Below, one piece after another: positions 1 through 64,000 of a DNA stretch of 64,000 bases. The notes under the pieces are model-generated. The model worked only from the letters and a program-made list of their open reading frames with translations. It ran no database searches and was not told where the DNA came from. The stretch spans positions 62,001 to 126,000 of the forward strand of contig NZ_JAKZLA010000008.1 of the NCBI RefSeq assembly GCF_022808775.1, given 5' to 3'. The stretch comes from Geothrix terrae (GTDB lineage: Bacteria > Acidobacteriota > Holophagae > Holophagales > Holophagaceae). Numbering within the stretch: position 1 is the first letter of the stretch; each line of letters opens with the position of its first letter. The position numbers and the translations under genes were made by a program.

Positions 1-62
1 AGCACATCGGTGAAGCGGACCAGGCCATGGCGGGCTACTTGAGGAGCCTTCACACGGCGTGA
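1..62 (+). CDS. C-terminal tail of an upstream gene (partial)
   Basis: An open frame enters from the left edge at base 3 and ends with TGA at 60-62, giving about 19 residues that end GYLRSLHTA. A pattern of acidic and alanine residues followed by YLRSL is common in the last helix of class I cytochrome c domains, so a c-type cytochrome is possible. The fragment is far too short to assign. Its stop codon overlaps the first base of the tandem repeat that follows. Confidence 0.3.
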   Translation, partial: HIGEADQAMAGYLRSLHTA

Positions 63-226
63 GTCCAGCTAGGCGCCTGAGTGGGCGCCGGCCCACGTAA
101 CGCTGGACTCGAACTGCGCTCGGCTGCGCCGATCGCCGGTTTCGCTTCGGTGCGACATCTAGTCGCACCTCCGCGATCCCACTCGACGCTGGACCCCGGC
201 CGAGTCCGCGCGGCCGGGGCTGGCCC
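61..226. repeat. 166-bp tRNA-linked repeat, unit 1
   Basis: First of two tandem 166-bp units. It opens with gagtccagctaggcgc, an inverted copy of the T-arm/acceptor end of the nearby tRNA-Arg. It contains acgctggactcgaac, a sense-oriented T-arm fragment, near 99-113, and carries the conserved core at 171-201. It differs from unit 2 at only three positions. Short frames on both strands here look like shadows and I do not call them genes. Confidence 0.85.
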
Positions 227-392
227 GAGTCCAGCTAGGCGCCTGAGTGGGCGTCGGCCCACGTAACGCTGGACTCGAACTGCGCTCGGCTGCGCTGATC
301 GCCGGTCTCGCTTCGGTGCGACATCTAGTCGCACCTCCGCGATCCCACTCGACGCTGGACCCCGGCCGAGTCCGCGCGGCCGGGGCTGGCCC
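227..392. repeat. 166-bp tRNA-linked repeat, unit 2
   Basis: Second tandem unit, 163 of 166 positions identical to unit 1. The conserved core is at 337-367. It is followed at 393-409 by the start of a third unit, which is interrupted by the tRNA-Arg 3' end. It contains a GC palindrome, ccccggcc...ggccgggg, at about 360-385. Confidence 0.85.
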
Positions 393-431
393 GAGTCCAG
401 CTAGGCGCACTTGGTGCGCCTAGCTGGACTC
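393..431. repeat. Perfect 17-bp inverted repeat at the tRNA-Arg 3' end
   Basis: Bases 393-409 are the exact reverse complement of 415-431, the acceptor and T-arm end of tRNA-Arg. They are separated by 5 nt that include the encoded CCA. A primary transcript from the tRNA could fold into a 17-bp hairpin sequestering the tRNA 3' end, or the pair could act as a terminator-like stem. No U-run follows it on the minus strand. Confidence 0.8.
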
Positions 432-488
432 GAACCAGCGACCTGCGGCTTAGAAGGCCGCTGCTCTATCCACCTGAGCTATAGGCGC
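412..488 (-). tRNA. tRNA-Arg (anticodon UCU)
   Basis: The minus strand folds as a standard cloverleaf. The acceptor stem pairs GCGCCTA with TAGGCGC, followed by discriminator A and an encoded CCA (412-414). The D arm begins AGCTCAGGTGG. The anticodon stem-loop is CGGC-CTTCTAA-GCCG with anticodon TCT at 452-454. The T arm is GCTGG-TTCGAGT-CCAGC. Downstream lies an inverted duplicate of its own 3' end. Confidence 0.95.
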
Positions 489-546
489 GCGAGGGATAGT
501 CTAGCGGGTTGGGGCGTGCCTAGACTGGGGGCTCCGGGAGGCGCCC

Positions 547-1149
547 ATGTCTGAGACCCTCGACCCCATCCAGGATGAGGTGCAGGACCACGCCAGGGAC
601 AGCCGCCTCAATGGGTTCATCGCCCTGTTCGTGGCGGTGGTGGCGACGTTCATGGCCCTGTGCAACGTGAAGGACGGCAATGTCGTCCAGGCCATGCAGC
701 AGTCCCAGGCCAAGGCGGTGGACCAGTGGGCCTTCTACCAGAGCAAGAGCACCAAGCAGCACATCGCCGAGAACGCGGTGGAGATGCTGAGGGTCCAGCT
801 CGACATGAGCCCCGGGTTGAAACCGGAAGCCCGCGCCAAGGTGGAGGCCCGGATCGCCGCCCAGGAAGCGGCCGGGAGGAAATACGAGCAGGAGAAGGAG
901 CAGATCAGGATGGAGGCGGAGCGGGCGGCCAAGGACTACGACGCCATGAACGTCCATGACGACCAGTTCGACTTGGCCGAGGCCTGCCTGAGCGTGGCCG
1001 TGGCGCTGGCCGGGGTCACAGCCCTCACCCGGAAGCGGTGGCTCTTCGCCGTGGCGGGGATCTTCGCGAGCATCGGTCTGGTCTTCGGCCTGGCGGGGTT
1101 CCTTCACTGGAACCTGCACTCCGACGTGATGGCGAAGCTCCTGGGCTGA
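547..1149 (+). CDS. DUF4337-family membrane protein
   Basis: A 200-aa protein matching the DUF4337 layout. It has a short charged N-terminus, one membrane segment at about 24-42, a long polar helical middle (about 50-145) rich in Ala, Lys, Gln and Glu, and two C-terminal membrane segments at about 150-190. The family's function is unknown. The ATG is preceded by a good ribosome site (gggagg, 6 nt away). It stands alone, convergent with the uptake operon to its right across a shared terminator. The family assignment rests on overall layout and sequence feel. Confidence 0.8.
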   Translation: MSETLDPIQDEVQDHARDSRLNGFIALFVAVVATFMALCNVKDGNVVQAMQQSQAKAVDQWAFYQSKSTKQHIAENAVEMLRVQLDMSPGLKPEARAKVEARIAAQEAAGRKYEQEKEQIRMEAERAAKDYDAMNVHDDQFDLAEACLSVAVALAGVTALTRKRWLFAVAGIFASIGLVFGLAGFLHWNLHSDVMAKLLG

Positions 1150-1179
1150 GCGCTCCTGGACCGAGCCTCACCGGGTAAA

Positions 1180-1210
1180 CGAAAGGGGGACCCGCAGGCC
1201 CCCCCTTTCG
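1180..1210. terminator. Bidirectional terminator between convergent genes
   Basis: A perfect 10-bp stem (cgaaaggggg at 1180-1189 with ccccctttcg at 1201-1210) around an 11-nt loop, located between the DUF4337 gene and the convergent tsx-like gene. The A/T ends of the stem allow it to work in both directions, although the flanking U-runs are short. Confidence 0.75.
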
Positions 1211-1225
1211 AGCCTTCCGAAGGGA

Positions 1226-2059
1226 TCAGAAGTGGATCTGCAGCTGGGCCATGGGCGCGGTGACGCGCTTGTTGGTGGCGGGGGCGGGGCCGTCGTTGTT
1301 CGGGCCGCCGAACTTGTTGTTCCAGTACTCGAAGCCGGGGCCCACGTAGACCTTCTTCTTGGTGCCGAAGAGGGGGCTGATGTCGAAGAGCAGGGAGAGG
1401 TTGGCCAGGGTCTCGGGCTTGGTGTCGATGCCGAAGCCGTCCTTGCCTTTGGCGCCTTCGTAGTTGGCGTAGCCCTTGAACTCGGCGCCCACCTGGCCCA
1501 CTTGGAAGGGGATGCCCCAGGCGGCGGTGAGGTAGTACGTGGTCTTGAAGTCCACGGACCGGCCCACGATGCCGTTGTAGTTCTGCTCGTGGCAGGCCAG
1601 GAGGCCCAGGTCGAAGAAGCCGTCCGCCACCTTGAAGTTGAAGGTGGGCCCGGCGACCAGGAAGCGCTTCTTGGAGGCGAAGGCGTTGTCCTTGGAGTTG
1701 AAGTCGAAGCCGGCGGTGAGGGAGATGTCGCGCACTGGGCCGAAGCCGAGGTCGGTCTTCGTGAGCTTGCCGAGGCTCAGCGAGCCGCGGTAGAGGGCGT
1801 AGACCTCGTTGGCGCCGCTGTTCCCGCTGGCGGTGGGGTCGTTCCGGTCGGACATGAGCATGTCCACATTGAAGAAGTTGGTGCCGTAGGCCCAGCCGCT
1901 GACGTGGCCGAGCTGGACGATGTTCTTCTTCACGGTGCCGTCGATGCCGGGCTCGCGGAACTGGGTGCCGGTGCGGTAGCCGATGAAGGTGTCGCTCCAG
2001 TCGGCGGCGGCCAGGGGCAGGGCGGCCGCCACGAGGAGGGCGAGGGCGAGCTTGGTCAT
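1226..2059 (-). CDS. tsx: Tsx/OmpK-like outer-membrane nucleoside channel
   Basis: A 277-aa protein with a signal peptide (positive start, hydrophobic LALALLVAAALPLAAA, likely cut before ADWSD). The mature N-terminus WSDTFIGYRTGTQFREPG, followed by the NIVQLGH...GTNFFNVDMLMSD block, is typical of the Tsx channel family. Those are 12-strand beta barrels that let nucleosides and bases cross the outer membrane. It ends in the aromatic residue Phe, as outer-membrane barrels usually do. It is the last gene of a minus-strand operon after two nucleobase permeases (25-bp gap), which supports nucleobase or nucleoside uptake. ATG with gga-gaa ribosome site. Confidence 0.8.
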   Translation of the reverse strand: MTKLALALLVAAALPLAAADWSDTFIGYRTGTQFREPGIDGTVKKNIVQLGHVSGWAYGTNFFNVDMLMSDRNDPTASGNSGANEVYALYRGSLSLGKLTKTDLGFGPVRDISLTAGFDFNSKDNAFASKKRFLVAGPTFNFKVADGFFDLGLLACHEQNYNGIVGRSVDFKTTYYLTAAWGIPFQVGQVGAEFKGYANYEGAKGKDGFGIDTKPETLANLSLLFDISPLFGTKKKVYVGPGFEYWNNKFGGPNNDGPAPATNKRVTAPMAQLQIHF

Positions 2060-2084
2060 GGGTTCTCCGGGTTGGGGCGGGGTC

Positions 2085-3503
2085 CTAGGCGGACAGGAAG
2101 AGGAGCTTGAGGAGGAAGATGACCGAGAGCACGAGGATGATCGGGTTGATCTCCTTGAAGCGCCCGGTGGCGGCCTTCAGCACGGTGTAGGCGATCATGC
2201 CGAGGGCGATGCCGTTGACGATGGAGAAAGTGAAGGGCATGACCACCACGGCCAGGTAGGCGGGGATGGCGTCGGTCACGTCGTCGAACTTGATCTCCTT
2301 GATCTCCGACAGCATGAAGAAGCCGATCATCATGAGCGCCGGGGCCGTGGCCTGGAGCGGCACCATGAGGAAGAGGGGCGAGAGGAAGAGGGCCAGGGCC
2401 AGCCAGCCCGCCACCACCAGGGCCGTGAGGCCCGTCTTGCCGCCCTCGGCCACGCCGGAGGCGCTCTCGATGTAGGCGGTGATGGCCGTGGTGCCGAACA
2501 TGGAGGCGAAGGTGGTGCCCACGGCGTCCGCCATGAAGGCTTTCGACGCGCCCGGGAACTTGCCTTCCTTGTCCAGCAGCTTGCCCTGGGCGCCGATGCC
2601 CATGAGGGTGCCGATGGTGTCGAACATGTCCACGAAGAGCAGGGTGAACAGGATGATGAAGATGTTGATCATGCCCCCCAGGGACCTGGCCCAGCTCCAG
2701 TCGTACTGGAACATCTTCGGCCAGCTGGGGATCTGGAAGAGCGTGCCCTTGGGCAGGTGGGTGAAGCCGCCGCCGAAGCTCACGGGCAGCAGGCCCACCA
2801 GGGTGATGGCCAGGATGCCCAGGAGGATGGCGCCCTTCACGCGCTTGGCCACCAGCACGGCGATGAGGAAGAGGCCCACCACGGACCAGAAGGCGGGCGT
2901 GAGGTGGCCGTGGTCCCAGAACTTCGCGATGAAGAGGTTGTTCACGTCATGCAGGCCGAAGAGGGCCGAGGGGTCGTTCTTCAGGACCGGGAAGATCGCG
3001 TCGGGCTCGAACTTCAGGCCCACCTGGGTCACGCCGGAATCCACGAAGCCGATGATGGCGATGAAGAGGCCGATGCCCACGGAGATGCCCTTCTTCAGCG
3101 AGAAGGGGATGGCGTCCATGAAGGCTTCGCGCACCTTCATGGCGCTGAGGGCGATGAAGACCAGGCCTTCGAGCAGCAGGGCCGTGAGAGCCACCTGGAT
3201 GGTGTAGCCCATGCCGCCCTGGTTGGCGGGGGCGCAGACGGTGAACGCGAAGAAGGCCGAGAGGCCGATGCCCGAGGCGAAGGCGATGGGCAGGTTCGCG
3301 TAGAAGGCGCCGATGAGGGTCGCGAGGATGGCGCAGATCACGAAGGCCGTGAAGCCCTGCGCCGGCGCGATGCCCGCCACCTTGAGGAAGGCGTTGGGGA
3401 TCAGCGAGATCACGTACGCCATGGAGATGAAGGTGGTGGTGCCCGCGAGCACCTCCGTGGCCACCGTGGTGCCCTTGGCCTTCAGGTGGAAGAACCGGTC
3501 CAT
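2085..3503 (-). CDS. AzgA-type purine permease (NCS2 family)
   Basis: A 472-aa inner-membrane permease of the AzgA branch of the nucleobase-cation symporters, which import adenine, guanine or hypoxanthine. The N-terminus TTVATEVLAGTTTFISMAYV and the following NAFLKVAGI segment are the family signature. About 12 to 14 hydrophobic segments are visible, as is the VDMFDTIGTLMG block near residue 285-300. Length is close to the usual 430-470. The ATG is preceded by ggagg. It sits between the uracil permease (28-bp gap) and the Tsx-like channel, so a full outer-to-inner membrane route for bases is encoded here. Exact substrate is not readable. Confidence 0.88.
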   Translation of the reverse strand: MDRFFHLKAKGTTVATEVLAGTTTFISMAYVISLIPNAFLKVAGIAPAQGFTAFVICAILATLIGAFYANLPIAFASGIGLSAFFAFTVCAPANQGGMGYTIQVALTALLLEGLVFIALSAMKVREAFMDAIPFSLKKGISVGIGLFIAIIGFVDSGVTQVGLKFEPDAIFPVLKNDPSALFGLHDVNNLFIAKFWDHGHLTPAFWSVVGLFLIAVLVAKRVKGAILLGILAITLVGLLPVSFGGGFTHLPKGTLFQIPSWPKMFQYDWSWARSLGGMINIFIILFTLLFVDMFDTIGTLMGIGAQGKLLDKEGKFPGASKAFMADAVGTTFASMFGTTAITAYIESASGVAEGGKTGLTALVVAGWLALALFLSPLFLMVPLQATAPALMMIGFFMLSEIKEIKFDDVTDAIPAYLAVVVMPFTFSIVNGIALGMIAYTVLKAATGRFKEINPIILVLSVIFLLKLLFLSA

Positions 3504-3531
3504 GCAGACCTCCGGAAAAGGGGAGAAAGGA

Positions 3532-4812
3532 TCAGGGTTGCGTGTCGGTGTCGTTGCTGAGGCCGAGGTGGTCGAGGCCCCAGAAGAGCAGGCTGAGGAC
3601 GATGGCCACCACCGTGCCCAGGGCCATGCCCTTGAGCTCCACGGTGCCCAGCTTCACGGCCGCGCCGCTGATGCCGCTGATAAGCACCACCGAGGTGAGG
3701 ATCAGGTTGCGGGACTGGGTGTAGTCCACCTGCTTCTCGATGAGCATGCGGATGCCCGCGGCGGCGATGACGCCGAAGAGCAGAATGCAGACGCCGCCCA
3801 TGACGGGCACGGGGATGCTCCGGATGAGGGCCGCCAGCTTGCCGGAGAAGGAGACCAGGATGGCGATGACGGCCGTGCCGCCGATGACCCACACGCTGTA
3901 GACCTTGGTGATGGCCATGACGCCGATGTTCTCGCCATAGGTGGTGTTGGGCGTGGCCCCGACGAGGCCCGACAGCACATTGGAGATGCCGTCGCCCAGC
4001 AGGGAGCGGTGCAGGCCGGGGTCCTTCATCAGGTCCTTGCCCACGATGTTCCCCGTCACCACCAGGTGTCCCACGTGCTCCGCCAGAACCACCAGCGCGG
4101 CGGGCAGGATGATGAGGATGGCCTGCAGGTTGTAGGTGGGCGCGTAGAGAGTGGGCACCTGGAGCCAGGGCGCCAGGCGCACGGACTGGAAGTCCACCAC
4201 GCCGAGGCCGAGGGAGATCAGGTAGCCCGCGATGACGCCCAGCAGAACGGGGATCACCGCCAGGAACCCGCGCAGGAGGATGGAGGCCAGGATGGTCACG
4301 GCCAAAGTGGACAGCGAGACCACCAGGGCCAGGCGCAGCGGCATGCCCAGCACCGCGGGGCCTGCCGTGAGCCCGGCCATGTTGGTGGCCACGGGGGCCA
4401 GCTCCAGGCCGATGATGGCCACGATGGCGCCCATGGCGGCCGGGGGGAAGATGACGTCGATCCACCGCGTGCCCGCCACGCGCACGACCTGCGAGAGCAG
4501 CATGAAGATGAGGCCGAAGACGATGAAGCCGCCCTGGGCGGCCGAGTAGCTCAGGCCCGCCGCCAGCACGGCGAAGACCGGCGAGAGGAAGGCGAAGCTC
4601 GAGCCCAGGTAGGCGGGGATGCGGCCCTTGGCCACGACCAGGTAGATCAGCGTGCCCACGCCGTTCATCAGCAGGCAGGTCGCCGGGTTCACCTTGAAGA
4701 GGAAGGGCACCAGCACCGTGGCGCCGAACATGGCGAACAGGTGCTGGAGGCTCAGGGGCGCGGTCTGCAGCAGGGGCAGGCGTTCGTCGACGTCGATGGT
4801 GCGGCGCTGCAT
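3532..4812 (-). CDS. uraA: Uracil permease UraA (NCS2 family)
   Basis: A 426-aa proton-uracil symporter of the NCS2 family. I chose the internal ATG at 4812 (protein MQRRTIDVDERLP) over an upstream ATG at 4947. It gives a length matching E. coli UraA (429 aa), has a gagg ribosome site, and the upstream extension is Pro/Arg-rich and unlike the family. Visible family motifs are the N-terminal LQHLFAMFGATVLVP, the AEHVGHLVVTGNIVGKD segment, the NTTYGENIGVMAITKVYS motif of TM10, and PVMGGVCILLFGVIA. First gene of the uracil-purine-Tsx operon. Confidence 0.9.
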   Translation of the reverse strand: MQRRTIDVDERLPLLQTAPLSLQHLFAMFGATVLVPFLFKVNPATCLLMNGVGTLIYLVVAKGRIPAYLGSSFAFLSPVFAVLAAGLSYSAAQGGFIVFGLIFMLLSQVVRVAGTRWIDVIFPPAAMGAIVAIIGLELAPVATNMAGLTAGPAVLGMPLRLALVVSLSTLAVTILASILLRGFLAVIPVLLGVIAGYLISLGLGVVDFQSVRLAPWLQVPTLYAPTYNLQAILIILPAALVVLAEHVGHLVVTGNIVGKDLMKDPGLHRSLLGDGISNVLSGLVGATPNTTYGENIGVMAITKVYSVWVIGGTAVIAILVSFSGKLAALIRSIPVPVMGGVCILLFGVIAAAGIRMLIEKQVDYTQSRNLILTSVVLISGISGAAVKLGTVELKGMALGTVVAIVLSLLFWGLDHLGLSNDTDTQP

Positions 4813-5019
4813 GGGGGCCTCGGCGGGTTTGGACCTTGTGAAGGCACCGCGGGGTGGCGCCTGGCTCCGGGGCCGGGGAGGGTCCCTTCGGTCCGGAGGC
4901 ACAAGGACCACCCGATTGTCCCCTGCTTGGACGTTTGCCGTCGTCACATTATGTTTTTTCCAGGGACCATTCTCGATGTGTCGCGTGCGATGGCCCGCAG
5001 GGAGGGGACCAAGGCGGCT

Positions 5020-6558
5020 CTAGCGGGATCCCCGGCCGCGGCCCGCCGGGGCCGCCTGGAGAACCTTCGCCTCCTCCCGGGGTCGCCCGGAGGCCTTCCT
5101 CAGGAACTGCTTCGTGGACATGAACTCCAGCATGGCCTCGAAGGCGTCCGCCGGCTGGGGCCGCCCCAGCAGGAAACCCTGGAGGCAGTCGCAGCCGAGC
5201 AGCTCCAGCGCGTCGCGCTGGACCTCGGTCTCCACGCCCTCGGCCACCACCGTGAGGTTGAGGCTGTGGGCGAGCTGGATCACCGCGCGCACGATGGCGT
5301 CGGAGGCGAGGCCCGGATCCTCGGACTGCAGCGCGGCGATGAAGGACTGGTCCAGCTTCAGGGTGGTGATGGGCAGGCGCTGGAGGTAGCCCAGGGAGCT
5401 GTAGCCCGTGCCGAAGTCGTCGATGGCGATCCGCGTGCCGATCTCCCGCAGCCGGTGGAGCGGCGCCAGGTCCTCATGGCCCTGCCGCATGACGAGGCTC
5501 TCGGTGAGCTCCAGCTCGAGGCAGCCGGGCTCCAGGCCCGTGTCCGCCAGGGCCCGGGCCACGCAGGCATCCCAGTCCCCGTTGGCGAACTGGAGAACGG
5601 AGACGTTCACCGCGAGGATCAGCGGGGAGGGGCTGATGGCCTGCCACCGGGCCATCTGGCCGCAGGCCTCCCGGAGCGCCCACTCGCCAATGGGCAGGAT
5701 GAGGCGGCTCTCCTCGGCCAGGGGGATGAACTTCACGGGGGGCACGGCGCCCAGCAGCGGGTGGTTCCAGCGCATCAGCGCCTCGGCCCCCGCGAGCCGT
5801 CCGTCCATGAAGAACTGGGGCTGGTAGTACATCTGCAGCTCGCCGTTCTGTAGGGCGCTCCGCAGGCAGCTCTCCAGCTCCTGCCGCTCCAGGGAGACCT
5901 CGTTGAGGGTGCTGGTGAAGCACTCGATGCGGTTGCCGCCGCGCTCCTTGGCGCGGACCAGGGCGGATTCCGCGTGGGCCTCCAGGATGTGGGCGTCCAT
6001 GCCGTCGTTGGGGAAGACGCAGACCCCGATGCTGGCGGTGAGATCGATCTCCCGGGACCCGGCGCGGAAGGGCACCTGGAGGGCCTCCAGGAGCTTCTGG
6101 CCCACCCGGGCGGCGGCCACCACATCCTTGATCTCCTGGAGCAGGACCAGGAACCGGTCGCCGCCCATGCACGCCAGGGTATCGCCCTGGCGCAGCGCCT
6201 CCTGGAGGCGCTGGCCGAGGAGCCTCAGCACCTCATCGCCCCCCGGGTGTCCCAGCAGGTCGTTGACGCGCTTGAAGCGGTCCACGTCCAGGAGGAGGAC
6301 GGCGACGATGTGTCCGTGCCGCTGGGCCACCAGCAGGGCCTGGGATAGCCGGTCCGCGAAATGCCGATGATTGGGCAGGCCTGTGACCCCGTCCAGCAGG
6401 CTCAGCTCAGACACCCGCTGCTCCAGCGCCTGGATGCGCCGCTCGGCGTTCCGGAGGCGGCCGATCGCATCGAGACGGTCGATCTTGAGCATGAAGCCCT
6501 TGAGATCCAGACCGTGGGGACGCTCGTTCGGCAAATGGACTCCGGAAGACAAACCCAT
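5020..6558 (-). CDS. GGDEF-EAL protein with degenerate cyclase motif
   Basis: A 512-aa cytoplasmic cyclic-di-GMP protein. After a short coiled-coil start, a GGDEF domain (about 75-240) carries GGDRF instead of GGDEF/GGEEF, so cyclase activity is doubtful. The EAL domain (about 255-495) keeps EALMRW, VNVS, ELTES, DDFGTGYSS, KLDQSF, AEGVET and the QGFLLGRPQP end, so a working phosphodiesterase is expected. The start is uncertain: ATG at 6558 or the ATG at 6492, which has a better aaggg site (490 aa). It lies at the end of a minus-strand group next to the Wza/Wzb/Wzc operon, so it may tune cyclic-di-GMP for exopolysaccharide output. Confidence 0.85.
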   Translation of the reverse strand: MGLSSGVHLPNERPHGLDLKGFMLKIDRLDAIGRLRNAERRIQALEQRVSELSLLDGVTGLPNHRHFADRLSQALLVAQRHGHIVAVLLLDVDRFKRVNDLLGHPGGDEVLRLLGQRLQEALRQGDTLACMGGDRFLVLLQEIKDVVAAARVGQKLLEALQVPFRAGSREIDLTASIGVCVFPNDGMDAHILEAHAESALVRAKERGGNRIECFTSTLNEVSLERQELESCLRSALQNGELQMYYQPQFFMDGRLAGAEALMRWNHPLLGAVPPVKFIPLAEESRLILPIGEWALREACGQMARWQAISPSPLILAVNVSVLQFANGDWDACVARALADTGLEPGCLELELTESLVMRQGHEDLAPLHRLREIGTRIAIDDFGTGYSSLGYLQRLPITTLKLDQSFIAALQSEDPGLASDAIVRAVIQLAHSLNLTVVAEGVETEVQRDALELLGCDCLQGFLLGRPQPADAFEAMLEFMSTKQFLRKASGRPREEAKVLQAAPAGRGRGSR

Positions 6559-6650
6559 CCTAAGGCGCCCGTGAGAACAGCGCCACGGGGAATGGATTGC
6601 CCCAAGAAAAAAGCGCTGAATGGAATCTGGTTCGGAATCTAAGGTCCGGC

Positions 6651-7694
6651 CTAACGTCTCGTGAGGCCGGCGCGGCTGGTCAGGGCCCCTTCGAGGACCG
6701 TCGTGTAATAGGCGAGACGGGAGCCGCCAGGCAGGAGGGTCTGGGCGCGCCGCAGGACCGCGATCGCTCCAGCCGTGCTCAGGGCGGGGGCCAGCCAGGG
6801 ATGGAAGTGGATGCTGAGGTTGTGCGGCTCCACCTGGTAGCCGAGCTGCCGCTTGTAGCGGTCCAGCCCTTCGTTGGGCAGGATCGAGGTCATGCCGTTC
6901 CCGATGAACCGGATCCCGGGATCCGCCGCGGCGTCCCGGATGATGGCGAAATCCAGGGCGTGGTTGGGGTGGTGCTCCTGGCCCGTCCGGGAGGACATCT
7001 TGTAGATGAGGTGCAGCCACTGGCCGTCGCGGCAGGAGATCAGGTAGGTGGCGAGCCGCCCCTCCACGAAGGCGCCATGGACGGTCATGCCGGGGCAGCG
7101 CCCCACGGCCTGGACGAAGGCCTTCCACCGGACGGGGTCGAGGAAGGTGGCATCCTCCCGCGCCTGCCGGGACAGGGTTTCGCGGTTCAGCGGCATGCCC
7201 TGGTGCAGCAGTTCGTCCGCGCCGAGGGTCCGGAGCTCGCAGGCCTCGAGCCCGCGCGTCACGTGGCCGCGCTGCTTGCGGTTGACGGCCGCCAGGCCGT
7301 AGCCCTCCGGGCGGATGACATAGTGGCCGGCGGGGAGGCCGGGCCGGTCCGAGGGGAAGCACAGTCCCGGGATGCGGGCGCGGCTGAGGATCTCCCTGGC
7401 CTCGTCGGGCCCGACGTCCGCCTTCAGCTGGAAGGGGAGGCTGGTGTAGAAGGGCCCCCGGTGGTGTCCCCACCAGATGCCGTGCATCTCGAACACGGGC
7501 CGTCCCCGCAGCTCCCAGAATCGGACGAGGTTTCCGCTGCTTTGGGCGGAACAGACGGTGGCGGGTCCGGTCTGATGTCCCTCCTGTTGGTGCGAGGTAT
7601 CGTGGACCGCTTCCTGAATCAAAGGTCTCTCCTGGAGGTCGTTCGAGGATCGGCCCGGAGCGCTTTGCGGGCCGTGCGTGGATCGCGGCGGCAT
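6651..7694 (-). CDS. GNAT/FemAB-fold transferase-like protein
   Basis: A 347-aa protein with no signal peptide. The region from about 180 to 320 resembles the C-terminal acyl-transferase fold seen in FemAB/GNAT proteins of polysaccharide loci. It has a beta strand AFVEGRLATYLIS, the IYKMSS segment, HHPNHALDFAIIRDA, and a closing LDRYKRQLGYQ helix-strand. The start at 7694 overlaps the preceding beta-helix gene's stop (TGATG), implying translational coupling. The first 60 residues are low-complexity, so a later start is possible. Likely adds an acyl or aminoacyl group to a glycan or lipid precursor; this is inferred from fold resemblance and context only. Confidence 0.5.
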   Translation of the reverse strand: MPPRSTHGPQSAPGRSSNDLQERPLIQEAVHDTSHQQEGHQTGPATVCSAQSSGNLVRFWELRGRPVFEMHGIWWGHHRGPFYTSLPFQLKADVGPDEAREILSRARIPGLCFPSDRPGLPAGHYVIRPEGYGLAAVNRKQRGHVTRGLEACELRTLGADELLHQGMPLNRETLSRQAREDATFLDPVRWKAFVQAVGRCPGMTVHGAFVEGRLATYLISCRDGQWLHLIYKMSSRTGQEHHPNHALDFAIIRDAAADPGIRFIGNGMTSILPNEGLDRYKRQLGYQVEPHNLSIHFHPWLAPALSTAGAIAVLRRAQTLLPGGSRLAYYTTVLEGALTSRAGLTRR

Positions 7695-8797
7695 CAGGGC
7701 GGCACTCCGTTGCCAGAGAGGGCGTTCTCCGTGATGGTGTTGCCCGAGGACAGGTACTCGAGGATGCCGTTCAGGCGGTTCTGCGTCACGGTGTTGCGGG
7801 TGACGGTCGTGCCCGTGACCCCGTTCCTCAGGTAGATGCCGAAGCCGGCATTGCCCTGGACGGTGCTGTTCTTCACGACATGGCCGCCGGTGTTGGAGAC
7901 CTCAAGGCCGCTGCGGGGGCCCGAGCTGAGGCTGCTCGCGCCATTGCCGCTCATGGTGTTGCTCTCGATCACCACGTTGTAGATGAAGGCCAGGCCGGAA
8001 TAGGCGATGGGCACCCCCACCTCGATGCCGTCGCCCGCGTTGTTCGTGAAGACGCAACCCGTGATCAGCACGTTGTTGACCGTCTGGCCGCTGTTCGGCT
8101 CGATGTCGAGGCCGTCCTCGGGAAGGGTGCCGCCGGTGTTGGCGAAGCGGGAATCCCGGACGATGACGCCGTTCCCCCCGGTGATGGAGAGCCCCTGGCG
8201 GCGGTTGTGGTCCGCGGTGACGTGGCAGAGGGTCACGTCGCTGGCATCGGCGACCATGAACCCGTCGCCCCAGCATTCCCTCGCGGTGACCCCCACCACG
8301 GCGATGTGCTGGGCGCCGCCCGTGATCCGGAGTCCCATGCCCTGCTCGCCGGTGGTGCCCGTGTGGGCGCTGCGCTCGCCCAGGAGGGTGCCGCCCAGGA
8401 TGTTCACGTTCGAGACCCCGGACACGCGCAGGATGGTGTAGTTGTCCGCGCCGTTCGGGATGGCGGCCAGGATGGCGCCGCTGTCGAGGGAGAGGGTCAT
8501 GCCGCTCCTCAGGAGCAGGGAGGTGAGGGCATCCACCCGGTAGGTTCCCGCCGGGACCGAGACGGTGCCCCCGGTGCCGCCGACGGCATCGATGGCCTTC
8601 TGCAGGGCGGCCGTGTCATCGGTGGTTCCGTCGCTCTTGGCGCCGTAGGGCGCCTCCTTGACGTTCACGACCCGGGAGGATGCGGGCGTGGGGGTGCAGC
8701 TCGCCGCCGGCGGCTCGACCCCCCCCGCCGCTCCGGATCCACCCCCGTGGCAGGTGCACAGGAGGAGTCCCCCGCCGATCGCCAGGCCCCCAAACAT
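7694..8797 (-). CDS. Right-handed beta-helix lipoprotein (pectate-lyase-like)
   Basis: A 367-aa protein from the ATG at 8797 (ribosome site ggaagg). The first 15 residues form a hydrophobic stretch ending LLLC, a plausible lipobox, although the n-region lacks a positive charge unless an upstream in-frame start is used. From about 45 onward it shows the pectate-lyase-3 entry (VNVKEAPYGAKSDGTTDDT, then VPAGTYRV) and then many parallel beta-helix turns rich in N, T and G. Such proteins bind or cleave uronate-containing polysaccharides. A clear paralog lies at 32326-33513. It sits divergent to the polysaccharide export operon, so a role in trimming or organising the exported polymer is likely. 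Confidence 0.8.
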   Translation of the reverse strand: MFGGLAIGGGLLLCTCHGGGSGAAGGVEPPAASCTPTPASSRVVNVKEAPYGAKSDGTTDDTAALQKAIDAVGGTGGTVSVPAGTYRVDALTSLLLRSGMTLSLDSGAILAAIPNGADNYTILRVSGVSNVNILGGTLLGERSAHTGTTGEQGMGLRITGGAQHIAVVGVTARECWGDGFMVADASDVTLCHVTADHNRRQGLSITGGNGVIVRDSRFANTGGTLPEDGLDIEPNSGQTVNNVLITGCVFTNNAGDGIEVGVPIAYSGLAFIYNVVIESNTMSGNGASSLSSGPRSGLEVSNTGGHVVKNSTVQGNAGFGIYLRNGVTGTTVTRNTVTQNRLNGILEYLSSGNTITENALSGNGVPP

Positions 8798-9109
8798 GCC
8801 CTTCCACTTAGGTGGCAGGTTGACTCCGCGGGGAGCGGATCCGGCCTGTCGGCGCCATCGGATTCCGGGGCCTGGGGGTGGAAGGGGGAGGGGCTGCATG
8901 GAGGGCCTCTGGATGCGAACCATATCATCGACCAACTTGCGCAAGCGTGCTGATTTTCCTTGCGAGCTTGTGGTAAATAGCGATATATCTATCAGCTCCT
9001 CTCGGAGACTGCCGTGTGTCCACAAGACCCGTCTAGTGCTCGGATTCAAACCGTCGGTTCAGCACCCGCCGCGCCGCGCCATTCCGCGGTTCCAGGCCGG
9101 GAGATGGGG
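8798..9109. promoter_or_regulatory. Divergent intergenic region upstream of export operon
   Basis: A 312-bp region between the minus-strand beta-helix gene and the plus-strand export operon. It contains an AT-rich patch. A candidate sigma-70-type promoter for the plus operon is TTGCGA at 8960-8965 with TATATC at 8984-8989 (18-bp spacing). No sigma-54 match, riboswitch or convincing small gene is visible. Frames that extend either neighbour upstream into this region lack family-like sequence. Confidence 0.35.
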
Positions 9110-10258
9110 ATGCGTCCCCGGGCCAAAGCCGCTCCGGGAGCCACTCCGACGGTCGCTTTGGGAGCCGCCCTGGGCGCGATCCTGCTGCTCAGCGCATGCC
9201 GGGCGCCGGGCATGAAACTGCGGGAGCAACCCTCCCGGCCGGAAACCACCCGGGTTGAAGGTCTCACGGTCTCCCTGCAGCCGCTGAACCTCACGGCCGT
9301 CCAGGCCCAGGAGCGGCCGGCCGGCGAGCCGCTCGCGCTGGAGGGTCTGCTCATGCAGAATCCCCCAATCTACCTGGTCGGCCCCCAGGACATCCTGCTG
9401 GTCACCGTCTGGGATCACCCCGAGATCACCCTTCCCCTGGGTCAGTACCGGCAGGACACCGCCGCCGGCACCGTGGTGGATGAACGCGGCGACCTGTTCT
9501 TCCCCTATGTCGGGAAGTTCCATGTCGCGGGCCTTTCCGTGGGCCAGGTCCGGGACAAGCTCGCCGCGCTCCTGAACAAGGTGCTGCAGAACCCGCAGGT
9601 GGACGTGAAGGTGATCGCCTACCGATCGCAGAAGGTCTATCTGGGCGGAGAGGTCCGGAATCCGGGCGTCTATCCCGTCAACGATGTGCCGCTCACCCTG
9701 ACCGAGGCCCTGAACCGCGCCGGCGGACTCCTCCCCACGGCCGATGACAGCCGCCTTCTCCTCTCCCGGGGCCAGAAGACCTGGACCCTGGATTTCCAGG
9801 CCCTGCTTTCCCAGGGCAACCGGGTGAGCCAGATCCTGCTGCAGAACGGGGATTCGCTCCAGGTGCCGCACCTGAACGATGCCCCCATCTACATGATGGG
9901 TGAGCTCCTGAGACCCGGGACGACGCCCCTGGTCCACGGCCATCTCTCGCTCGCAAAGGCCATCCAGGACTCGGGCGGCATCCAGGGGCAGACCGCGGAC
10001 CCCAGGTGCATCTACGTGATCCGCCAGGGTTCCTCGCTCAATGCGGTGGATGTCTTCCACCTGGACGCCCGCAATCCGACGGCCATGATCCTCGCGGACC
10101 GGTTCCCGCTGCGGCCCCGGGACATCGTCTACGTGGACAAGGGCACGGTGGTGCGCTGGGGCCAGGTCGTGAACCTCATCCTGCCGGCCTACAGCGGCCT
10201 GCTGCAGACCGCCGTGAGCGCCAAGTACCTGGGCTCCTCGTCGAACTCAAGGCCATGA
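9110..10258 (+). CDS. wza: Wza-type polysaccharide export lipoprotein
   Basis: A 382-aa outer-membrane polysaccharide export protein. The start at ATG 9110 follows gggag by 6 nt; an ATG at 9104 is the alternative. The signal peptide ends in LLLSAC, a good lipobox. The Poly_export domain follows (YLVGPQDILLVTVWDHPE, then the GDLFFPYVGKFHVAGLS block). After it come two SLBB-like segments (KVYLGGEVRNPGVYPV and PIYMMGELLRPGTTPL). Members form the channel through which capsule or exopolysaccharide leaves the cell. It is the first gene of a three-gene operon, and its stop overlaps the phosphatase start (ATGA). Confidence 0.9.
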   Translation: MRPRAKAAPGATPTVALGAALGAILLLSACRAPGMKLREQPSRPETTRVEGLTVSLQPLNLTAVQAQERPAGEPLALEGLLMQNPPIYLVGPQDILLVTVWDHPEITLPLGQYRQDTAAGTVVDERGDLFFPYVGKFHVAGLSVGQVRDKLAALLNKVLQNPQVDVKVIAYRSQKVYLGGEVRNPGVYPVNDVPLTLTEALNRAGGLLPTADDSRLLLSRGQKTWTLDFQALLSQGNRVSQILLQNGDSLQVPHLNDAPIYMMGELLRPGTTPLVHGHLSLAKAIQDSGGIQGQTADPRCIYVIRQGSSLNAVDVFHLDARNPTAMILADRFPLRPRDIVYVDKGTVVRWGQVVNLILPAYSGLLQTAVSAKYLGSSSNSRP

Positions 10259-10734
10259 AGACTGGTTGTACCCCCGCCATTCACCGCATCCTCGTCATTT
10301 GTGAAGGCAACCACTGCAGGGGCCCCATGGCCGAGGCGATGCTGCGCGCCGCCCTGGCTCCGGACATCCAGGTGGCGTCCGCCGGGTTGAACGCCCTGGA
10401 GGGCCTCCCGGTGGATCCCGAGGTGTCCCGGCTGATGGCGGAGTCGGGCCTGGATGTCTCCAGCCATGCGGGCCGGCAGCTGACCGAAGAGATGCTGCTG
10501 GCGGCCGACCTCGTCCTGGTGATGGACCTTCCTCAGAAAGCCTGGTGTGAAAAAATGACTCCCAGCCTCCTCGGCCGGATCTTCCTCTTGGGGCACTGGC
10601 GCCCGGAGGGGGCCCGGGAGATCCCGGATCCCTTCCGCCAGGGTTCCGAGGCTTTCCGCACAGCCTGTGAGAACATCCGCCTATCCGTGTCAGACTGGCT
10701 GCCCCGCTTGGCACATGAGCAGAGGTCTGCATGA
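10255..10734 (+). CDS. wzb: Low-molecular-weight protein-tyrosine phosphatase (Wzb-like)
   Basis: A 159-aa phosphatase expected to remove phosphate from the Tyr-rich tail of the neighbouring Wzc-like kinase. The P-loop is CEGNHCR (Cys16 to Arg22, C-x5-R), but the residue after Arg is Gly instead of the usual Ser/Thr. The general-acid Asp lies in IPDPF at about residue 125. Length is normal for the family. It overlaps both neighbours by 4 bp (ATGA), so the trio is tightly coupled. Confidence 0.88.
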   Translation: MKTGCTPAIHRILVICEGNHCRGPMAEAMLRAALAPDIQVASAGLNALEGLPVDPEVSRLMAESGLDVSSHAGRQLTEEMLLAADLVLVMDLPQKAWCEKMTPSLLGRIFLLGHWRPEGAREIPDPFRQGSEAFRTACENIRLSVSDWLPRLAHEQRSA

Positions 10735-12947
10735 ACAGTCCCCTCGCCACCGGCATTCGACCCCCCCGGCTGGATCCGGAGGAGCCCCGCCCTCGGCCCC
10801 TGGGGCGGTTGCACGAGCCCGAGGAGATGGGGATCACCGAATGGCTCGCCAACCTCTGGGAGGGGAAGCTCCTCATCCTCACGGCGCTCGTCGTGTTCGT
10901 CGGGCTGGGCGGCCTGTACGTCTGGCAGGCGGCCCCGGTTTACCAGGTCCAGGCCCTGCTGCAGGTCCAGGCCAAGCGGACAGGCCCGTCAGACCCGGCC
11001 TTCGCGAAGATGGAGGGCCTGCTCTCCGCGCCTTCCGACACGCCGAGCGAGGTCGAGATCCTCCAAAGCAACCTGGTGCTGGGCCGGACGGTGGAGGCGC
11101 TCAGCCTCGATCTCAAGGCCCGCCCGAAGCTGTTCCCCATCATCGGCGCCGCCCTGAACCGCGGGAACCCCGAGGCCCCCAAGATCGACCTGGAGTCGTT
11201 CGACGTGCCGGACGATCTGCGCGGAACGGTGTTCGGCCTCCGCGCCCTGGGAGACGGGGCCTTCCAGCTGGACTCCCCGAAGGGCGCCCCCCTGGGCAAA
11301 GGCGAAGTGGGCCAGCCTCTGACCGTGTCGTACGTGGGGGAACCCCTGAAGCTGGTCATCCGCTCCATCCGGGCCAAGCCCGGGCAGCTCTTCACGGTCG
11401 AGCGGAGCCCTGTGACCGACGGGATCTCCTCGCTGCGCGCCAACCTCGACGTGGCGGAAAAGGGCAAGCTCACGAACGTGCTGGGGCTGACCCTCACCAG
11501 TACCAACCCGGCCCTCGGCGCGAAGATCCTGAACGAGATCATCGACCAGTACATCCACCACAAGGTCGAGGGGAAGAACTCCACGACCATGAAGACCCTG
11601 GAGATCCTCAAGGAGCAGTTGCCCCAGGTGAAGGCCAAGCTGGACGATTCGGAGAACCGGCTCAACCAGTTCCGGACCCGGACTGGATCCGTGGATCTCG
11701 CCCGCGAAGCGGATGCCTACCTCCAGCAGAGCACCAACCTCAAGACGCAGGTCTCCTCGCTCCAACAGAGGCGCCAGGAACTCCTCCGGACCTACCGGGA
11801 GGACGCCGACGTGGTGGCCACCCTCGACAAGCAGATCGCCCAGCTCAAAGCGGAGAACGGGCGGATCGAATCGAAGGTCCGCACCCTGCCGGGAGCCCAG
11901 CAGGAGGTGGTGCGCCTGTCCCGCGAGGTGGCGGTCAACACGGAGCTCTACACCGCGATCCTGAACAACATCCAGCAACTGCGGATCGCCAGCGCCGGCG
12001 AGGTGGGGGGCATCACGGTGGTGGATTCCGCCACGGCGGATCCCAAGCCCGTGGCACCCCGGAAGACCCTGCTCATGGGGCTGTACACCTTCCTCGGCCT
12101 CCTGGTCGGCATCGGTCTCGCCATCCTCCGCAAGGCCATCAATCCGCGCATCGAGGACCATCGCCTCGTCGAATCCAAGCTCGGGCTGCCGGTCCTGGTG
12201 ACCATTCCTCACAGCAAGGCCCAGGAGGCCCACACCCAGGCCATCCAGAACGGCGAGGACGGCCTGCATCTGCTGGCGGCGCTCAACCCGGACGACCTGG
12301 CCACCGAGAGTCTCCGCAGCCTGCGCACCACCCTCCATTTCTCACGGAAGCACGCCTCCTGCCAGACGATCATGATCACGGGCCCGTCGCCGAACATCGG
12401 CAAGTCCTTCGTGGCCGGGAACCTGGCCGCGGTGCTGGCCCGGTCCGGAAGCCGGGTGCTGGTGGTGGACGCAGACCTCCGGAAGGGCGCCCTGCATCGT
12501 CAGTTCTGGTCGAAGGACCGGGCGGGCGGACTGGCCGATGTGCTGGCGCGGACCGCGGAATGGGAGACGGTGGTCCACAAGACCGCGGTGCCCCGGCTCT
12601 CCCTGATGATGTCCGGATCCATCCCCATGAACCCCTCCGAGCTCCTGATGGCGGAGACCTTCGACTCCTTCCTGGCCCAGGCCTCGAAGGCCTACGACTA
12701 CGTGATCCTGGACGCACCGCCGGTGCTGGCGGTCACGGATGCCATCATCATCGGCTCACGGGTCGACGGGGTGCTCCTGGTGATGAAGTACGGCTCGCAT
12801 TCCCTGGACGAGCTGCGGACCTGCCTGACCCAGCTCGAACGCCAGGACCTGCCGCTGATGGGGTGCGTCTTCAACGACGTCCAGCCGCTCGGAGTCGCGG
12901 GGAACTACACGCACTACCGCTACGCCTATCACTACCGCTACGAGTGA
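10731..12947 (+). CDS. wzc: Wzc-type polysaccharide copolymerase / tyrosine autokinase
   Basis: A 738-aa inner-membrane protein. The N-terminal Wzz domain begins with a membrane segment at about 45-65, followed by a periplasmic region with coiled coil (about 280-420) and a GNVR-like stretch. A second membrane segment lies near 445-465. The C-terminal BY-kinase carries Walker A GPSPNIGKS near 551, Walker A' VLVVDADLRKG near 580 and Walker B YVILDAPP near 657. It ends in a Tyr cluster with six tyrosines (726-737). Such proteins control chain length and export, with cycling of tail phosphorylation. It forms a tight operon with the export lipoprotein and phosphatase. Confidence 0.92.
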   Translation: MNSPLATGIRPPRLDPEEPRPRPLGRLHEPEEMGITEWLANLWEGKLLILTALVVFVGLGGLYVWQAAPVYQVQALLQVQAKRTGPSDPAFAKMEGLLSAPSDTPSEVEILQSNLVLGRTVEALSLDLKARPKLFPIIGAALNRGNPEAPKIDLESFDVPDDLRGTVFGLRALGDGAFQLDSPKGAPLGKGEVGQPLTVSYVGEPLKLVIRSIRAKPGQLFTVERSPVTDGISSLRANLDVAEKGKLTNVLGLTLTSTNPALGAKILNEIIDQYIHHKVEGKNSTTMKTLEILKEQLPQVKAKLDDSENRLNQFRTRTGSVDLAREADAYLQQSTNLKTQVSSLQQRRQELLRTYREDADVVATLDKQIAQLKAENGRIESKVRTLPGAQQEVVRLSREVAVNTELYTAILNNIQQLRIASAGEVGGITVVDSATADPKPVAPRKTLLMGLYTFLGLLVGIGLAILRKAINPRIEDHRLVESKLGLPVLVTIPHSKAQEAHTQAIQNGEDGLHLLAALNPDDLATESLRSLRTTLHFSRKHASCQTIMITGPSPNIGKSFVAGNLAAVLARSGSRVLVVDADLRKGALHRQFWSKDRAGGLADVLARTAEWETVVHKTAVPRLSLMMSGSIPMNPSELLMAETFDSFLAQASKAYDYVILDAPPVLAVTDAIIIGSRVDGVLLVMKYGSHSLDELRTCLTQLERQDLPLMGCVFNDVQPLGVAGNYTHYRYAYHYRYE

Positions 12948-12971
12948 GGGGCCGGGGTGGTTCCGCCGACC

Positions 12972-14093
12972 TCACCCCAGCCCCATGAAGGCCATGATGT
13001 CCGCCGAGACCCGGCGGACATCGTACTTCGCCTCGGCGATCCGCCGGCCCTCGGCGCCGAAGCGGCCGATGAGATCCCGGTCGGAGGCCAGCTTCGACAG
13101 GGCCTCCGCGAGCGCGGCGCTGTCCCGCACCGGCACCAGGAACCCGTTGCCTCCGTCACGGACGGTGGCCCGGCATCCAGGCGCGTCAGTGGTAACGACG
13201 GCCCGCCCCATGGACATGGCCTCGAGCACGGAGCGGGGCGTTCCCTCCCCGTAGGAAGGCAGGACCAGGACGTGGGCGGCGGCCAGGGCCGGGCGGACAT
13301 CCCCGGTCTCGCCGAGGTATTCCACGATGCCTTCGCGGGTCCAGGCCTCGACCTGCTCCGCCTTGATGGCGTTCGGATTGCTGTCCAGGGGGCCCAGGAT
13401 CTGGAAGCGCGCCCCCAGATGCCGGTCCGAGAGGGTCCGGCAGGCCTGGACGTACTCGTTCAGGCCCTTGTCCCGCAGCAACCGTCCCACGAAGAGAAAG
13501 GTCACGGATCCGGGGGGGAGCGGCGACTGGACATAGTGATCCAGATCCACGCCGGAGCCGTTGACGATCCGCCAGGGGTGGCCCTCCGGCAGCATCCCCT
13601 CGTTCCGGAAGAAGGCGAGATCGTCCTCGTTCTGGAAGAGGACCCCCTGGCACTGTCGCAGGGCGCGGCGGTAGAAGGCCTTCACCAGGCGGCGGACCGC
13701 CCGCTCGCGGAGTCCCGTGGGGGAGCCCTGCAGCGTGGTCCCCCGGCCGGTGATCATGGCGAAACGCTGGCGGACCCCCGCCTGGCGGGCGGCCAGGGTC
13801 CCGAAGGCCACGGCCTTCACCTCGTAGGCCAGGAGGGCTTCGAGGCGCAGGCGGCGGAACAGGTTCCGCAGGCGGACGAGGCTGGCCAGGTCCCGGAGGG
13901 GGTTCAGTCCCGTGCGGTCGAGGACGATGGGGACGTACGTGGCGCCGAGCGCCTCCAGGCTCGCCCGGATCTCGGGAGTGCCGCCTGGGGCGATGCCGTA
14001 GACCTCGTGCCCCGCCCGGACCATCTCCGAGATGAGGTGGCCGCGGAAGTTCACGAGGTCTCTCGCCTCGCCTCCCAGCACCGCGATCCGCAT
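12972..14093 (-). CDS. Glycosyltransferase family 4
   Basis: A 373-aa GT-B glycosyltransferase. The N-terminal domain starts MRIAVLGGEARDLVNFRG. The C-terminal nucleotide-sugar domain shows FLFVGRLLRDKG and the E-x7-E block EGTPRSVLEAMSMGRAVV followed by DGGNGFLVP. It resembles PglA/WbpY-like enzymes that add HexNAc to undecaprenyl-linked sugars, but the sugar cannot be read. It is last in the minus-strand operon with the UDP-sugar dehydrogenase and epimerase, and its ATG overlaps the epimerase stop by one base, so it may transfer the uronate they make. Confidence 0.88.
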   Translation of the reverse strand: MRIAVLGGEARDLVNFRGHLISEMVRAGHEVYGIAPGGTPEIRASLEALGATYVPIVLDRTGLNPLRDLASLVRLRNLFRRLRLEALLAYEVKAVAFGTLAARQAGVRQRFAMITGRGTTLQGSPTGLRERAVRRLVKAFYRRALRQCQGVLFQNEDDLAFFRNEGMLPEGHPWRIVNGSGVDLDHYVQSPLPPGSVTFLFVGRLLRDKGLNEYVQACRTLSDRHLGARFQILGPLDSNPNAIKAEQVEAWTREGIVEYLGETGDVRPALAAAHVLVLPSYGEGTPRSVLEAMSMGRAVVTTDAPGCRATVRDGGNGFLVPVRDSAALAEALSKLASDRDLIGRFGAEGRRIAEAKYDVRRVSADIMAFMGLG

Positions 14094-15123
14094 CAGAGCC
14101 GGGCGGCCTGGGCCGCGAACCAGGGGACCAGCTCATCCAGCCCCTGGGCCACGGAATGGGTGGGTTCATAGCCCAGGTGGGCCCGGATCTTGGAGAGATC
14201 CGCCTGGGAATGGCGGATGTCACCCTCGCGGGGCGGGCCGTACAGGGGGTCCCGCCGCTCGAACCCGGGATGCACGGCGGCGAGGCGCTCCACGATCATC
14301 CAGTAGAGGTTCGTCAGGGACGTGGTGCCGCCGTAGGAGACGTTGAAGACTTCGCCCAGGGCGCTCTCGGGGGCCACGCTGGCCAGGAGGTTGGCCTGGA
14401 CAGCGTTGGCCACAAAGCAGAAGTCCCGGCTGGTGTCGCCGTCGCCGTGGATGGTGCAGGTCTCTCCGTCGGCCAGGGCCTGGAGCCACTTGGGCATGAC
14501 CGCCGCATAAGGGCCGTTGGGATTCTGGCGGGGGCCGAAGACGTTGAAGTAGCGGAAGCCGAGGGTCTTGAACCCATAGGTCCGGGCGAAGATGGCGGCG
14601 TACTGCTCGCCGATGACCTTGGTCAGGGCGTAGGGAGAAAGGGGGTGCCCGGTGCGTTCTTCGACCTTCGGGAGACCGGCGTCGTCCCCGTAGACGGAGC
14701 TGGAGGAGGCGTAGGCCATCCGCCGGACACCGGCGTCCCGGGCGGCCACGAGCATGTTGAGGAGGCCGTCCACGTTGGACTGGTGGCTGGCGATGGGGTC
14801 CTTGATGGAGCGGGGGACGGAACCGAGCGCTGCCTGGTGGAGCACGACCTCGCGGCCCTCGCAGGCCTGCCGGCAGGTGTCCAGGTCTCGGGTGTCCCCT
14901 TCGATGAAGGTGAACCGCGCCCACGCCGCCGGGGAGACCCCCTGGCGCACGTTCTCCAGGTTCCAGGGCTTCCCCGTGGAGAAGTTGTCGAGCCCGACCA
15001 CGGTCTGGTCCAGCTCCAGAAGCTTCTGGAGGACGGACGAGCCGATGAACCCGGCCACGCCGGTCACGAGCCACCGCTTCGGGTGGACCCTGAGGTCCTC
15101 GCAGAGTGCCTGGTACAGGCTCA

Positions 15124-15124
<1 letters not shown>
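14093..15124 (-). CDS. tviC: UDP-GlcNAc(A) 4-epimerase, WbpP/TviC type
   Basis: A 343-aa extended short-chain dehydrogenase. It has GVAGFIGS for NAD binding, SSSSVYGD carrying the catalytic Ser, and the Y-x3-K pair in PYALTKVIGEQ. The N-terminal extension before the Rossmann fold and the FNVFGPRQNPNGPYAAVMPKW stretch are characteristic of WbpP and TviC, which interconvert GlcNAc and GalNAc (or their uronates) on UDP. ATG at 15124 overlaps the dehydrogenase stop (TGATG); a GTG one codon upstream is an alternative. With the dehydrogenase it should give UDP-GalNAcA, the Vi-antigen sugar. Confidence 0.88.
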
Positions 15125-16398
<1,274 letters not shown>

Positions 16399-16771
16399 GA
16401 TGCTCCACTCCGTGAGACGTGCGTTGGATGGCCGTTCAGTTTGCCCTGTGGCGAGATTGCCGAGGCGATTATTTCTCAATCGAGTGTATATTTCTAATGG
16501 GAATTTTTGAAATAGTACAAACTGCAAAGCTCGCCCAGATCGAGGGCCGAGGGGCTGGGTGTTGCCCCGCAGTGCGACGGATTCGCGGAGGTTGAGCGCG
16601 CTCAGCTCGGCCCTGAAAGGGGCCGCCGGAACCGTGCGAGGCCTGAACCGGCAGGCGTATGTTTTCGCAGCCGAGGAGTGGCATCAGAATGACGCCGGTC
16701 TCTGAAACTGGTCGCTCTCTTGGGCTGGGACCGTGCTCCCCCACCAAGGCATTGCCCAAGTAACGGGAGCG

Positions 16772-16786
16772 GCAAACACCGTGCCC
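16772..16786 (-). promoter_or_regulatory. Sigma-54 promoter (-24/-12) upstream of the uronate operon
   Basis: The minus strand reads GGGCACGGTGTTTGC, matching the consensus TGGCAC-N5-TTGC at every fixed position except the first T. The expected start is about 12 nt downstream, near 16760, giving a leader of about 360 nt to the dehydrogenase ATG. An NtrC-type activator is encoded at 35801-37156. Confidence 0.6.
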
Positions 16787-16800
16787 CCCGGCTTCGGGGG
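16785..16800 (-). terminator. Terminator-like hairpin after the deacetylase/GT operon
   Basis: A 6-bp GC stem (cccccg with cggggg) around a gctt loop, 37 bp beyond the stop of the GT-deacetylase fusion gene on the same strand. The U-run is missing, so termination efficiency is uncertain. It overlaps the -24 region of the sigma-54 site. Confidence 0.4.
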
Positions 16801-16836
16801 CTGCCCAGGCACCCTGGTTCTGCGAGGAGCGGCCCA

Positions 16837-18996
16837 TCAACCCGCTCCTACGACAACTCGGGGACCTGGTGATGGAGCCGACCTGCGGCTGGTCCGGGCC
16901 CTGGAGGCGATCTCCCCCATGTTCATGGGGACCACGCCGTGGCGGTCGCGCAGGATGACATGGAACCGGAGGAGTTCCTCCAGATTCGCCAGATTCTCCT
17001 TGAGATGGGTGCCGAAGTTATGGGGGTGCCACCAGAGGTGGAAGCACTCACCCGCCTCGGCTGACGCCTCCATGGCGCGCTTGATCCGCCGTAGGCGCAA
17101 CCCATCCATGGGCTTCAGGTAGGGGTTGATCGGCCGCAGGAACCGGCTGGAGGGGCAGTTGATCAGCCCCCCCTCTTCATGGGGGGTGAAACCGTTGGAA
17201 CCGGAAAGGTTCAGGTAGTGGTCCAACAGGCGGGTCGTCCGCAGGGTCGAAGAAAGGGAATCGTTGGCGGCCTCGCGGTACATCCAGGCCTTTTCGTTGC
17301 CACGGAAGCAGGTGAATCCGGCCTCCGCACAGATGGACAGGTAATCATGGTTGTACTGGTTCCGGGGGAACACGAAGCTGACCGGGCGGCGTCCCAACCG
17401 TTGGATGGCGGCAATGGAGGCCTCTAGGTCATCGCGGAACTGGGCCTCGGTCTGACCCCTCTCCAGGCAGTAGAAATGGGAGAAGGTGTGGCTCCCGAGC
17501 TCCATGCCCTCGCAGTCGAGGATCTGGCGGATCATGGACAGCCCGAAGTGGTAGGGGTCGGAGCGCTCGTCTGCTCCGATCTCGTCCAGGGCCAGGTAGG
17601 GATTCAACTCCTCGCGATCATAGGTGGGTCGCAGGTCCGGCAAGTGCTTGAGGAGCTCCTCGCGGCGGTCGAAGAGGGTCATGCCCACCGCTGCCCAGGT
17701 GGCCTTGATGCCGTATCGCTTGAACAATGCAAGCATGGCCGGGATGGCTTCGCGCTCCCCCAGGATGTGGTCCCCGTAGGTCTGGATGGATTGCTTGTCG
17801 CGGATGCCCCAGAGCAGCTCGAAGTCCAATGAGATGACAAAGGTAGGCGCCTGCTTCGGCAAGAGCTTCCGGGCCGCCGCCGACGTATGGCGGACCAGGT
17901 CCTCCCACCGTTCGATGATGCGTTCCTGGTCGTAGCCGGTGGCCATGTGCTCCCGTCCGACCGCACCCATCCGGTCACGCGCGGGGGCATCCAGGGCCAT
18001 CGCGGCCAGCATCTGGTTCGCCAGGGCTGCCGGGTCGCGCGGTGGAACGATCCACCCGGAGCGGCCGGGGGCTACCAGCTCCCGGACCCCCCCGACATCC
18101 GTCGCCACGACAGGAAGGCCTGATGCCAGCGCCTCCATCACGGCGTTGGGAAGGCCTTCCCAGGCCGAAGAGAGCACGAAGGCATCCGCTGCCTTCATGA
18201 GCCGCGCCACATCGGTACGTTTCCCAAGGAAGTGCACGACCTGACCCAGTCCGCGCATCTCCGCATCCGCCCGGAGGGCATCGATCCGCTCGCCTCCTCC
18301 CGCGATGGCCAGGCGGAATCGGGGGTCGGCCACTGCGCATTGCGCCGCCGCCTCGAGCATGGTGGGGTAGTCCTTCGCCGGACTGAGCGTGCCGACCGCG
18401 AGCCACAGGAAGGCCTCCGGGGCGACTCCGAGGTCGGCCCTCATCTCCTCTCGGGGAACGGGTGAGGGGTAATCCGAGGTGAACATCCCATTTGGAATCA
18501 CCAGGGTCTTCCTCGGCGTGAGGACCTTCCGCGAAACCATGTAATTGATTCCGGCCTGGGAGTTCGAGACGGTCAGATCGACCAGCGGTTCGGTGATCCG
18601 GTAGACCTTTTCACGAAGCGAGGTCTTGGCGATGGCGGTCCGGAGGGAGCCGATGATGACCGGGACGCCCGCCAATCGACCGCACACGCGGCCGATGACG
18701 TCAGAGTGGTAGCTGAAGCAGATCAGCACGGACGGCTTCCAGGCGCGCAGCTGCCGGATGAGCCGCAGCGTCATGCGAATCGGAATGAGAGGATGGTTCT
18801 TCGGCACGCGGAGGGGCTCGCACGACAGGTGGGGGATGCCATCGGCCTGGAGTTCCTCGTCGAAATCACTGCCGGGAAAAAGGGAGAGGACGCCCACCTT
18901 CCAACCCCTTCGATGCAGGGATTTGCAGATCCGGACCAGTTGAGTCTCGGCCCCCCCGCGGCCCAATTGATCAGTGAGAAACACGATGTCGTACAT
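16837..18996 (-). CDS. Glycosyltransferase-polysaccharide deacetylase fusion
   Basis: A 719-aa two-part protein. Residues 1-375 are a GT4 glycosyltransferase: start DQLGRGGAETQLVRI, the LVIPNGM segment, and the E-x7-E motif EGLPNAVMEALASGLPVV. From about 385 to 700 lies a NodB-like polysaccharide deacetylase with the metal and catalytic Asp in VISLDFELLWG and the H-x3-H motif in GSHTFSHFYC near residue 500, then FVFPRNQYN. It has no signal peptide, so both parts act in the cytoplasm, presumably on lipid-linked sugar. It abuts the upstream GT with no spacer. The C-terminus is a Pro/Ser/Arg tail. Such a fusion is uncommon. Confidence 0.88.
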   Translation of the reverse strand: MYDIVFLTDQLGRGGAETQLVRICKSLHRRGWKVGVLSLFPGSDFDEELQADGIPHLSCEPLRVPKNHPLIPIRMTLRLIRQLRAWKPSVLICFSYHSDVIGRVCGRLAGVPVIIGSLRTAIAKTSLREKVYRITEPLVDLTVSNSQAGINYMVSRKVLTPRKTLVIPNGMFTSDYPSPVPREEMRADLGVAPEAFLWLAVGTLSPAKDYPTMLEAAAQCAVADPRFRLAIAGGGERIDALRADAEMRGLGQVVHFLGKRTDVARLMKAADAFVLSSAWEGLPNAVMEALASGLPVVATDVGGVRELVAPGRSGWIVPPRDPAALANQMLAAMALDAPARDRMGAVGREHMATGYDQERIIERWEDLVRHTSAAARKLLPKQAPTFVISLDFELLWGIRDKQSIQTYGDHILGEREAIPAMLALFKRYGIKATWAAVGMTLFDRREELLKHLPDLRPTYDREELNPYLALDEIGADERSDPYHFGLSMIRQILDCEGMELGSHTFSHFYCLERGQTEAQFRDDLEASIAAIQRLGRRPVSFVFPRNQYNHDYLSICAEAGFTCFRGNEKAWMYREAANDSLSSTLRTTRLLDHYLNLSGSNGFTPHEEGGLINCPSSRFLRPINPYLKPMDGLRLRRIKRAMEASAEAGECFHLWWHPHNFGTHLKENLANLEELLRFHVILRDRHGVVPMNMGEIASRARTSRRSAPSPGPRVVVGAG

Positions 18997-20178
18997 TCAG
19001 GCACCGGCAGGGAAAGGGCGGGTCGATGGGAGGCGACGCAGGGATGCCAGCGCGGCTTCCGTTCTGCGGACGAGCGTCTCAGTGCTGAATTCCGAGCACA
19101 TCCGCGAGCGTTGGGCCAGGCCCTTCGCGGCGCGGGACGCTGCGGGTTCTCCCAGGAGGTGGGAGATGGCCGCTGCCAGGGCCCGATCATCGCCAGGGTC
19201 CACGACAGCCTCAGGGTCGCCCACCAGCCGCTCGGAATCGCCAGCCCGGGTCGAGACACAGGGGATGCCGCAAGCCATGGCCTCGCCCAGGACATTGGGG
19301 AAACCCTCGTCGGTCGAGGACAGGGCGAGTACGGTCAGGGCGTTATAGACGGCGGGCATCTCTGTGCACGCACCAGGCCACAGGACGCTGTCGCGGAGGC
19401 CGAGGGACTCGGCCTGTTGCTTCAGGGACTCCGAATAGCCCGCCGGCCCGCTGCCCACACAGACGAAGCGCGCTCCAGGCCAATCACGGGCAATCCGCGC
19501 AGCCGCGCGCAGGAAGGTGGGGTGGTCCTTCACCGGTTCCAGACGACCCACGATGCCGATGAGCGGCGTCTCCGCGGGCACATTCCAGGCGCGGCGCTGC
19601 TTCAGGCCGCTGGGCAAGGCCGGCGCGAATCGGGTGACATCGAATCCGTTGGGGATGACCAGCATCCGGGGCGCTTGCATGCCCATGGCATGATGACTGA
19701 CCCGTCCCGCCTCAGAGTTGAAGATGATCAGATCCGTGAACCGGGACAGGCGCGCCGAGATCCTGAGCAGCCACCGGGATCGGCCATCCAACAGGGAAAG
19801 GTCGCTGCTGGTGCGGCGGATACCCCAGGCCACGGGTCTGCCAAGGAGGCGCCCCAGCAGCAGGGCCGGCAAGTTGGCGTCCATGTACCCATGGAGAACG
19901 TCCGGCTGGATCCGCCTCAGCAGGGCCAGTAGGCGGGGAAGCGCGGTCAGGTACCCCGCACTGCCCCTCCGCTTATGGAGGCAATACCACGTGCTGTCCG
20001 GGATCCCCTCCGTCTCGCCCCACAGATGGTTCTCGCCATGCGCTTCGGGGCCATAGAACACCACGATGTGAACCTCGAACCGGCTCTTGTCCATCCCCCG
20101 CACCAGCTCGCACAGCTGCCGCTCGGCCCCATGCGCGATCAGGGAAGGGATGAGGAATACGACTCGAGTCCGGGTCAC
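18997..20178 (-). CDS. Glycosyltransferase family 4
   Basis: A 393-aa GT4 enzyme. It starts at GTG 20178 (gagggggg ribosome site), overlapping the upstream deacetylase stop by 4 bp (GTGA). The N-terminus is RVVFLIPSLIAHGAERQLCELV. The donor domain has VIPNGFDVTRFAP, GIVGRLEPVKDH and the E-x7-E block EGFPNVLGEAMACGIPCVS. It is closely similar in layout to the N-terminal half of the decayed glycosyltransferase at 20936-21445, so the two look like duplicates. The sugar is not readable. Confidence 0.88.
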   Translation of the reverse strand: MTRTRVVFLIPSLIAHGAERQLCELVRGMDKSRFEVHIVVFYGPEAHGENHLWGETEGIPDSTWYCLHKRRGSAGYLTALPRLLALLRRIQPDVLHGYMDANLPALLLGRLLGRPVAWGIRRTSSDLSLLDGRSRWLLRISARLSRFTDLIIFNSEAGRVSHHAMGMQAPRMLVIPNGFDVTRFAPALPSGLKQRRAWNVPAETPLIGIVGRLEPVKDHPTFLRAAARIARDWPGARFVCVGSGPAGYSESLKQQAESLGLRDSVLWPGACTEMPAVYNALTVLALSSTDEGFPNVLGEAMACGIPCVSTRAGDSERLVGDPEAVVDPGDDRALAAAISHLLGEPAASRAAKGLAQRSRMCSEFSTETLVRRTEAALASLRRLPSTRPFPAGA

Positions 20179-20939
20179 GACGCCCCCCTCGTTCGCTGCC
20201 TCCGCGTCATGGTCAGCATCTTCCGGGAAAGGCCTACCATCCGGTCCAGCGGGGAGAGGCGGCGGCCGCCAAGGGCCCTCGCCTCGCTGAGGGAGATCAT
20301 TCTCGGCCCCAGCTGCTCCAGCCGCTTCCGGAAGAGGGTCATCCCCCCTCCGGAGAGAAGACCAAGGTGGTAGCAGAAGGTCCACACCCCCCAAGGCATG
20401 GGTCGCATCATCGCGTACTGCTGGGGAATCCAGACGGTTCCCTGGTTGTCCTGGTAGGGACCGAAGGCCATGCCATCGCTGATGGTTCGGATCCCGAGCT
20501 CCCTCAGCGCGGCCACGGTGACCAGGTCGAAGGAATGGGAAGGCGCGATCCATGCGTCTGGCCGGACCCCTTCGCGGGCGAAGATCTCCATGCCGAGTTT
20601 CAGTTTGTGGAGCTGTTCCCCGTAGGGCAGGCCGGCGAATTCGCTCTTCGACGGGAAGCCCAGGATGCCTGATTCCGAATTTACGCTGAGGTGCTGGTAC
20701 CCGTGCAGGCCAATGGCCCATCCCCGCGCCTGCCAACCACGCACCCGATCCCAGAAGTCGGGTGCCGGCGAATCGACCATCAGCTTCGGGTCCTGATTAT
20801 CGGGAACCACCGCCAGGATCGGCTTCACACCCTGTGCGACCAGGATCTCCTCGACGGCGTTCCAGGTCGACCAATCCATGGTCGGGCAGATGTCGTCGAA
20901 GCGGAGCAGATAGCGTGGGCCTTCGAAGTGGGTGCTCAT
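20175..20939 (-). CDS. DUF2334-type polysaccharide deacetylase (copy B)
   Basis: A 254-aa predicted deacetylase. It carries RFDDICPTMDW (metal-binding Asp pair), AVVPDN, the H-x3-H type motif in LHGYQHL, and the APSHSFD motif. It is clearly paralogous to the 21442-22230 gene along its whole length. I chose ATG 20939 (ggag 8 nt upstream). The same frame runs further upstream and there encodes what looks like the C-terminal end of a glycosyltransferase, so an older GT-deacetylase fusion is possible. No signal peptide, so a lipid-linked or nucleotide-linked precursor is the likely substrate. Confidence 0.85.
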   Translation of the reverse strand: MSTHFEGPRYLLRFDDICPTMDWSTWNAVEEILVAQGVKPILAVVPDNQDPKLMVDSPAPDFWDRVRGWQARGWAIGLHGYQHLSVNSESGILGFPSKSEFAGLPYGEQLHKLKLGMEIFAREGVRPDAWIAPSHSFDLVTVAALRELGIRTISDGMAFGPYQDNQGTVWIPQQYAMMRPMPWGVWTFCYHLGLLSGGGMTLFRKRLEQLGPRMISLSEARALGGRRLSPLDRMVGLSRKMLTMTRRQRTRGAS

Positions 20940-21445
20940 CGAGGGTGCTCCGACAGGCTGGACGAGGAGGAGGTCTCCAGAGAGGAGGCCAAGCAAGGCC
21001 TTCTCGGTGTCCCGGGCCAGGGCTTGGTCGCTGAACCGTGTCGAGATCCGGGCCCGGCAGGTTGCGCGGCGGGCTGAGTGGATTTCCGGTGCCTCTCGAA
21101 GGAGGTCCAAGACCATCGAGGCCAGGGGCTTCCGTTGCAAAAGCCCGGCCGGGGATTCGGGCTGAACCGAGAGACGTCGTCGTCGTTCGGGATGACCTGA
21201 ACGCGCCGCGCGCACAGGTAGCCCAGGAGACCTTGCCGCCTGTGGAGGCTGTGAAGGGTCACACCTGAGGTCGATGCCACCTCCGGCCAGTACTCGCCTC
21301 GATTCCTGTATCCGGGGTCGGAGATGACGGCGATGTGGAGGCCGAACCGATCCCGGTCCATCGCCCGCACCAATTGCGTCAGCTGTCGCTCGGCGCCTGC
21401 CGCGAGGGAATTGATGAGGAACAGCACGCGGGTTTTCCGGGTCAT
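20936..21445 (-). pseudogene. Decayed GT4 glycosyltransferase
   Basis: Starts like an intact GT4 gene (ATG at 21445 overlapping the upstream deacetylase stop; protein RVLFLINSLAAGAERQLTQLV). After about 75 residues it jumps to VIPNDDDVSRFSP, which normally lies near residue 190. It then slips frame: the family-like C-terminal helix (VLDLLREAPEIHSARRA, then ALARDTEKALLGLL) is read in the next frame. Two deletions and a frame change relative to the 393-aa neighbour leave a 169-codon open frame that cannot form a GT-B fold. It still ends with an ATGA overlap onto the next gene. Confidence 0.8.
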
Positions 21446-22230
21446 TGGGTCATCGCCCTTCGTTCGCGCAGATGCCGCCGGGCGGTCCAGAGGGGCCCCA
21501 TGATGCGGTGGGTCCAGACGTATTCTGAAAATCCTTGCCAGCGGTCGGACAGCGAGAGCCTCCGTCCCGCGTAGTCCTGGAGCACGGCGGGGACATCCGT
21601 CAGGCGGGACGCATAGGTGCGGAGGGATTCGGCAAACATCTCCAGCCGCTGCGGGGTCCAGTGGTTGTGGTGGTTGCACACGGTCCAGATGCCCGCGGGC
21701 CTGGATTGGAAATCCCAGAGCTGCTGAGGTATCCAGGTGATCCCGTTGGCTTCGGTGAAAGGCCGGGGCCAGAGGCCGTCGCTGATGTGGGTCAGGCCGA
21801 GGTCCGCGAGGATCTCCACGGTGGTGCGGTCGAAGGAATGGGAAGGGGCCACCCAGGCCTCGGCCCGGACGCCCTGCTGAGCGAAGATCGCGAGCCCCGA
21901 TCTCAGCTTGGCCTCCTGCTCAGCTCGCGGAAGGCCTGCGAACTCGCTCTGCGGGGTCAGCTTCAACATCCCGGGGTTTCTGTTCACGTAGACGTGCTGG
22001 TACCCGTGGAGCGCGATGGTGTAGCCCATGGCCTGCCATCGACGGACATGGGCCCAGAATTCCGCGTGGGGGGGGTCGACCATCAATTTGCGGTCGCGGT
22101 TATCGGGCACCACCGCCAGGATGGGCTTCACTCCGAACTGGACCAGACGAGCCTCGATGGCCTCCCACATGGCCCAATTCATGGTCGGACAGATGTCGTC
22201 GAAACGCACCAGGTAGCGGCTGTCGGTCAT
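21442..22230 (-). CDS. DUF2334-type polysaccharide deacetylase (copy A)
   Basis: A 262-aa predicted cytoplasmic deacetylase. It has YLVRFDDICPTMNW, AVVPDNRDRKLMVDPP, the histidine motif in ALHGYQHVYV, and the VAPSHSFDRTTVE block. I chose ATG 22230 for its aaggag site; the upstream extension is not family-like. First gene of the minus-strand deacetylase/GT block. A TTGACA hexamer on the minus strand at about 22353-22358 may belong to its promoter, but no good -10 follows. Whole-length paralog of copy B. Confidence 0.86.
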   Translation of the reverse strand: MTDSRYLVRFDDICPTMNWAMWEAIEARLVQFGVKPILAVVPDNRDRKLMVDPPHAEFWAHVRRWQAMGYTIALHGYQHVYVNRNPGMLKLTPQSEFAGLPRAEQEAKLRSGLAIFAQQGVRAEAWVAPSHSFDRTTVEILADLGLTHISDGLWPRPFTEANGITWIPQQLWDFQSRPAGIWTVCNHHNHWTPQRLEMFAESLRTYASRLTDVPAVLQDYAGRRLSLSDRWQGFSEYVWTHRIMGPLWTARRHLRERRAMTQ

Positions 22231-22438
22231 GCGGGTCGTCTCCTTCACCGGGGATTCGATGGCCAAGACGGGAACAGCAATCGGTTGGGGAGGCTGCCGG
22301 TTTCCATGGAACAAGGTTCTCCAACAGGACTTCATCTACAATACATTCGGATGTCAAAAATCGATAGAATGACGTTTCATAGTCGTGTCTATCCCTGGCT
22401 CCGGCCAGCCCCCTACCCCCTGCACGAGGAAGGAGCGC

Positions 22439-23572
22439 ATGAAGATCTGCTTTTTCATCTGGGGCCTTCGAGCCGCCGGTGCGGAGCGGGTGCTCTCCTT
22501 TCTCGCAAATGACTGGTCGGCGAGGGGGAGGCAGGTCGTGGTCCTGACCATGGAGGATGAGGGGAAGGCGCCTTTCTACCACCTGGACCGTGCCATCGAG
22601 GTTCAACCTCTGAACCTGTTGGGAGAAAGCCATACCCTGCTTTCCGGGCTCTTCAACAACCTCCGCCGGATCCGCAGCATTCGCAGGGCGATCCGCGAGG
22701 CCCAGCCCGACGTGTTGATCGCTTTCATCGACAAGGCCAATATCCTGGCGGTCCTGGCATCGCGAGGGCTCGGCATCCCCGTCATCATCTCGGAGCGTAC
22801 GGATCCCTCCAGGCGATCTCTCGGATGGCGTTGGGGCCTCCTGCGCGATCTGGCTTATCCCCGAGCCGACACCGTCGTCTTCCAGTCGCAGGCGGTACTG
22901 GAGTGGTTCCCCGCCGGGGTTCGCAGAAAGGGGTTGGTCATTCCCAACCCGGTACCCCCGCCACCGCCCATTCAGGAGGGGGATCCCGGGAAAGCTTCAT
23001 CCCACCGTCTCGTCGCTATCGGAAGGTTGTTTCCGGTCAAGGGGTTCGACCTCCTCTTGCGGGCCTTCGCCCTGGTCCGGGAGCGGGTGCCTGGATGGAC
23101 TCTGGAGATCTGGGGCGAGGGACCTGAACGAAAGGCGCTGGAAGCCCAGGCCCTGAGCCTGGGCCTGTCCGGGTGCACCCGCCTCCCGGGCCTGACCGAG
23201 CATCCCTACGCGGTCCTGCGTGGTGCGGACCTGTTTGTCATGTCCTCCCGCGCCGAAGGATTCCCGAATGCGCTGGTGGAGGCGATGGCCTGCCGGCTTC
23301 CTGTGGTGTGCACAGATTTCGGGGGCGCGGCGAGGGAGATCATTCTGGACGGCGTGAATGGGCGCCTGGTGCCCCCCGAGGATCCCTCGGCCTTGGCCGA
23401 GGCCCTGGTCACCCTGATGTCGGACCCCGCTGAGCGTGCGCGCCTCTCGGCACGAGCCGGCGAGGTGGTGCAGCGGTTTTCGGGCGAGCGGGTCATGGCC
23501 CTGTGGGAGGGCGCCATCCAGCAGGCCAGAGGCCAGAAGATCCCCGCGGGAGGTATGGCATGTCCAATGTGA
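22439..23572 (+). CDS. Glycosyltransferase family 4 (PglH/PglJ-like)
   Basis: A 377-aa GT4 enzyme with an aaggag ribosome site. It starts MKICFFIWGLRAAGAERVLSFLA. The donor domain has VAIGRLFPVKGFD, the E-x7-E motif EGFPNALVEAMACRLPVVC and DGVNGRLVPPEDP. Overall pattern resembles GalNAc transferases of N-glycan-like pathways (PglJ/PglH), but acceptor and donor are not certain. It heads a plus-strand operon running to the ATP-grasp gene at 30380, and its 3' end overlaps the next gene by 13 bp. Confidence 0.87.
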   Translation: MKICFFIWGLRAAGAERVLSFLANDWSARGRQVVVLTMEDEGKAPFYHLDRAIEVQPLNLLGESHTLLSGLFNNLRRIRSIRRAIREAQPDVLIAFIDKANILAVLASRGLGIPVIISERTDPSRRSLGWRWGLLRDLAYPRADTVVFQSQAVLEWFPAGVRRKGLVIPNPVPPPPPIQEGDPGKASSHRLVAIGRLFPVKGFDLLLRAFALVRERVPGWTLEIWGEGPERKALEAQALSLGLSGCTRLPGLTEHPYAVLRGADLFVMSSRAEGFPNALVEAMACRLPVVCTDFGGAAREIILDGVNGRLVPPEDPSALAEALVTLMSDPAERARLSARAGEVVQRFSGERVMALWEGAIQQARGQKIPAGGMACPM

Positions 23573-25275
23573 TCTTTGCCTGTTGGCGTGGTCCCCAGGG
23601 TGCGCTCAGCGAGGGCGATCTGAGGCGTGTGGCGGACCGGATCACGCCCTCCAACGTGACCGGCCACCCCCATCGGGTGGTGATGGGGTCACAGGAGGCA
23701 CTGTGCCTAACGGGGCCCGTGGGGGCGGCCACGGCGAGGGAAACCTCGGCTCATTTGGGAGCTTTTGCGGGTTCGTGGCCGGCATGGCACGAGCCTGGAT
23801 CCCCGGTGCCGGATGGATCCTTCGCCCTGGTCCGATCCGATGGCGGGCGAGTGGAACTGTGCAGCGATTTCGCGGGATCCAGGACGCTCTGGTACGTCCT
23901 CACGGAGACCCGTTTCCTCGCCTCAACGTCCCAGCGGGCGCTGGTCGCTCTTATGGAGAGTCTGGAGTTCAACCGGGCCGCCTTTGCGTGGTTCCTGTCC
24001 TCGAGTACGCTCGGCCCTTCGGATGGCTGGGACCGGCGCATTCACCGTCTGCCCCAGAACGCCTGCCTGGTGCTGGACCGCCAGCGGTGGACCCTGGACC
24101 TTCGCACCACCCCGATCGAGTTCAGCCCCAGGCCGATGAACGCCGCGGCCTGCCGGGAGGAACTGCTGGGGATCATGCGGGCGGCCATCCAACGATTCGA
24201 TTTCACCTCGGCGCGCTGGGCCCTGCCCCTGTCGGGAGGCTATGACAGCCGGTTCATCCTTGGGGTTCTGGTGGAAGCCGGAACGCGCCCCCCCACCATG
24301 ACCTGGGGACTCGCGTCCTCCCTCCACCAGCCGGGCAACGATGCCTTCATCGCCCGGAGGATCGCCTCGCACTATGGCCTCACCCATGACTACCTGCTCT
24401 CGGAACGATCGGAAGATCCGCCTGCGGCGGTCGTGGATCAGTTCCTGGCCGCCAGCGGGGGCGCCACGGACCAGCTCTTTCCCTACCTGGATGGCCTGCG
24501 CATGTGGGCTTCCTTCGCGGCGAGCGGAATCTCGGGGGTGATCCGGGGTGATGAGGGCTTCGGCTGGATCCCCGTGAGGACCGTGCAGCACGCGAGGACC
24601 TCCGTGGGCCTGACCATGCTGGGGGATTTCCTGACGGAGGCCGAGGCCGAGGAACTCGCGGATGGCGCGCAGCGGCTCCCAGAAACGCTGGAGCACCGAG
24701 CCGGCGAATCCATCCCCGCCTACCGAGACCGCCTCTACCATGGCCACCGGATCCCCGTCGGCCTCGCCGCATTGAATGACGTGAAGGCTCCCTTCGTGGA
24801 GATCGCGAGCCCGCTCCTGTCTCGCGAAGTGCTCTCCTTCGTCCGCCAGATGCCCGACGACCTGCGCACCAGCAAGGCGGCCTTCAGCCAGATCGCGAGG
24901 GCCGCGGGCCCGCCGGTGCCCTATGCGACGATGGGCGCCGACGACGACCGTAGCGACTTCATACATTCGGAACCCTATCTGCGTTGGCTCCGTGAGGAAC
25001 TCGAAAGCGAGACTGTCGAAGTCCTGCTGCCGGCTTCGTGGAGGGCCCGCCTCCTCGGGCACCTCTCGGACACCGCCTTTACGCCGACCTCCAGCCGAGC
25101 GGTGAGAGCCGCCCTCAAACGGGTCATCCCCACTTCCTGGATCCGGGCCGTCAAAGCCCGGATGGGGCCTGAACTCCCGTCGTGGGGGTTCCTCGCGCTT
25201 CGCACGGCGCTCGCCAGCCGCCTGGTGCGCCTGCTCGAATCGGATGCCAAGGCGATGAGGGACCATCCTCGATGA
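23560..25275 (+). CDS. Asparagine-synthase-like protein lacking the N-terminal Cys
   Basis: A 571-aa protein with the AsnB architecture. An N-terminal glutamine-amidotransferase-like region (about 1-190) is followed by an ATP-pyrophosphatase domain with the PP-loop SGGYDSR near 226-232. The start MSNVIFACW lacks the Cys2 nucleophile of true class II amidotransferases, so glutamine hydrolysis is unlikely. The ribosome site (ggagg) supports this start. Such AsnB relatives in polysaccharide loci may amidate uronic acids or form other amide bonds; here ammonia or another amine would have to be the donor. It overlaps the glycosyltransferase gene and shares a locus with the ATP-grasp ligase. Confidence 0.82.
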   Translation: MSNVIFACWRGPQGALSEGDLRRVADRITPSNVTGHPHRVVMGSQEALCLTGPVGAATARETSAHLGAFAGSWPAWHEPGSPVPDGSFALVRSDGGRVELCSDFAGSRTLWYVLTETRFLASTSQRALVALMESLEFNRAAFAWFLSSSTLGPSDGWDRRIHRLPQNACLVLDRQRWTLDLRTTPIEFSPRPMNAAACREELLGIMRAAIQRFDFTSARWALPLSGGYDSRFILGVLVEAGTRPPTMTWGLASSLHQPGNDAFIARRIASHYGLTHDYLLSERSEDPPAAVVDQFLAASGGATDQLFPYLDGLRMWASFAASGISGVIRGDEGFGWIPVRTVQHARTSVGLTMLGDFLTEAEAEELADGAQRLPETLEHRAGESIPAYRDRLYHGHRIPVGLAALNDVKAPFVEIASPLLSREVLSFVRQMPDDLRTSKAAFSQIARAAGPPVPYATMGADDDRSDFIHSEPYLRWLREELESETVEVLLPASWRARLLGHLSDTAFTPTSSRAVRAALKRVIPTSWIRAVKARMGPELPSWGFLALRTALASRLVRLLESDAKAMRDHPR

Positions 25276-25494
25276 GCCCTCGGATCATGTGGCAAAGGTT
25301 TTTGGTAAAAACGCGTAAAGAATGAAACAGTGAACGTTATTAACACGATGATGCCTTGACAGGAAGCGAGAACATGGAACCATGACGAAAACCGGTGGAA
25401 CTGGTCGACTGGCTGAGCATTCGACGGGGTTCGTCACCCTGTCGAATCAGAACCTGAGATCCCTGAGACGCCCAATCTAGAGGTGGATTCCTAC

Positions 25495-26871
25495 ATGGTG
25501 GTGGTCGCGTTGCGACGAGTCTGGGCCCGCCTCCCCTTGGCCGCGGCCAACCGGGGTGTGTTGCGGGCCGTGCTTACCGTTGGGTTCTTCGCGGTGGGCG
25601 TCAAGGTGGTGTCCGTCGTGAAGGAATCGGTGGTCGCGGCCGCCTTTGGAACTTCCAACGCTTTCGACGCCTTCGTGATCGCCACCCTGGCACCTTCGGT
25701 GGCCGTCGGCCTCATCTCCAATTCCCTGAATGCAGCTCTGATCCCCACCTACATTGATGTCCGCACCAAGGAGGGGCCAGCCTCGGCGGGGCGACTCTAT
25801 GCCACGGTGCTGCTGCTCAATCTCGCGTTGCTGACAGTCCTCTCCCTGGTGGTGGCCCTGACCTCCCCCCGGTGGCTGCCTATCATCGCCTCGGGGTACT
25901 CGCCCGAAAAGCTGGCCTTGGCTCAGCGACTGGTCTACTGGTCCATGCCCATGGTGGTGGCGACGGGGTTGTCCACGACCTGGGGGGCGATCCTCAACGC
26001 GCACGAGAAGTTCGGCATCGTGGCCGTGGCCCCGGCGCTGAATCCACTCGCGATCCTGGCCGCCCTGGCGGTGGCCTACAAGGTCTGGGGCATTGGCGCC
26101 CTGTTGGCCGGAACCCTTCTCGGGGCGGCCTTGGAGGCGGGGGTGGTGGGCGTCAGCCTGTTTCGAAGAGGGCACTCCCTCCTGCCCCACTGGCACGGGA
26201 TGACTCAGCATGTCCGGGCTGTCCTCGCGCAATATGGGGCCACCATCAGCGGGGCCTTCCTGATCACCTCCATGTCGCTGGTGGACCAGGGCATGGCTTC
26301 GATGCTCGGCCCTGGGAGCAACAGCGCATTGAGCTACGGGATGAAGATCCCCACGGCCTTCGCCGGCCTGGGAATGGCGGCCTTGGGTACGGCCGTGCTG
26401 CCGCGGTTCTCGCAGTTCGCCAGCGAGGAAAACTGGTTGGAATTTCGTCGGACCCTTTGGAAGTACCTTCTCATCGTAGGGGCCCTGAGCATCCTCATGG
26501 CCTGTCTGCTTGCTGTAGGGTCCACGCTGATCACGACCATCCTCTACGAGCGAGGCCGGTTCTCGGCCCAAGACACCGGACTCGTGTCCCGAATCCAGAT
26601 GTTCTATCTGCTTCGCCTGCCGATCCCGATCACCGCAACCTTGCTGGTGCGGGCCCTCAATGCCATGCGCGCCAACCATATCCTGGCCGCGATCGCGGTC
26701 CTGCAGGCGATCCTGAACGCTGTCCTCGACTGGGTCTTCATGCAGCGGATGGGAGCTCCAGGAATCGCAGCCTCCTCCCTGGGGGTCTCCCTGGTGGCCT
26801 TCAGCTGTGTCTCGGTTTCCGTCTGGTGGCTGCTGGGCAAGCGGTGCAAAGGAGTCGCGAGCCATGGCTGA
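25495..26871 (+). CDS. MurJ/MviN-type lipid-linked glycan flippase
   Basis: A 458-aa polytopic membrane protein with about 12-14 hydrophobic segments. The N-terminal GFFAVGVKVVSVVKESVVAAAFGTSNAFDAF block (read in parts) and LSYGMKIPTAFAGLGMAALGTAVLPRFS are typical of the MurJ/MviN branch of the MOP superfamily. In this operon it should flip undecaprenyl-linked repeat units (a Wzx role) and not lipid II. I chose ATG 25495 with gaggtgg upstream; GTG 25483 is an alternative. The 219-bp gap before it contains TTGACA at about 25357-25362 without a clear -10. Confidence 0.85.
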   Translation: MVVVALRRVWARLPLAAANRGVLRAVLTVGFFAVGVKVVSVVKESVVAAAFGTSNAFDAFVIATLAPSVAVGLISNSLNAALIPTYIDVRTKEGPASAGRLYATVLLLNLALLTVLSLVVALTSPRWLPIIASGYSPEKLALAQRLVYWSMPMVVATGLSTTWGAILNAHEKFGIVAVAPALNPLAILAALAVAYKVWGIGALLAGTLLGAALEAGVVGVSLFRRGHSLLPHWHGMTQHVRAVLAQYGATISGAFLITSMSLVDQGMASMLGPGSNSALSYGMKIPTAFAGLGMAALGTAVLPRFSQFASEENWLEFRRTLWKYLLIVGALSILMACLLAVGSTLITTILYERGRFSAQDTGLVSRIQMFYLLRLPIPITATLLVRALNAMRANHILAAIAVLQAILNAVLDWVFMQRMGAPGIAASSLGVSLVAFSCVSVSVWWLLGKRCKGVASHG

Positions 26872-28036
26872 AGGAGGCGCACGGGTCTTCGTCGGTGGGG
26901 ATATCTGCCCGATCGGGCGCATGTCAGGTCCCTTTGACAGGGGTGAATCCGATCTCATCTTCGGAGATGTGCTCGACCTCATCCGAGGGTGCGACTTCGC
27001 TGTGGCGAACTTGGAGTGCCCGCTCGCCGAGGGGGGCCGTCGGCCGGTGCCGAAATCCGGCCCCAACCTCCGCGCTCTTCCTGGGTCCGCGGAGACCCTG
27101 CGTCGGAGCGGGTTCGGCGCCGTAGGTCTCGCCAACAACCACATCATGGATTTCGGGGAGGCCGGCCTGAAGGACACCTTGGCCACCTGTGCCTCTGCGG
27201 ATCTCGGCACCTTCGGAGCCGGCGCGTCATTGGCGGAAGCCCGCAAGCCCCTCATCGTCACGCGGAAAGGCGTGCGCATCGCCTTCCTGGCCATCGCAGA
27301 AGATGAGCGCTGCCTGGCGACGGGTTCGCGTCCGGGAGCGAACCCCGCTGACCCGATCTGGGTCGTCCGCACCTTGGCCGAGCATCGGGGTCAGTTCGAC
27401 CGGTTGGTGGTCCTTCTGCATGGAGGGACCGAAGGCTTCCAGTACCCGGCGCCCTGGTTGAGGGAGACCTGCCGGTTCCTGGTGGAGCAAGGTGCCGATG
27501 TCGTGGTCTGCCAGCACTCCCACTGCGTCGGATGCATGGAGGTCTATCGAGGTGGAACGATCCTCTATGGCCAGGGAAATTTCATCTTCGATTACGCCGA
27601 CCATGGTCCGCTGGGCGGCCAGGGTCTGGGGCTGGTCATCAACTTCCATGATGGACAACCCGCGGAGGTGTCCTTGCATCCGATCGAGCAGAGCGCCGCT
27701 GGAGGTGGCATCCGGCGATCCTCCGAACGGGAGGCTCAGGCCCTTCTGGAGCTGCTGCGGGTTCAGTCGGAGGTGCTGGGGGATCCGGAACGGTACATCC
27801 AGGTGTGGAACGCATTCTGTGATCAGCGACGCGCTGGGTTCCTGACGCGGCTTTTCGGATTTGGGAGATGGCTCCAGCGATTGAACCGTCGCGAATGGCT
27901 GTTCCGCCACTTGACCCCGGCGGATTTGCTCAGGATCTACAACCTGGTCAGTTGCGAAAGCCATCGGAGCGCGCTTCGAACCTCCCTTGATAATTTGATT
28001 GATCGGGCGATTCCGCCGGAGGAGGGCCGAGGATGA
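26864..28036 (+). CDS. CapA-family (poly-gamma-glutamate capsule) phosphoesterase-like protein
   Basis: A 390-aa PGA_cap/CapA domain protein of the calcineurin-like metallophosphoesterase superfamily. Motifs in order: FVGGDICP, NLECPLAEG, LANNHIMDFG, VLLHGGTEG, CQHSHCVG and GQGNFIFDY. No signal peptide is visible, unlike secreted CapA proteins. In B. subtilis the homolog is required for poly-gamma-glutamate capsule; in polysaccharide loci its role is unclear. The start overlaps the flippase gene by 8 bp and its stop overlaps the polymerase gene start (ATGA). Ribosome site aaaggag. Confidence 0.85.
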   Translation: MAEGGARVFVGGDICPIGRMSGPFDRGESDLIFGDVLDLIRGCDFAVANLECPLAEGGRRPVPKSGPNLRALPGSAETLRRSGFGAVGLANNHIMDFGEAGLKDTLATCASADLGTFGAGASLAEARKPLIVTRKGVRIAFLAIAEDERCLATGSRPGANPADPIWVVRTLAEHRGQFDRLVVLLHGGTEGFQYPAPWLRETCRFLVEQGADVVVCQHSHCVGCMEVYRGGTILYGQGNFIFDYADHGPLGGQGLGLVINFHDGQPAEVSLHPIEQSAAGGGIRRSSEREAQALLELLRVQSEVLGDPERYIQVWNAFCDQRRAGFLTRLFGFGRWLQRLNRREWLFRHLTPADLLRIYNLVSCESHRSALRTSLDNLIDRAIPPEEGRG

Positions 28037-29361
28037 CGGAACACCGTGCGACCGGGCTTCCAGGCCCAAGCTCGGCCCGATCCTGGGTCGCGGAGCTGTT
28101 CAAGGATGGCCCGGGGCAGAACTATGAATTGCGTGGGACCTGGACCTTCGTGACCTGGGGGGCGATGATCACCATCGCCCTCGTTCCCTTCACGAACGTA
28201 TTCGTTCCGATGACGAACCGTCAGTATTCGCTGATGAGCGTGACCCAGCTGTTCTTCTGGGCTTGTCTCCTGCTTTCGCCGAGGGTTCTCAAACGGGGTT
28301 TTTCACCCATCCTCATCTGGATGGGGATTCTGTTCGGCACTCGGTACGTCTATGGTTCGCTGCTGTCGACCCTCCCGAACCAGATGGCTGATTCAACCCG
28401 CAACATGATCCGGCCCATGCTCTGGGCCTGGATCCTGGCGGCCGTCCTGAGGGAGGACCGGCTGAGAAAGCGGGCCTGCGACTTCTTCGTTCTGGGTTGT
28501 ACCTTGGCGGGGGTCCTTCACCTGCTCGGCATCGGGGTCGGTAGCCCGATCGTTGAAGCACTCGGGTCGCAGCGCGTTTCCGCATTCGAGCAGAACGCGA
28601 ACGTGCTTGGCGTCATCTACGCAACAGCCTTCGTCGTTGCCATCGCCCGGGTGATCCAACCTCGCACGGGCTATGGGTGGGTGGCACGGCTGCTGTTCGC
28701 CGGGGGGGGGATCATCGTGATCTTGGGTCTTCTTTTGACGGGCTCACGCACGGCTGCCATCCTCGCTGCCATCGGAGTCGTGACGATGGTGGCCATCGAA
28801 ACGCGACGTGCGCGATGGTCCCCGCCCGCCATTCTGATGTCGGTCATCTTCATGGGCGCGATCGTGGGCGGAGTTCTGGCCAAGTCGATCATCGAGAAGC
28901 GATCCGAACGCGTGGTGAGCGCCGACATTAGCAGCGAGGACCGCGCCCGGATGGCGCCGGTGCTCATCGAGCAGTTCTTCCGCTCCCCGCTGTATGGCTT
29001 GGGCCCCGAGAATTACCGCGTGGAACTCGGGCACCGGTCCAGGACTGGGGATTCCGACGTTGGCATCGTGGCTCACAATCAAATGGCCATGTTCGCCGTG
29101 GAAATGGGACTCTTCGGTCTCATTCCATTCCTGATCGTTTGCGGCCTGCTTCTCAGCCAGGCCTGGCGTGTCCGAGCGCTTGAGGGAGGCCTTCCTTTCG
29201 CCCTGGCCCTTCCGTGCATCATCACGGCCTGCACCACCGCGAACATCGCCTTCCATTGGCATTTCTATTTCATCGTGGGGCTGGTGGCGGGCGCCTACGG
29301 CGCTCACCGAATGCGCCAGACCTCACTCCAGGAATCCACTGCCATGAAGGGCGAGTCATGA
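28033..29361 (+). CDS. Wzy/O-antigen-ligase-type polymerase
   Basis: A 442-aa inner-membrane protein with about 11-12 hydrophobic segments and a large periplasmic loop at about 290-355. Features of the Wzy_C/O-antigen ligase family are visible: TGSRTAAILAAIG in the middle, and in the loop RSPLYGLGPENYR and VAHNQMAMFAVEMGLFGLIPFL (the conserved H-N pair). It should polymerise or ligate the flipped repeat units on the periplasmic face. ATGA overlaps link it to both neighbours. Confidence 0.85.
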   Translation: MTEHRATGLPGPSSARSWVAELFKDGPGQNYELRGTWTFVTWGAMITIALVPFTNVFVPMTNRQYSLMSVTQLFFWACLLLSPRVLKRGFSPILIWMGILFGTRYVYGSLLSTLPNQMADSTRNMIRPMLWAWILAAVLREDRLRKRACDFFVLGCTLAGVLHLLGIGVGSPIVEALGSQRVSAFEQNANVLGVIYATAFVVAIARVIQPRTGYGWVARLLFAGGGIIVILGLLLTGSRTAAILAAIGVVTMVAIETRRARWSPPAILMSVIFMGAIVGGVLAKSIIEKRSERVVSADISSEDRARMAPVLIEQFFRSPLYGLGPENYRVELGHRSRTGDSDVGIVAHNQMAMFAVEMGLFGLIPFLIVCGLLLSQAWRVRALEGGLPFALALPCIITACTTANIAFHWHFYFIVGLVAGAYGAHRMRQTSLQESTAMKGES

Positions 29362-30380
29362 TCGTCGGACTGAGTGATCGAATGCGCCGGGTCCCCGCGA
29401 ACTGGCGGGGGGAGTTCGAAGAGGCCTGCGCCACGCTCGGCTTGGAAGCGCGCGGCGTACCGGTGGATGACAATGCCTGGATGGAGGCGGTGAGAGGCGT
29501 TGATCTCTTCGTGTGGCGCCCGACGATGGGCGACCCGAGCGAAATGGCGGAGATTCGGACCATGATTCCGCTCATCGAGGCGATGGGAGTCCCCTGTTTC
29601 CCCAATTCCCTCATGCTCTGGCTCTACGACGACAAGATCCGGGAGACGTTGTTCTTGAAGGCCCACGGCCACCCGGTACCGGAGACCTTCATCAGCTTCA
29701 GCGAAGAGGAGGCGCGGACGTACTTGGACGGGGCGACCTACCCACTGATCGCCAAGACGCACATGGGCGCCTCGGCGAGCGGTGTGGTCCGCATGCGGGA
29801 TCGTGCCGCGGCCCTGGAGCTGCTGAAGGGCATCTTCCGACCGGAGAGCCTCATGGAAAAGGTGATGATGAAATTCCATTACCTGCCGCGCTTGGAGAAA
29901 GGGGACCTCCTGCTGGCGAGGAAACTCCGGTATCTGAACGCCTGTCCCAGGTACATCTATGCTCAGGAATTCATCAAGGCCGATTCGGATTGGCGCATCA
30001 CGACCCTGGGCACCGACCTCCTGTCGGTGTTCGTCCGAAGGAACCGGCCCGATGATTTCCGGGCCAGCGGAAGCGGCTTGTGGGAGATGGTCGAGCCTGA
30101 GGATCTGCCCACGGAGGCCTGCGATCTCGCCCTGGAAATCAGCAACCGGCATGGCTTCACCTCCATGGCCTACGATTTCATGCGGGGGCCGAAGGGCTGG
30201 GTCATCGGAGAGATCTCGATGACCTTCGTGTTGAACGACGTCTACACCACCACGCTCTTCCGCCGAACCCCAGCGGGGTATGCCAAGCAGGCGCCGATCC
30301 CCATCGGGGTCATGCACCTGTCCGCCCTGATGGAGGCCCGCGAGAGGGGGACGGCGATCCCTCATTGGCCCATGACCTGA
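29358..30380 (+). CDS. ATP-grasp ligase (RimK-like)
   Basis: A 340-aa protein whose central part is an ATP-grasp fold: YDDKIRETLFLKAHGHPVPETF (start of the grasp), LIAKTHMGASASGVV (phosphate-binding loop), YAQEFIKADSDWRI, and the metal-binding end WVIGEISMTFVLND. The family joins a carboxylate to an amine or thiol using ATP. Substrate unknown. The start at 29358 overlaps the polymerase stop (ATGA). Together with the AsnB-like protein it suggests that the polymer or its lipid carrier receives an amide-linked group. Confidence 0.8.
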   Translation: MIVGLSDRMRRVPANWRGEFEEACATLGLEARGVPVDDNAWMEAVRGVDLFVWRPTMGDPSEMAEIRTMIPLIEAMGVPCFPNSLMLWLYDDKIRETLFLKAHGHPVPETFISFSEEEARTYLDGATYPLIAKTHMGASASGVVRMRDRAAALELLKGIFRPESLMEKVMMKFHYLPRLEKGDLLLARKLRYLNACPRYIYAQEFIKADSDWRITTLGTDLLSVFVRRNRPDDFRASGSGLWEMVEPEDLPTEACDLALEISNRHGFTSMAYDFMRGPKGWVIGEISMTFVLNDVYTTTLFRRTPAGYAKQAPIPIGVMHLSALMEARERGTAIPHWPMT

Positions 30381-30426
30381 GGGGATGCCTCGGGGCACAT
30401 CCTTCACGCCTGGACGCGAACCGGTA

Positions 30427-31023
30427 TCAGACCCGCTCCGGGGCGAGGAGGCCGAGGGTGGCCAGGATCACCTTGAGGTTGCGCCAGACCCCTGCCTTCG
30501 CGGCATAGTCGAGGTTGATCCGGATCTTGTCAGGAAGGATCGTCCCGATGTAGTGGGCCTCCGGATCCTCGTGGCCCTCCAGCAGATCGCTTTCGTTCCG
30601 GTAGGCGATCGAGGCCAGGTCGGTGATGCCCGGCCGGAGGTCCAGCACCCGGCGCTGCGTTTCGGTGTAGAGCGCCACGAAGCGTGGGACTTCGGGCCGG
30701 GGGCCCACGAACCCCATGTCGCCCGTGACCACGTTGATCAGTTGCGGGAGTTCGTCGATTTTCCAGCGCCGCAGCCAGGCTCCCGTCCGCGTCACCCGGG
30801 GGTCTCCGCTCACGGTGAGGGGGCGCCCGATGCGATCCGCGTCCACGACCATCGTCCGGAATTTCCAGATCCGGAACGGGCGCCCCCCGCGACCCACCCG
30901 CACCTGCCGGTAGAAGACCGGGCGGCCATCCACGAGCCAGATGAGGGCCGCGATGAGGAGCAGACCGGGAGATAGCAGGACCAGCCCGAGGATCGCGCTC
31001 AGGAAGTCGAAAAGCCGCGTCAT
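30427..31023 (-). CDS. PglC-like phosphoglycosyl transferase
   Basis: A 198-aa bacterial sugar transferase of the small monotopic type: a single N-terminal hydrophobic helix (about 8-28) and a catalytic domain with FRIWKFRTMVVDAD, KIDELPQLINVVTGDMGFVGPRPEVP and LRPGITDLASI. Such enzymes load the first sugar phosphate onto undecaprenyl phosphate. Length equals the PglC type (about 200 aa), not the large WcaJ type. Two bases separate it from the aminotransferase gene, which suggests an amino-sugar (bacillosamine-like) substrate. Confidence 0.88.
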   Translation of the reverse strand: MTRLFDFLSAILGLVLLSPGLLLIAALIWLVDGRPVFYRQVRVGRGGRPFRIWKFRTMVVDADRIGRPLTVSGDPRVTRTGAWLRRWKIDELPQLINVVTGDMGFVGPRPEVPRFVALYTETQRRVLDLRPGITDLASIAYRNESDLLEGHEDPEAHYIGTILPDKIRINLDYAAKAGVWRNLKVILATLGLLAPERV

Positions 31024-31025
31024 GG

Positions 31026-32183
31026 CTAGGCCTGGCTCGAACCGAGGAGGTCTTCCAGGGCCTCACAGACGTCTGAGACATCCTGATCGGTCATCCCTGG
31101 ATGCAGGGGGAGGCTCAGCATCCGGCTGAAGGCATCCGCGGCCACGGGACAATCCTCGGTCCGGTAGCCATACTTCTCCCGGTAATACGGGTGCATGTGC
31201 ACGGGGAGGTAGTGCACCGAAGTCCCGATGTTGCGTGCCTTGAGGCCTTCGATGAGGGCGTTTCGGTCGATCCTGAGCTGATCCAGCCGCAGGCGGAGCA
31301 CATAGAGGTGCCAGCTCGACTCCACCTCCGGGCGTTCAATGGGGAGTTCCAGACAGGTGAGCCGCCCAAGCCGGTTCCCGTAGGCGGCCACCACCTCCCG
31401 CCGCCGCCGCTGGAACCCCACCAGCCGGTCCAGCTGGTGGAGGCCGAGCGCCGCCTGGATATCCGTCATGTTGTACTTGAACCCTGGCAGGACGACCTCG
31501 TAGTACCAGGAGCCGCTCCGATCGAAGCGTTTCCAGGCGTCGCGGTTCATCCCGTGATGGCCGTAGATGTGTGCCTTCTCGACCAGCGCCGCATCCCCGG
31601 TCAGACAGCCGCCCTCCGAGGTGGTGATGTTCTTGGTGGCGTAGAAACTGAATGCCGCGAGGTTGGACCGGGAGCCCACCAAGCGGCCGCGGTAGCGGGC
31701 GGAGATGGCGTGGGCGGCGTCCTCCAGGACCTGGAGGCCGTGGCGGTCAGCCAGCGCGAAGATGGCGTCCAGATCCACTGGGTGCCCGGCGTAATGGACT
31801 GGGAGGATGGCCTTCGTCCTGGGCGTGATGGCCCGGGCCGCGGCTTCCGGGTCCATGTTGAGGGTGTCCGGAGATACATCCACGAGGATCGGCTTTGCCC
31901 CGACGTGTTCGACGACATTCGCCGTGGCGCAGAAGGTCATGGAGGGGACGAGCACCTCGTCACCGGGTCCGACACCCAGGGCCAACAGGCCCACATGGAG
32001 GCCCGCCGTGCATGAATTGAAGCCCACCACGGCCGGCGCGCCGAAGTAGTCCTTCAGCTTGGTTTCGAACGCCTTGGTTTTCGGACCCGTGGTGATCCAG
32101 TCGGACCTCAGGGTGTCCATCACCTCGTCGCGCTCCTCGTTCCCGATGGAAGGCGGGCTGAAGGGCAGGAATGCGTCCCTCAT
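31026..32183 (-). CDS. DegT/DnrJ/EryC1-type sugar aminotransferase
   Basis: A 385-aa PLP-dependent aminotransferase of nucleotide sugars. It has FNSCTAGLHVGLLALGVG near 55-75, the ILPVHYAGHPVDLD block, EDAAHAISARY (PLP-binding Asp) and the Schiff-base Lys in FSFYATKNITTSEGG. With a FlaA1-type 4,6-dehydratase (39242-41254) and a formyltransferase (38467-39228) it should make a 4-amino then 4-formamido sugar. First gene of a two-gene operon with the PglC-like gene; ribosome site gggga. Confidence 0.88.
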   Translation of the reverse strand: MRDAFLPFSPPSIGNEERDEVMDTLRSDWITTGPKTKAFETKLKDYFGAPAVVGFNSCTAGLHVGLLALGVGPGDEVLVPSMTFCATANVVEHVGAKPILVDVSPDTLNMDPEAAARAITPRTKAILPVHYAGHPVDLDAIFALADRHGLQVLEDAAHAISARYRGRLVGSRSNLAAFSFYATKNITTSEGGCLTGDAALVEKAHIYGHHGMNRDAWKRFDRSGSWYYEVVLPGFKYNMTDIQAALGLHQLDRLVGFQRRRREVVAAYGNRLGRLTCLELPIERPEVESSWHLYVLRLRLDQLRIDRNALIEGLKARNIGTSVHYLPVHMHPYYREKYGYRTEDCPVAADAFSRMLSLPLHPGMTDQDVSDVCEALEDLLGSSQA

Positions 32184-32218
32184 AAAATCCCCACAGAAGA
32201 CAGATGCAACATCGGATT

Positions 32219-32227
32219 ATTCTAGCA
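32219..32227 (-). promoter_or_regulatory. Extended -10 promoter for aminotransferase/PglC operon
   Basis: The minus strand reads TGCTAGAAT, an extended -10 element (TG-n-TAGAAT), 36 bp before the aminotransferase ATG, in an otherwise AT-rich patch. A weak -35 (TTGCTT) lies 19 bp upstream. The predicted start is near 32211. Confidence 0.5.
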
Positions 32228-32325
32228 CCATGCGTGTGAAATAAAGCAATTGAGTAGCTCAACATGCCTTGATGGGCAGTCGGGACGGGGCTACCATCCG
32301 CACAGACTCCCGACAGGTCGCCGCC

Positions 32326-33513
32326 ATGCATGCGATGAACCCTCCTTCTCCCCTGCTCCGAGCGCTGCTGGCTGGCCTTCTAGGTGCCACCAGCGGTGCT
32401 GCAGGCGGGCCCGGTCGACGAACCGCGAGTCTGCCTGGCCAAGGGTGCGTGCCCGCCCCGAAATCCACCTTGGTCATCAATGTCCGGGACGGTAAGTGGG
32501 GGGCCCGGGGCGACGGTATCTCCGACGATACCCAGGCCATCCAACGGGCAGTGGACGTGGTGGCCGGCACGGGTGGGACCGTGAGCGTCCCGAAGGGGAC
32601 TTACCTTGTCAACGCGCTCGTATCGGTGCGCCTGAGGAGCGACATGACGCTGGCCCTTGCTCCTGGGGCCGTCTTGAAGGCCATCCCGAATGGTTCGGCC
32701 CATTCCGCGATCCTCCTGGTCTCCAGGGCGGAGCGGGTGACCATCTCCGGCGGTACGCTCCTGGGTGAGCGGGCGGGCCACACCGGCCAGGGAGGTGAGT
32801 GGGGCCACGGCCTTTCCCTCGCGCAGGCCCGGCAGGTGGTGGTCGCGGGTGTCACTGCCAAGGAGTGCTGGGGAGATGGTTTTTATGTGTCCTCCAGCCA
32901 AGGGGTGACTTTTTGCGGCGTAACCGCAGACCACAACCGGCGCCAGGGGATGTCGATCACCAGCGGAAAGGGCATCGTGGTCCGGGATTCCACCTTCAAG
33001 AACACCGCGGGTACCCTCCCGGAGGATGGCCTGGACATCGAACCCAACGCCGGCGATACGGTGGACAACGTCCTCATCACGGGTTGCACGTTCGTGGACA
33101 ACGCCGGGTACGGCCTCGAGATCGGAGTGCCCCAAGCCCACACGGGCCGGGCCTGGATCTCTCGCGTTGTGGTGGATGGCAACACGAGCACAGGCAATGG
33201 GGCGCACACGCTCAGTCCCTCGCCGCGCGCCGGCATCGAGATCTCCAATTGCGCTGGCGTGCAGATCACCAACAATCGGGTGGGGAAGAACGGCCTCGGC
33301 ATCCTCCTGCGGAACGGGGCGGACCATTGCACCCTGACGGGGAACGCCATCACGGGCAATGCCGGAGATGGCATCCTCCAGTACCTTTGCAAGGGGAACA
33401 CCATCAGCGGAAACACCGTGACGGGCAACCTGGGCCGCGGGATCAACTCCTCCGATTCGTCCGTAGAGGGCGTCTCTCGCAACACCTTGTCGGGGAACGG
33501 ACCGCAGCGCTGA
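32326..33513 (+). CDS. Right-handed beta-helix secreted protein (pectate-lyase-like)
   Basis: A 395-aa protein and a full-length paralog of the 7694-8797 gene: shared blocks include IPNG, GGTLLGER, VTAKECWGDGF, HNRRQGMSIT and LPEDGLDIEPN. The N-terminus (ATG 32326 or 32335) is a plausible Sec signal, LLRALLAGLLGATSGAAG; unlike the paralog no lipobox is seen. The body begins INVRDGKWGARGDGISDDT (pectate-lyase-3 type) and continues in beta-helix turns. It probably binds or processes the acidic polysaccharide in the periplasm or outside the cell. Confidence 0.82.
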   Translation: MHAMNPPSPLLRALLAGLLGATSGAAGGPGRRTASLPGQGCVPAPKSTLVINVRDGKWGARGDGISDDTQAIQRAVDVVAGTGGTVSVPKGTYLVNALVSVRLRSDMTLALAPGAVLKAIPNGSAHSAILLVSRAERVTISGGTLLGERAGHTGQGGEWGHGLSLAQARQVVVAGVTAKECWGDGFYVSSSQGVTFCGVTADHNRRQGMSITSGKGIVVRDSTFKNTAGTLPEDGLDIEPNAGDTVDNVLITGCTFVDNAGYGLEIGVPQAHTGRAWISRVVVDGNTSTGNGAHTLSPSPRAGIEISNCAGVQITNNRVGKNGLGILLRNGADHCTLTGNAITGNAGDGILQYLCKGNTISGNTVTGNLGRGINSSDSSVEGVSRNTLSGNGPQR

Positions 33514-33626
33514 CCGGACCCAGGGCAGGCCTGGGACGTACCGTTCCGTCCGGTGCGACAGGTGGAAGGCCGCCGCATCCGCTCGCCGCGATCCGCAACA
33601 ATGGAACGTCTTTCCGCACGCAGCAA

Positions 33627-33672
33627 CTCCTTGGTCATCTGGTGAAACTTCTGCACCGCGATGACCAAGGAG
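33627..33672. repeat. 13-bp perfect inverted repeat in a convergent gap
   Basis: Left arm 33627-33639 (ctccttggtcatc) pairs perfectly with 33660-33672; the 20-nt loop contains a further ggtg/cacc pair. It lies in the 176-bp gap between convergent genes, so a bidirectional terminator is the simplest reading, although no U-run flanks it. The rest of 33514-33689 shows nothing I recognise. Confidence 0.6.
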
Positions 33673-33689
33673 GCTGGTTCCAGACTTGC

Positions 33690-35645
33690 CTAGAAACTCA
33701 AGTCGTTGATGAGGGCCTGATCATAAGCATCGAGTCCACCCACGCGACATCCGGCATTGGCCTTCACGTAGTTGGCTCCATCCAGGGCGCTGGTCGCCGT
33801 GATCCGGGCCGCGGAGGGCACGGGGAATGGAGAGGACATATTGTTGCCAATGCTGGATCCATCCTTTGAGAAGTTTCCACTGGAATAACACTGAGCCGGG
33901 GCGCCACTGCTCGTGTCAACGTGAACGGCGGCCGTATTGCCTGGATTGACCGCGTTATACATGTAGTTCCCAAGCACGTTGGCCTTCGCGCCCCAGTAGA
34001 TTTCAATGCCGTAGTTGGATGAGTATTTCCATCCGACGTTGTTGATGACTTCGGCGCAGATCCCAGGAGCGGCGGTTCCGTTGGCGTCATCCCAACCAAT
34101 AGCCGGAATGCGGTAGTAACCGTTCGAGATCAGGTTGTGGTAGAAGGTGATGTTGTAATTACCACCACCGATCAAGCAAGGGTAGTTGGGACTCCCCGGC
34201 ATTCCTGCTCCGATGATGCAGTTCTGGATCGTGAAGTCATGGTTCCCGTGCCAGATGTCGATCCCTTCATCCCCGTAGTTCGAGAAGGAGCAGTGATCGA
34301 TCACCACGTTGTAGTTGTCAGGCTGGAACTGGATGCCCTCGCCATTGCTTCCGGCAATGCCGCATCGATTCCGTATCCCCTTAACGATAATATTGTTGCA
34401 GCTGGAGAACACCATCTGGTAACCGGTGAAGGTGATGCCCGGAGCTGGTGCTGAAGTCCCGTCAACGGTGACATTGGAGCATGAGCTGAAGTTGATGGGA
34501 CTCGATACGGGAAGCGTCCCCGCCACGTCAAACACGATGGTCCGGTTTGAACCTGCGGCGGCGCGGAAGCTTCCGGGCCCCGAGTCGTTGAGGTTGGTGA
34601 CGTGGACCACCTGCTGCCCAGCGCCTCCGGTGGTGGCATAGCCGAACCCGGCCCATCCCGTCTGGACACCATTCACGGCGTTCACCGTGAGGGTCGCCGC
34701 GCTGGAGGTCACGCTGCCCGCGGCATTGGTCACCACCACGGTGAACGCTGCGCCGCTGTCCGCGGTGCTGGTGGCCGGCGTGGTGTAGCTTGCGGAGGTG
34801 GCGCCGCTGATCGCGGTCCCATTCTTGCTCCACTGATAGCTCAGGGTGGCGGTGCCCGTGGCGACCACGCTAAAGGTGGCCGTTTGGCCCGCGTTCACGG
34901 CAATGCTTAGGGGCTGAGTCGTGATGGCGGGTGGCACGGAAGGGGCGAGGGTTCCCTGCACCGTGACGGTGGTGGACCCGCTCACGCTGGCGTTGGATGC
35001 GTTAGTCGCCACGGCCTTGATCGTGTGGGTGCCACCTGCTGCCGGAGCCGTGTAGAGCATGTGGGCCCCGTCACCGTTGGGCGTGAGGGCGCCAACCGTG
35101 GCGTTGCCGTTGGAGACGTTATCCACGAACCAGGTGATCGTCTGGCTTTCGGTGCCAGACACCGCCGCGTAGTAGGCCTGCGTGGCACCGGTGCTGATGG
35201 TCGCGCCTGCAGGGCTCAGCGTCACGGTAGCGGTATTGGTGGCTTTGCGGACATGCACCTGGGTCTTGGCAGACTTGGTGGTGTCCATGACGCTGGTGGC
35301 CGCCAGCATGTAGCTGCCTTCCGTCGTGGGGGCCGTGTAGGTGACGGCGTTCCCGCTGCCGGAGATTGTGCCTACCTCGCTATTGCCGTTCGGGATGTTG
35401 TCGACCGTCCAGGTCACGGCCATGTTGGTGGCCCCCTGGACCTGGGCCGTGACGGGCACGGTGTCGCTGACATTGACATCGGCTGGGACACCGACCAGGG
35501 CGACAGTCACGGCATCCGCCGGGGCAGTCGTGCCTGCATTTCCTGAACCATTACTGCCGCCACCTCCGGAGCAGGCAGCCGTCAGAATCAGCATTCCGAC
35601 AATGGCCATCCCCTGAAGCGTGGTGAAAAATTTTCTGACCTGCAT
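33690..35645 (-). CDS. Ig-like/pectate-lyase-family lipoprotein
   Basis: A 651-aa exported lipoprotein. The signal peptide ends LTAAC, followed by a Gly/Ser linker (GGGGSNGSG). Two related bacterial Ig-like repeats follow at about 45-135 and 140-230 (paired by VDNIPNGN and VDNVSNGN). Then comes an I-set-like domain (ITTQPLSIAVNAGQTATFSV, about 240-325). The C-terminal 320 residues are a PL1 pectate-lyase-type beta helix (VVHVTNLNDSGPGSFRAA, VTVDGTSAPAPGITF, IDHCSFSNYGDEGIDIWHG). It should act at the cell surface on polyuronate. ATG 35645 has ggagg and a sigma-54 promoter directly upstream. Base composition looks less GC-rich than neighbours. Confidence 0.86.
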   Translation of the reverse strand: MQVRKFFTTLQGMAIVGMLILTAACSGGGGSNGSGNAGTTAPADAVTVALVGVPADVNVSDTVPVTAQVQGATNMAVTWTVDNIPNGNSEVGTISGSGNAVTYTAPTTEGSYMLAATSVMDTTKSAKTQVHVRKATNTATVTLSPAGATISTGATQAYYAAVSGTESQTITWFVDNVSNGNATVGALTPNGDGAHMLYTAPAAGGTHTIKAVATNASNASVSGSTTVTVQGTLAPSVPPAITTQPLSIAVNAGQTATFSVVATGTATLSYQWSKNGTAISGATSASYTTPATSTADSGAAFTVVVTNAAGSVTSSAATLTVNAVNGVQTGWAGFGYATTGGAGQQVVHVTNLNDSGPGSFRAAAGSNRTIVFDVAGTLPVSSPINFSSCSNVTVDGTSAPAPGITFTGYQMVFSSCNNIIVKGIRNRCGIAGSNGEGIQFQPDNYNVVIDHCSFSNYGDEGIDIWHGNHDFTIQNCIIGAGMPGSPNYPCLIGGGNYNITFYHNLISNGYYRIPAIGWDDANGTAAPGICAEVINNVGWKYSSNYGIEIYWGAKANVLGNYMYNAVNPGNTAAVHVDTSSGAPAQCYSSGNFSKDGSSIGNNMSSPFPVPSAARITATSALDGANYVKANAGCRVGGLDAYDQALINDLSF

Positions 35646-35669
35646 TAGAACCTCCGCAGCTAACGAACA

Positions 35670-35684
35670 GCAACGGAGGTGCCA
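35670..35684 (-). promoter_or_regulatory. Sigma-54 promoter upstream of the pectate-lyase-like lipoprotein
   Basis: The minus strand reads TGGCACCTCCGTTGC, a perfect match to TGGCAC-N5-TTGC. The expected start, near 35658, leaves a short leader containing the ggagg ribosome site. An imperfect palindrome, cttgt-N13-acaag (about 35708-35730), lies just upstream and could be an activator site, though it is closer than usual. Confidence 0.75.
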
Positions 35685-35800
35685 CCACGAACCGACCGGA
35701 TCACAACTTGTTAAATCGCGTGTTACAAGTATTAATAACAACGAAACAGAGTGGGGACGAACCCTTGGAAAGGATCATGTCTGAACTTTGGATCTGAATT

Positions 35801-37156
35801 CTAGAATCTGGACGATTCGGGTCCGTAAGCCTTGAGTTTTTGGTAGAGGGTGCTCCGGGGGATATTGAGCCGCTTGGCAGCCCGATCCACATGTCCACCC
35901 TCCTCATTGAGGACCTGGATGATGTAATGCTGCTCCAGCTCCTTCAGGGTCAAGTTGGAGAGCCCCACAGATCCCTTGCTGTCGGGACTGGAGGCGAAAT
36001 CCAGGTTCTGCGCTTCGATCATGGGAGACTTGGCACCCATCAAGGCCCTTTCCAGGACGTTGCGGAGCTCGCGGATGTTCCCGGGCCAGGAATGATGCTT
36101 GAGCTTCATCAGTGCCCCCTGGGAGAGACGCATCGGCTCCCGCCCGCAATCGTTGGTCAACCGGTTCAGGAGAACCTGGCCGAAGGTGGGGATATCCTCG
36201 GCACGCTCGCGCAGTGGGGGCACATGGATCTGGATGGCACTGATGCGGTAGAAGAGGTCCGACCGGAAGAGCTGCTCCTGGACAAGCCGATCCAGCGGCT
36301 GATGGGTGGCGGCGATCAAGCGGAAGTCCACCTTCCGGTCCTGGAGTCCACCCAATCGACGAAAGCGCTTTTCTTCCAGGGCTTTAAGGACTTTCGGCTG
36401 AATCTGTATGTCCATGTCCCCGATTTCATCCAGGAAAACGGTCCCGCGGTGGGCGGCTTCAAGCAGGCCGACCTTGACCCCGACTGCCCCTGTGAAAGCC
36501 CCCTTCTCGTGCCCAAATAGCTCTGATTCCAAGAAATCCTTGCTGAGCCCTCCACAATTGAGTTCGAGCATCGGCTCTGAAGCCCTCGAGCTGTTTCGGT
36601 GGAGCCATCGGGCCAGTTCGCTCTTCCCTGTGCCTGTCTCGCCCAGAATGAGAATGGGGCTCTCGGTCGCAGCCGCGAGACGGGCCTGCTCCTCCAGCTC
36701 ATGGATGGCAAGACTCTCCCCGATGAAGGGATCCACCGCGCGCTGGGGTTGATCCGCCGAGTCACGAGCCAGCTGCTTTCTACGGTTCTTCTGGTTTTCA
36801 AGCGCCCGCTCGATCACCACAAGAAGGGCGGGAAGATCCAGGGGCTTCACCAGGAATTGCTCGGCTCCAAGCTGGATGGCTCGAACGGCGAGTTCGATGC
36901 TTGCATACCCGGTGAGAAGGATGATGGGGACTCCGGCATCGATGGCCTTGAGCTTCGGAAGCAGCTCAATGGCGTTCCCATCCGGCAGGGAGTAATCCAG
37001 CGTGACGGCATCATAAACGTCTGCGCGATACCTGATCTCCGCTTCCGCGCAGGTCTCCGCCTCATCCACGGTGAAGCCGCGGAGCTCCAGGTAATCCCGA
37101 ATCGCGAAGACAATGACTTCGTCATCGTCCACGACCAGAATCTTCGCCTTCGCCAT
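35801..37156 (-). CDS. NtrC-family sigma-54 response regulator
   Basis: A 451-aa three-domain activator. The receiver (1-120) has acidic pocket DDDE near 10-13, phospho-acceptor Asp54 (VTLDYSLPDG) and Lys in LVKPLD. The AAA+ domain (about 145-375) has Walker A GETGTGKS, the sigma-54 contact loop ESELFGHEKGAFTGA, Walker B VFLDEIGD and the RFRRLGG region. A Fis-type helix-turn-helix lies at the end (DRAAKRLNIPRSTLYQKL). It lies 7 bp after the degenerate kinase and just upstream of the sigma-54-type promoter of the lipoprotein gene, so that gene and the uronate operon are its likely targets. Confidence 0.92.
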   Translation of the reverse strand: MAKAKILVVDDDEVIVFAIRDYLELRGFTVDEAETCAEAEIRYRADVYDAVTLDYSLPDGNAIELLPKLKAIDAGVPIILLTGYASIELAVRAIQLGAEQFLVKPLDLPALLVVIERALENQKNRRKQLARDSADQPQRAVDPFIGESLAIHELEEQARLAAATESPILILGETGTGKSELARWLHRNSSRASEPMLELNCGGLSKDFLESELFGHEKGAFTGAVGVKVGLLEAAHRGTVFLDEIGDMDIQIQPKVLKALEEKRFRRLGGLQDRKVDFRLIAATHQPLDRLVQEQLFRSDLFYRISAIQIHVPPLRERAEDIPTFGQVLLNRLTNDCGREPMRLSQGALMKLKHHSWPGNIRELRNVLERALMGAKSPMIEAQNLDFASSPDSKGSVGLSNLTLKELEQHYIIQVLNEEGGHVDRAAKRLNIPRSTLYQKLKAYGPESSRF

Positions 37157-37163
37157 GGAACCC

Positions 37164-38324
37164 TCAAGGTTGACTGGCTGCTCGCAAAGGATAGGACAAT
37201 TCCGATGGCAGCGTGAACCTGATCCTCATCCTTCCTTCGGCCCCAGGACCCGCGGTCAGGGTCCCTCCGTGGGCCTCGAAAACCCGCCGGGCTCCTGGCA
37301 GTGTGAGCCGGCCCATTCCGGAAACCCGGAAGTAGAAGGGTTCGAACAGGCGGGCCGTATCGACATTTTTCATCTTCGCATCAGGGAAATCCAGGTGCCC
37401 GGTGACCACGGTCCTGCTTCCCGAATGGCTGCTTGCGACATCGAGTGCCACGTGGCCGCCTGGTTCCTCCTGCTGCAGAACAAGTCCAATCATGCGGGTG
37501 AAAGCCGACTGCAGGCCCTGCTTGTCAGCATTGACCGCTGGCAAGGACCCTTCAATGTGAAGTTGAAGATCAAGGCCGTTTTTCGCCGCCAGGGGAAGAT
37601 TGTGCTCGATGGCTTCCCGCAGCAAGGGCTCGAGCGCGAGCAGGGTCCAGGAGAGCCCCTGTGGGTACCCGTATTCCCTCAGCTCCACGATGAAGGCGCT
37701 CATCCGGTCCAGACTTCTCCGGATGTTGGCTCCGTACTTACCCATCCCGCCCACGTCCGCGAACCTTGCCTCAAAGGCGTCCAGGCTCGCCGAGATCCCG
37801 AATATGAAGCTGCCGAGCTCATGGACGAGTCCCGGCACAAAAGACGCAGCCGAAGGCGAGCGCGGTGTGGTGCGCGATTCGGATCTTTGACGATCCATGC
37901 TCACGATGCTCTGGATATGTTCAGCCAGCAATCTCAGCCCGTCCCGTTGGACCTCGGAAAGAGATAACGGCTCCGGTGATAGCACGCCCAGAGAGCCAAT
38001 GACCATGTGCCTCTCATCGACCAGAGGCAGGGCTTCGGCGATCAGAAGCCCGTATTTCTCGAGCAGGAGGGCCCTCGATTCGGGGTCGGGTCCTTGGGAC
38101 AGGGCCGGCTCAAGATCCGCAAGCTGTTCGCTCGTGAGGCCACTGCCATCACGGTACCAGGCGCCGATGTCGTCCTGCATGACCAAAGCCACCTGCGCGC
38201 CCGTGAGTGCCGCCGCAATGAGCACCGAATCCCGCAGCAGGTTCTCCGAGTGGGATTCGGTGAAACCATGCCGGGGCGGGATATTGGACCGGGATTGGAT
38301 CGGAAATGGACCGTCGGAATTCAC
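37164..38324 (-). CDS. GAF-domain histidine-kinase-like protein, degenerate ATPase
   Basis: A 386-aa protein from GTG 38324 (strong agggagg site). A GAF-like domain covers about 30-145. A dimerisation helix holds a possible phospho-His in FVPGLVHELGSF. The C-terminal HATPase-like region is badly eroded: the N-box Asn is missing (AFTRMIGLVLQQ), there is no DxGxG, and the G2 box reads RLTLPGARRVFEAHGG. Kinase activity is therefore doubtful; it may be a phosphatase, a sensor partner or require another kinase. No membrane segment. Transcribed with the NtrC-type regulator (7-bp gap). Confidence 0.75.
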   Translation of the reverse strand: MNSDGPFPIQSRSNIPPRHGFTESHSENLLRDSVLIAAALTGAQVALVMQDDIGAWYRDGSGLTSEQLADLEPALSQGPDPESRALLLEKYGLLIAEALPLVDERHMVIGSLGVLSPEPLSLSEVQRDGLRLLAEHIQSIVSMDRQRSESRTTPRSPSAASFVPGLVHELGSFIFGISASLDAFEARFADVGGMGKYGANIRRSLDRMSAFIVELREYGYPQGLSWTLLALEPLLREAIEHNLPLAAKNGLDLQLHIEGSLPAVNADKQGLQSAFTRMIGLVLQQEEPGGHVALDVASSHSGSRTVVTGHLDFPDAKMKNVDTARLFEPFYFRVSGMGRLTLPGARRVFEAHGGTLTAGPGAEGRMRIRFTLPSELSYPLRAASQP

Positions 38325-38466
38325 ACGGCCTCCCTTCGGGATCGCTTCAAGGGACAGATTGGCACCCCTTGATAAGGTTTGGAATGGCCTGGATTGATTC
38401 AAGGGGTGGATCAAGGGTCGTAGGCATCGGTAACGGCATGAACTGTTGTGATAACATCGACCCGCC

Positions 38467-39228
38467 ATGGCTGCGATCGTCGCGATCACGAACGGTTCAC
38501 CCCACTCCTGGATCATCATCAACGCCCTCACGGAGCGGTTCGGGCCCATCACAGTCCTCACCGAGGACAAGGAGCGCCGCTCTGCCCAGATCCGGCGCAG
38601 GATCAAGCGGCAGGGCCTCCTCACGGTGGTGGGCCAGCTCGGATTCCTGGTCCTGAACCGGCTCATCGCCAAGGGCAGCCGCGACCGCATCCGGGAGATC
38701 ATCAAGGAGCACGGCCTCGATCCGCAGCCGAGCCCCGTCTGTGACATCCTCCCCATCGGCTCCGTGAACAGCCGGGCCTGCCGGGACGCCCTGGCCCGGC
38801 TCCAGCCGGAGGTGGTGATCGTCTTCGGGACGCGCATCATCGGGAAGGAGACCCTCAGCGCCATCCGGGTGCCCGTGATGAACTTCCACTCCGGGATCAC
38901 GCCCAAGTACCGCGGGCAGGCCGGCGGATACTGGGCCCTCGCCAGCGGCGACCCCGACCACGCGGGCGTGACGGTCCACCTCGTGGACGCGGGCGTCGAC
39001 ACGGGCGATGTGATCTACCAGGCCCGGTTCACGCCCGGCCGCCGGGACAACTTCGCAACCTACTTCTACCTGCAGGCGGCCGCCTTCCGCCCCATCGCAG
39101 TGAAGGCCGTGGAGGACGCGCTTCACGGGAACCTCAAACCCTTCCGGCCCAGCCTGCCCTCGGAGCTGCGATATCACCCCACCCTCTGGTCCTACCTGGC
39201 GCGGGGCCTCCAGGTCGGAATCTGGTAG
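38467..39228 (+). CDS. Sugar N-formyltransferase
   Basis: A 253-aa protein of the formyl-transferase fold (methionyl-tRNA and GAR formyltransferase relatives). The catalytic Asn-His-Asp set is visible: NFHSGITPKYRGQAGGYWAL carries Asn and His, and VDAGVDTGDVI carries Asp. It lacks the C-terminal OB domain of tRNA formyltransferases. In polysaccharide loci such proteins transfer formyl from N10-formyl-tetrahydrofolate to a 4-amino sugar. Context (FlaA1-type dehydratase, DegT aminotransferase, PglC-like enzyme) supports a formamido-trideoxyhexose product. Confidence 0.85.
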   Translation: MAAIVAITNGSPHSWIIINALTERFGPITVLTEDKERRSAQIRRRIKRQGLLTVVGQLGFLVLNRLIAKGSRDRIREIIKEHGLDPQPSPVCDILPIGSVNSRACRDALARLQPEVVIVFGTRIIGKETLSAIRVPVMNFHSGITPKYRGQAGGYWALASGDPDHAGVTVHLVDAGVDTGDVIYQARFTPGRRDNFATYFYLQAAAFRPIAVKAVEDALHGNLKPFRPSLPSELRYHPTLWSYLARGLQVGIW

Positions 39229-39241
39229 GGATCACAGAGGG

Positions 39242-41254
39242 TCAGTTGAACAGGGGGACTTCCTCGAGCACGGGCGGGGAGGGGCCGGAGGCGGCCTCGG
39301 CGTACCGCCCGAGGCCCTGCGAGGAAGGCTGGTAGCTGGGCACGAGCTGCTTGAAGCAGCGGAGCATCTCCCGCTGGCGCTGGCCCTCAGGCAGGTGGAT
39401 GGCATCCCGGAGCTTCTGCAGGGAGACATCCAGGAGCCAAGGATCGGGAGGGGGCTGCATGGCCTCGAACACCTTGGCCTGGGGGTCCCCATTCCCGTGC
39501 TCACTATCCGTGAAGAGCTCCTCGAAGAGCTTCTCCCCGGGCCGCATGCCGGTGAACTGGATGTCGATGTCGATGCCCGGGGACAGGCCGGAGAGGCGGG
39601 CCATGTCCATGGCCATGTCCACGATCCGCACGGGCTCGCCCATGTTGAGGACGAAGACCTTCCCCGTCTCCCCGAGGACGCCCGCCTGGAGGACCAGCTG
39701 GCTGGCTTCGGGGATGGTCATGAAATACCGCGTCATGTCCGGATGGGTGACCGTGAGGGGGCCGCCGGTCCGGATCTGATCGCGGAAGAGGGGGATCACG
39801 CTGCCCCGGCTGCCGAGGACGTTCCCGAAGCGGACGCTCACGAACCGGCGGTCCGCCGGGGCCTCGTCCGCCGCCTGCATGACCAGGGACTCGGCGATCC
39901 GCTTGGACACGCCCAGCACGTTCGTGGGGTTCACCGCCTTGTCCGTGGAGATGTTGACGAAGATCCGGACGTCGCCGGCGAGGGCCGCCCTCAGGACGTT
40001 GAGGGTGCCGAAGATATTGTTCTCGATGGCCTCTTCGGGGTTCCGCTCGAGGAAGGGGACATGCTTGTGGGCCGCCGCGTGGAAGACGATGGCCGGGTTG
40101 CACGACTCGAAGGCCCGCTGGAGCCGGAGGGGGTTCCGGATGTCGCACAGCTCCACGGCGAGGTTCATGCCCGGGAACTGCTTGCGCAGGTCCCGCTCCA
40201 CCTCCCACAGGCTGTTCTCCCCCCGCCCGAGCAGCACCAGGCGTCCGGGGCGGAAGGGGGCCACCTGCCGGGCCAGTTCGCTGCCGATGGAGCCGCCCGC
40301 GCCCGTGATGAGCACCACGGAGCCCTCCACCTCCTGGCTGATGGCGCTGAGGTCCAGGGTCACGGGCTCCCGCCGGAGCAGATCCTCGATGGCGATGTCC
40401 CGGAGCTCGGGCTTCCAGGGGCGGTCCCCGATGAGGTTCGAGATGCCGGGGACGGTCTTCACCCGCACGCCCTGGATCTGGAGCACCTCGCTCAGCTGCT
40501 TCAGCTTGGCGCCGGGCACGCGCGGCATGGCCAGGATCACCTGGGTGGCCTGGCGCTCCTTGATGAAGACCGGCAGGAGGTGGCTGTGCCCGAGGACGGG
40601 GATGCCGTGGATCCGGACCCCCTGCTTTTCGAGGGCGTCGTCCACGAACCCGACCACCTCGCATTGGAGCTGGGGGTTCGCGCGAAGCTCCTGGCAGAGC
40701 AGGGCGCCCGCCCGGCCCGCCCCGACGATGAGGGTCCGGTGGATGGCATGCCCGTGGTTTCCGGCGGGATCCAACCGATCCCGCGTGGCGAACCTGCGCT
40801 GTGACAGGCGCTGGTAGCCGGCCACGAAGACGAGCCGGAGGGCGAGCCACATGGGACAGGTGATGAGCCCCGCGACCAGGAGAAGGTTGTGGGAATCGAG
40901 GTCGAGGCCCAGGCGATCCTTGAAGGCGGATGCCAGGATGAGGACGGACACCATGACGATGGTGCCGAAGATGAAGGATTCGGCCTCCTCGATCCCCAGC
41001 AGGCGGAAGTGCTGGCTGGTGTACCGGAAGGCGAGGTTGACCGCCATGGCGAAGGCCACCCATGAGGCGACGCCGTACGACGTTGGGAGGTCCTGGCGCA
41101 CCAGACTGGTGGCCACGACCCAGGCGAGCGCCGCCACGCCCGTGTCCAGGATGAGCTTGCAGGCCTGGCGGATGGCCGGTCGCTTCAGGAGGCCAAGGGG
41201 CCCGGGCGCCTCGTTGGCCTCGTTGTCAGGGGACTGCGGAGTGTTTTCATGCAT
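39242..41254 (-). CDS. FlaA1/WbpM-type UDP-GlcNAc 4,6-dehydratase
   Basis: A 670-aa membrane protein of the CapD/WbpM/FlaA1 group. Four N-terminal hydrophobic segments (about 30-130) are followed by a Rossmann-like CoA-binding-type domain (RTLIVGAGRAGALLCQEL, about 165-290) and the catalytic SDR domain (VVLITGAGGSIGSELARQ, then NISTDKAVNPTNVLGVSKR). The large form with transmembrane start converts UDP-GlcNAc to the 4-keto-6-deoxy sugar, the entry to QuiNAc, FucNAc or bacillosamine-type sugars. A 13-bp gap separates it, convergently, from the formyltransferase. Confidence 0.9.
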   Translation of the reverse strand: MHENTPQSPDNEANEAPGPLGLLKRPAIRQACKLILDTGVAALAWVVATSLVRQDLPTSYGVASWVAFAMAVNLAFRYTSQHFRLLGIEEAESFIFGTIVMVSVLILASAFKDRLGLDLDSHNLLLVAGLITCPMWLALRLVFVAGYQRLSQRRFATRDRLDPAGNHGHAIHRTLIVGAGRAGALLCQELRANPQLQCEVVGFVDDALEKQGVRIHGIPVLGHSHLLPVFIKERQATQVILAMPRVPGAKLKQLSEVLQIQGVRVKTVPGISNLIGDRPWKPELRDIAIEDLLRREPVTLDLSAISQEVEGSVVLITGAGGSIGSELARQVAPFRPGRLVLLGRGENSLWEVERDLRKQFPGMNLAVELCDIRNPLRLQRAFESCNPAIVFHAAAHKHVPFLERNPEEAIENNIFGTLNVLRAALAGDVRIFVNISTDKAVNPTNVLGVSKRIAESLVMQAADEAPADRRFVSVRFGNVLGSRGSVIPLFRDQIRTGGPLTVTHPDMTRYFMTIPEASQLVLQAGVLGETGKVFVLNMGEPVRIVDMAMDMARLSGLSPGIDIDIQFTGMRPGEKLFEELFTDSEHGNGDPQAKVFEAMQPPPDPWLLDVSLQKLRDAIHLPEGQRQREMLRCFKQLVPSYQPSSQGLGRYAEAASGPSPPVLEEVPLFN

Positions 41255-41474
41255 GGTGTACTCAGAATGAAGGAATTTAACAATAATGCCTCTTGAGCTG
41301 TAAGCAATAGGCTAAAAAAAATGTTTATACCTTCTCCTCCAAGCCGGGTCTCCGGGCGAGGGTGGCCAAAGGGGGTGGAGCCGGGCCGGGCGGGCCCGGA
41401 GCCTGGTTTCAGACGGCCTCGCCGAATTCGGGTCCCAATCAGGCACCCCACCCAGGGCTTCGACCCACCGGGGC
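41255..41474. other. Non-coding stretch between dehydratase gene and tRNA-linked repeat
   Basis: Contains an AT-rich promoter-like patch for the minus-strand dehydratase gene (41270-41335, including a run of eight A) and a GC-rich stretch with several short palindromes, such as cgggccgggcgggcccgg near 41382-41399. No gene is supported. Confidence 0.4.
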
Positions 41475-41670
41475 GGACTCGAACCGCATCCCGCTTCGCG
41501 GTCAGCCGGTCCCGCTCCCGACAGCCCACTGGGCCACTCCCTCCTCGCCGGGGGCCGGCTCCGCGCGCTTCGCGTGCTCCGCCACCCGGCGGTCGGGACC
41601 GCGGTCCCATTCGACGCTGGATCCCGGCCGCGCCTGCATGGCCGGGGCGGGTTCGAGCCCATCAGCCGCC
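41475..41670. repeat. tRNA-linked repeat at tRNA-His
   Basis: Second locus of the family seen at 61-431. It begins with a sense T-arm fragment (ggactcgaac, 41475-41484) and carries the 31-bp core at 41599-41629, 28 of 31 identical to the tRNA-Arg copy. It ends at 41649-41670 with an inverted copy of the tRNA-His 3' end (22 of 23 nt, one T missing). The middle holds a tRNA-like stretch on the minus strand that does not fold into a full cloverleaf. Confidence 0.75.
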
Positions 41671-41681
41671 CGAATATGAAG

Positions 41682-41702
41682 GCGCCCCGCTTCGCGGGGC
41701 GC
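41682..41702 (-). terminator. GC hairpin downstream of tRNA-His
   Basis: A perfect 9-bp stem, gcgccccgc with gcggggcgc, around a 3-nt loop, 6 nt beyond the tRNA's encoded CCA on the minus strand. Followed by CTTCATATT. Likely stops tRNA transcription, but the U-tract is poor. Confidence 0.6.
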
Positions 41703-41707
41703 TGATC

Positions 41708-41785
41708 TGGGGCGGCTGATGGGACTCGAACCCACGACACCTGGAATCACAATCCAGTACTCTAACCAACTGAGCTACAGCCGCC
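41708..41785 (-). tRNA. tRNA-His (anticodon GUG)
   Basis: The minus strand gives a full cloverleaf with the extra G(-1) paired to C73 that marks tRNA-His. Acceptor 5' is G-GCGGCTG and 3' is CAGCCGC-C with encoded CCA (41708-41710). The anticodon loop TTGTGAT has GTG at 41748-41750. The T arm is GGG-TTCGAGT-CCC. Confidence 0.96.
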
Positions 41786-41893
41786 GTCGGACCATTCAGA
41801 TTATCCGGGGCGGCCCCGGATGGCCAGCGGGAACCTTCGGGGGACTGCGGTCATCGAAAGAAGCAGGCCGGAATCCGGCGGAGTGAGGAGTCT

Positions 41894-43399
<1,506 letters not shown>

Positions 43400-43417
43400 A
43401 CCTGGCCGTGACCCGAT

Positions 43418-43446
43418 CCGGAGCCCCGGTCCACCCGGGGCTCCGG
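43418..43446 (+). terminator. Terminator-like hairpin after degP
   Basis: A perfect 12-bp stem, ccggagccccgg with ccggggctccgg, around a 5-nt loop, 18 bp after the degP stop and followed by tcgtt. The T-run is short, so partial read-through into the next gene is possible. Confidence 0.65.
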
Positions 43447-43491
43447 TCGTTCAGGGTAAACTCGAAGGTTCAACCAGGGTAAGGATCAATC

Positions 43492-44727
43492 ATGGGCCTG
43501 CGCCTCCTTCTTGTGGACAGCGACCGGAGCTTCCTCAAGGAGCACAAGGTCAGCCTGGAGGCGGCCTTCGATCTGGAGGTGGCCAGCTCGCCGGACGGCG
43601 TGGTGGAGCGCCTGGAGCGGGGCGGCTTCGCGGCCGCGCTCATCTGTGTCGAGGTGGCGGACAACAAGGGCTATGCGCTCTGCTCGACCCTCCGCAGGCA
43701 ACCGGCCCTGGGCGCGTTGAAGATCGCCCTCATCAGCGCCAAGGCCACGGAAGAGGAGTACCGCAGGCATCAGAGCCTCAAGGGCAGGGCTGACCTCTAT
43801 CTGCGCAAGCCCATCGCCCCCAGCGCCCTGGTGGCGGCCCTCTCGCCCCTGGTGCCCACGCGCGTGGTGGATCCGGACAATCCGCTGGGCGACCTGGCGG
43901 ATGTGGAGGGGGCCGACGACTGGCTGGACAACCTGCGAGGCGCGATGGCCCCGCCGGCTCCGCCACCGCCCAGCCCTGAACCGCCGCCACCCCCTCCCGT
44001 TCCCGCCGCCGCGAAACAAAGCCGGTCCACACGGCCCCCTGACACCACCCGCGCCCACCTGCTGGAGGAGCAGGTCGTCGCCCTCCGCGAGGAGCTGCGG
44101 GTGAGGGATCAGCAGCTCCGGGAGGCCGAGGATTACCTCCATGAGCGCATCGGAGCCGCCACCCTGAATCTCGATGAAATCGCGGCCAGGGACCGGGACC
44201 TCGCCGCGGCCCGGCAGGAGGCCGAGGACGCCCGGGCGACCTCGGACCGGCTCCAGAAGGACCTGGCGGCGCTGAAGGCCGCCACGCAGGCCCAGGAGCG
44301 GGAGCAGACTGAGCTCAAGGCCCGCCTGAAGCAGGCGGAAGCCAAGCTCGCCGCCAGCGTCGCTGGCGCCCAGGAGCGGGAGCAGGAGCTGCAGTCCTGC
44401 CAGGAGGCGCTCCAGCAGCGCGAGAAGGAGGCCCTCCGGCTCACGTCCCAGGTGGCGGGACTGCGCCAGCAGCTCGACGAAACCCTCGTCCAGCACGACG
44501 GCGAGCGGCTGGAGCTGATGAACGGGATGGACCAGAAGGAGGCAGAGCTGGCCCGCGTGAAGCAGGAGCTGGCGGAACAGCGGGAGGCCCACGCGGTGCT
44601 CGAGCGCGAGAAGCAGGCCGCCTACGGCCAGCTCTCCGAGCACCGCGACCGCCTCCGGAACCTGGATACCCTCCTCCGGGAAGTCCAGGACCACCTGCGG
44701 CGGGGATCCGACCTCGCCAAGGGCTGA
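43492..44727 (+). CDS. FrzS-like pseudo-receiver coiled-coil protein
   Basis: A 411-aa cytoplasmic protein. Residues 1-125 form a receiver fold (LRLLLVDSDRSFLKEHK start, YLRKPIAPSALV end), but the phospho-acceptor position reads ICVEV with no Asp, so it is a pseudo-receiver. A Pro-rich linker follows at about 150-170, then a long coiled coil rich in Glu, Gln and Leu from about 185 to 405. This layout, and the RRHQSLKGRADLYLRKP block, resemble FrzS of Myxococcus, a polarity and gliding-motility protein. Function here is inferred. It is followed by the CorC-like gene after 8 bp. Confidence 0.65.
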   Translation: MGLRLLLVDSDRSFLKEHKVSLEAAFDLEVASSPDGVVERLERGGFAAALICVEVADNKGYALCSTLRRQPALGALKIALISAKATEEEYRRHQSLKGRADLYLRKPIAPSALVAALSPLVPTRVVDPDNPLGDLADVEGADDWLDNLRGAMAPPAPPPPSPEPPPPPPVPAAAKQSRSTRPPDTTRAHLLEEQVVALREELRVRDQQLREAEDYLHERIGAATLNLDEIAARDRDLAAARQEAEDARATSDRLQKDLAALKAATQAQEREQTELKARLKQAEAKLAASVAGAQEREQELQSCQEALQQREKEALRLTSQVAGLRQQLDETLVQHDGERLELMNGMDQKEAELARVKQELAEQREAHAVLEREKQAAYGQLSEHRDRLRNLDTLLREVQDHLRRGSDLAKG

Positions 44728-44735
44728 GGTTCCAG

Positions 44736-46058
44736 GTGTCCCTCCTCGCCGCCCTCGTCTGCGTCGCCCTCCTCCTGCTCAGCGCCTTTTTCGTGATGGC
44801 GGAATTCGCGGCCGTGCGCGTGCGTCCCACCCAGCTGGAGGCCCTGGCGGGCGCCGACTCCCGCGCGGCCTCCGCGCTGGAGGTCCATCGCGCGCTGGGT
44901 CACCACCTTTCCTCGATCCAGGCCGGCATCGTGCTTTGCGCCCTGGCCCTGGGCGCCGTGGGGGAGGGGCTGTTCAGCCACCTCTTCCGCGCCCTGTTCG
45001 GCCATCTGCCCTGGCCCGCGATGGTGGTGCCCGTGAGCTCCGGCCTCGCCCTGCTGGTGATGACCACCCTGGACGTGGTGCTGGCGGAGCTGGTGCCCCG
45101 GAGCCTGGCCATCCGTGCCGCCCTGCCCTGGGCCCTCCGCACCGCCGGCCCGCTGCTGGCCTGGTCCCGCCTGGTGCGCCCCCTGACCTGGGTCCTCATC
45201 CGTCTGAGCCACCTGGTGCTGCGGGCCGTGGGCATCCATCCCGAATCCGGCGTGGAGGACCTGGTTCCCTCCGAGGCCGAGTTCCGCCGCATGCTCGAGC
45301 GCAGCCAGGCGGAGGGGCGCCTGGACCTCGACCGCAAGGAGCTCATCGAGAACCTCTTCGACTTCAGCCGCCGCACCGTGAAGGAGATCGCCGTACCCCG
45401 GGCCCAGGTGGTGTCGTTCGACCTCCACCAGGATCTGGAGGCCAACCTGGCCCTGGCCCGCACCACCATCCACACCCGCATCCCGCTGGTGGAGGGCGAC
45501 CTGGATCGGGTGGTGGGCGTCGTGCACCTCAAGGAGCTGCTCTGGGCCATGCAGGACGGTCCGGCGCCCGTGGACCTGCGCGCCCTGGCCCGGCCGGCCT
45601 TCTTCGTGCCGGAAATGAAACCCATCCAGGGCCTGCTGCTGGAGTTCCAGCAGCGCAAGCAGCACCTGGCCCTGGTCGTGAACGAGCACGGCGGCGTGGA
45701 CGGCCTGGTGACGCTGGAGGACGTGCTGGAGGAGCTGGTGGGCGAGATCCAGGACGAGTTCGACCGCGAGGCCATCCAGCTCCGGAAGACCCGCGGCGGG
45801 GCCTGGCTGGCCCAGGGTGACGTCATGCTGGAGCAGCTGGTGGACCACCTGGGGCTGGACCTCCAGGCCGAGGCGGGGTCCGTGAGCCTGGGCGGCTTCT
45901 TCCAGGAGCGCCTGGGCCGCGTGCTGCGCCCCGGCGACGAGCTGCGGCTCCAGGGCTGGCGGATCCGTGTGCTGTCCATGCGGGGCCTGGCCCCCGGACA
46001 GTTCCTCCTGAAGCCCCTGCCGGCGGAACCCGGCGCAGCGGAAGATGCCGATGCCTGA
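44736..46058 (+). CDS. CorC/HlyC (CNNM-type) membrane protein
   Basis: A 440-aa protein starting at GTG 44736 (tgagg site). The DUF21 membrane domain (about 1-170) contains LLSAFFVMAEFAAVRVRPTQLE and the LSSIQAGIVLCALALGA block. A CBS pair follows (about 205-330: IAVPRAQVVSFD, IPLVEGDLDRVVGVVHLKELL, VVNEHGGVDGLVTLEDVLEELVGEI read in parts). The C-terminal CorC_HlyC domain comes last. The family includes magnesium/cobalt efflux and envelope-stress proteins. The next gene overlaps its end by 14 bp. Confidence 0.9.
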   Translation: MSLLAALVCVALLLLSAFFVMAEFAAVRVRPTQLEALAGADSRAASALEVHRALGHHLSSIQAGIVLCALALGAVGEGLFSHLFRALFGHLPWPAMVVPVSSGLALLVMTTLDVVLAELVPRSLAIRAALPWALRTAGPLLAWSRLVRPLTWVLIRLSHLVLRAVGIHPESGVEDLVPSEAEFRRMLERSQAEGRLDLDRKELIENLFDFSRRTVKEIAVPRAQVVSFDLHQDLEANLALARTTIHTRIPLVEGDLDRVVGVVHLKELLWAMQDGPAPVDLRALARPAFFVPEMKPIQGLLLEFQQRKQHLALVVNEHGGVDGLVTLEDVLEELVGEIQDEFDREAIQLRKTRGGAWLAQGDVMLEQLVDHLGLDLQAEAGSVSLGGFFQERLGRVLRPGDELRLQGWRIRVLSMRGLAPGQFLLKPLPAEPGAAEDADA

Positions 46059-46893
46059 GCCCCTCGATGGGTTCCTCCTGGCCGCGGGCCTGGGCACGCG
46101 CATGGGGCCTCTGAGCGCCTGCCTGCCAAAGCCGGCCTGGACGCTGCGGGGGAAGCCCCTGCTGCAGTGGGGCGCCGAAGCCCTCCGCGGCGCTGGCGCC
46201 TCGTGCCTGGGCTGCAACGCCCACCTTCATCCCGAGCGGCTGCGGGCGGTGGCGGATGGAATCGAAGTCTGCGACGAGCCGGAGCTGCTGGGGAGCGCCG
46301 GGGGCCTGCGCCATGCCCTGGGGCGCGTGGCGGCCGAGCTGCTGGTGTGGAACGCCGACATCTGGGCCGACGAGGTGCCTTTCGACCTGCTGCGGCAGCG
46401 CCACCGCGAGGGCCACGGCGGGGTCAGGGCCACCCTCAGCTGGCTGCTGGTGCCCCATCCCGGCGGGGACTGGAACCCCGTGTGGATGGATCACGAAGGC
46501 CGGGTCCTGCCCAAAGGGGTGTCGGGGCCCTGGGGGCCCTACCACTTCACGGGGGCCGCCGCCTGGTCGCCGGAGGCCCTGGCCCTGTTGCCGGAGGGGC
46601 CCAGCGAGGTGAACGACCTGAGGCCTCGGCTGCCCTTCCACCACGGTGTAGTGGTCGAACCCTTCCCTTGGCGGGAGGTGGGGACTCCCCGGGCCCTCAT
46701 CGAGGCCGCTGCGGACTTGGCGCCCGACCAGGAGGGACGGCTCCCGGGCTGCTACCTGCATCCGATGGCCCGCCCGGCGGGGCGGCTGGCCCGTTGCGTC
46801 CTGGGGCCCGGCGCGGCGCCGCTGGCCTCCATCACGGACGCGGATGCCCTCTGGTTCGAGGAGGGCGGCCATCAGGTGCGGCTGGGGCTCTGA
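46045..46893 (+). CDS. murU: MurU-like nucleotidyltransferase
   Basis: A 282-aa sugar-nucleotidyltransferase. The signature LLAAGLGTRMGPLSACLPKPAW (nucleotide and Mg site) and VWNADIWADEVPF are present. MurU turns MurNAc-1-phosphate and UTP into UDP-MurNAc in the anabolic recycling route found outside enterobacteria. The partner kinase AmgK is encoded 1.5 kb downstream (48386-49369), which supports this role over generic NDP-sugar synthesis. The C-terminal quarter shows possible left-handed helix-like turns. Convergent with the serine hydrolase gene (3-bp gap). Confidence 0.78.
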   Translation: MPMPEPLDGFLLAAGLGTRMGPLSACLPKPAWTLRGKPLLQWGAEALRGAGASCLGCNAHLHPERLRAVADGIEVCDEPELLGSAGGLRHALGRVAAELLVWNADIWADEVPFDLLRQRHREGHGGVRATLSWLLVPHPGGDWNPVWMDHEGRVLPKGVSGPWGPYHFTGAAAWSPEALALLPEGPSEVNDLRPRLPFHHGVVVEPFPWREVGTPRALIEAAADLAPDQEGRLPGCYLHPMARPAGRLARCVLGPGAAPLASITDADALWFEEGGHQVRLGL

Positions 46894-46896
46894 GGG

Positions 46897-48264
46897 CTAC
46901 TCCTCCTTCAGGTCGAAGTCCGCGACGCGGCCCTCGCCGTCCAGCGTGAAGGTCCAGGCCACCACCACGCCCGAGGTGTGGAAGGCGCGGTAGGTCCGGA
47001 GGCGCCGCCCCTCCCGCCGCTGCTCGCCGAAGAAGACCACCCGTTGGACCGGGCCGTAGGGCGGCAGCTGGAGATCCAGCCAACCGGCGGCTTCGGGCAG
47101 GGTCTTCGCGGCCTCGCCGCTGAAGGCCGAGGCCTCCGCGCGACCCTGGACCAGCGCCGCCATCAGGGCGGCATGGCGGGTGGTGAGGGCGGGGTCCGGA
47201 TCCGTCGGCGCCGCTTCCTGGGCCAGGGGACCGGAACCCAGCAGGCGCGCCGCGATGGCCCGGGCCAGAACCGGGGCGAGCCGCTGCTGGTTCGCAAGGA
47301 CGATGACGCCCAGGCGCTCCTGGGGAAGGTAGATCACGTCCGCCAGGGCGGGCCCACCGCTGTGGCCGCCCCAAGGCCGCCCCGCCAAGGTGCCCACGAC
47401 CCAGGCCGCGCCGAAGGAGGCCGGACGGCCGTCGTTCAGGCGGAAGGGCGTCCACAGGGCCTCCCGTCCGGCGCCGAGGAGCCTTCCCTGGTCCAGGGCC
47501 AGGAGGAAGGCGGCCAGGTCCCGCAGGCTCACGAAGGCGCCCCCGGCGGCATAAGTGTGGGGCGGATAGCGGAACCAGTGGAGGCGCTGGCGGTCCCCCT
47601 GCCACTGGTAGACGGAGGCCCGGCCGGGGATCACCTCGGCCGTGCGGGTGAGGCCCGCCTCCGTGGCGTCCTCGAAGGCGCTGCCGGCGGCCCCGATGCG
47701 CTGCCAGATGCGCGCCTTCAGCAGCTCCTGGAAGGGGCGGCCGCCGGCCTTCTCCAGGATCAGGGCCAGCACGGAGAAGTCGTCGGATCCGTAGGCCGAG
47801 ACCGCACCGGGCGCGGTGGCCAGGGGCTCGGCCAGGGTGCCCTTCACGACCTGCTCCAGGGTGACCGGTCCGCCCGTGGCCATGACGGGCTTCAGGCCCG
47901 AGGCGTGGGCGGCCAGCTGCCGCACGGTGACGGCCCGCCAGGCGGGTGGCACCTCGCCCAGGTAGGTGGAGACCGGCGCGTCGAGGCGGAGCCTGCCCTC
48001 GTCCACCAGCTGCATGAGCAGGACGCCCGTGAACAGCTTGGTGCTGGAGGCGATCTGGAAGGGGGTGTCGGGCGTGACGGGGCTCCCGGACTCCAAGCTG
48101 GCGACCCCGTAGACGGCCAGCTTCTCGATCCGGCCATGGCGGAGGATGGCCACCGCAGCACCCGGGATGTGGGCGTGGGCCATGTGGCCGCGGACGAGGT
48201 CATCCACGGCGTCCTCCGCCCGCAGGGGAAGGAGCAGGGCCAGTAGGCAGGCGAGCAGGCGCAT
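46897..48264 (-). CDS. Secreted serine hydrolase, class C beta-lactamase fold
   Basis: A 455-aa exported protein with signal peptide (LLACLLALLLPLRAE). The beta-lactamase/DD-peptidase fold has the S-x-x-K motif in IASSTKLFTG, a Y-x-S in YGSDDFSVL in place of Y-x-N, and HSGGPALAD as the third motif. A C-terminal domain (about 340-455) is a beta-rich DUF-like extension. Could be a D,D-peptidase or esterase; a true beta-lactamase is not supported. It lies between MurU and AmgK genes, hinting at peptidoglycan turnover. Start ATG 48264 with ggag. Confidence 0.83.
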   Translation of the reverse strand: MRLLACLLALLLPLRAEDAVDDLVRGHMAHAHIPGAAVAILRHGRIEKLAVYGVASLESGSPVTPDTPFQIASSTKLFTGVLLMQLVDEGRLRLDAPVSTYLGEVPPAWRAVTVRQLAAHASGLKPVMATGGPVTLEQVVKGTLAEPLATAPGAVSAYGSDDFSVLALILEKAGGRPFQELLKARIWQRIGAAGSAFEDATEAGLTRTAEVIPGRASVYQWQGDRQRLHWFRYPPHTYAAGGAFVSLRDLAAFLLALDQGRLLGAGREALWTPFRLNDGRPASFGAAWVVGTLAGRPWGGHSGGPALADVIYLPQERLGVIVLANQQRLAPVLARAIAARLLGSGPLAQEAAPTDPDPALTTRHAALMAALVQGRAEASAFSGEAAKTLPEAAGWLDLQLPPYGPVQRVVFFGEQRREGRRLRTYRAFHTSGVVVAWTFTLDGEGRVADFDLKEE

Positions 48265-48385
48265 GGGGGCTCCGGGAACGGGGTGTCTACGAAAAGGGCC
48301 GTGCGGCGTTGAGCCCCCCTTCCCGGCCGGGGGGCCTCCGGAGGAACGCCCTGCCCCGGCGGCCCTCTGGGAGTACCCTGAAGGC

Positions 48386-49369
48386 ATGGACCCTCGCCTC
48401 GCCCGCGCCCTGGCGCGCTGGAACCTGTCGGATCCCCGCCCCTTGGCGGGGGATGCCGGAGCGCGCCAGTACACCCGCGTGGCCCATCCCCAACTGGGGA
48501 CGGCGCTGGTGGTGCTGCATCCCCTGGACACCCCCGACAAGCCGGACGACAGCTACTTCGAGTTCCGGGCCCTGCAGGCCTACCTGGATCCCGTGCTGCG
48601 GGTGCCCACCATCCTCCAGTGCGACGACCGGGACCGCTGCCTGCTGGTGGAGGACCTGGGCGACACCTCCCTGGAGCGCCGCCTGGTGGAGCATCCCGAG
48701 GAGGAGCTCCGGTGGGCCGAGCAGGCGGGCTGGCTGCTGGCCACCCTGGCCGGTCCCCTCACCCTGGGGGCGCCGGCCCACGCCTTCTTCATGGGCCGCT
48801 CCTTCGACCAGGCCAAGTTCGCCTTCGAGTGGGAGTACTGCCGCGTCAACTTCTTCCGCGACTTCCTCCAGAAGGATCCGCCCCGCTGGCTGGACCGCAT
48901 GATGGAGGAAGCCCACGCCAGCCTGGAGACCCGGGCCCACTTCTTCGCCCACCGCGACTTCCACGTGCGCAACCTCATGGTCCACGGGGACCGGCTGGTG
49001 GTCATCGACTTCCAGGACGCCCGCCGGGGGGCCGCCACCTACGACCTGGCCAGCATTCTCTACGACGGCTACTGGGACTGGTCCCGGGAGGCCGGGCGCG
49101 CCCTGATGGGGCCCCTCCAGAACGAGCTGGGCTGGAACCATGAGGCCCTGCTGGAGGAGCTGAACCTCAGCGCCCTCCAGCGGAACCTCAAGGCCCTGGG
49201 CACCTTCGGCCACCAGCTCGTGCACCGCCACAAGTGCCACTTCGCCCCGGCCATCCCCCGCACCCTGCGCCACCTGCGCGGCCACTTCCAGCGCATGAAC
49301 CACCAGGATGGCGTCCTCGCCGCTGAACACATGCTGCGCCTGGCGGAGGACCGGCTGCTGAAGGGCTGA
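48386..49369 (+). CDS. amgK: AmgK-like amino-sugar kinase (APH fold)
   Basis: A 327-aa phosphotransferase of the aminoglycoside-phosphotransferase superfamily. The Brenner motif reads HRDFHVRNLM (H-x-D-x4-N) and the metal-binding Asp is in LVVIDFQDARRG. N-terminal lobe has the LLVEDLGDTSLERRL hinge. AmgK phosphorylates MurNAc/GlcNAc at the anomeric position and feeds MurU. The 46045 gene encodes the MurU partner. ATG 48386 is preceded by gaagg. The unknown 662-aa gene follows after 7 bp. Confidence 0.83.
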   Translation: MDPRLARALARWNLSDPRPLAGDAGARQYTRVAHPQLGTALVVLHPLDTPDKPDDSYFEFRALQAYLDPVLRVPTILQCDDRDRCLLVEDLGDTSLERRLVEHPEEELRWAEQAGWLLATLAGPLTLGAPAHAFFMGRSFDQAKFAFEWEYCRVNFFRDFLQKDPPRWLDRMMEEAHASLETRAHFFAHRDFHVRNLMVHGDRLVVIDFQDARRGAATYDLASILYDGYWDWSREAGRALMGPLQNELGWNHEALLEELNLSALQRNLKALGTFGHQLVHRHKCHFAPAIPRTLRHLRGHFQRMNHQDGVLAAEHMLRLAEDRLLKG

Positions 49370-49376
49370 GAGGCTG

Positions 49377-51365
49377 GTGAAGCGGGTTATGCTCTTGGCC
49401 ATGTCCTCCGTGGAGCGCGAGTCCAACCCCCTGATGCAGGCCCGGAAACTGGTCAGGGGCAAGGCGCTCTCCCAGCAGGATCTCCAGCTGCTGAAGGAGA
49501 TCCTCCAATTTACAGAAGGGGAGCTCGGCCCCCTGCTCGACTCGGGGCCCAGTCAGGCCGCGCCCGCACCCGCGGCGCCCCAGCAGGCGAAGCTCCAGCG
49601 CTCCCTGGGCCTGTTCCTGGTCTTCCTCAACCACCTCTCCGGTCCGAAGCTGGGGAAGGACCGCGTGGCCATGGGGCTGGTCCTGTCCCACGCCCTGAAC
49701 GAGCTGAAGGCCCTCGCCCAGGAGGCCCACCTCGAGGTCCTCCATACCCACAAGGAACCACCCTGGGTGGTCTACCTCCTGGACCTGGTCGCCTCCCTCC
49801 GGACCATGGCCACCTCCTTCGGGCCGGAGGACCCCTTCCAGCTCCTGGACGACTGGGCGGCCTTCCTGCAGGAGCGGCGGGACAGCTTCAAGGAGCTGCT
49901 GGCGGTTCTCGTGGATGGGCCCGGGGGCGAGGAGCGGGTGTCCCAGCTCAACAGCCGCATGAAGGCGCTCAACCGGGCCCTCCAGGGCGCGGAGGGCCGG
50001 CCCATTGAGGCCATCCACCGGCTGGTGGACCTCCTGGAGACCTTCGTGCCCCGGGAGACCCTTTCGCGGGTCGAGCCCCTGCTGCTGGTCCAGCATGTGC
50101 TCGACACCCTCCGCCTGATCCTCCTGTGGCCCCTGGACCAGGGGATCAACTGGGGGGCCCTGGAACAGATCCGCGGCAGCCTCACCTGGCTCTGGAACCA
50201 CCTCGGCTGGTCGCTGCCCCGCTATGACAGCGGGCGGCTGGAATCCATGCTGACCCAGGAGGTCCGGGCCACCCTCAAGGGGGTGCGCGGATCCCAGCCC
50301 AAGGCCTACCGCGTGCTCGCCCACAGCCTGGCCTCCCACCTGACCATCCTGGGGCTCGTGGACCCGATCCCGCCCGCGGGGAACATGACCGAGCAGGAGC
50401 GCTACGCGGCCGTGCCCATCTACTTCGTCGTGGAACGGGAGCTGGCGCGGCTGGGGGACCAGCTGGGCCGGAGCAAGATCATGGAGGGCCTCCCCAAGGG
50501 GACGGAGGAGACCCTGCTGCTGTCGGCCTTCCTCCAGCAGGCGGTGTTCACCCTGAGCCAGGACCTGACCAGCATCCACGAGCTGCTGCATGAGGCCCTG
50601 GCCCAGGCGGACGCCGACCACCTGGCGCTCACCCTGGACCACCTGAAGAGCGGCCTCATCAACCACCAGCGGCAGCTGATGGCCGACCTGGTGAGGACCT
50701 TCTCGGCGGAACTGCGGCAGAGCATGTTCCCGAATTCCCCCACGCTGAAGGATGAGGGGGACCAGCTGCGGCAGCGCCTCTACCGCCTGTGGGAGCAGCT
50801 CGCCCGGCTCCTGCCCAGGCTCCGGGCCCAGGTCCGCGAGAAGGACTACCTGCGGCTTTCGCTTACGCTCTTCCAGGCCCACAACCACGTGAACGCCTTC
50901 CGCCGGAGCCCGGAGTTCTTCCTCATCCGGGCCCGCGACCGCTCCGAAATGGACCGGCTGACCGCGGCCTTCGGCCGCATCCTGGACGCCCAGAGCGACC
51001 TGGAGTTCGCGCTGGTGAGCGGAACCGAGCTCGTGGAGGAGCTGTTCGGCTACCTGGAGGAATTCCTGGGCCGGATCAACGCCCGGATGCCCCTCATCAG
51101 CCACGACCTCATGGTGGCGAAGGAGGCCTTCCGCCTCAGCCAGCAGCTGCAGGAATCGCAGGGAGCGGGCCCGGGCCGGACGCGGCTGACCAAGATCCTC
51201 ATCCAGTCCACCAAGAAGCTGGGCGTCCGCGACCCCCAGACCTTGTCCCTCCTGCGGCGCTGGGTGCGCTCGGAGCGGGGCCGGCGGGAGACGCCGGATC
51301 CCATCGACGCCCTCAGCTCCCACCTGGAGCGCCTGGTCACGCGCCTGGAAGCCGCGATGGGTTGA
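49377..51365 (+). CDS. Large helical protein of unknown function
   Basis: I do not recognise this 662-aa protein. It has no signal peptide, no membrane segment and no nucleotide-binding motif, and is predicted almost wholly alpha-helical with many Leu/Gln/Glu/Arg heptad-like stretches. A short Ala/Pro linker lies at about 57-70. Start is uncertain: GTG 49377 (gagagg upstream) or ATG 49389/49401. It follows the AmgK-like gene by 7 bp, so the two may be cotranscribed. A scaffold, or a regulator with HEAT-like or TPR-like repeats, is possible, but nothing in the sequence proves this. Confidence 0.75.
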   Translation: MKRVMLLAMSSVERESNPLMQARKLVRGKALSQQDLQLLKEILQFTEGELGPLLDSGPSQAAPAPAAPQQAKLQRSLGLFLVFLNHLSGPKLGKDRVAMGLVLSHALNELKALAQEAHLEVLHTHKEPPWVVYLLDLVASLRTMATSFGPEDPFQLLDDWAAFLQERRDSFKELLAVLVDGPGGEERVSQLNSRMKALNRALQGAEGRPIEAIHRLVDLLETFVPRETLSRVEPLLLVQHVLDTLRLILLWPLDQGINWGALEQIRGSLTWLWNHLGWSLPRYDSGRLESMLTQEVRATLKGVRGSQPKAYRVLAHSLASHLTILGLVDPIPPAGNMTEQERYAAVPIYFVVERELARLGDQLGRSKIMEGLPKGTEETLLLSAFLQQAVFTLSQDLTSIHELLHEALAQADADHLALTLDHLKSGLINHQRQLMADLVRTFSAELRQSMFPNSPTLKDEGDQLRQRLYRLWEQLARLLPRLRAQVREKDYLRLSLTLFQAHNHVNAFRRSPEFFLIRARDRSEMDRLTAAFGRILDAQSDLEFALVSGTELVEELFGYLEEFLGRINARMPLISHDLMVAKEAFRLSQQLQESQGAGPGRTRLTKILIQSTKKLGVRDPQTLSLLRRWVRSERGRRETPDPIDALSSHLERLVTRLEAAMG

Positions 51366-51614
51366 ACGCCTCCGGGCGGGGTGACCGGGCTGAGGACCCT
51401 GACCGGTCAAACATTGACCGCCATGGACAGATTCTGATCTAAGAACAGGATTCCGGATTCGTCGACCCTTAATTGGTAACTCGTATCATATGTATCGATG
51501 CAATTACGGATCGGGATTGGCCGCCGATTTGCAAACCCGGCTGTAGTAGCTGCCGGTTTTCGAACAGCGCCGGGACGCCCTGACGCCCCGGTCCTTCTCG
51601 TGTTGAGGGGCCCC

Positions 51615-51989
51615 ATGACCCAACGGAAAAAAATACTGCTCGTCGACGACTCCAGCACCGTGCTCATGGTCGAGCAGATGATCCTCAAGAACAGCCCCTT
51701 CGACATCCTGATCGCGAGGGACGGGGAGGCCGGGTTCGAGACGGCGCTGAAGGAGCGCCCCGACCTGATCCTGATGGACGTGATGATGCCGCGCATGGAC
51801 GGCTTCGACGCCCTGCGGGAGATCCGCGCCCATGAGGAGATCAAGGACATCCCCGTGATCATGGTGACCACCCGCGGCGAGGGCGTGAACATCGAGACCG
51901 GCTACACGGTCGGCTGCAACGACTACGTCACCAAGCCCATCAACGGATCCGAGCTGCTGAGCAAGATCAACAACCTCATCGGTTCCTGA
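51615..51989 (+). CDS. CheY-like single-domain response regulator
   Basis: A 124-aa stand-alone receiver. Acidic pocket Asp11/Asp12, phospho-acceptor Asp55 in LILMDVMMPRMDG, Thr85 in MVTTRGEG and Lys107 in YVTKPI. It opens the chemotaxis cluster and is the only CheY candidate in the window. The 249-bp upstream gap is AT-rich and contains a weak sigma-28-like site (TTAC-N15-GCCGATTT ending 51530). A poor ribosome site (gaggggcccc) precedes ATG. Confidence 0.88.
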   Translation: MTQRKKILLVDDSSTVLMVEQMILKNSPFDILIARDGEAGFETALKERPDLILMDVMMPRMDGFDALREIRAHEEIKDIPVIMVTTRGEGVNIETGYTVGCNDYVTKPINGSELLSKINNLIGS

Positions 51990-52042
51990 CGCCCGGAGCC
52001 TTCCCGGTCCCGAACAACCGCAGCCGATTGCTGGAGCCTTCC

Positions 52043-52801
52043 GTGGCCAACGAACCCAACCAAGAATCCTATGTCCGCCGCGTGCTGGAGGAGACGCGCG
52101 AGTACGAGCGCCGCCTCCGCGAGGACAACGAGGGGCTGAGGGAACTCGTCGCCACCCTCGAATGCGAGCGGGTGGCGCTCCAGAAGCGGGTCGAGGAGCT
52201 GGAGGCCGGCGCCAACCAGCAGATGAGCGAGCTGAGCGCCCTGCGGGAGCGGCTGACCGCCCAGGTGAACGCGAACCAGAAATCCACCGAGCAGCAGCTG
52301 GCCATCGAGCAGCAGAACACCAACCTGGCGAACCTCTACGTGGCGAGCTACCGGCTCAACAGCGCGCTGGACCGGGCGGAGCTCGTGGACGCCATCCGGG
52401 AGATCGTCATCAACCTGGTCGGCTGCGAGGAGTTCGCCCTGCTGGAGCCCGATGGCCATGGGGGGTGGCAGGTCTGCGATTCCATGGGGCTGCCCGATGA
52501 CTTCCTCGCCAGCATGACCCGTCCCGACGGGGCACTGGCCGGCCACCTGAAGTCCCGGAAGATGCACGTGACGGACCCGGCGGTCCTCAGCATGGACGAG
52601 CTGGACGTCTCCAGGCCCTCGGCCAGCATCGTCATGAGTGTCGGGGACGAGACGGTGGGAGCCGTCGCCATGTACCGCCTGCTGCCCCAGAAGTCCGGGC
52701 TCGAGCCCCTCGACCGGGAGCTCTTCGACCTGCTGGCCGCGAATGCGGCCATGGCCCTCTACCGGCTGAAGCTTCAGGAATTCGTGAAGGGCGGGAAGTA
52801 G
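52043..52801 (+). CDS. Coiled-coil GAF-domain protein of the chemotaxis cluster
   Basis: A 252-aa protein from GTG 52043 (ggag site); a TTG at 52028 is less likely. Residues 10-95 form a coiled coil (RRLREDNEGLREL and similar heptads). A GAF-like sensor domain follows at about 100-245 (NSALDRAELVDAIREIV, IVMSVGDETVGAVAMYRL, ELFDLLAANAAMALYR). It lies between the CheY-like gene and cheD, suggesting an accessory sensory or scaffold role. No output domain is present. Confidence 0.78.
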   Translation: MANEPNQESYVRRVLEETREYERRLREDNEGLRELVATLECERVALQKRVEELEAGANQQMSELSALRERLTAQVNANQKSTEQQLAIEQQNTNLANLYVASYRLNSALDRAELVDAIREIVINLVGCEEFALLEPDGHGGWQVCDSMGLPDDFLASMTRPDGALAGHLKSRKMHVTDPAVLSMDELDVSRPSASIVMSVGDETVGAVAMYRLLPQKSGLEPLDRELFDLLAANAAMALYRLKLQEFVKGGK

Positions 52802-52836
52802 CCACCCCCCGACGCTTGACCGCACCAAGGAGACCC

Positions 52837-53337
52837 ATGCCCCACTTGCCCGCCCCCGGCTGGATCCCGGCGGATGCCGCCAGCGGTGGTGTATCGGTCT
52901 ACCTGCACCCCGGGCACCTGCATGTCTCCCTCGTGCCCTGCACCATGACCACGATCCTGGGCTCCTGCGTGGCGGTCTGCCTCTGGGACCCCGTCTCGCG
53001 GGTCGGGGGCATGAACCACTTCCTGCTCGCCCACCATCCGGCGGGAGAGCCCGATTCCGCGCGCTACGGCGATTCGGCTACGGACATGCTGATCAGCGCC
53101 GCGGCCCGGGCGGGCGGATCCCTCGGGCGGCTCCAGGCCAAGCTCTTCGGTGGGGCCTGCGTGCTGGGATCGGCGGCTCCCGGCGCCAACCACCTCGGGC
53201 TCAAGAACGTGCAGGTGGCCCGGGAACGGCTCGCCGCCCATGGCATCCGCGTGGTGAGCGAGGACGTGGAGGGCGCCCGAGGCCGGAAGATCCACTTCCA
53301 GACCCTGGATGGCGCGGTGCTGGTGAGAACGCTCTAG
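52837..53337 (+). CDS. cheD: Chemoreceptor glutamine deamidase CheD
   Basis: A 166-aa CheD. The catalytic Cys lies in TILGSCVAVCLWD (Cys44) and His in GGMNHFLL (His61). The KLFGGACVLG and HFQTLDG blocks are typical. It deamidates Gln to Glu in receptor methylation helices. Strong aaggaga ribosome site; its stop lies inside the cheA ribosome site. Confidence 0.93.
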   Translation: MPHLPAPGWIPADAASGGVSVYLHPGHLHVSLVPCTMTTILGSCVAVCLWDPVSRVGGMNHFLLAHHPAGEPDSARYGDSATDMLISAAARAGGSLGRLQAKLFGGACVLGSAAPGANHLGLKNVQVARERLAAHGIRVVSEDVEGARGRKIHFQTLDGAVLVRTL

Positions 53338-53345
53338 GAGGCCGC

Positions 53346-54971
53346 ATGGACATCGATCTCAATGCCATCCGTGCGACGTTCTTCGCTGAGACCGGCGAGC
53401 ACCTGAACGAATTCGAGGGGGCTCTGATCGAGCTGGAGCGGCAGCCCGGGGACAAGGCCCTGGCCAAGACCATCTTCCGGATCGCCCACACCATCAAGGG
53501 CGACGCGTCCATGGTGGGCTACACGGCCATGACGGAATTCGCCCACGGGCTGGAGAGCCTGCTGGAGAAGATCTCCGGGGGCGGGCAGCCTTTCACGCCC
53601 GCCCTGGCCACCATCCTCCTGCGCTCCGTGGACGCCCTCCGGGCCCTGGCGGGGGCCGAGGATCCGAGCCTGATGCCGGCCAGCACCCGGGAGCTCCTGA
53701 ACGAGCTGGAAGGCGCCTCGCATGGGGGCGGTACGGCGCAGCAGGAGCCCCAGATCGGAGCCGAGCGGCGATCCCGGGCCCGGGACACGGCCAAGACCCT
53801 CCGGGTGAAGGTGGCCAAGCTGGACCGGATGCTGGACCTGGTCGGGGAGCTGGCCATCAGTCGCGGCCGCCTGGACACCCAGATCGCCACGCTTGCAGGT
53901 GCCAAGGCCTCGGCCATCCAGGACGCTCACCGGGACATGGATCGCCTCTTCAGCGAGCTCCAGGAGCACGTGATGCAGGCCCGGCTTGTGCCCGTCGGCA
54001 CCCTCTTCCAGGGGTACACGCGGGCGGTCAGGGACCTGGCCCTGCACACGGGCAAGGAGATCGACCTCGCCATCGAGGGCAGCGACGTGGAAGTGGACAA
54101 CGCCGTGGTCGAGCAGCTGCGGGAGCCCCTCATCCATCTCCTCAGGAACGCCATCGACCACGGCATCGAGAACGGGGTGGAGCGGCGCGCCGCGGGCAAG
54201 CCCCCCTGCGGGCATGTCAACCTGAGGGCCCGGCACGAATCAGCGTTCGTAGTCATCGAAGTCGCCGACGACGGCGGCGGGATGGCGCGGGAGAAGCTGC
54301 TGGCGCAGGCCCGGAAGTGGGGCGGTGTGGAGGACGTCGACCGGCTCAGCGACGCCGACCTCCAGGCCCTGATCTTCGAGCCCGGGTTCTCCACGGCCAC
54401 CCGGGTGACGGACCTCTCCGGCCGGGGCATCGGCATGGACATCGTGCGGCGCGCCGTGGAGCGGCTGCGGGGCACCATCTCCGTGAAGAGCGTTCTGGGC
54501 CAGGGCACCACATTCACGCTCCGGTTCCCGCTGACGCTCGCCATCATCGAGGGGTTCGGGGTCACGGCCGGGGACGAGTCCTACGTCATCCCGCTGGATG
54601 CGGTGGTCGAATGTGTCGATCTCCCGGCCGAGCAGCGCAGCGAGACCGAGGGTTCCGGCGTGCTCAGCCTGAGGGGCGAGCCGCTGCCCTACCTGGGCCT
54701 CCAGGAGCTCTTCCGCTTCGGGACGGGCGGCGAGGGCCGCCGGAAGATCGTCGTGGTCCGCCATGGCGAGGGCCTAGCGGGGATCGCCGTGGACGACCTC
54801 CAGGGCGAGTGCCAGGCCGTGATCAAGCCGCTGGGCAACCTGTTCAAGCAGACCATCGGCATCTCGGGCTCCACCATCCTGGGCAACGGCCGGGTCGCCA
54901 TGATCCTGGACGTCCCGGCCCTCCTGCGCGAGGCGGTGGTCCGCACCGCAGCCCGCGGCGAGGCGCCCTGA
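53346..54971 (+). CDS. cheA: Chemotaxis histidine kinase CheA
   Basis: A 541-aa kinase. The HPt domain holds phospho-His48 in IFRIAHTIKGDASMVG. There is no clear P2 CheY-binding domain, only a short Ala/Gly-rich linker at about 125-150, so it is shorter than E. coli CheA (654 aa). Dimerisation helices come next (about 155-225). The HATPase has HLLRNAIDHG, VADDGGGM and RGIGMDIV. The C-terminal CheW-like P5 domain covers about 400-535. Ribosome site taggagg. Confidence 0.94.
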   Translation: MDIDLNAIRATFFAETGEHLNEFEGALIELERQPGDKALAKTIFRIAHTIKGDASMVGYTAMTEFAHGLESLLEKISGGGQPFTPALATILLRSVDALRALAGAEDPSLMPASTRELLNELEGASHGGGTAQQEPQIGAERRSRARDTAKTLRVKVAKLDRMLDLVGELAISRGRLDTQIATLAGAKASAIQDAHRDMDRLFSELQEHVMQARLVPVGTLFQGYTRAVRDLALHTGKEIDLAIEGSDVEVDNAVVEQLREPLIHLLRNAIDHGIENGVERRAAGKPPCGHVNLRARHESAFVVIEVADDGGGMAREKLLAQARKWGGVEDVDRLSDADLQALIFEPGFSTATRVTDLSGRGIGMDIVRRAVERLRGTISVKSVLGQGTTFTLRFPLTLAIIEGFGVTAGDESYVIPLDAVVECVDLPAEQRSETEGSGVLSLRGEPLPYLGLQELFRFGTGGEGRRKIVVVRHGEGLAGIAVDDLQGECQAVIKPLGNLFKQTIGISGSTILGNGRVAMILDVPALLREAVVRTAARGEAP

Positions 54972-55051
54972 GCCGGCCCCGGCCGAAAATCCGCCATTTC
55001 CACTTCAGACCCAGATCCTCCCATCCGTTTGATAAGTAGAAAGGAGTCCCC

Positions 55052-56692
55052 ATGCTCTCAATCCGAGACCTGAAGATCAGGACGAAGCTGTTCCTGGCGT
55101 TCGGGATCATCGCCGCCCTCCTCGTGGCCGTGGCCCTGGTCGGCAATAACGCCGTCGATCAGCTCAGCCGGGAAGCCAACGGCATCCTGAGCCACGAGTA
55201 CGCACTCGCTGAATCCTTCACGAACATCGGCACGGACACCCTCAACCTCCGCCGCTACGAGAAGGATGTATTTCTCAACTTCGAGGACGCGGCCAAGCGG
55301 GAGGGCTACGTCCGGAAGTGGAAGGAGACCCACGCTTCCCTGGTCGAGACCCTCGACCAGGTCGAGAAGCGGCTCGAGGCCAGTGAGGACAAGGATGCCG
55401 TCCGGGCGATCCGACTGGACCTCGGCACCTACAGCACGGAGTTCGAGCGCGTCATCCCCCAGATCGACATGGGCCTGTTCAAGACCTCGCAGGAGCTGAA
55501 CAAGGCGGAGGATCCCTTCAAGGATGCCGTCCACCGGCTCGAGGCCACCTCGGAAAAGGCGATGGCCAGGCATGAGAAGGAGATGACCGCGAAGGCCCAG
55601 CAGATGCAGGGTTTCTCCCAGACTGTGCTCCGGATGGTCATGGTGGTCACGATCGCTTCGGTGATCGCGGCGCTGGTGGTGGCCTGGCGGATCTCCCGGG
55701 GCATCTCCGTCCCCCTGCTCCGGGTGGCCGAGGGCATGCGGAAGATGGCCGACGGGGACCTGAGGGACAAGGTCGATGTGGCGGGCAAGGACGAGCTGGC
55801 CGAGATGGGCGTCGCGTTCAACCGCATGGTGGAGAACCTGTCCCAGACCATCGGAGAGGTGAGGACGGGCGCCAACGCGCTGGCCTCGGCGGCCCAGCAG
55901 GTGTCCTCCACCTCGCAGGGGCTCTCCCAGGGGACCAGCGAACAGGCCTCGTCCGTGGAGGAGACCACCGCCAGCCTCGAGGAGCTGAGCAGCTCCATCG
56001 AGCAGAACGCCGACAACAGCCGCCAGACCGAGCAGATGGCCATGCAGAGCGCCCGGGACGCCGACGAGAGCGGCCAGAGCGTGGAGAAGACCGTCGAAGC
56101 CATGAAGATGATCGCCGAGCGCATCTCGATCATTGAGGAGATCGCCTACCAGACCAACCTGCTGGCGCTGAACGCGGCCATCGAGGCGGCGCGGGCCGGT
56201 GAGCACGGCCGCGGGTTCGCCGTGGTGGCCACCGAGGTCCGCAAGCTGGCGGAGCGCAGCCAGGGTGCGGCCAAGGAGATCAACGAAGTGGCGGGCGGCA
56301 GTGTGGGGGTGGCCATCAAGTCGGGCGAGCAGCTGAAGGAGCTCGTCCCCGCCATCCGCAAGACCGCCGAGCTGGTCCAGGAGGTGGCGGCCACGTCGCG
56401 CGAGCAGGCCAGCGGCGTGAAGCAGATGAACAAGGCCATGACCCAGGTGGACCAGGTCACCCAGCGGAACGCCTCGGCCGCCGAGGAGCTCTCCTCCACG
56501 GCGGAGGAGCTCGCCTCCCAGGCGGAGGCCCTCCAGCAGCTGGTGGCCTTCTTCAAGGTGACCGGCGAGGAGACGGTCTCGCGGCACGCCCCCGTCGCCC
56601 ACTTCATGCACCCGGAACCCGCCCCGCTGGCGGGCAGAACCTTGAAGCCCGCGGTCGGCCTCGGCCAAGACCAGCACTTCAAGCGGTTCTGA
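55052..56692 (+). CDS. Methyl-accepting chemotaxis protein
   Basis: A 546-aa receptor. TM1 at about 12-32, a 4-helix-bundle-type periplasmic domain at about 33-188, TM2 at about 190-212 and HAMP at about 213-266. The signalling domain follows, with hairpin tip [20 protein letters not shown] then [16 protein letters not shown]. The C-terminus ends HFKRF and lacks the NWETF-type tether for CheR/CheB. Ligand unknown. Strong aaaggag site. It lies between cheA and cheW, so it probably signals through this cluster. Confidence 0.93.
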
Positions 56693-56703
56693 GGGAGGCG
56701 GCG

Positions 56704-57252
56704 ATGGACATGAGCGTTCTGGCCGATCTGGCCAACCACGATCAAAGCCAGTACCTGTCGTTCTTCCTCGCGGACGAGGAGTTCGCGGTGAGGATCCTGA
56801 AGGCCCGGGAGATCCTGGAGTACGGGACGGTCACCAAGGTGCCCGGGGCCCCTCCGACGGTGCGCGGGGTGATCAACCTGCGCGGCGCCGTGGTGCCCGT
56901 GGTGGACCTGGCGCTGAAGTTCGGGCTTCCCGAGCGGGAAGTCACGAAGCGGACCTGCGTCGTGATCGTCGAGGTGGGCGCGGGCGAGGACAAGACGACC
57001 ATGGGGGTGATCGTGGATTCGATCAGCCAGGTGGTCGACCTTCCGGAGGAGCAGATCGAGCCTGCGCCCGACTTCGGGACCAAGGTCAAGCTGGAGTACC
57101 TGCTCGGGATGGGGCGCTCCGGGAAGAAGTTCGTGATGGTCCTGGACATCGACAAGGCCCTGTCCCCGTCCGAGCTCTCCTCGGTCACCGCCATCGCAGG
57201 GCAGGCCGCGGAGGCGGCGCCGGAAGGCGCGGAACCCGCGCCGGGCGATTGA
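56704..57252 (+). CDS. cheW: Chemotaxis coupling protein CheW
   Basis: A 182-aa CheW-like SH3-fold protein: YLSFFLADEEFAVRILKARE, GAPPTVRGVINLRGAVVPVVDL, MGVIVDSISQVVDL. It links CheA to receptors. The last 20 residues form an Ala/Glu/Pro tail absent from minimal CheW. Ribosome site gggagg. Confidence 0.93.
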   Translation: MDMSVLADLANHDQSQYLSFFLADEEFAVRILKAREILEYGTVTKVPGAPPTVRGVINLRGAVVPVVDLALKFGLPEREVTKRTCVVIVEVGAGEDKTTMGVIVDSISQVVDLPEEQIEPAPDFGTKVKLEYLLGMGRSGKKFVMVLDIDKALSPSELSSVTAIAGQAAEAAPEGAEPAPGD

Positions 57253-57268
57253 AAGGCCACCCCCACCC

Positions 57269-58186
57269 ATGGACCAACCGCGGCGCCCCGCCTCTCCCGC
57301 GTCTGAGGCAGCAGGGGACTACTCGATCCGGAAGGAGGAGTTCCGCGCCTTCCAGGACCTGATCCACCGGGAATCCGGGATCTTCCTCGCGGACCACAAG
57401 CTGGCCCTCCTAGGGGGCCGCCTCCACGCGCGGCTCCGCGCCCTGGGCATGACCAGCTACGGGGAGTATTTCAAGGCCGTCCAGAAGGACGAGGCCGAGC
57501 GCATCGAGATGCTCGACCGGATCTCGACCAACGAGACCCACTTCTTCCGGGAGCCCCACCAGTTCGAATTCCTGAAGACCCGGGTGCTGCCCAGGTGGGT
57601 GGAGGATGCCCAGGCCGGAAGACGGCCCCGGTCCATCCGGGTCTGGAGCGCCGCCTGCTCGACGGGCGAGGAGCCCTACTCCATCGCCATGCTGCTGCTG
57701 GACCAGCTCCCGGCCTCGGAGGGCTGGTCCATCGAGATCCTGGGCACCGACATCTCCACCCGGGTGCTGCAGAAGGCCAAGGACGCGCTCTGGCGCATCG
57801 AGAAGGCCGAGGAGATCCCCACGCCCTACCTCAAGGCCTTCATGCTCGAAGGGACGGGCCCCGAGAAGGGCAAGATGAAGGCCGGACCCGAGATCCGGTC
57901 GCTGGTCTCCTTCTCCCGGATGAACCTGAACAGCCGGCCCTACCCCGTCCCCGGCGGGTTCGACATCATCTTCTGCCGGAACGTCCTGATCTACTTCAAC
58001 ACGGCCACCAAGGCGGGGGTGGTGGAGGAGCTGCTGGCGCATCTGGCGCCGAGCGGCTTGCTGCTCCTCGGACACGCCGAAAGCCTCCACGGCCTCACCG
58101 AGCAGGCGCGCAGCGTGGGACCCACCATCTACGCGCCGCTCCAGTCCACCTACTTCAGCGGGCAGAGGCTGCCACGGCTGCGCTGA
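57269..58186 (+). CDS. cheR: Chemotaxis protein methyltransferase CheR
   Basis: A 305-aa SAM-dependent receptor methyltransferase. It has an N-terminal helical domain with STNETHFFREPHQFE, the SAM-binding loop VWSAACSTGEEPYSIAM, and FDIIFCRNVLIYFN near the end. It methylates receptor glutamates. No TPR extension is present. Confidence 0.94.
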   Translation: MDQPRRPASPASEAAGDYSIRKEEFRAFQDLIHRESGIFLADHKLALLGGRLHARLRALGMTSYGEYFKAVQKDEAERIEMLDRISTNETHFFREPHQFEFLKTRVLPRWVEDAQAGRRPRSIRVWSAACSTGEEPYSIAMLLLDQLPASEGWSIEILGTDISTRVLQKAKDALWRIEKAEEIPTPYLKAFMLEGTGPEKGKMKAGPEIRSLVSFSRMNLNSRPYPVPGGFDIIFCRNVLIYFNTATKAGVVEELLAHLAPSGLLLLGHAESLHGLTEQARSVGPTIYAPLQSTYFSGQRLPRLR

Positions 58187-58194
58187 CCGTGATT

Positions 58195-58221
58195 TCAAGG
58201 GTCGGGTCCGCCCGCCGATAA
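58195..58221 (+). promoter_or_regulatory. Sigma-28 (FliA) promoter upstream of cheB
   Basis: TCAA at 58195-58198, a 15-bp spacer, then GCCGATAA at 58214-58221. The consensus is TAAA-N15-GCCGATAA, so the -10 is perfect and the -35 has one mismatch. The predicted start near 58230 leaves about 80 nt before the cheB ATG. Confidence 0.7.
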
Positions 58222-58311
58222 GAACTCCGACGTACGTATTCTCTTGTCTCGCCGCGTCGGGCCACGTACTTCTTTAGCGAGGCCAGGACCACGCAGGCAG
58301 GGTGGAGCGCG

Positions 58312-59391
58312 ATGCCAGAACTCCAGCGGAACCCCGGACAGCTCCCGATCCAGGTCCTGGTGGTGGACGATTCGGCCGTGGTCCGGCAGGCGCTCACGGC
58401 CATCCTGGGCCAGGAGCGGGACATGCGGGTGGTGACCGCGCAGGATCCCATCTTCGCCCTCCAGAAGATGCAGACCCTGCGCCCGGATGTCATCGTCCTG
58501 GACCTCGAGATGCCCCGCATGGACGGCATCACCTTCCTGCGCCGGCTGATGAAGGACGATCCCCTGCCCGTGGTGATCTGCTCGAGCCTGGCCGCCCGGG
58601 GGGCGGAGGCGGCCATGCTGGCCCTCGAGGAGGGAGCCCTGTCGGTCATCACCAAGCCCAAGCTCGGCGTCCGGGATTTCCTGCACGAGTCGGCCATGCA
58701 GATCATCGACACGGTGCGCGCCGCCGCCCACTCCCGGCTGCGCCGGAGGCGGGCCGCGCCTCAGCACCGGCCCCCCCTCGAGACCGGGGCGCCCGTGCTG
58801 GGGACCACCACGGACCAGGTGGTGGTGGTGGGCGCGTCCACGGGGGGGACGGAGGCGCTCCGGGAGCTGCTGTCCGCCATGCCGGTGGACTGCGCGGGCA
58901 TCGTGGTCGTCCAGCACATGCCGGAGCTGTTCACGGCCGCGTTCGCCAAGCGGCTCAACGAGGTCTGCAGGATCGAGGTGAAGGAGGCGGCGGACGGCGA
59001 CGGGATCCTCGTGGGGCGCGCCCTGATCGCGCCCGGGAACCGCCACACGGAGGTGGCGCGGTCCGGCGGCCGCTACGTCGTCCGCGTGAGCGACGGGCCC
59101 CTGGTCTCCCGCCACCGCCCGAGCGTGGATGTCCTGTTCCACTCCGCCGCCCGCGCCGCCGGATCCAATGGGGTGGGCGTGATCATGACGGGGATGGGGG
59201 ATGACGGCGCCAACGGCATGCTGGAGATGAAGCGGGCCGGCGCCTACAACCTCGCCCAGGACGAAGCCACCTGCGTGGTGTACGGCATGCCCAAGGAGGC
59301 GGTGGACCGCGGCGGCGTGGACGCCGTGGTGCCGCTCCAGGCGCTGCCGAAGGCCATCTTGGACGCCGTGCGGCGGGGACGGCGGGGCTGA
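58312..59391 (+). CDS. cheB: Chemotaxis response regulator methylesterase CheB
   Basis: A 359-aa protein. The receiver has phospho-acceptor Asp64 in VIVLDLEMPRMDG. The methylesterase catalytic triad is seen as Ser in VGASTGGTEAL, His in VVQHMPELFTAAFA and Asp in GMGDDGANGM. It removes methyl groups from receptors and can deamidate glutamines. A dedicated sigma-28 promoter match lies upstream although it follows cheR by only 125 bp. Confidence 0.95.
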   Translation: MPELQRNPGQLPIQVLVVDDSAVVRQALTAILGQERDMRVVTAQDPIFALQKMQTLRPDVIVLDLEMPRMDGITFLRRLMKDDPLPVVICSSLAARGAEAAMLALEEGALSVITKPKLGVRDFLHESAMQIIDTVRAAAHSRLRRRRAAPQHRPPLETGAPVLGTTTDQVVVVGASTGGTEALRELLSAMPVDCAGIVVVQHMPELFTAAFAKRLNEVCRIEVKEAADGDGILVGRALIAPGNRHTEVARSGGRYVVRVSDGPLVSRHRPSVDVLFHSAARAAGSNGVGVIMTGMGDDGANGMLEMKRAGAYNLAQDEATCVVYGMPKEAVDRGGVDAVVPLQALPKAILDAVRRGRRG

Positions 59392-59416
59392 GCCGGTTCG
59401 GCGCCCTATTCAGCCC

Positions 59417-61027
59417 CTACTCGGCTTTGAGTCGCACCGAGAAGGAGTACATCTTCGAGTTGGAGTACCGCGTGACCACGCGGAAGTTCCGCAGCAGGTA
59501 CCAGCACCGGGCCTTCACGTTGCCGTCCGGGGTGGAGGACCAGAGGTTGGATTCGTCGTCCGGGTTCAGGAAGTCGCCGTAAGGGTTCCGGTGGCCCACG
59601 AAGGGGATCTGGAGGATGGCCTGGCCGTTCGCGAGGCGGCTGTTGTCGCTCAGCCCCGGGATGGCTTCGAAGATCGTGCCCCACTCGTCGTCCGAGGGGA
59701 TGCGGGACCCGAACAGCTTCATGGCGGCGTGCCAGGTGAACAGGGTGCTTCCGTTGAACTCGTAGATGCCCTCCCGGTGGTCCGGAGCGGCGACTTCATT
59801 GTGGCGCCGCAGCCCGATGCCCCCCACCTCGACGGAATCCGGGTGGACGGTGATGGCGTGGACCTTGGCCAGCTCTTCCGGAGTGCCGGCGTAGCGCTCC
59901 TCCAGCTCGAGGAGGAACTGGATCACGGGATCGTCGGCCGGGGCGGTGTGGCGGGCGGGAGAGGGCGTCGGAGCGGGCCTTTCCGACTGGAGCCGGACGG
60001 TCCCCAGCAGGAGGTCGGCCTCCTGCTGGAAGGTGGACACCGGGACCTGGATGCCCGCCTCGATCAGCTTAGCCGCCCTCGCGATGCGTTCGGACAGCAC
60101 GCCGTGGATCAGGAGCGCCTCCTCGTGGAGGCGGAGGATCTCCGGGGTGTCCAGGGGGGCCGGAGGGCTCGGAGCGGGGTGGAACAGGAGCTGGGCCCCG
60201 GCGGGGGTCAGCTCCTTGCCCTCGGAGGGCTCGAGGCTGGGACGCGTGTCTTCGTGGAGGAGGTCAGGCGGGAAGGCCCTGGGGGGCGGTTGGAGGACGG
60301 GCGGAATCCGGTCGGAGGCCTCCGGAGAGGAGGAACCCTCGATCGGGGCGCGCAGGGCCTCATCCCGCAGCCTCAGGCCCTCCAGGAGCACCATGGCCGT
60401 GCTCTCCCGGATGGAGTGCATGGGCGCCTCGGCGCCCTCCTGCATGTCGAAGTTGCCGCCCTTCCAGGCGATGAGGTCGTAGACCGCCTGGGCTCCGGTG
60501 ACCTGGTCCCGGACCGCGTGGACCACCTGGCCGTCCTTGAGCCAGACGCGGCCCGTCTGCCGGCCCAGCCGCACGGTCAGGCACCCCGTGTTCCGGGTGG
60601 CGGAGTACAGCTGAACGAGGTCCACGAACCCCAGGCTCAGGGAGCCGGTGAAGCCACCCTGGTTGGACTGGATGGCGAGATCGACCTCCTCGATGAGGGC
60701 CTTGGGGGCGAACGGCTTCTCGACGAAGCCGAAGGCGCCCCGCTGATCGATCTCCTTGCGCATCTGGGGGCTGCCGAAGGCCGTGATGAAGATGATGGAG
60801 AGGTCGGGCTGGATCTTCTGGGCCTGGATCATCAGGTCGATGCCGTTCACCACAGGCATCTGGAAATCGGTGATCAGGACGTCGATCTTCTCCCGATGGA
60901 GGAGGGACAGGGCCTCCATGGGGTTGGAGCAGATCTTGAAATCCACGGTCGGGCGCTCACGCGCGAAGTGCTGAGACACCGACCAGAGGAGATCCTCTTC
61001 GTCATCCACCATCAGGACACTGGCCAT
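59417..61027 (-). CDS. Response regulator with DUF4388 and FISUMP-like C-terminus
   Basis: A 536-aa protein. The receiver (1-118) has Asp54 in VLITDFQMPVVNG. A DUF4388/PatA-like domain follows at about 124-225 (GFTGSLSLGFVDLVQLYSA, then GRVWLKDGQVVHA). A Pro-rich linker and short helical section cover about 230-375. The last 135 residues resemble the FISUMP (Fibrobacter major paralogous) domain: LFTWHAAMKLFGSRIPSDDEW, GHRNPYGDFL, NLWSSTPDGN and YSFSVRLKAE. No signal peptide, although FISUMP domains are usually extracellular. Start ATG 61027 fits the receiver fold; an ATG at 61066 is possible. Convergent with cheB. Confidence 0.82.
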   Translation of the reverse strand: MASVLMVDDEEDLLWSVSQHFARERPTVDFKICSNPMEALSLLHREKIDVLITDFQMPVVNGIDLMIQAQKIQPDLSIIFITAFGSPQMRKEIDQRGAFGFVEKPFAPKALIEEVDLAIQSNQGGFTGSLSLGFVDLVQLYSATRNTGCLTVRLGRQTGRVWLKDGQVVHAVRDQVTGAQAVYDLIAWKGGNFDMQEGAEAPMHSIRESTAMVLLEGLRLRDEALRAPIEGSSSPEASDRIPPVLQPPPRAFPPDLLHEDTRPSLEPSEGKELTPAGAQLLFHPAPSPPAPLDTPEILRLHEEALLIHGVLSERIARAAKLIEAGIQVPVSTFQQEADLLLGTVRLQSERPAPTPSPARHTAPADDPVIQFLLELEERYAGTPEELAKVHAITVHPDSVEVGGIGLRRHNEVAAPDHREGIYEFNGSTLFTWHAAMKLFGSRIPSDDEWGTIFEAIPGLSDNSRLANGQAILQIPFVGHRNPYGDFLNPDDESNLWSSTPDGNVKARCWYLLRNFRVVTRYSNSKMYSFSVRLKAE

Positions 61028-61151
61028 GGTCGAATGGGATGCAATGGGGAGGCCAAGTGTTCGCATGTTATTAATTGAATGTAATATTAGACTTAAATGT
61101 TAACGGAGTCGAATTCGGAGCGGCGATCCGGATCATTTATTAACCAGGTGA

Positions 61152-62498
61152 TCAGTCTTTGACCGGGTAAGCTCCCGCCTTCCGGAGCCAGGACCGGAGG
61201 GTCACCCGGGTCACGCCCAGGGTTCTCGCCGTCTGGCTGAGGTTGCGTCCGGAGGCCTCCCAGGCTTCCACCATCCGGCTCCGCATCGTGTCCTCCAGGC
61301 GCTCCTGGGGCGCGGGCGGCAGGGAGGCCGCGGAGGATCCGGCGATCTCGGAGGGCAGGTCCGCCAGCTGGATCTCGGCCCTGGGCGTGAGGATGGTGGC
61401 GCGCTCCAGGACGTTGCGCAGCTCGCGGATGTTTCCGGGCCACCGGTAGCGGGTCAGGGCCGCCATGGCCTCGGCCGAGCAGCCCGAAGGAGCGGCGCCC
61501 ATGCTCTCCCGGAACTTCGCCAGGAAGCAGTCCGCCAGGAGCGGAATGTCCTCCAGCCGCTCCCGCAGCGACGGCAGGTGCACGGCCAGGACCTTGAGGC
61601 GGAAGTAGAGATCCTCCCGGAAGCGGCCGGCCTCGACGAAGGCCGAGAGCTCCCGGTGGGTCGCGGCCACGATGCGGACATCCACCTGGATCTCCCGCTC
61701 CCCGCCCACCCGGCGGAAGGGGTGCCCTTCCAGCACCCGCAGCAGCTTGGGCTGGAGGTCCAGGGGGAGCTCCCCGATTTCGTCCAGGAAGAGCGTGCCC
61801 CGGGAGGCCAGCTCGAACAGGCCCCGGCGGGCCGACTTGGCGCCCGTGAAGGCGCCGGCCTCGTGGCCGAACAGCTCGGATTCCACCAGCTCCTTGGGCA
61901 GGCAGGCCGCGTTGACCACGACGAAGGGGCCATCCTTCCGGGGACTGGCGCGGTGGACGAAGCGGGCGGCCAGCTCCTTGCCGGTGCCCGTCTCCCCCGT
62001 GATGAGCACCGGGGCATGCACGGCTCCCGCGGCCTGGGTGAGGGCCCGCATGGCCCGCTGGAAGGCCGGAGCCGAGCCCACGATCCCCTCCCCCGCCATC
62101 GACTGGCGCCGCATGGCCTCGAGGCTACGGCGGAGGGTGCTCTGCTCGAGGGCGGCCGAGAGGCTCGAGAAGAGCGTCTCGGCTCCCACCGGCTTGGTGA
62201 GGTAGTCCGCCGCGCCGAGGCGGAGGGCCCGGATGGCGGAAGCCGCCTCGTCGCGGGCGGTAAGGACGAGGACGGGCGTGGTGGGATCCTGGGCCAGGAG
62301 GCCTTTGAGCAGATCGTGCCCGTCCTCGTCGGGCAGGCCGAGGTCCATCACCACCAGGTCGTGGAGGGCCCTGGCGGCCAAGCTCCTCGCCTGGGCGGCC
62401 GTGGCGGCGCGTTCGACCTCGTACCCTTGGCGGCTCAGCAGCCCGGTGAGGGCGAAGGCCAGGTCATCGTCATCTTCCGTCAGCAGCACCCTGGGCAC
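61152..62498 (-). CDS. NtrC-family sigma-54 response regulator
   Basis: A 448-aa activator starting at GTG 62498 (gggagg site). The receiver has Asp52 in VVMDLGLPDEDG. The AAA+ domain has GETGTGKE, ESELFGHEAGAFTGA (intact GAFTGA) and LFLDEIGE. A Fis-type helix-turn-helix closes the protein (LSQTARTLGVTRVTLRSWLRK). It overlaps the upstream kinase gene by 29 bp, so the two form a two-component pair. Target promoters are not visible nearby. Confidence 0.93.
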   Translation of the reverse strand: MPRVLLTEDDDDLAFALTGLLSRQGYEVERAATAAQARSLAARALHDLVVMDLGLPDEDGHDLLKGLLAQDPTTPVLVLTARDEAASAIRALRLGAADYLTKPVGAETLFSSLSAALEQSTLRRSLEAMRRQSMAGEGIVGSAPAFQRAMRALTQAAGAVHAPVLITGETGTGKELAARFVHRASPRKDGPFVVVNAACLPKELVESELFGHEAGAFTGAKSARRGLFELASRGTLFLDEIGELPLDLQPKLLRVLEGHPFRRVGGEREIQVDVRIVAATHRELSAFVEAGRFREDLYFRLKVLAVHLPSLRERLEDIPLLADCFLAKFRESMGAAPSGCSAEAMAALTRYRWPGNIRELRNVLERATILTPRAEIQLADLPSEIAGSSAASLPPAPQERLEDTMRSRMVEAWEASGRNLSQTARTLGVTRVTLRSWLRKAGAYPVKD

Positions 62499-63570
62499 GA
62501 GGGGCCTCCCGTGGGAGCGAGAGCAGGAGGCAGGTCTCCTGCTGGGGGATGGAGGTGGCCACCAGGCTGCCCTGGTTCTCCAGGGCCAGGCGGTGGGCGA
62601 TGGCCAGCCCGATCCCGGTTCCCTTGGGCTTGGTGGAGAAGAAGGGCGAGAAGATCTTGGTCAGCAGCTGGGGGGGGATGCCGGGGCCGTCGTCGTAGAT
62701 GCGGATGTGGGTCATGGTCTGCCCCCGGAGGGTTCCCGCGGAGGCCGCCTCGATCCGGATGCGGGTGGGATCCTTCACGGCGTCCAGGGCGTTCTCCAGG
62801 AGCGCCACGAGGATGCTCACGGTCTGCACCTCGTCCGCGTAGACCGTGAGGCCGCCCGGCGGAACGGAGAGGGTGGGGCTGGTGCCGAAGGGGCGCAGCC
62901 GGCCCTCGAGGCTCTCCATGGATCGGAGCACCATGGACTTCACGTCGAGGACCTTGGGGGTGGGCACCGAGGGGCGGCTGAAGTCGAGGAAGACCTTCAT
63001 GAGCGATTCGATGCGCAGGGCCAGCTTCTGGAGACGCTCCACGCACTCCAGCTGGGGGCCGGGCTGGAGATCCTGGTTCAGGAGCTCGCAGAGGGTCCGG
63101 ATGGAGGCCAGGGGGTTCCGGACTTCGTGGGCGAAGGAGGCGGCCAGCTGCCCCAGGTCCGAGTAGCGTTGGCGCTGGCGCTCGTTCTCCTGGAGGTTCC
63201 AGAACTCCGCCTTCTGCCGGATGGCGGCCGAGAGCCCTTCGAAGAGGACGTCGGGCGTGACCGGCTTGGTGAGGTAGTCCGTGGCGCCGTACCGGAGGCC
63301 CCGGATGGCGGAAGCCGCGTCGTCGCGGGTGGTCATGACGAGGATGGGCAGGCTGGGGTGCTGGTACGACAGCCCGCGCAGCAGGTCGAATCCGTCCTCG
63401 TCCGGTAGGCCCAGGTCCATGATCAGCGCATCGTAGGTCGTCCGTGAGAGGCAGTCCCTCGTCTCCGAGGCATTGGCGGCCCAGTGGACCGAGCAGCCGC
63501 GGGTCCTCAGCATCTCCTCGGCCATCATCGCCGTGACCGGATCGTCTTCGGTGAGCAGAATCGAGTACAT
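62470..63570 (-). CDS. Receiver-histidine kinase hybrid
   Basis: A 366-aa cytoplasmic protein with an N-terminal receiver (Asp52 in LIMDLGLPDEDG) followed by a HisKA domain (phospho-His148 in FAHEVRNPLASI). The intact HATPase has LLENALDAV, YDDGPGIPP and KGTGIGLAIAHRL. The receiver precedes the kinase, unlike classic hybrids. It is strikingly similar to the receiver of the next gene, so one probably arose by duplication. No membrane segment; the input is unknown and may be phosphotransfer to its own receiver. Confidence 0.9.
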   Translation of the reverse strand: MYSILLTEDDPVTAMMAEEMLRTRGCSVHWAANASETRDCLSRTTYDALIMDLGLPDEDGFDLLRGLSYQHPSLPILVMTTRDDAASAIRGLRYGATDYLTKPVTPDVLFEGLSAAIRQKAEFWNLQENERQRQRYSDLGQLAASFAHEVRNPLASIRTLCELLNQDLQPGPQLECVERLQKLALRIESLMKVFLDFSRPSVPTPKVLDVKSMVLRSMESLEGRLRPFGTSPTLSVPPGGLTVYADEVQTVSILVALLENALDAVKDPTRIRIEAASAGTLRGQTMTHIRIYDDGPGIPPQLLTKIFSPFFSTKPKGTGIGLAIAHRLALENQGSLVATSIPQQETCLLLSLPREAPRAQGAADGR

Positions 63571-63707
63571 GGCATCCAGGAGAGGGTCGGGCGGGCCGGA
63601 GCAATGTGCGGCTTGGCGCGGGTTTCTTCAGGGTACCGCAAAGGCGGGGCAGGGCCGTGGCTTTCCGGGCCCTGGAAAACAGAGGATCATGTCCTTCGGC
63701 CACCGCC

Positions 63708-64000
63708 ATGCAACCGCCTCCCCTGCCTCCCGATGAAGCCTTCCGTCTGGAGGTGGTGCGGAGCCTCGGCCTCCTGGACACCCCGGGGGAGGAGCGTTTC
63801 GACCGCATCGCCCGGGCGGCGGCCCGGTTCTTCCGGGCGCCTGTCGCCTTCGTGGCCCTGGTGGACGCCACACGCCTGTGGCTCAAAGCCCGCCAGGGGC
63901 TCGACCAGGTTGAGGCGCCGCGGGACCTGTCGTTCTGCGGCCACGCCATCCTGGCCTGGGAGCCCTTCGTCGTGGAGGATGCCCGCCTCGACGCGCGGTT
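63708..64000 (+). CDS. GAF-domain sensory protein (5' part, runs off the window)
   Basis: An open frame from ATG 63708 to the window edge (97 codons). It reads EVVRSLGLLDTPGEERFDRIARAAA, then VALVDATRLWLKARQGLD, DLSFCGHAI and VVEDARLDAR. That order is the common GAF domain found at the N-terminus of GGDEF proteins and histidine kinases. The output domain lies outside the window. Divergent from the receiver-kinase gene. Confidence 0.8.
   Translation, partial: MQPPPLPPDEAFRLEVVRSLGLLDTPGEERFDRIARAAARFFRAPVAFVALVDATRLWLKARQGLDQVEAPRDLSFCGHAILAWEPFVVEDARLDAR

What the first reader, a model, noticed from the sequence alone, without database searches (positions are those of the whole stretch)
41475..41785. 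Same repeat family at tRNA-His, carrying tRNA-His's own inverted tail
The 31-bp core at 41599-41629 matches 28/31 of the core at 337-367, 41 kb away. Yet the adjoining inverted tail matches tRNA-His (22/23 nt) and not tRNA-Arg. So a shared core is paired with a host-tRNA-specific inverted end. This suggests an element that captures the 3' end of whichever tRNA it sits beside, or that pairs with it. I know of no named element with this design.
Basis: partly seen in the sequence, partly recalled or inferred. Interest (0 to 1): 0.7.

Follow-up and report, generated by a model that had tools for sequence, protein, structure and literature searches.

The report
tRNA-linked repeats carrying antisense T-arms
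Behind about half of the tRNA genes of this bacterium (Geothrix) sits a structured repeat that carries a reversed copy of its own neighbour tRNA's T-arm; it matches the 'tRNA-linked repeats' known from E. coli since 1978, whose reversed arm seems not to have been described and whose purpose is still unknown.

Summary
In this Geothrix genome about 20 of 45 chromosomal tRNA loci, plus tmRNA, carry one or more ~120-200 bp units. Each lies on the tRNA strand, just beyond the tRNA's terminator hairpin. A unit has an inverted copy of the host tRNA's own T-arm (invT), a folded core, and a direct copy of tRNA 3' sequence (dirT). Against 1000 reassignments of tRNAs, the fit of invT to its own host is far outside chance. 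It follows T-stem changes among tRNA-His orthologues. The units are inherited with their tRNA across Geothrix, and the architecture recurs in three other genera of the family. The design has a name: tRNA-linked repeats (TLRs; RtT RNA in Rfam) of E. coli. I find the same invT in E. coli tyrT, tyrV, lysV and lysQ TLRs. Likeliest mechanism, not proven: a read-through trailer RNA whose invT pairs with its own tRNA. New variant of a known kind.

The parts
41708..41784 (-). tRNA-His(GTG), host gene
   Evidence: ARAGORN; Rfam tRNA 68.4 bits
41682..41704 (-). terminator-like hairpin directly after the tRNA 3' end
   Evidence: sequence
41649..41671 (-). invT: inverted copy of tRNA-His positions ~52-75
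   Evidence: score 41, 0 of 2000 shuffles
41614..41647 (-). 34-bp hairpin insert inside the invT/core boundary (CCCCGGCC...GGCCGGGATCCAGCGT)
   Evidence: shared with Arg and Asp units; absent from unit 1 of L151
41486..41613 (-). class A core of the unit (starts CGAATGGGACCGCGG; second hairpin 41486-41513)
41475..41485 (-). dirT: direct copy of tRNA-His T-loop region, GGTTCGAGTCC (11 nt, truncated)
41458..41469 (-). unit end motif GGTGGGTCGAAG
412..488 (-). tRNA-Arg(TCT), host gene
385..409 (-). invT of unit 1 at tRNA-Arg
352..385 (-). hairpin insert, unit 1
269..364 (-). class A unit 1 core as found by model R1 (88.1 bits)
268..283 (-). dirT of unit 1 (GCAGTTCGAGTCCAGC; 13 nt exact to tRNA-Arg)
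219..242 (-). invT of unit 2
103..198 (-). class A unit 2 core (R1, 89.8 bits)
102..117 (-). dirT of unit 2
61..76 (-). third, partial invT closing the tandem
   Evidence: I10

Best explanation
Identity (about 0.9): these are tRNA-linked repeats (TLRs) of the Holophagaceae, the same kind of thing as the tyrT/RtT-type TLRs of E. coli. Mechanism (about 0.4): the unit is transcribed as a 3' trailer when RNA polymerase reads through the hairpin terminator behind the tRNA. The trailer folds into a conserved branched RNA. Its antisense T-arm (invT) can pair with T-loop and T-stem bases of the same pre-tRNA and unfold its 3' half. The direct copy (dirT) of the tRNA 3' end at the unit's far end is the alternative partner that sequesters invT and closes the element's own stem. 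The unit would therefore act as a tRNA-specific switch or sponge on read-through precursor. Shown by sequence: anatomy, strand and position, host specificity, covariation, deep inheritance. Inferred: transcription, pairing in the cell, and the effect on tRNA supply.
For: Units lie 26-63 nt behind tRNA/tmRNA genes on the same strand in most of the 49 of 58 fetched cases that have such a gene upstream, and most others follow a tRNA 3' fragment or a contig end. Own T-arm fit 610/637 against a maximum of 543 in 1000 permutations; within one tRNA identity 1 of 1000 as high. In class A, 48 of 49 first units are complementary to all five T-stem 5' bases, while the half nearer the terminator decays. 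tRNA-His orthologues with three different T-stems each carry the matching invT. Core helices covary: 94.1% of cells paired against 81.1% shuffled in class A, 92.3 against 70.2 in class B. G-U outnumbers A-C in class B core helices (45 to 11), and class A has a nearly constant U.G pair (71 of 78), pointing to the tRNA-strand transcript. In 12 of 12 modelled read-through transcripts the minimum-energy fold opens the tRNA 3' half against the trailer, 6 to 23 kcal/mol below the sum of the separate folds. E. coli lysV and lysQ TLRs repeat the plan after a terminator: exact rc(49-61), core, 18-nt 3' copy. E. [quoted passage not shown]
Against: There are no expression data for Geothrix. About half of its tRNAs do without a unit, and presence varies between close species. 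Function of the tRNA-operon TLRs of E. coli is unknown, and deleting the rRNA ones has modest effects (PMC8144298). Minimum-energy folds ignore co-transcriptional folding, in which the tRNA folds first, and one search had no shuffled control. In class A strand asymmetry outside the U.G pair is weak (21 G-U, 15 A-C). Classes A and B keep different windows of the T-arm (48-60 against 54-73), which one mechanism must explain.
Confidence: 0.45

Rival explanations
1. Small non-autonomous mobile element that enters tRNA genes by site-specific recombination in the T-loop. The 18-20 nt direct copy is the leftover attachment half-site, tandem arrays are repeated insertions, and invT is copied or recombined from the new host on entry.
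For: In nine own-genome tRNAs a 3'-anchored direct copy of 19-27 nt runs to the tRNA end, as attR sites of tRNA integrases do, and several start at the same T-loop base. Tandem copies are common. Core class at one tRNA differs between genera (Pro-cgg A or B, His A or another type). The 34-bp insert is shared between Arg, His and Asp units.
Against: Cores group by tRNA across genomes (median identity 0.75 and 0.70), not by genome across tRNAs (0.66 and 0.52). No clean empty site with a new insertion was seen between own, G045 and G006. No enzyme was identified (none was searched for). A normal integration would not make an inverted arm.
Confidence: 0.25
2. Passive by-product of replication: fold-back at the terminator hairpin copied the tRNA 3' end into an inverted arm, and template switching keeps the imperfect palindrome matched. 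No function.
For: The freshest inverted arms span about tRNA 45-76 with CCA (G169 Asp, G201 His). The terminators are near-perfect palindromes. Stem changes are nearly always complete pairs with few intermediates. L102 holds a perfect mirror pair of units around a terminator.
Against: Complementarity is lowest next to the hairpin and highest far from it (CCA 0.54, T-stem 5' 1.00), the reverse of what hairpin-tip copying predicts. None of 31 tRNAs of the C14 array and 0 of 49 other acidobacterial tRNAs show such an arm. InvT in Geothrix comes with the structured core.
Confidence: 0.2
3. Chance matches of T-arm-like sequence, since T-loops are nearly universal.
For: The T-loop part alone (TTCGAA) is shared by most tRNAs, and dirT in class A is only 8-13 nt at most loci.
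Against: T-stem complementarity is host-specific: 49 of 49 rank first, 0 of 2000 shuffles at His, and controls are empty.
Confidence: 0.01

Closest known systems
tRNA-linked repeats (TLRs) of E. coli (Egan and Landy 1978; Rudd 1999; as reviewed in PMC8144298)
   Same: Unit directly behind a tRNA (or 5S) gene on its strand, often in tandem, ending in an 18-19 bp copy of that gene's 3' end; structured; in lysV/lysQ also terminator, then rc(49-61), core, 3' copy. Own genome: 9 tRNAs have a 3'-anchored direct copy of 19-27 nt.
   Different: Other phylum; about 20 tRNAs plus tmRNA instead of ten loci; unrelated core sequence; class A units, including both in this window, keep only 8-13 nt of direct copy at most loci; the host-matched inverted T-arm is the best-kept part and I found no earlier description of it.
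RtT RNA (Rfam RF00391), the tyrT/tyrV member of the TLRs
   Same: The E. coli units contain GGGGAAGGRTGAGAASCTTCGA, an inverted tRNA-Tyr T-arm, and end in AATCCTTCCCCCACCACCA.
   Different: The RtT model gives no match on six Geothrix loci, and the Geothrix models R1 and R2 give none on tyrT.
3'ETS-leuZ type tRNA trailer sRNAs
   Same: RNA made from the sequence behind a tRNA gene (annotated).
   Different: Short trailer (67 nt); no copy of the tRNA is known to me in it.
Attachment sites of tRNA-integrating islands
   Same: Direct copy of the tRNA 3' part to CCA downstream.
   Different: Interval only ~120-200 bp, no genes, an inverted arm, and a conserved fold. What looks like a real island sits at tRNA-Thr(cgt) in this genome and has pushed the unit 12 kb away.

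Membership tests
tRNA-linked repeat (TLR) | Located immediately downstream of a tRNA or rRNA gene | tested here: met
   49 of 58 fetched units lie behind a tRNA/tmRNA on the same strand; most others behind tRNA fragments or cut contigs; tmRNA in own genome
tRNA-linked repeat (TLR) | 3' end of the unit identical to the last 18-19 bp of that gene | tested here: inconclusive
   Met at Cys, Leu-caa, Ser-gct, Phe, Glu-ctc, Val-gac, Gln-ttg, Asn, Ala-cgc (19-27 nt with at most 1 mismatch); not met at His (11 nt exact) and Arg-tct (13 nt exact) of this window; long copy present in the His orthologues of L150 and G201
tRNA-linked repeat (TLR) | Several copies per genome, often in tandem | tested here: met
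tRNA-linked repeat (TLR) | Transcribed by read-through and processed | not testable with these tools
   no RNA data; shown for E. coli rrA/rrB/rrF in PMC8144298
RtT RNA (RF00391) | Scores over the Rfam gathering threshold | tested here: not met
   no RtT match on six Geothrix loci at E<=0.5
Integrase-borne mobile element | Recombinase encoded by or linked to the element | not tested
   units of ~120-200 bp carry no gene; no search for a linked enzyme was made
Integrase-borne mobile element | Copies within a genome more alike than orthologous copies (recent spread) | tested here: not met

The most novel reading that the evidence does not exclude
Each unit is a tRNA-specific antisense trailer: about 20 separate elements per genome, each keyed by base pairing to its own tRNA's T-arm, set the level or quality of individual tRNAs. 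The same logic operates in E. coli lysV, lysQ and tyrT, so TLRs are an overlooked layer of tRNA control found in distant phyla.
Probability: 0.3. Interest if true: 0.85.

Novelty: new variant of a known kind. Interest (0 to 1): 0.6.

Why it matters
TLRs have been known for over 45 years, and those in tRNA operons still have no known function. The Holophagaceae offer about 20 per genome in dozens of Geothrix species, with a host-matched antisense T-arm that follows changes in the tRNA. That gives a comparative handle and a concrete hypothesis (pairing between the trailer and its own tRNA) that can be tested in laboratory E. coli at lysV, lysQ and tyrT.

Tried and rejected
Rfam scan for a named RNA: only tRNA above threshold in the window. 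Hits to sX4 and asX2 were caused by the tRNA-Ser itself and lie below the cut-off. IS110-type bridge RNA guides were considered and dropped: both guides would run away from the shared T-loop core, opposite to what I recall for IS110 (from memory, not tested). Recent transposition between tRNAs is disfavoured by the identity test. Terminator swapping tied to units rejected: the first 45 nt downstream diverge about equally with and without units (0.84 and 0.87). Palindrome conversion as the maintainer is disfavoured by the profile. The 'tRNA-Ser(act)' at C1:418169 is an ARAGORN false call on the reverse of a Met unit. Literature searches for Geothrix tRNA repeats found nothing; TLRs turned up.

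Full report
Observation. The 31-bp stretches match in 28 of 31 positions. The tail at 41649-41671 is the reverse complement of the tRNA-His 3' part with one gap; it scores 41 against tRNA-His and 21 against tRNA-Arg, and 2000 shuffles reach at most 29. All parts lie on the minus strand, downstream of the tRNAs.

Genome-wide. The window is C13:62001-126000 of a 3.43-Mb Geothrix genome; the neighbouring HtrA-like protein is 98% identical to that of G. paludis and 97% to Geothrix sp. SG200. The core with up to 3 mismatches occurs only three times, at Arg and His, and a shorter core pattern adds two copies, both at tRNA-Asp. I therefore looked at the flanks of all tRNAs. About 20 of 45 tRNAs outside the C14 array carry, within about 100 nt of their 3' end, an inverted copy of their own T-arm, and tmRNA is followed by three units. 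None of 31 tRNAs in the C14 array and 0 of 49 tRNAs from other Acidobacteriota do. (The stricter test, which uses only the last 35 nt and masks other tRNAs, counts 16 in the own genome.)

Anatomy, read on the tRNA strand. tRNA-CCA; terminator hairpin; invT; core; dirT. Class A cores begin with GAGTGGG and have a hairpin with tandem G.A mismatches and a second hairpin before GTTCGAATCC. Class B cores begin with GAAGTC and have a long stem with GGTA and GATCA bulges. Two covariance models found units in 23 of 25 Geothrix genomes and in none of 16 genomes of other families of the class. In 247 genomes of the phylum, model R1 hit every sampled Geothrix genome and one further genus. Looking without a model, three other genera of the family also have the architecture: 12 of 40, 4 of 35 and 6 of 21 fetched tRNAs scored above shuffles (two listed hits in G169 are marginal and reflect neighbouring convergent tRNA genes, and the Arg-cct hit in G152 may also be unrelated). 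Structure is supported by covariation in 81 class A and 59 class B sequences. These alignments were fitted to the models, which favours the structure, but the slid controls fall to 27-44% paired.

The inverted arm belongs to the host tRNA. In 49 class A first units the own T-arm (positions 48-60) ranks first among 9 distinct T-arms in all 49; in 35 class B units (54-73) in 29. In class A, 48 of 49 are complementary to all five T-stem 5' bases, 54-60 at 0.94, 61-65 at 0.76, 66-72 at 0.57 and CCA at 0.54. tRNA-His orthologues with T-stems GTGGG, GCCGG and GGGGG each have the matching invT. In G152 tRNA-Pro(cgg) carries a class B-like core and in G201 tRNA-His another core type, yet invT still fits the host.

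History. Cores are more alike at the same tRNA across genomes than across tRNAs within a genome. So units are old and mostly inherited, while tandem number, the 34-bp insert and the apical hairpins change faster. At tRNA-Thr(cgt) an apparent island of about 12 kb has separated the unit from its gene: the unit follows a tRNA-Thr 3' fragment at C1:254.4 kb, and in the two relatives it sits directly behind the gene.

What it is. E. coli TLRs are defined by an 18-19 bp 3' end identical to the tRNA or rRNA gene just upstream; 22 are known at ten loci, they were first described in 1978, and they had no known function before the rRNA-operon ones were studied (PMC8144298). Nine own-genome tRNAs meet that definition with 3'-anchored copies of 19-27 nt; the two loci in this window do not, with 11 and 13 nt. 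In E. coli I find the inverted arm in tyrT and tyrV (GGGGAAGGRTGAGAASCTTCGA) and, exactly complementary to tRNA positions 49-61, in lysV and lysQ behind a terminator; the other Lys and the Arg TLRs have only a short inverted stretch at shuffle level or close to it. Sequence models do not cross between the two groups, so common ancestry is not shown; the architecture is shared. The word 'inverted' does not occur in the text of PMC8144298; the older papers (Egan and Landy 1978; Rudd 1999) could not be read, so an earlier mention of the inverted arm is possible.

Mechanism. Strand, position, structure, G-U asymmetry and fold predictions (12 of 12 read-through transcripts open the tRNA 3' half) fit a read-through trailer RNA whose invT can seize its own tRNA and whose dirT can take it back. 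The E. coli rrA/rrB/rrF TLRs are known read-through products (PMC8144298). That the complementarity is best kept far from the terminator hairpin argues for a constraint on pairing rather than for continuing fold-back copying. None of this shows pairing in a cell, and a mobile-element origin (tandem 3' copies with a T-loop junction) remains open for how units first arrived.

Noticed in passing
own genome C14:157.3-163.6 kb (L047): Array of about 30 tRNA genes, many low-scoring, not seen in the two closest relatives (46 tRNAs each), typical of a mobile or phage tRNA array; none carries a repeat unit. G169 has a similar array at C7:677-685 kb.
   Followed up: partly
own genome C1:242224-254430 (L038, L129): Apparent island of about 12 kb inserted at tRNA-Thr(cgt); the far end keeps a tRNA-Thr 3' fragment from the anticodon on, followed by the displaced repeat unit.
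   Followed up: partly
L102 (G009:C40:18238-18487): Two identical class A units in mirror image around one terminator hairpin with no tRNA gene: fold-back duplication or assembly artefact.
   Followed up: no
own genome C8:416530-417390 (L128:2530-3386): tmRNA gene (tag ANDNFELALAA) followed by three class B units, so the family is not limited to tRNAs.
   Followed up: yes
window 41614-41647, 186-219, 352-385; C7:466368 and 466574: A 34-bp hairpin insert ending ATCCAGCGT or GTCCAGCGT sits inside invT of some units at Arg, His and Asp; found in 8 of 26 Geothrix genomes searched; a variant with another sequence is seen at tRNA-Thr in G006.
   Followed up: partly
E. coli K-12 lysV (L420:7254), lysQ (L422:3578): TLRs with an exact inverted T-arm complementary to tRNA-Lys positions 49-61; I found no earlier description.
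   Followed up: yes
own genome tRNA-Gly(ccc), C1:76033 (L041) against L258, L259: Own tRNA differs in T-stem and anticodon stem from both close relatives and has a full unit; the relatives have only a short remnant, so tRNA and flank may have been exchanged together.
   Followed up: partly

Follow-up and report, generated by a model that had tools for sequence, protein, structure and literature searches.

Response regulators in which a receiver is combined with a PATAN domain are found in cyanobacterial phototaxis. The accessible parts of the published accounts name PixG, PixE and LsiR, place several of these PATAN-CheY proteins in chemotaxis-like systems, and describe binding of their PATAN domains to the pilus motor PilB (PMC10519157, PMC7690835). 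C-type-lectin folds are described in other settings. According to excerpts of the respective papers (PMC11162425, PMC10769870), the C-terminal domains of Legionella Lcl (DUF1566, PF07603; pdb 8q4e) and Bdellovibrio Bd2740 (pdb 8oks) are tips of surface adhesins. Cytosolic signalling proteins ending in such a fold are reported, in the available portions of PMC7159879 and PMC8195603, for FGS conflict-system domains and DGR variable proteins; Fib_succ_major domains appear among DGR targets in extracts from PMC4159848 and PMC8143477.

This analysis concerns a Geothrix protein that brings together a receiver, a DUF4388 domain and a C-terminal tail resembling FISUMP (Fib_succ_major; PF09603, TIGR02145). 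DUF4388 is taken here to be equivalent to PATAN. On this basis the protein shares receiver and PATAN with the phototaxis regulators; it differs in that its receiver comes first, whereas PATAN is N-terminal in PixG (as far as the same accounts go), and in its additional lectin-fold tail. With FISUMP the tail shares the order of motifs, a profile-profile match and a lectin-like fold, but it scores below both curated cut-offs, has a degenerate hairpin, is fused to receiver and DUF4388, and comes without an export signal. The Lcl and Bd2740 domains, which have the same fold and are the best structural matches, are unlike it in their location at the cell surface; PF07603 is absent from the Pfam matches of the tail at E 1. 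The FGS and DGR proteins also end in this fold inside the cell, but belong to another family (PF03781), and the Geothrix genome has no reverse-transcriptase match and a tail that is not hypervariable. In two other Geothrix genomes (G002, G009), a REC-DUF4388 regulator likewise takes third place in a kinase/NtrC-type cassette that has a sigma-54-type site; its tail is Roadblock-like where the present one is FISUMP-like.

The literature searched contained no mention of FISUMP and never brought DUF4388 together with a response regulator; among the literature matches listed, no title or abstract opening concerned a receiver-FISUMP protein. The novelty is moderate: the fusion is seen in none of the 52 other FISUMP frames examined, but leaderless FISUMP-like viral proteins and, judging by the available part of PMC7159879, cytosolic lectin-fold FGS domains already exist. 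An earlier, sequence-only reading had noted a cytoplasmic response regulator fused to a FISUMP-like domain and had seen in it a new, phosphorylation-controlled use of the fold; the observation is confirmed, and the interpretation is partly supported.

Domain layout of the regulator

The window, that is, the whole stretch of 64,000 nucleotides of Geothrix terrae DNA that was analysed, encodes a response regulator of 536 amino acids at 59417-61027, defined by translation, Pfam and orthologues in four other Geothrix species. This span had been given exactly by the sequence-only reading; the strand is minus. The ATG lies at 61027 and the stop codon at 59417-59419. An in-frame ATG is also present upstream, at 61066, within the window. 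Since L055 and L056, which are two of the four orthologues from other species, have no ATG, GTG or TTG in frame between the preceding stop and MASV, the start is likely to be 61027 rather than 61066.

Both domains proposed earlier for the N-terminal part score over their Pfam cut-offs. The receiver (residues 4-115; 60683-61018, minus strand) matches PF00072 with 76.4 bits and E 2.4e-21, and D8, D9, D54, T82 and K104 are all present in the translation. As in the CheY family, these presumably provide the acid pocket, the phospho-accepting Asp, the Thr and the Lys. The domain is a CheY-like receiver with intact phosphorylation residues; that it is phosphorylated, and that this affects the tail, we infer. 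The DUF4388 domain (residues 132-223; 60359-60634, minus strand) matches PF14332 with 72.3 bits (cut-off 25) and E 4.6e-20. DUF4388 is not confined to this protein, with 10 matches in the genome of the window and 7-10 in each of four Geothrix genomes searched.

A variable, Pro-rich linker (residues 228-290; 60158-60346, minus strand) follows; when the window is compared with three orthologues, its identity is 35-77%, and that of the FISUMP-like domain 85-97%. Residues 291-385 (59873-60157, minus strand) have no Pfam match, and helices are predicted there only in a low-confidence full-length AlphaFold2 model, which is poor (pLDDT 44), so that no domain geometry can be read from it. The FISUMP-like, C-type-lectin-fold domain, supported by hhalign with decoys, structural matches and conservation, occupies residues 386-536 (59420-59872, minus strand). 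The protein opens directly with the first strand of the receiver, and its hydropathy, averaged over 19 residues, peaks at 1.06; in agreement with the earlier claim, no export signal was seen by inspection of the N-terminus and hydropathy.

Identity, fold and distribution of the tail

The three motifs originally pointed out, TWHAAM...SDDEW, WSSTPDGN and YSFSVRL, are present and keep the FISUMP order (YxW.xA, PS/T..EW, WSST, SVR). At the place of the FISUMP N-terminal hairpin, VxIGxQxWMxENL, the tail has the degenerate sequence VEVGGIGLRRHNEV. Curated profiles score the region below threshold: the whole protein reaches 15.1 bits (E 0.028) with PF09603 in Pfam, FISUMP is absent among the 25 NCBIfam matches listed for it, and the tail alone (151-169 residues) reaches 19.5-20.0 bits with PF09603 (cut-off 33.9) and 22.4-23.0 bits with TIGR02145 (cut-off 41.65). 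A search of PHROGs gave a single weak match to the tail, of unknown function (E 0.064).

Profile-profile comparison gives a clearer result. In a single hhalign comparison, the five Geothrix tails matched ten Acidobacteriota FISUMP domains with a probability of 97.4 (E 1.2e-11), co-linearly from tail columns 43-148 of 151 to FISUMP columns 36-156 of 158; none of 30 column-shuffled decoys exceeded 2.7, and the reversed profile gave 0.1. On sequence grounds, the tail is homologous to FISUMP, though below both curated cut-offs and with a degenerate hairpin; the domain is therefore named FISUMP-like here and not filed in PF09603. Of the earlier description as a typical FISUMP domain, the family relationship stands, and the word 'typical' does not, given the scores and the hairpin.

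Further profiles point the same way. An HMM built from four Geothrix and three viral rows recovered 8 of the 12 Acidobacteriota genomes with FISUMP at E 2e-5 to 2.5e-15 and did not find G093, G211, G327 and G332; it also gave short matches in G092, G117, G135 and G320 (27-41 profile positions, E 0.0045-0.0097). An HMM of Geothrix tails only found one true FISUMP protein (E 0.002) and one false match (E 0.004). The latter, in G165, was rejected, its frame being ATPase-like by eye.

A model of the tail was predicted with AlphaFold2 from an alignment (A7) of the window tail, four named orthologues and 22 of the 42 viral FISUMP frames. It has a pLDDT of 68 and a pTM of 0.62 over 171 residues, with block values of 80-90 for residues 61-90 and 111-160, and 58-59 for residues 91-110. 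Foldseek returned no PDB match under E 0.001. A VIA second look listed 31 structural rows, and the 23 that score highest are all C-type-lectin-like entries, assigned by title or, for 8oks, 8q4e and 4eps, by papers. First comes the C-terminal domain of Bd2740, at Z 6.4 with an rmsd of 3.4 over 73, followed by that of Lcl, at Z 5.5 with an rmsd of 3.1 over 78. In the viral structure library, a phage FISUMP protein is the sole match under E 0.001 (E 1.9e-4). The VIA scores are moderate, with Z values under 8 throughout, and the model is biased by the viral FISUMP rows in its alignment. As a predicted model, the tail resembles C-type-lectin folds.

The tail is present in 5 of 77 family genomes, all Geothrix, at E 8e-88 or better; the sixth match is a 23-residue scrap. 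A 37-residue open frame in G041 (L038, 1477-1587) is like the ARCWYLLRNFRVVT stretch of the tail (E 0.006) and is perhaps a remnant. The closest named orthologue of the regulator, in G. paludis SG195, is 97% identical, and each of the five species has an intact frame. Few parts of the protein are as well conserved as the tail: 123 of its 151 positions are invariant across the five species, including 42 of the last 44, and comparison of the window with three orthologues gives a dN/dS of 0.095-0.186. A DGR target was considered and rejected, because the genome (97.68% complete) has no PF00078 match and the last tail positions are nearly all invariant.

Close relatives were found neither in phage records nor in plasmids, and a Geothrix-only alignment gave 33 pattern matches in viral contigs, none of which was confirmed. 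A scan of genome contigs from 84,980 species (one genome per species) yielded 35 pattern stretches, of which four were confirmed, all Geothrix; it relies on near-exact short patterns and misses distant relatives. The nearest non-Geothrix relatives seen are viral-contig proteins with 25-33% identity. Two viral-contig FISUMP-like proteins (L138:4992-5486 and L140:2440-2934) are small, and an N-terminal stretch is common to them and to the Geothrix tail. Neither shows a leader by eye, so the lack of export is not unique to the Geothrix regulator. The differences between these two lie mainly towards the C-terminal end; no template repeat was found in the stretches inspected near them, and the protein of L138 has no match in phage records.

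PF09603 itself occurs at E 0.001 or better in 12 of 396 Acidobacteriota genomes (11 over the cut-off), none of them Geothrix, and FISUMP domains are encoded at 47 viral-contig loci. The open frames surveyed come from 42 of the 47 viral loci (leaving out L067, L068, L085, L097 and L103) and 10 of the 12 acidobacterial ones, among which L051 was omitted as a short frame and L052 as FGE-like by eye. None of these 52 frames matches PF00072 or PF14332 at E 0.001; the receiver-DUF4388-FISUMP layout is thus absent from all of them, the sequence-only reading having advised a search for receiver-FISUMP proteins. This profile-level survey covered Acidobacteriota genomes and viral contigs; Bacteroidota or Fibrobacterota may still encode a receiver-FISUMP protein. 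FISUMP had also been called best known from secreted proteins, which is part of the picture: 7 of the 10 acidobacterial frames have a hydrophobic leader by eye. The remainder includes L043, a true acidobacterial FISUMP protein without a leader (by eye), and the viral loci, some leaderless and some tail-fibre, a phage tail-collar fibre N-terminus being found on 4 of the 52 frames. A few viral-contig FISUMP proteins have lipoprotein-like leaders by eye.

Cassette, che genes and promoters

In all five species, the FISUMP-like regulator is the last gene of a cassette that begins with a REC-HisKA-HATPase histidine kinase, here called the receiver-kinase (62470-63570, minus strand; Pfam), and continues with an NtrC-type sigma-54-dependent response regulator (61152-62498, minus strand; PF00072, PF00158 at E 2.8e-66, HTH_8 sub-threshold). 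Of 47 Geothrix genomes, the five that carry the FISUMP-like regulator are also exactly those with the receiver-kinase (E 1e-60 or better). Identity of the NtrC-type regulator to its counterparts in the four other species is 85-98%. Only the start of a divergent GAF-PAS-HisKA-HATPase-REC hybrid kinase lies in the window (63702-64000, plus strand); the gene continues beyond it, its domains being taken from Pfam on L104:6703-8670.

On the other side lie eight che genes in one direction, namely cheY, a GAF-like gene (sub-threshold), cheD, cheA, mcp, cheW, cheR and cheB (51615-59391, plus strand; Pfam). They are convergent with the regulator gene, and cheB is next to it. The four other species keep the order of these eight, at 76-100% identity, and all 11 genes, cassette and che together, are in order in the four named species with 74-100% identity. 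Among eight cassette-free Geothrix genomes, five have a cheB at E 1e-60 or better, with a best identity of 50%, and three have none; this comparison by cheB yielded no clean empty site, and with no cheB above 50% identity there, the che set seems restricted in the same way. Co-occurrence and synteny may also reflect inheritance of the block in one clade. Upstream of the che operon, a 662-residue protein (49377-51365, plus strand) has no Pfam match at E 0.001.

G002 and G009 each have a sister cassette in which a histidine kinase and an NtrC-type regulator accompany a REC-DUF4388 protein whose tail is Roadblock-like, again with a sigma-54-type site (Pfam for the G009 set only); this tail reaches 15.1 of the 23 bits needed for PF03259 and is thus sub-threshold. 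The REC-DUF4388 body is kept and the head exchanged, Roadblock-like for FISUMP-like; the sister cassette shows a head that varies on one body. The sister sites (L105 near 7638-7720, L106 near 6475-6570) combine a sigma-54-type site with a GGTTCA-N3-TGAACC dyad, the latter seen by eye; the dyad pattern search, which required spacers of 4-5 bases, did not report it.

A sigma-54-type promoter, TTGGC-N7-TTGC (GG-N10-GC), lies 13 nt before the regulator ATG (61041-61056, minus strand) in all five species, with a distance of 12 nt instead in G. fermentans. The five species agree at 15 positions of the 19-nt promoter block; in the intergenic background, from which this block and a second conserved block beside the NtrC stop codon are excluded, they agree at 13 of 82. 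A similar promoter precedes cheY and the che operon (51517-51532, plus strand), again in all five species. The window thus holds two sigma-54-type sites, where 0.30 are expected and 5 of 100 shuffles give at least two. The distance between promoter and ATG (61027-61056, minus strand) predicts a near-leaderless transcript, with a leader of 0-3 nt. An RNA fold of the intergenic block showed no extra stability over shuffles (z 0.77).

Upstream of each promoter is a probable activator dyad. The one at the regulator gene, CGGTCAAAGACTGATC (61150-61165, minus strand), overlaps the coding end of the NtrC-type gene and lies 108 bp upstream of the promoter, with equal spacing in all five species; the one before the che promoter is CGGTCAAACATTGACCG (51404-51420, plus strand), at 108-112 bp in five species. 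Both are of the form GGTCA-N5-TGAYC, and the dyad-to-promoter distance is 108-112 bp throughout. With one mismatch allowed, this pattern, which was composed after both sites had been seen, matches the window three times at two places, against an expectation of 0.41; 1 of 100 shuffles reaches three. RpoN is encoded in the genome. GG-N10-GC, dyad, NtrC-type activator and RpoN are all present, as sequence features, and the simplest reading is that one sigma-54 regulon, driven by the NtrC-type regulator of the cassette, would cover both the che genes and the regulator gene.

Proposed role and alternative readings

The reading preferred here, to which we give an even chance, is that the protein acts in the cytosol as a phospho-regulated adaptor and is produced along with the che system; its DUF4388 would dock on a machine, and its lectin-fold tail would bind a partner. 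A wider version, put forward tentatively and at rather less than an even chance, holds that a chemosensory system obtains from its own sigma-54 regulon a regulator with a lectin-fold head, an adhesin-type module kept inside the cell under phosphorylation control, and that several heads, Roadblock-like and FISUMP-like among them, can be exchanged on a common REC-DUF4388 body.

Two alternatives concern what the tail is. The C-terminal region could be related not to FISUMP but to the C-terminus of MltB/SLT_2 lytic transglycosylases: SLT_2 (PF13406) scores 17.7 bits with the whole protein and 20.2-20.4 bits with the tail (20.4 bits at E 3.2e-4 over residues 108-148 of the 151-residue tail), slightly ahead of PF09603 by E-value, all five orthologues match (in the window, residues 495-533; 59429-59545, minus strand), and the only two PDB matches by sequence, both at E~1, are lytic transglycosylases. 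However, the score is under the cut-off of 24.3 bits, and only profile positions 250-289 of 292 are covered, by the last ~40 residues of the tail, so the catalytic domain is missing. The FISUMP match persists at 92.4 when the last 41 residues are removed (tail residues 1-110), the tail end alone matches FISUMP in register (68.4), and the predicted model places strands in this end. The short likeness is probably a coincidence, and the transglycosylase origin very improbable. The profile search that the sequence-only reading had called for was divided, with FISUMP found by profile-profile comparison, and curated profiles sub-threshold and SLT_2 slightly better by E-value. Its view that scoring to a different family would refute it is, read strictly, touched by SLT_2 over those last residues, and countered by the profile-profile match (97.4, with decoys of at most 2.7). 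It is also hard to believe that the tail is a relic, fused from a phage or secreted protein and now without function; its restriction to five species of one genus and the viral-contig origin of its nearest outside relatives are in keeping with this, but the low dN/dS, the intact frames in every species and the conservation of the tail relative to the rest of the protein speak against it.

Two others accept the lectin fold and differ in its use. As a sensor, the tail would bind a cytosolic ligand (a nucleotide, oligosaccharide, peptide or component of an invading phage) that gates phosphorylation or DUF4388 docking. The related fold of the Lcl C-terminal domain binds sulphated glycosaminoglycans according to the excerpt of PMC11162425, cytosolic lectin-fold FGS domains belong to conflict systems in the available part of PMC7159879, and the invariance of most tail positions suits a fixed ligand no less than a fixed partner; the position of the gene among che and NtrC-type genes argues against it, and we hold a sensor to be possible but rather unlikely. 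Less likely still, and doubtful as a whole, is a scaffolding or oligomerisation module, such as a trimeriser, that clusters the regulator without a specific ligand. The two top structural matches, the Bd2740 and Lcl domains, are trimeric, and trimer formation is one role suggested for DUF1566, in the portions of PMC10769870 and PMC11162425 at hand.

For the adaptor, a sequence of events can be proposed. A kinase relay, formed by the divergent GAF/PAS hybrid kinase and the receiver-kinase, would activate the NtrC-type regulator, which would bind the GGTCA-N5-TGAYC dyads and open the sigma-54 promoters of the che operon and the regulator gene; by acting at both promoters, it would cause the chemosensory system and the FISUMP-like regulator to be co-produced. 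The receiver would then be phosphorylated by the receiver-kinase or CheA. DUF4388 may dock on a motility or surface machine, in the way that PATAN engages the motor of the type IV pilus. The lectin-fold head, carried by a flexible linker, may bind a specific partner, probably a protein. The Roadblock family includes MglB. PATAN genes are occasionally found near MglA or MglB genes, as the accessible part of PMC4316618 has it, and this fits the Roadblock-like sister regulator.

If the adaptor reading is true, a domain of external or virion binding tips can act as the output head of a phosphorylation switch. Two promoters, one activator and one regulator would make a compact, testable system in Geothrix, present also in the named strain G. 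fermentans DSM 14018, and a handle on the role of DUF4388 regulators in Acidobacteriota. Beyond the end of the window, an Hpt-domain protein (L104:8702-9151) adjoins the divergent hybrid kinase and possibly belongs to the same relay.
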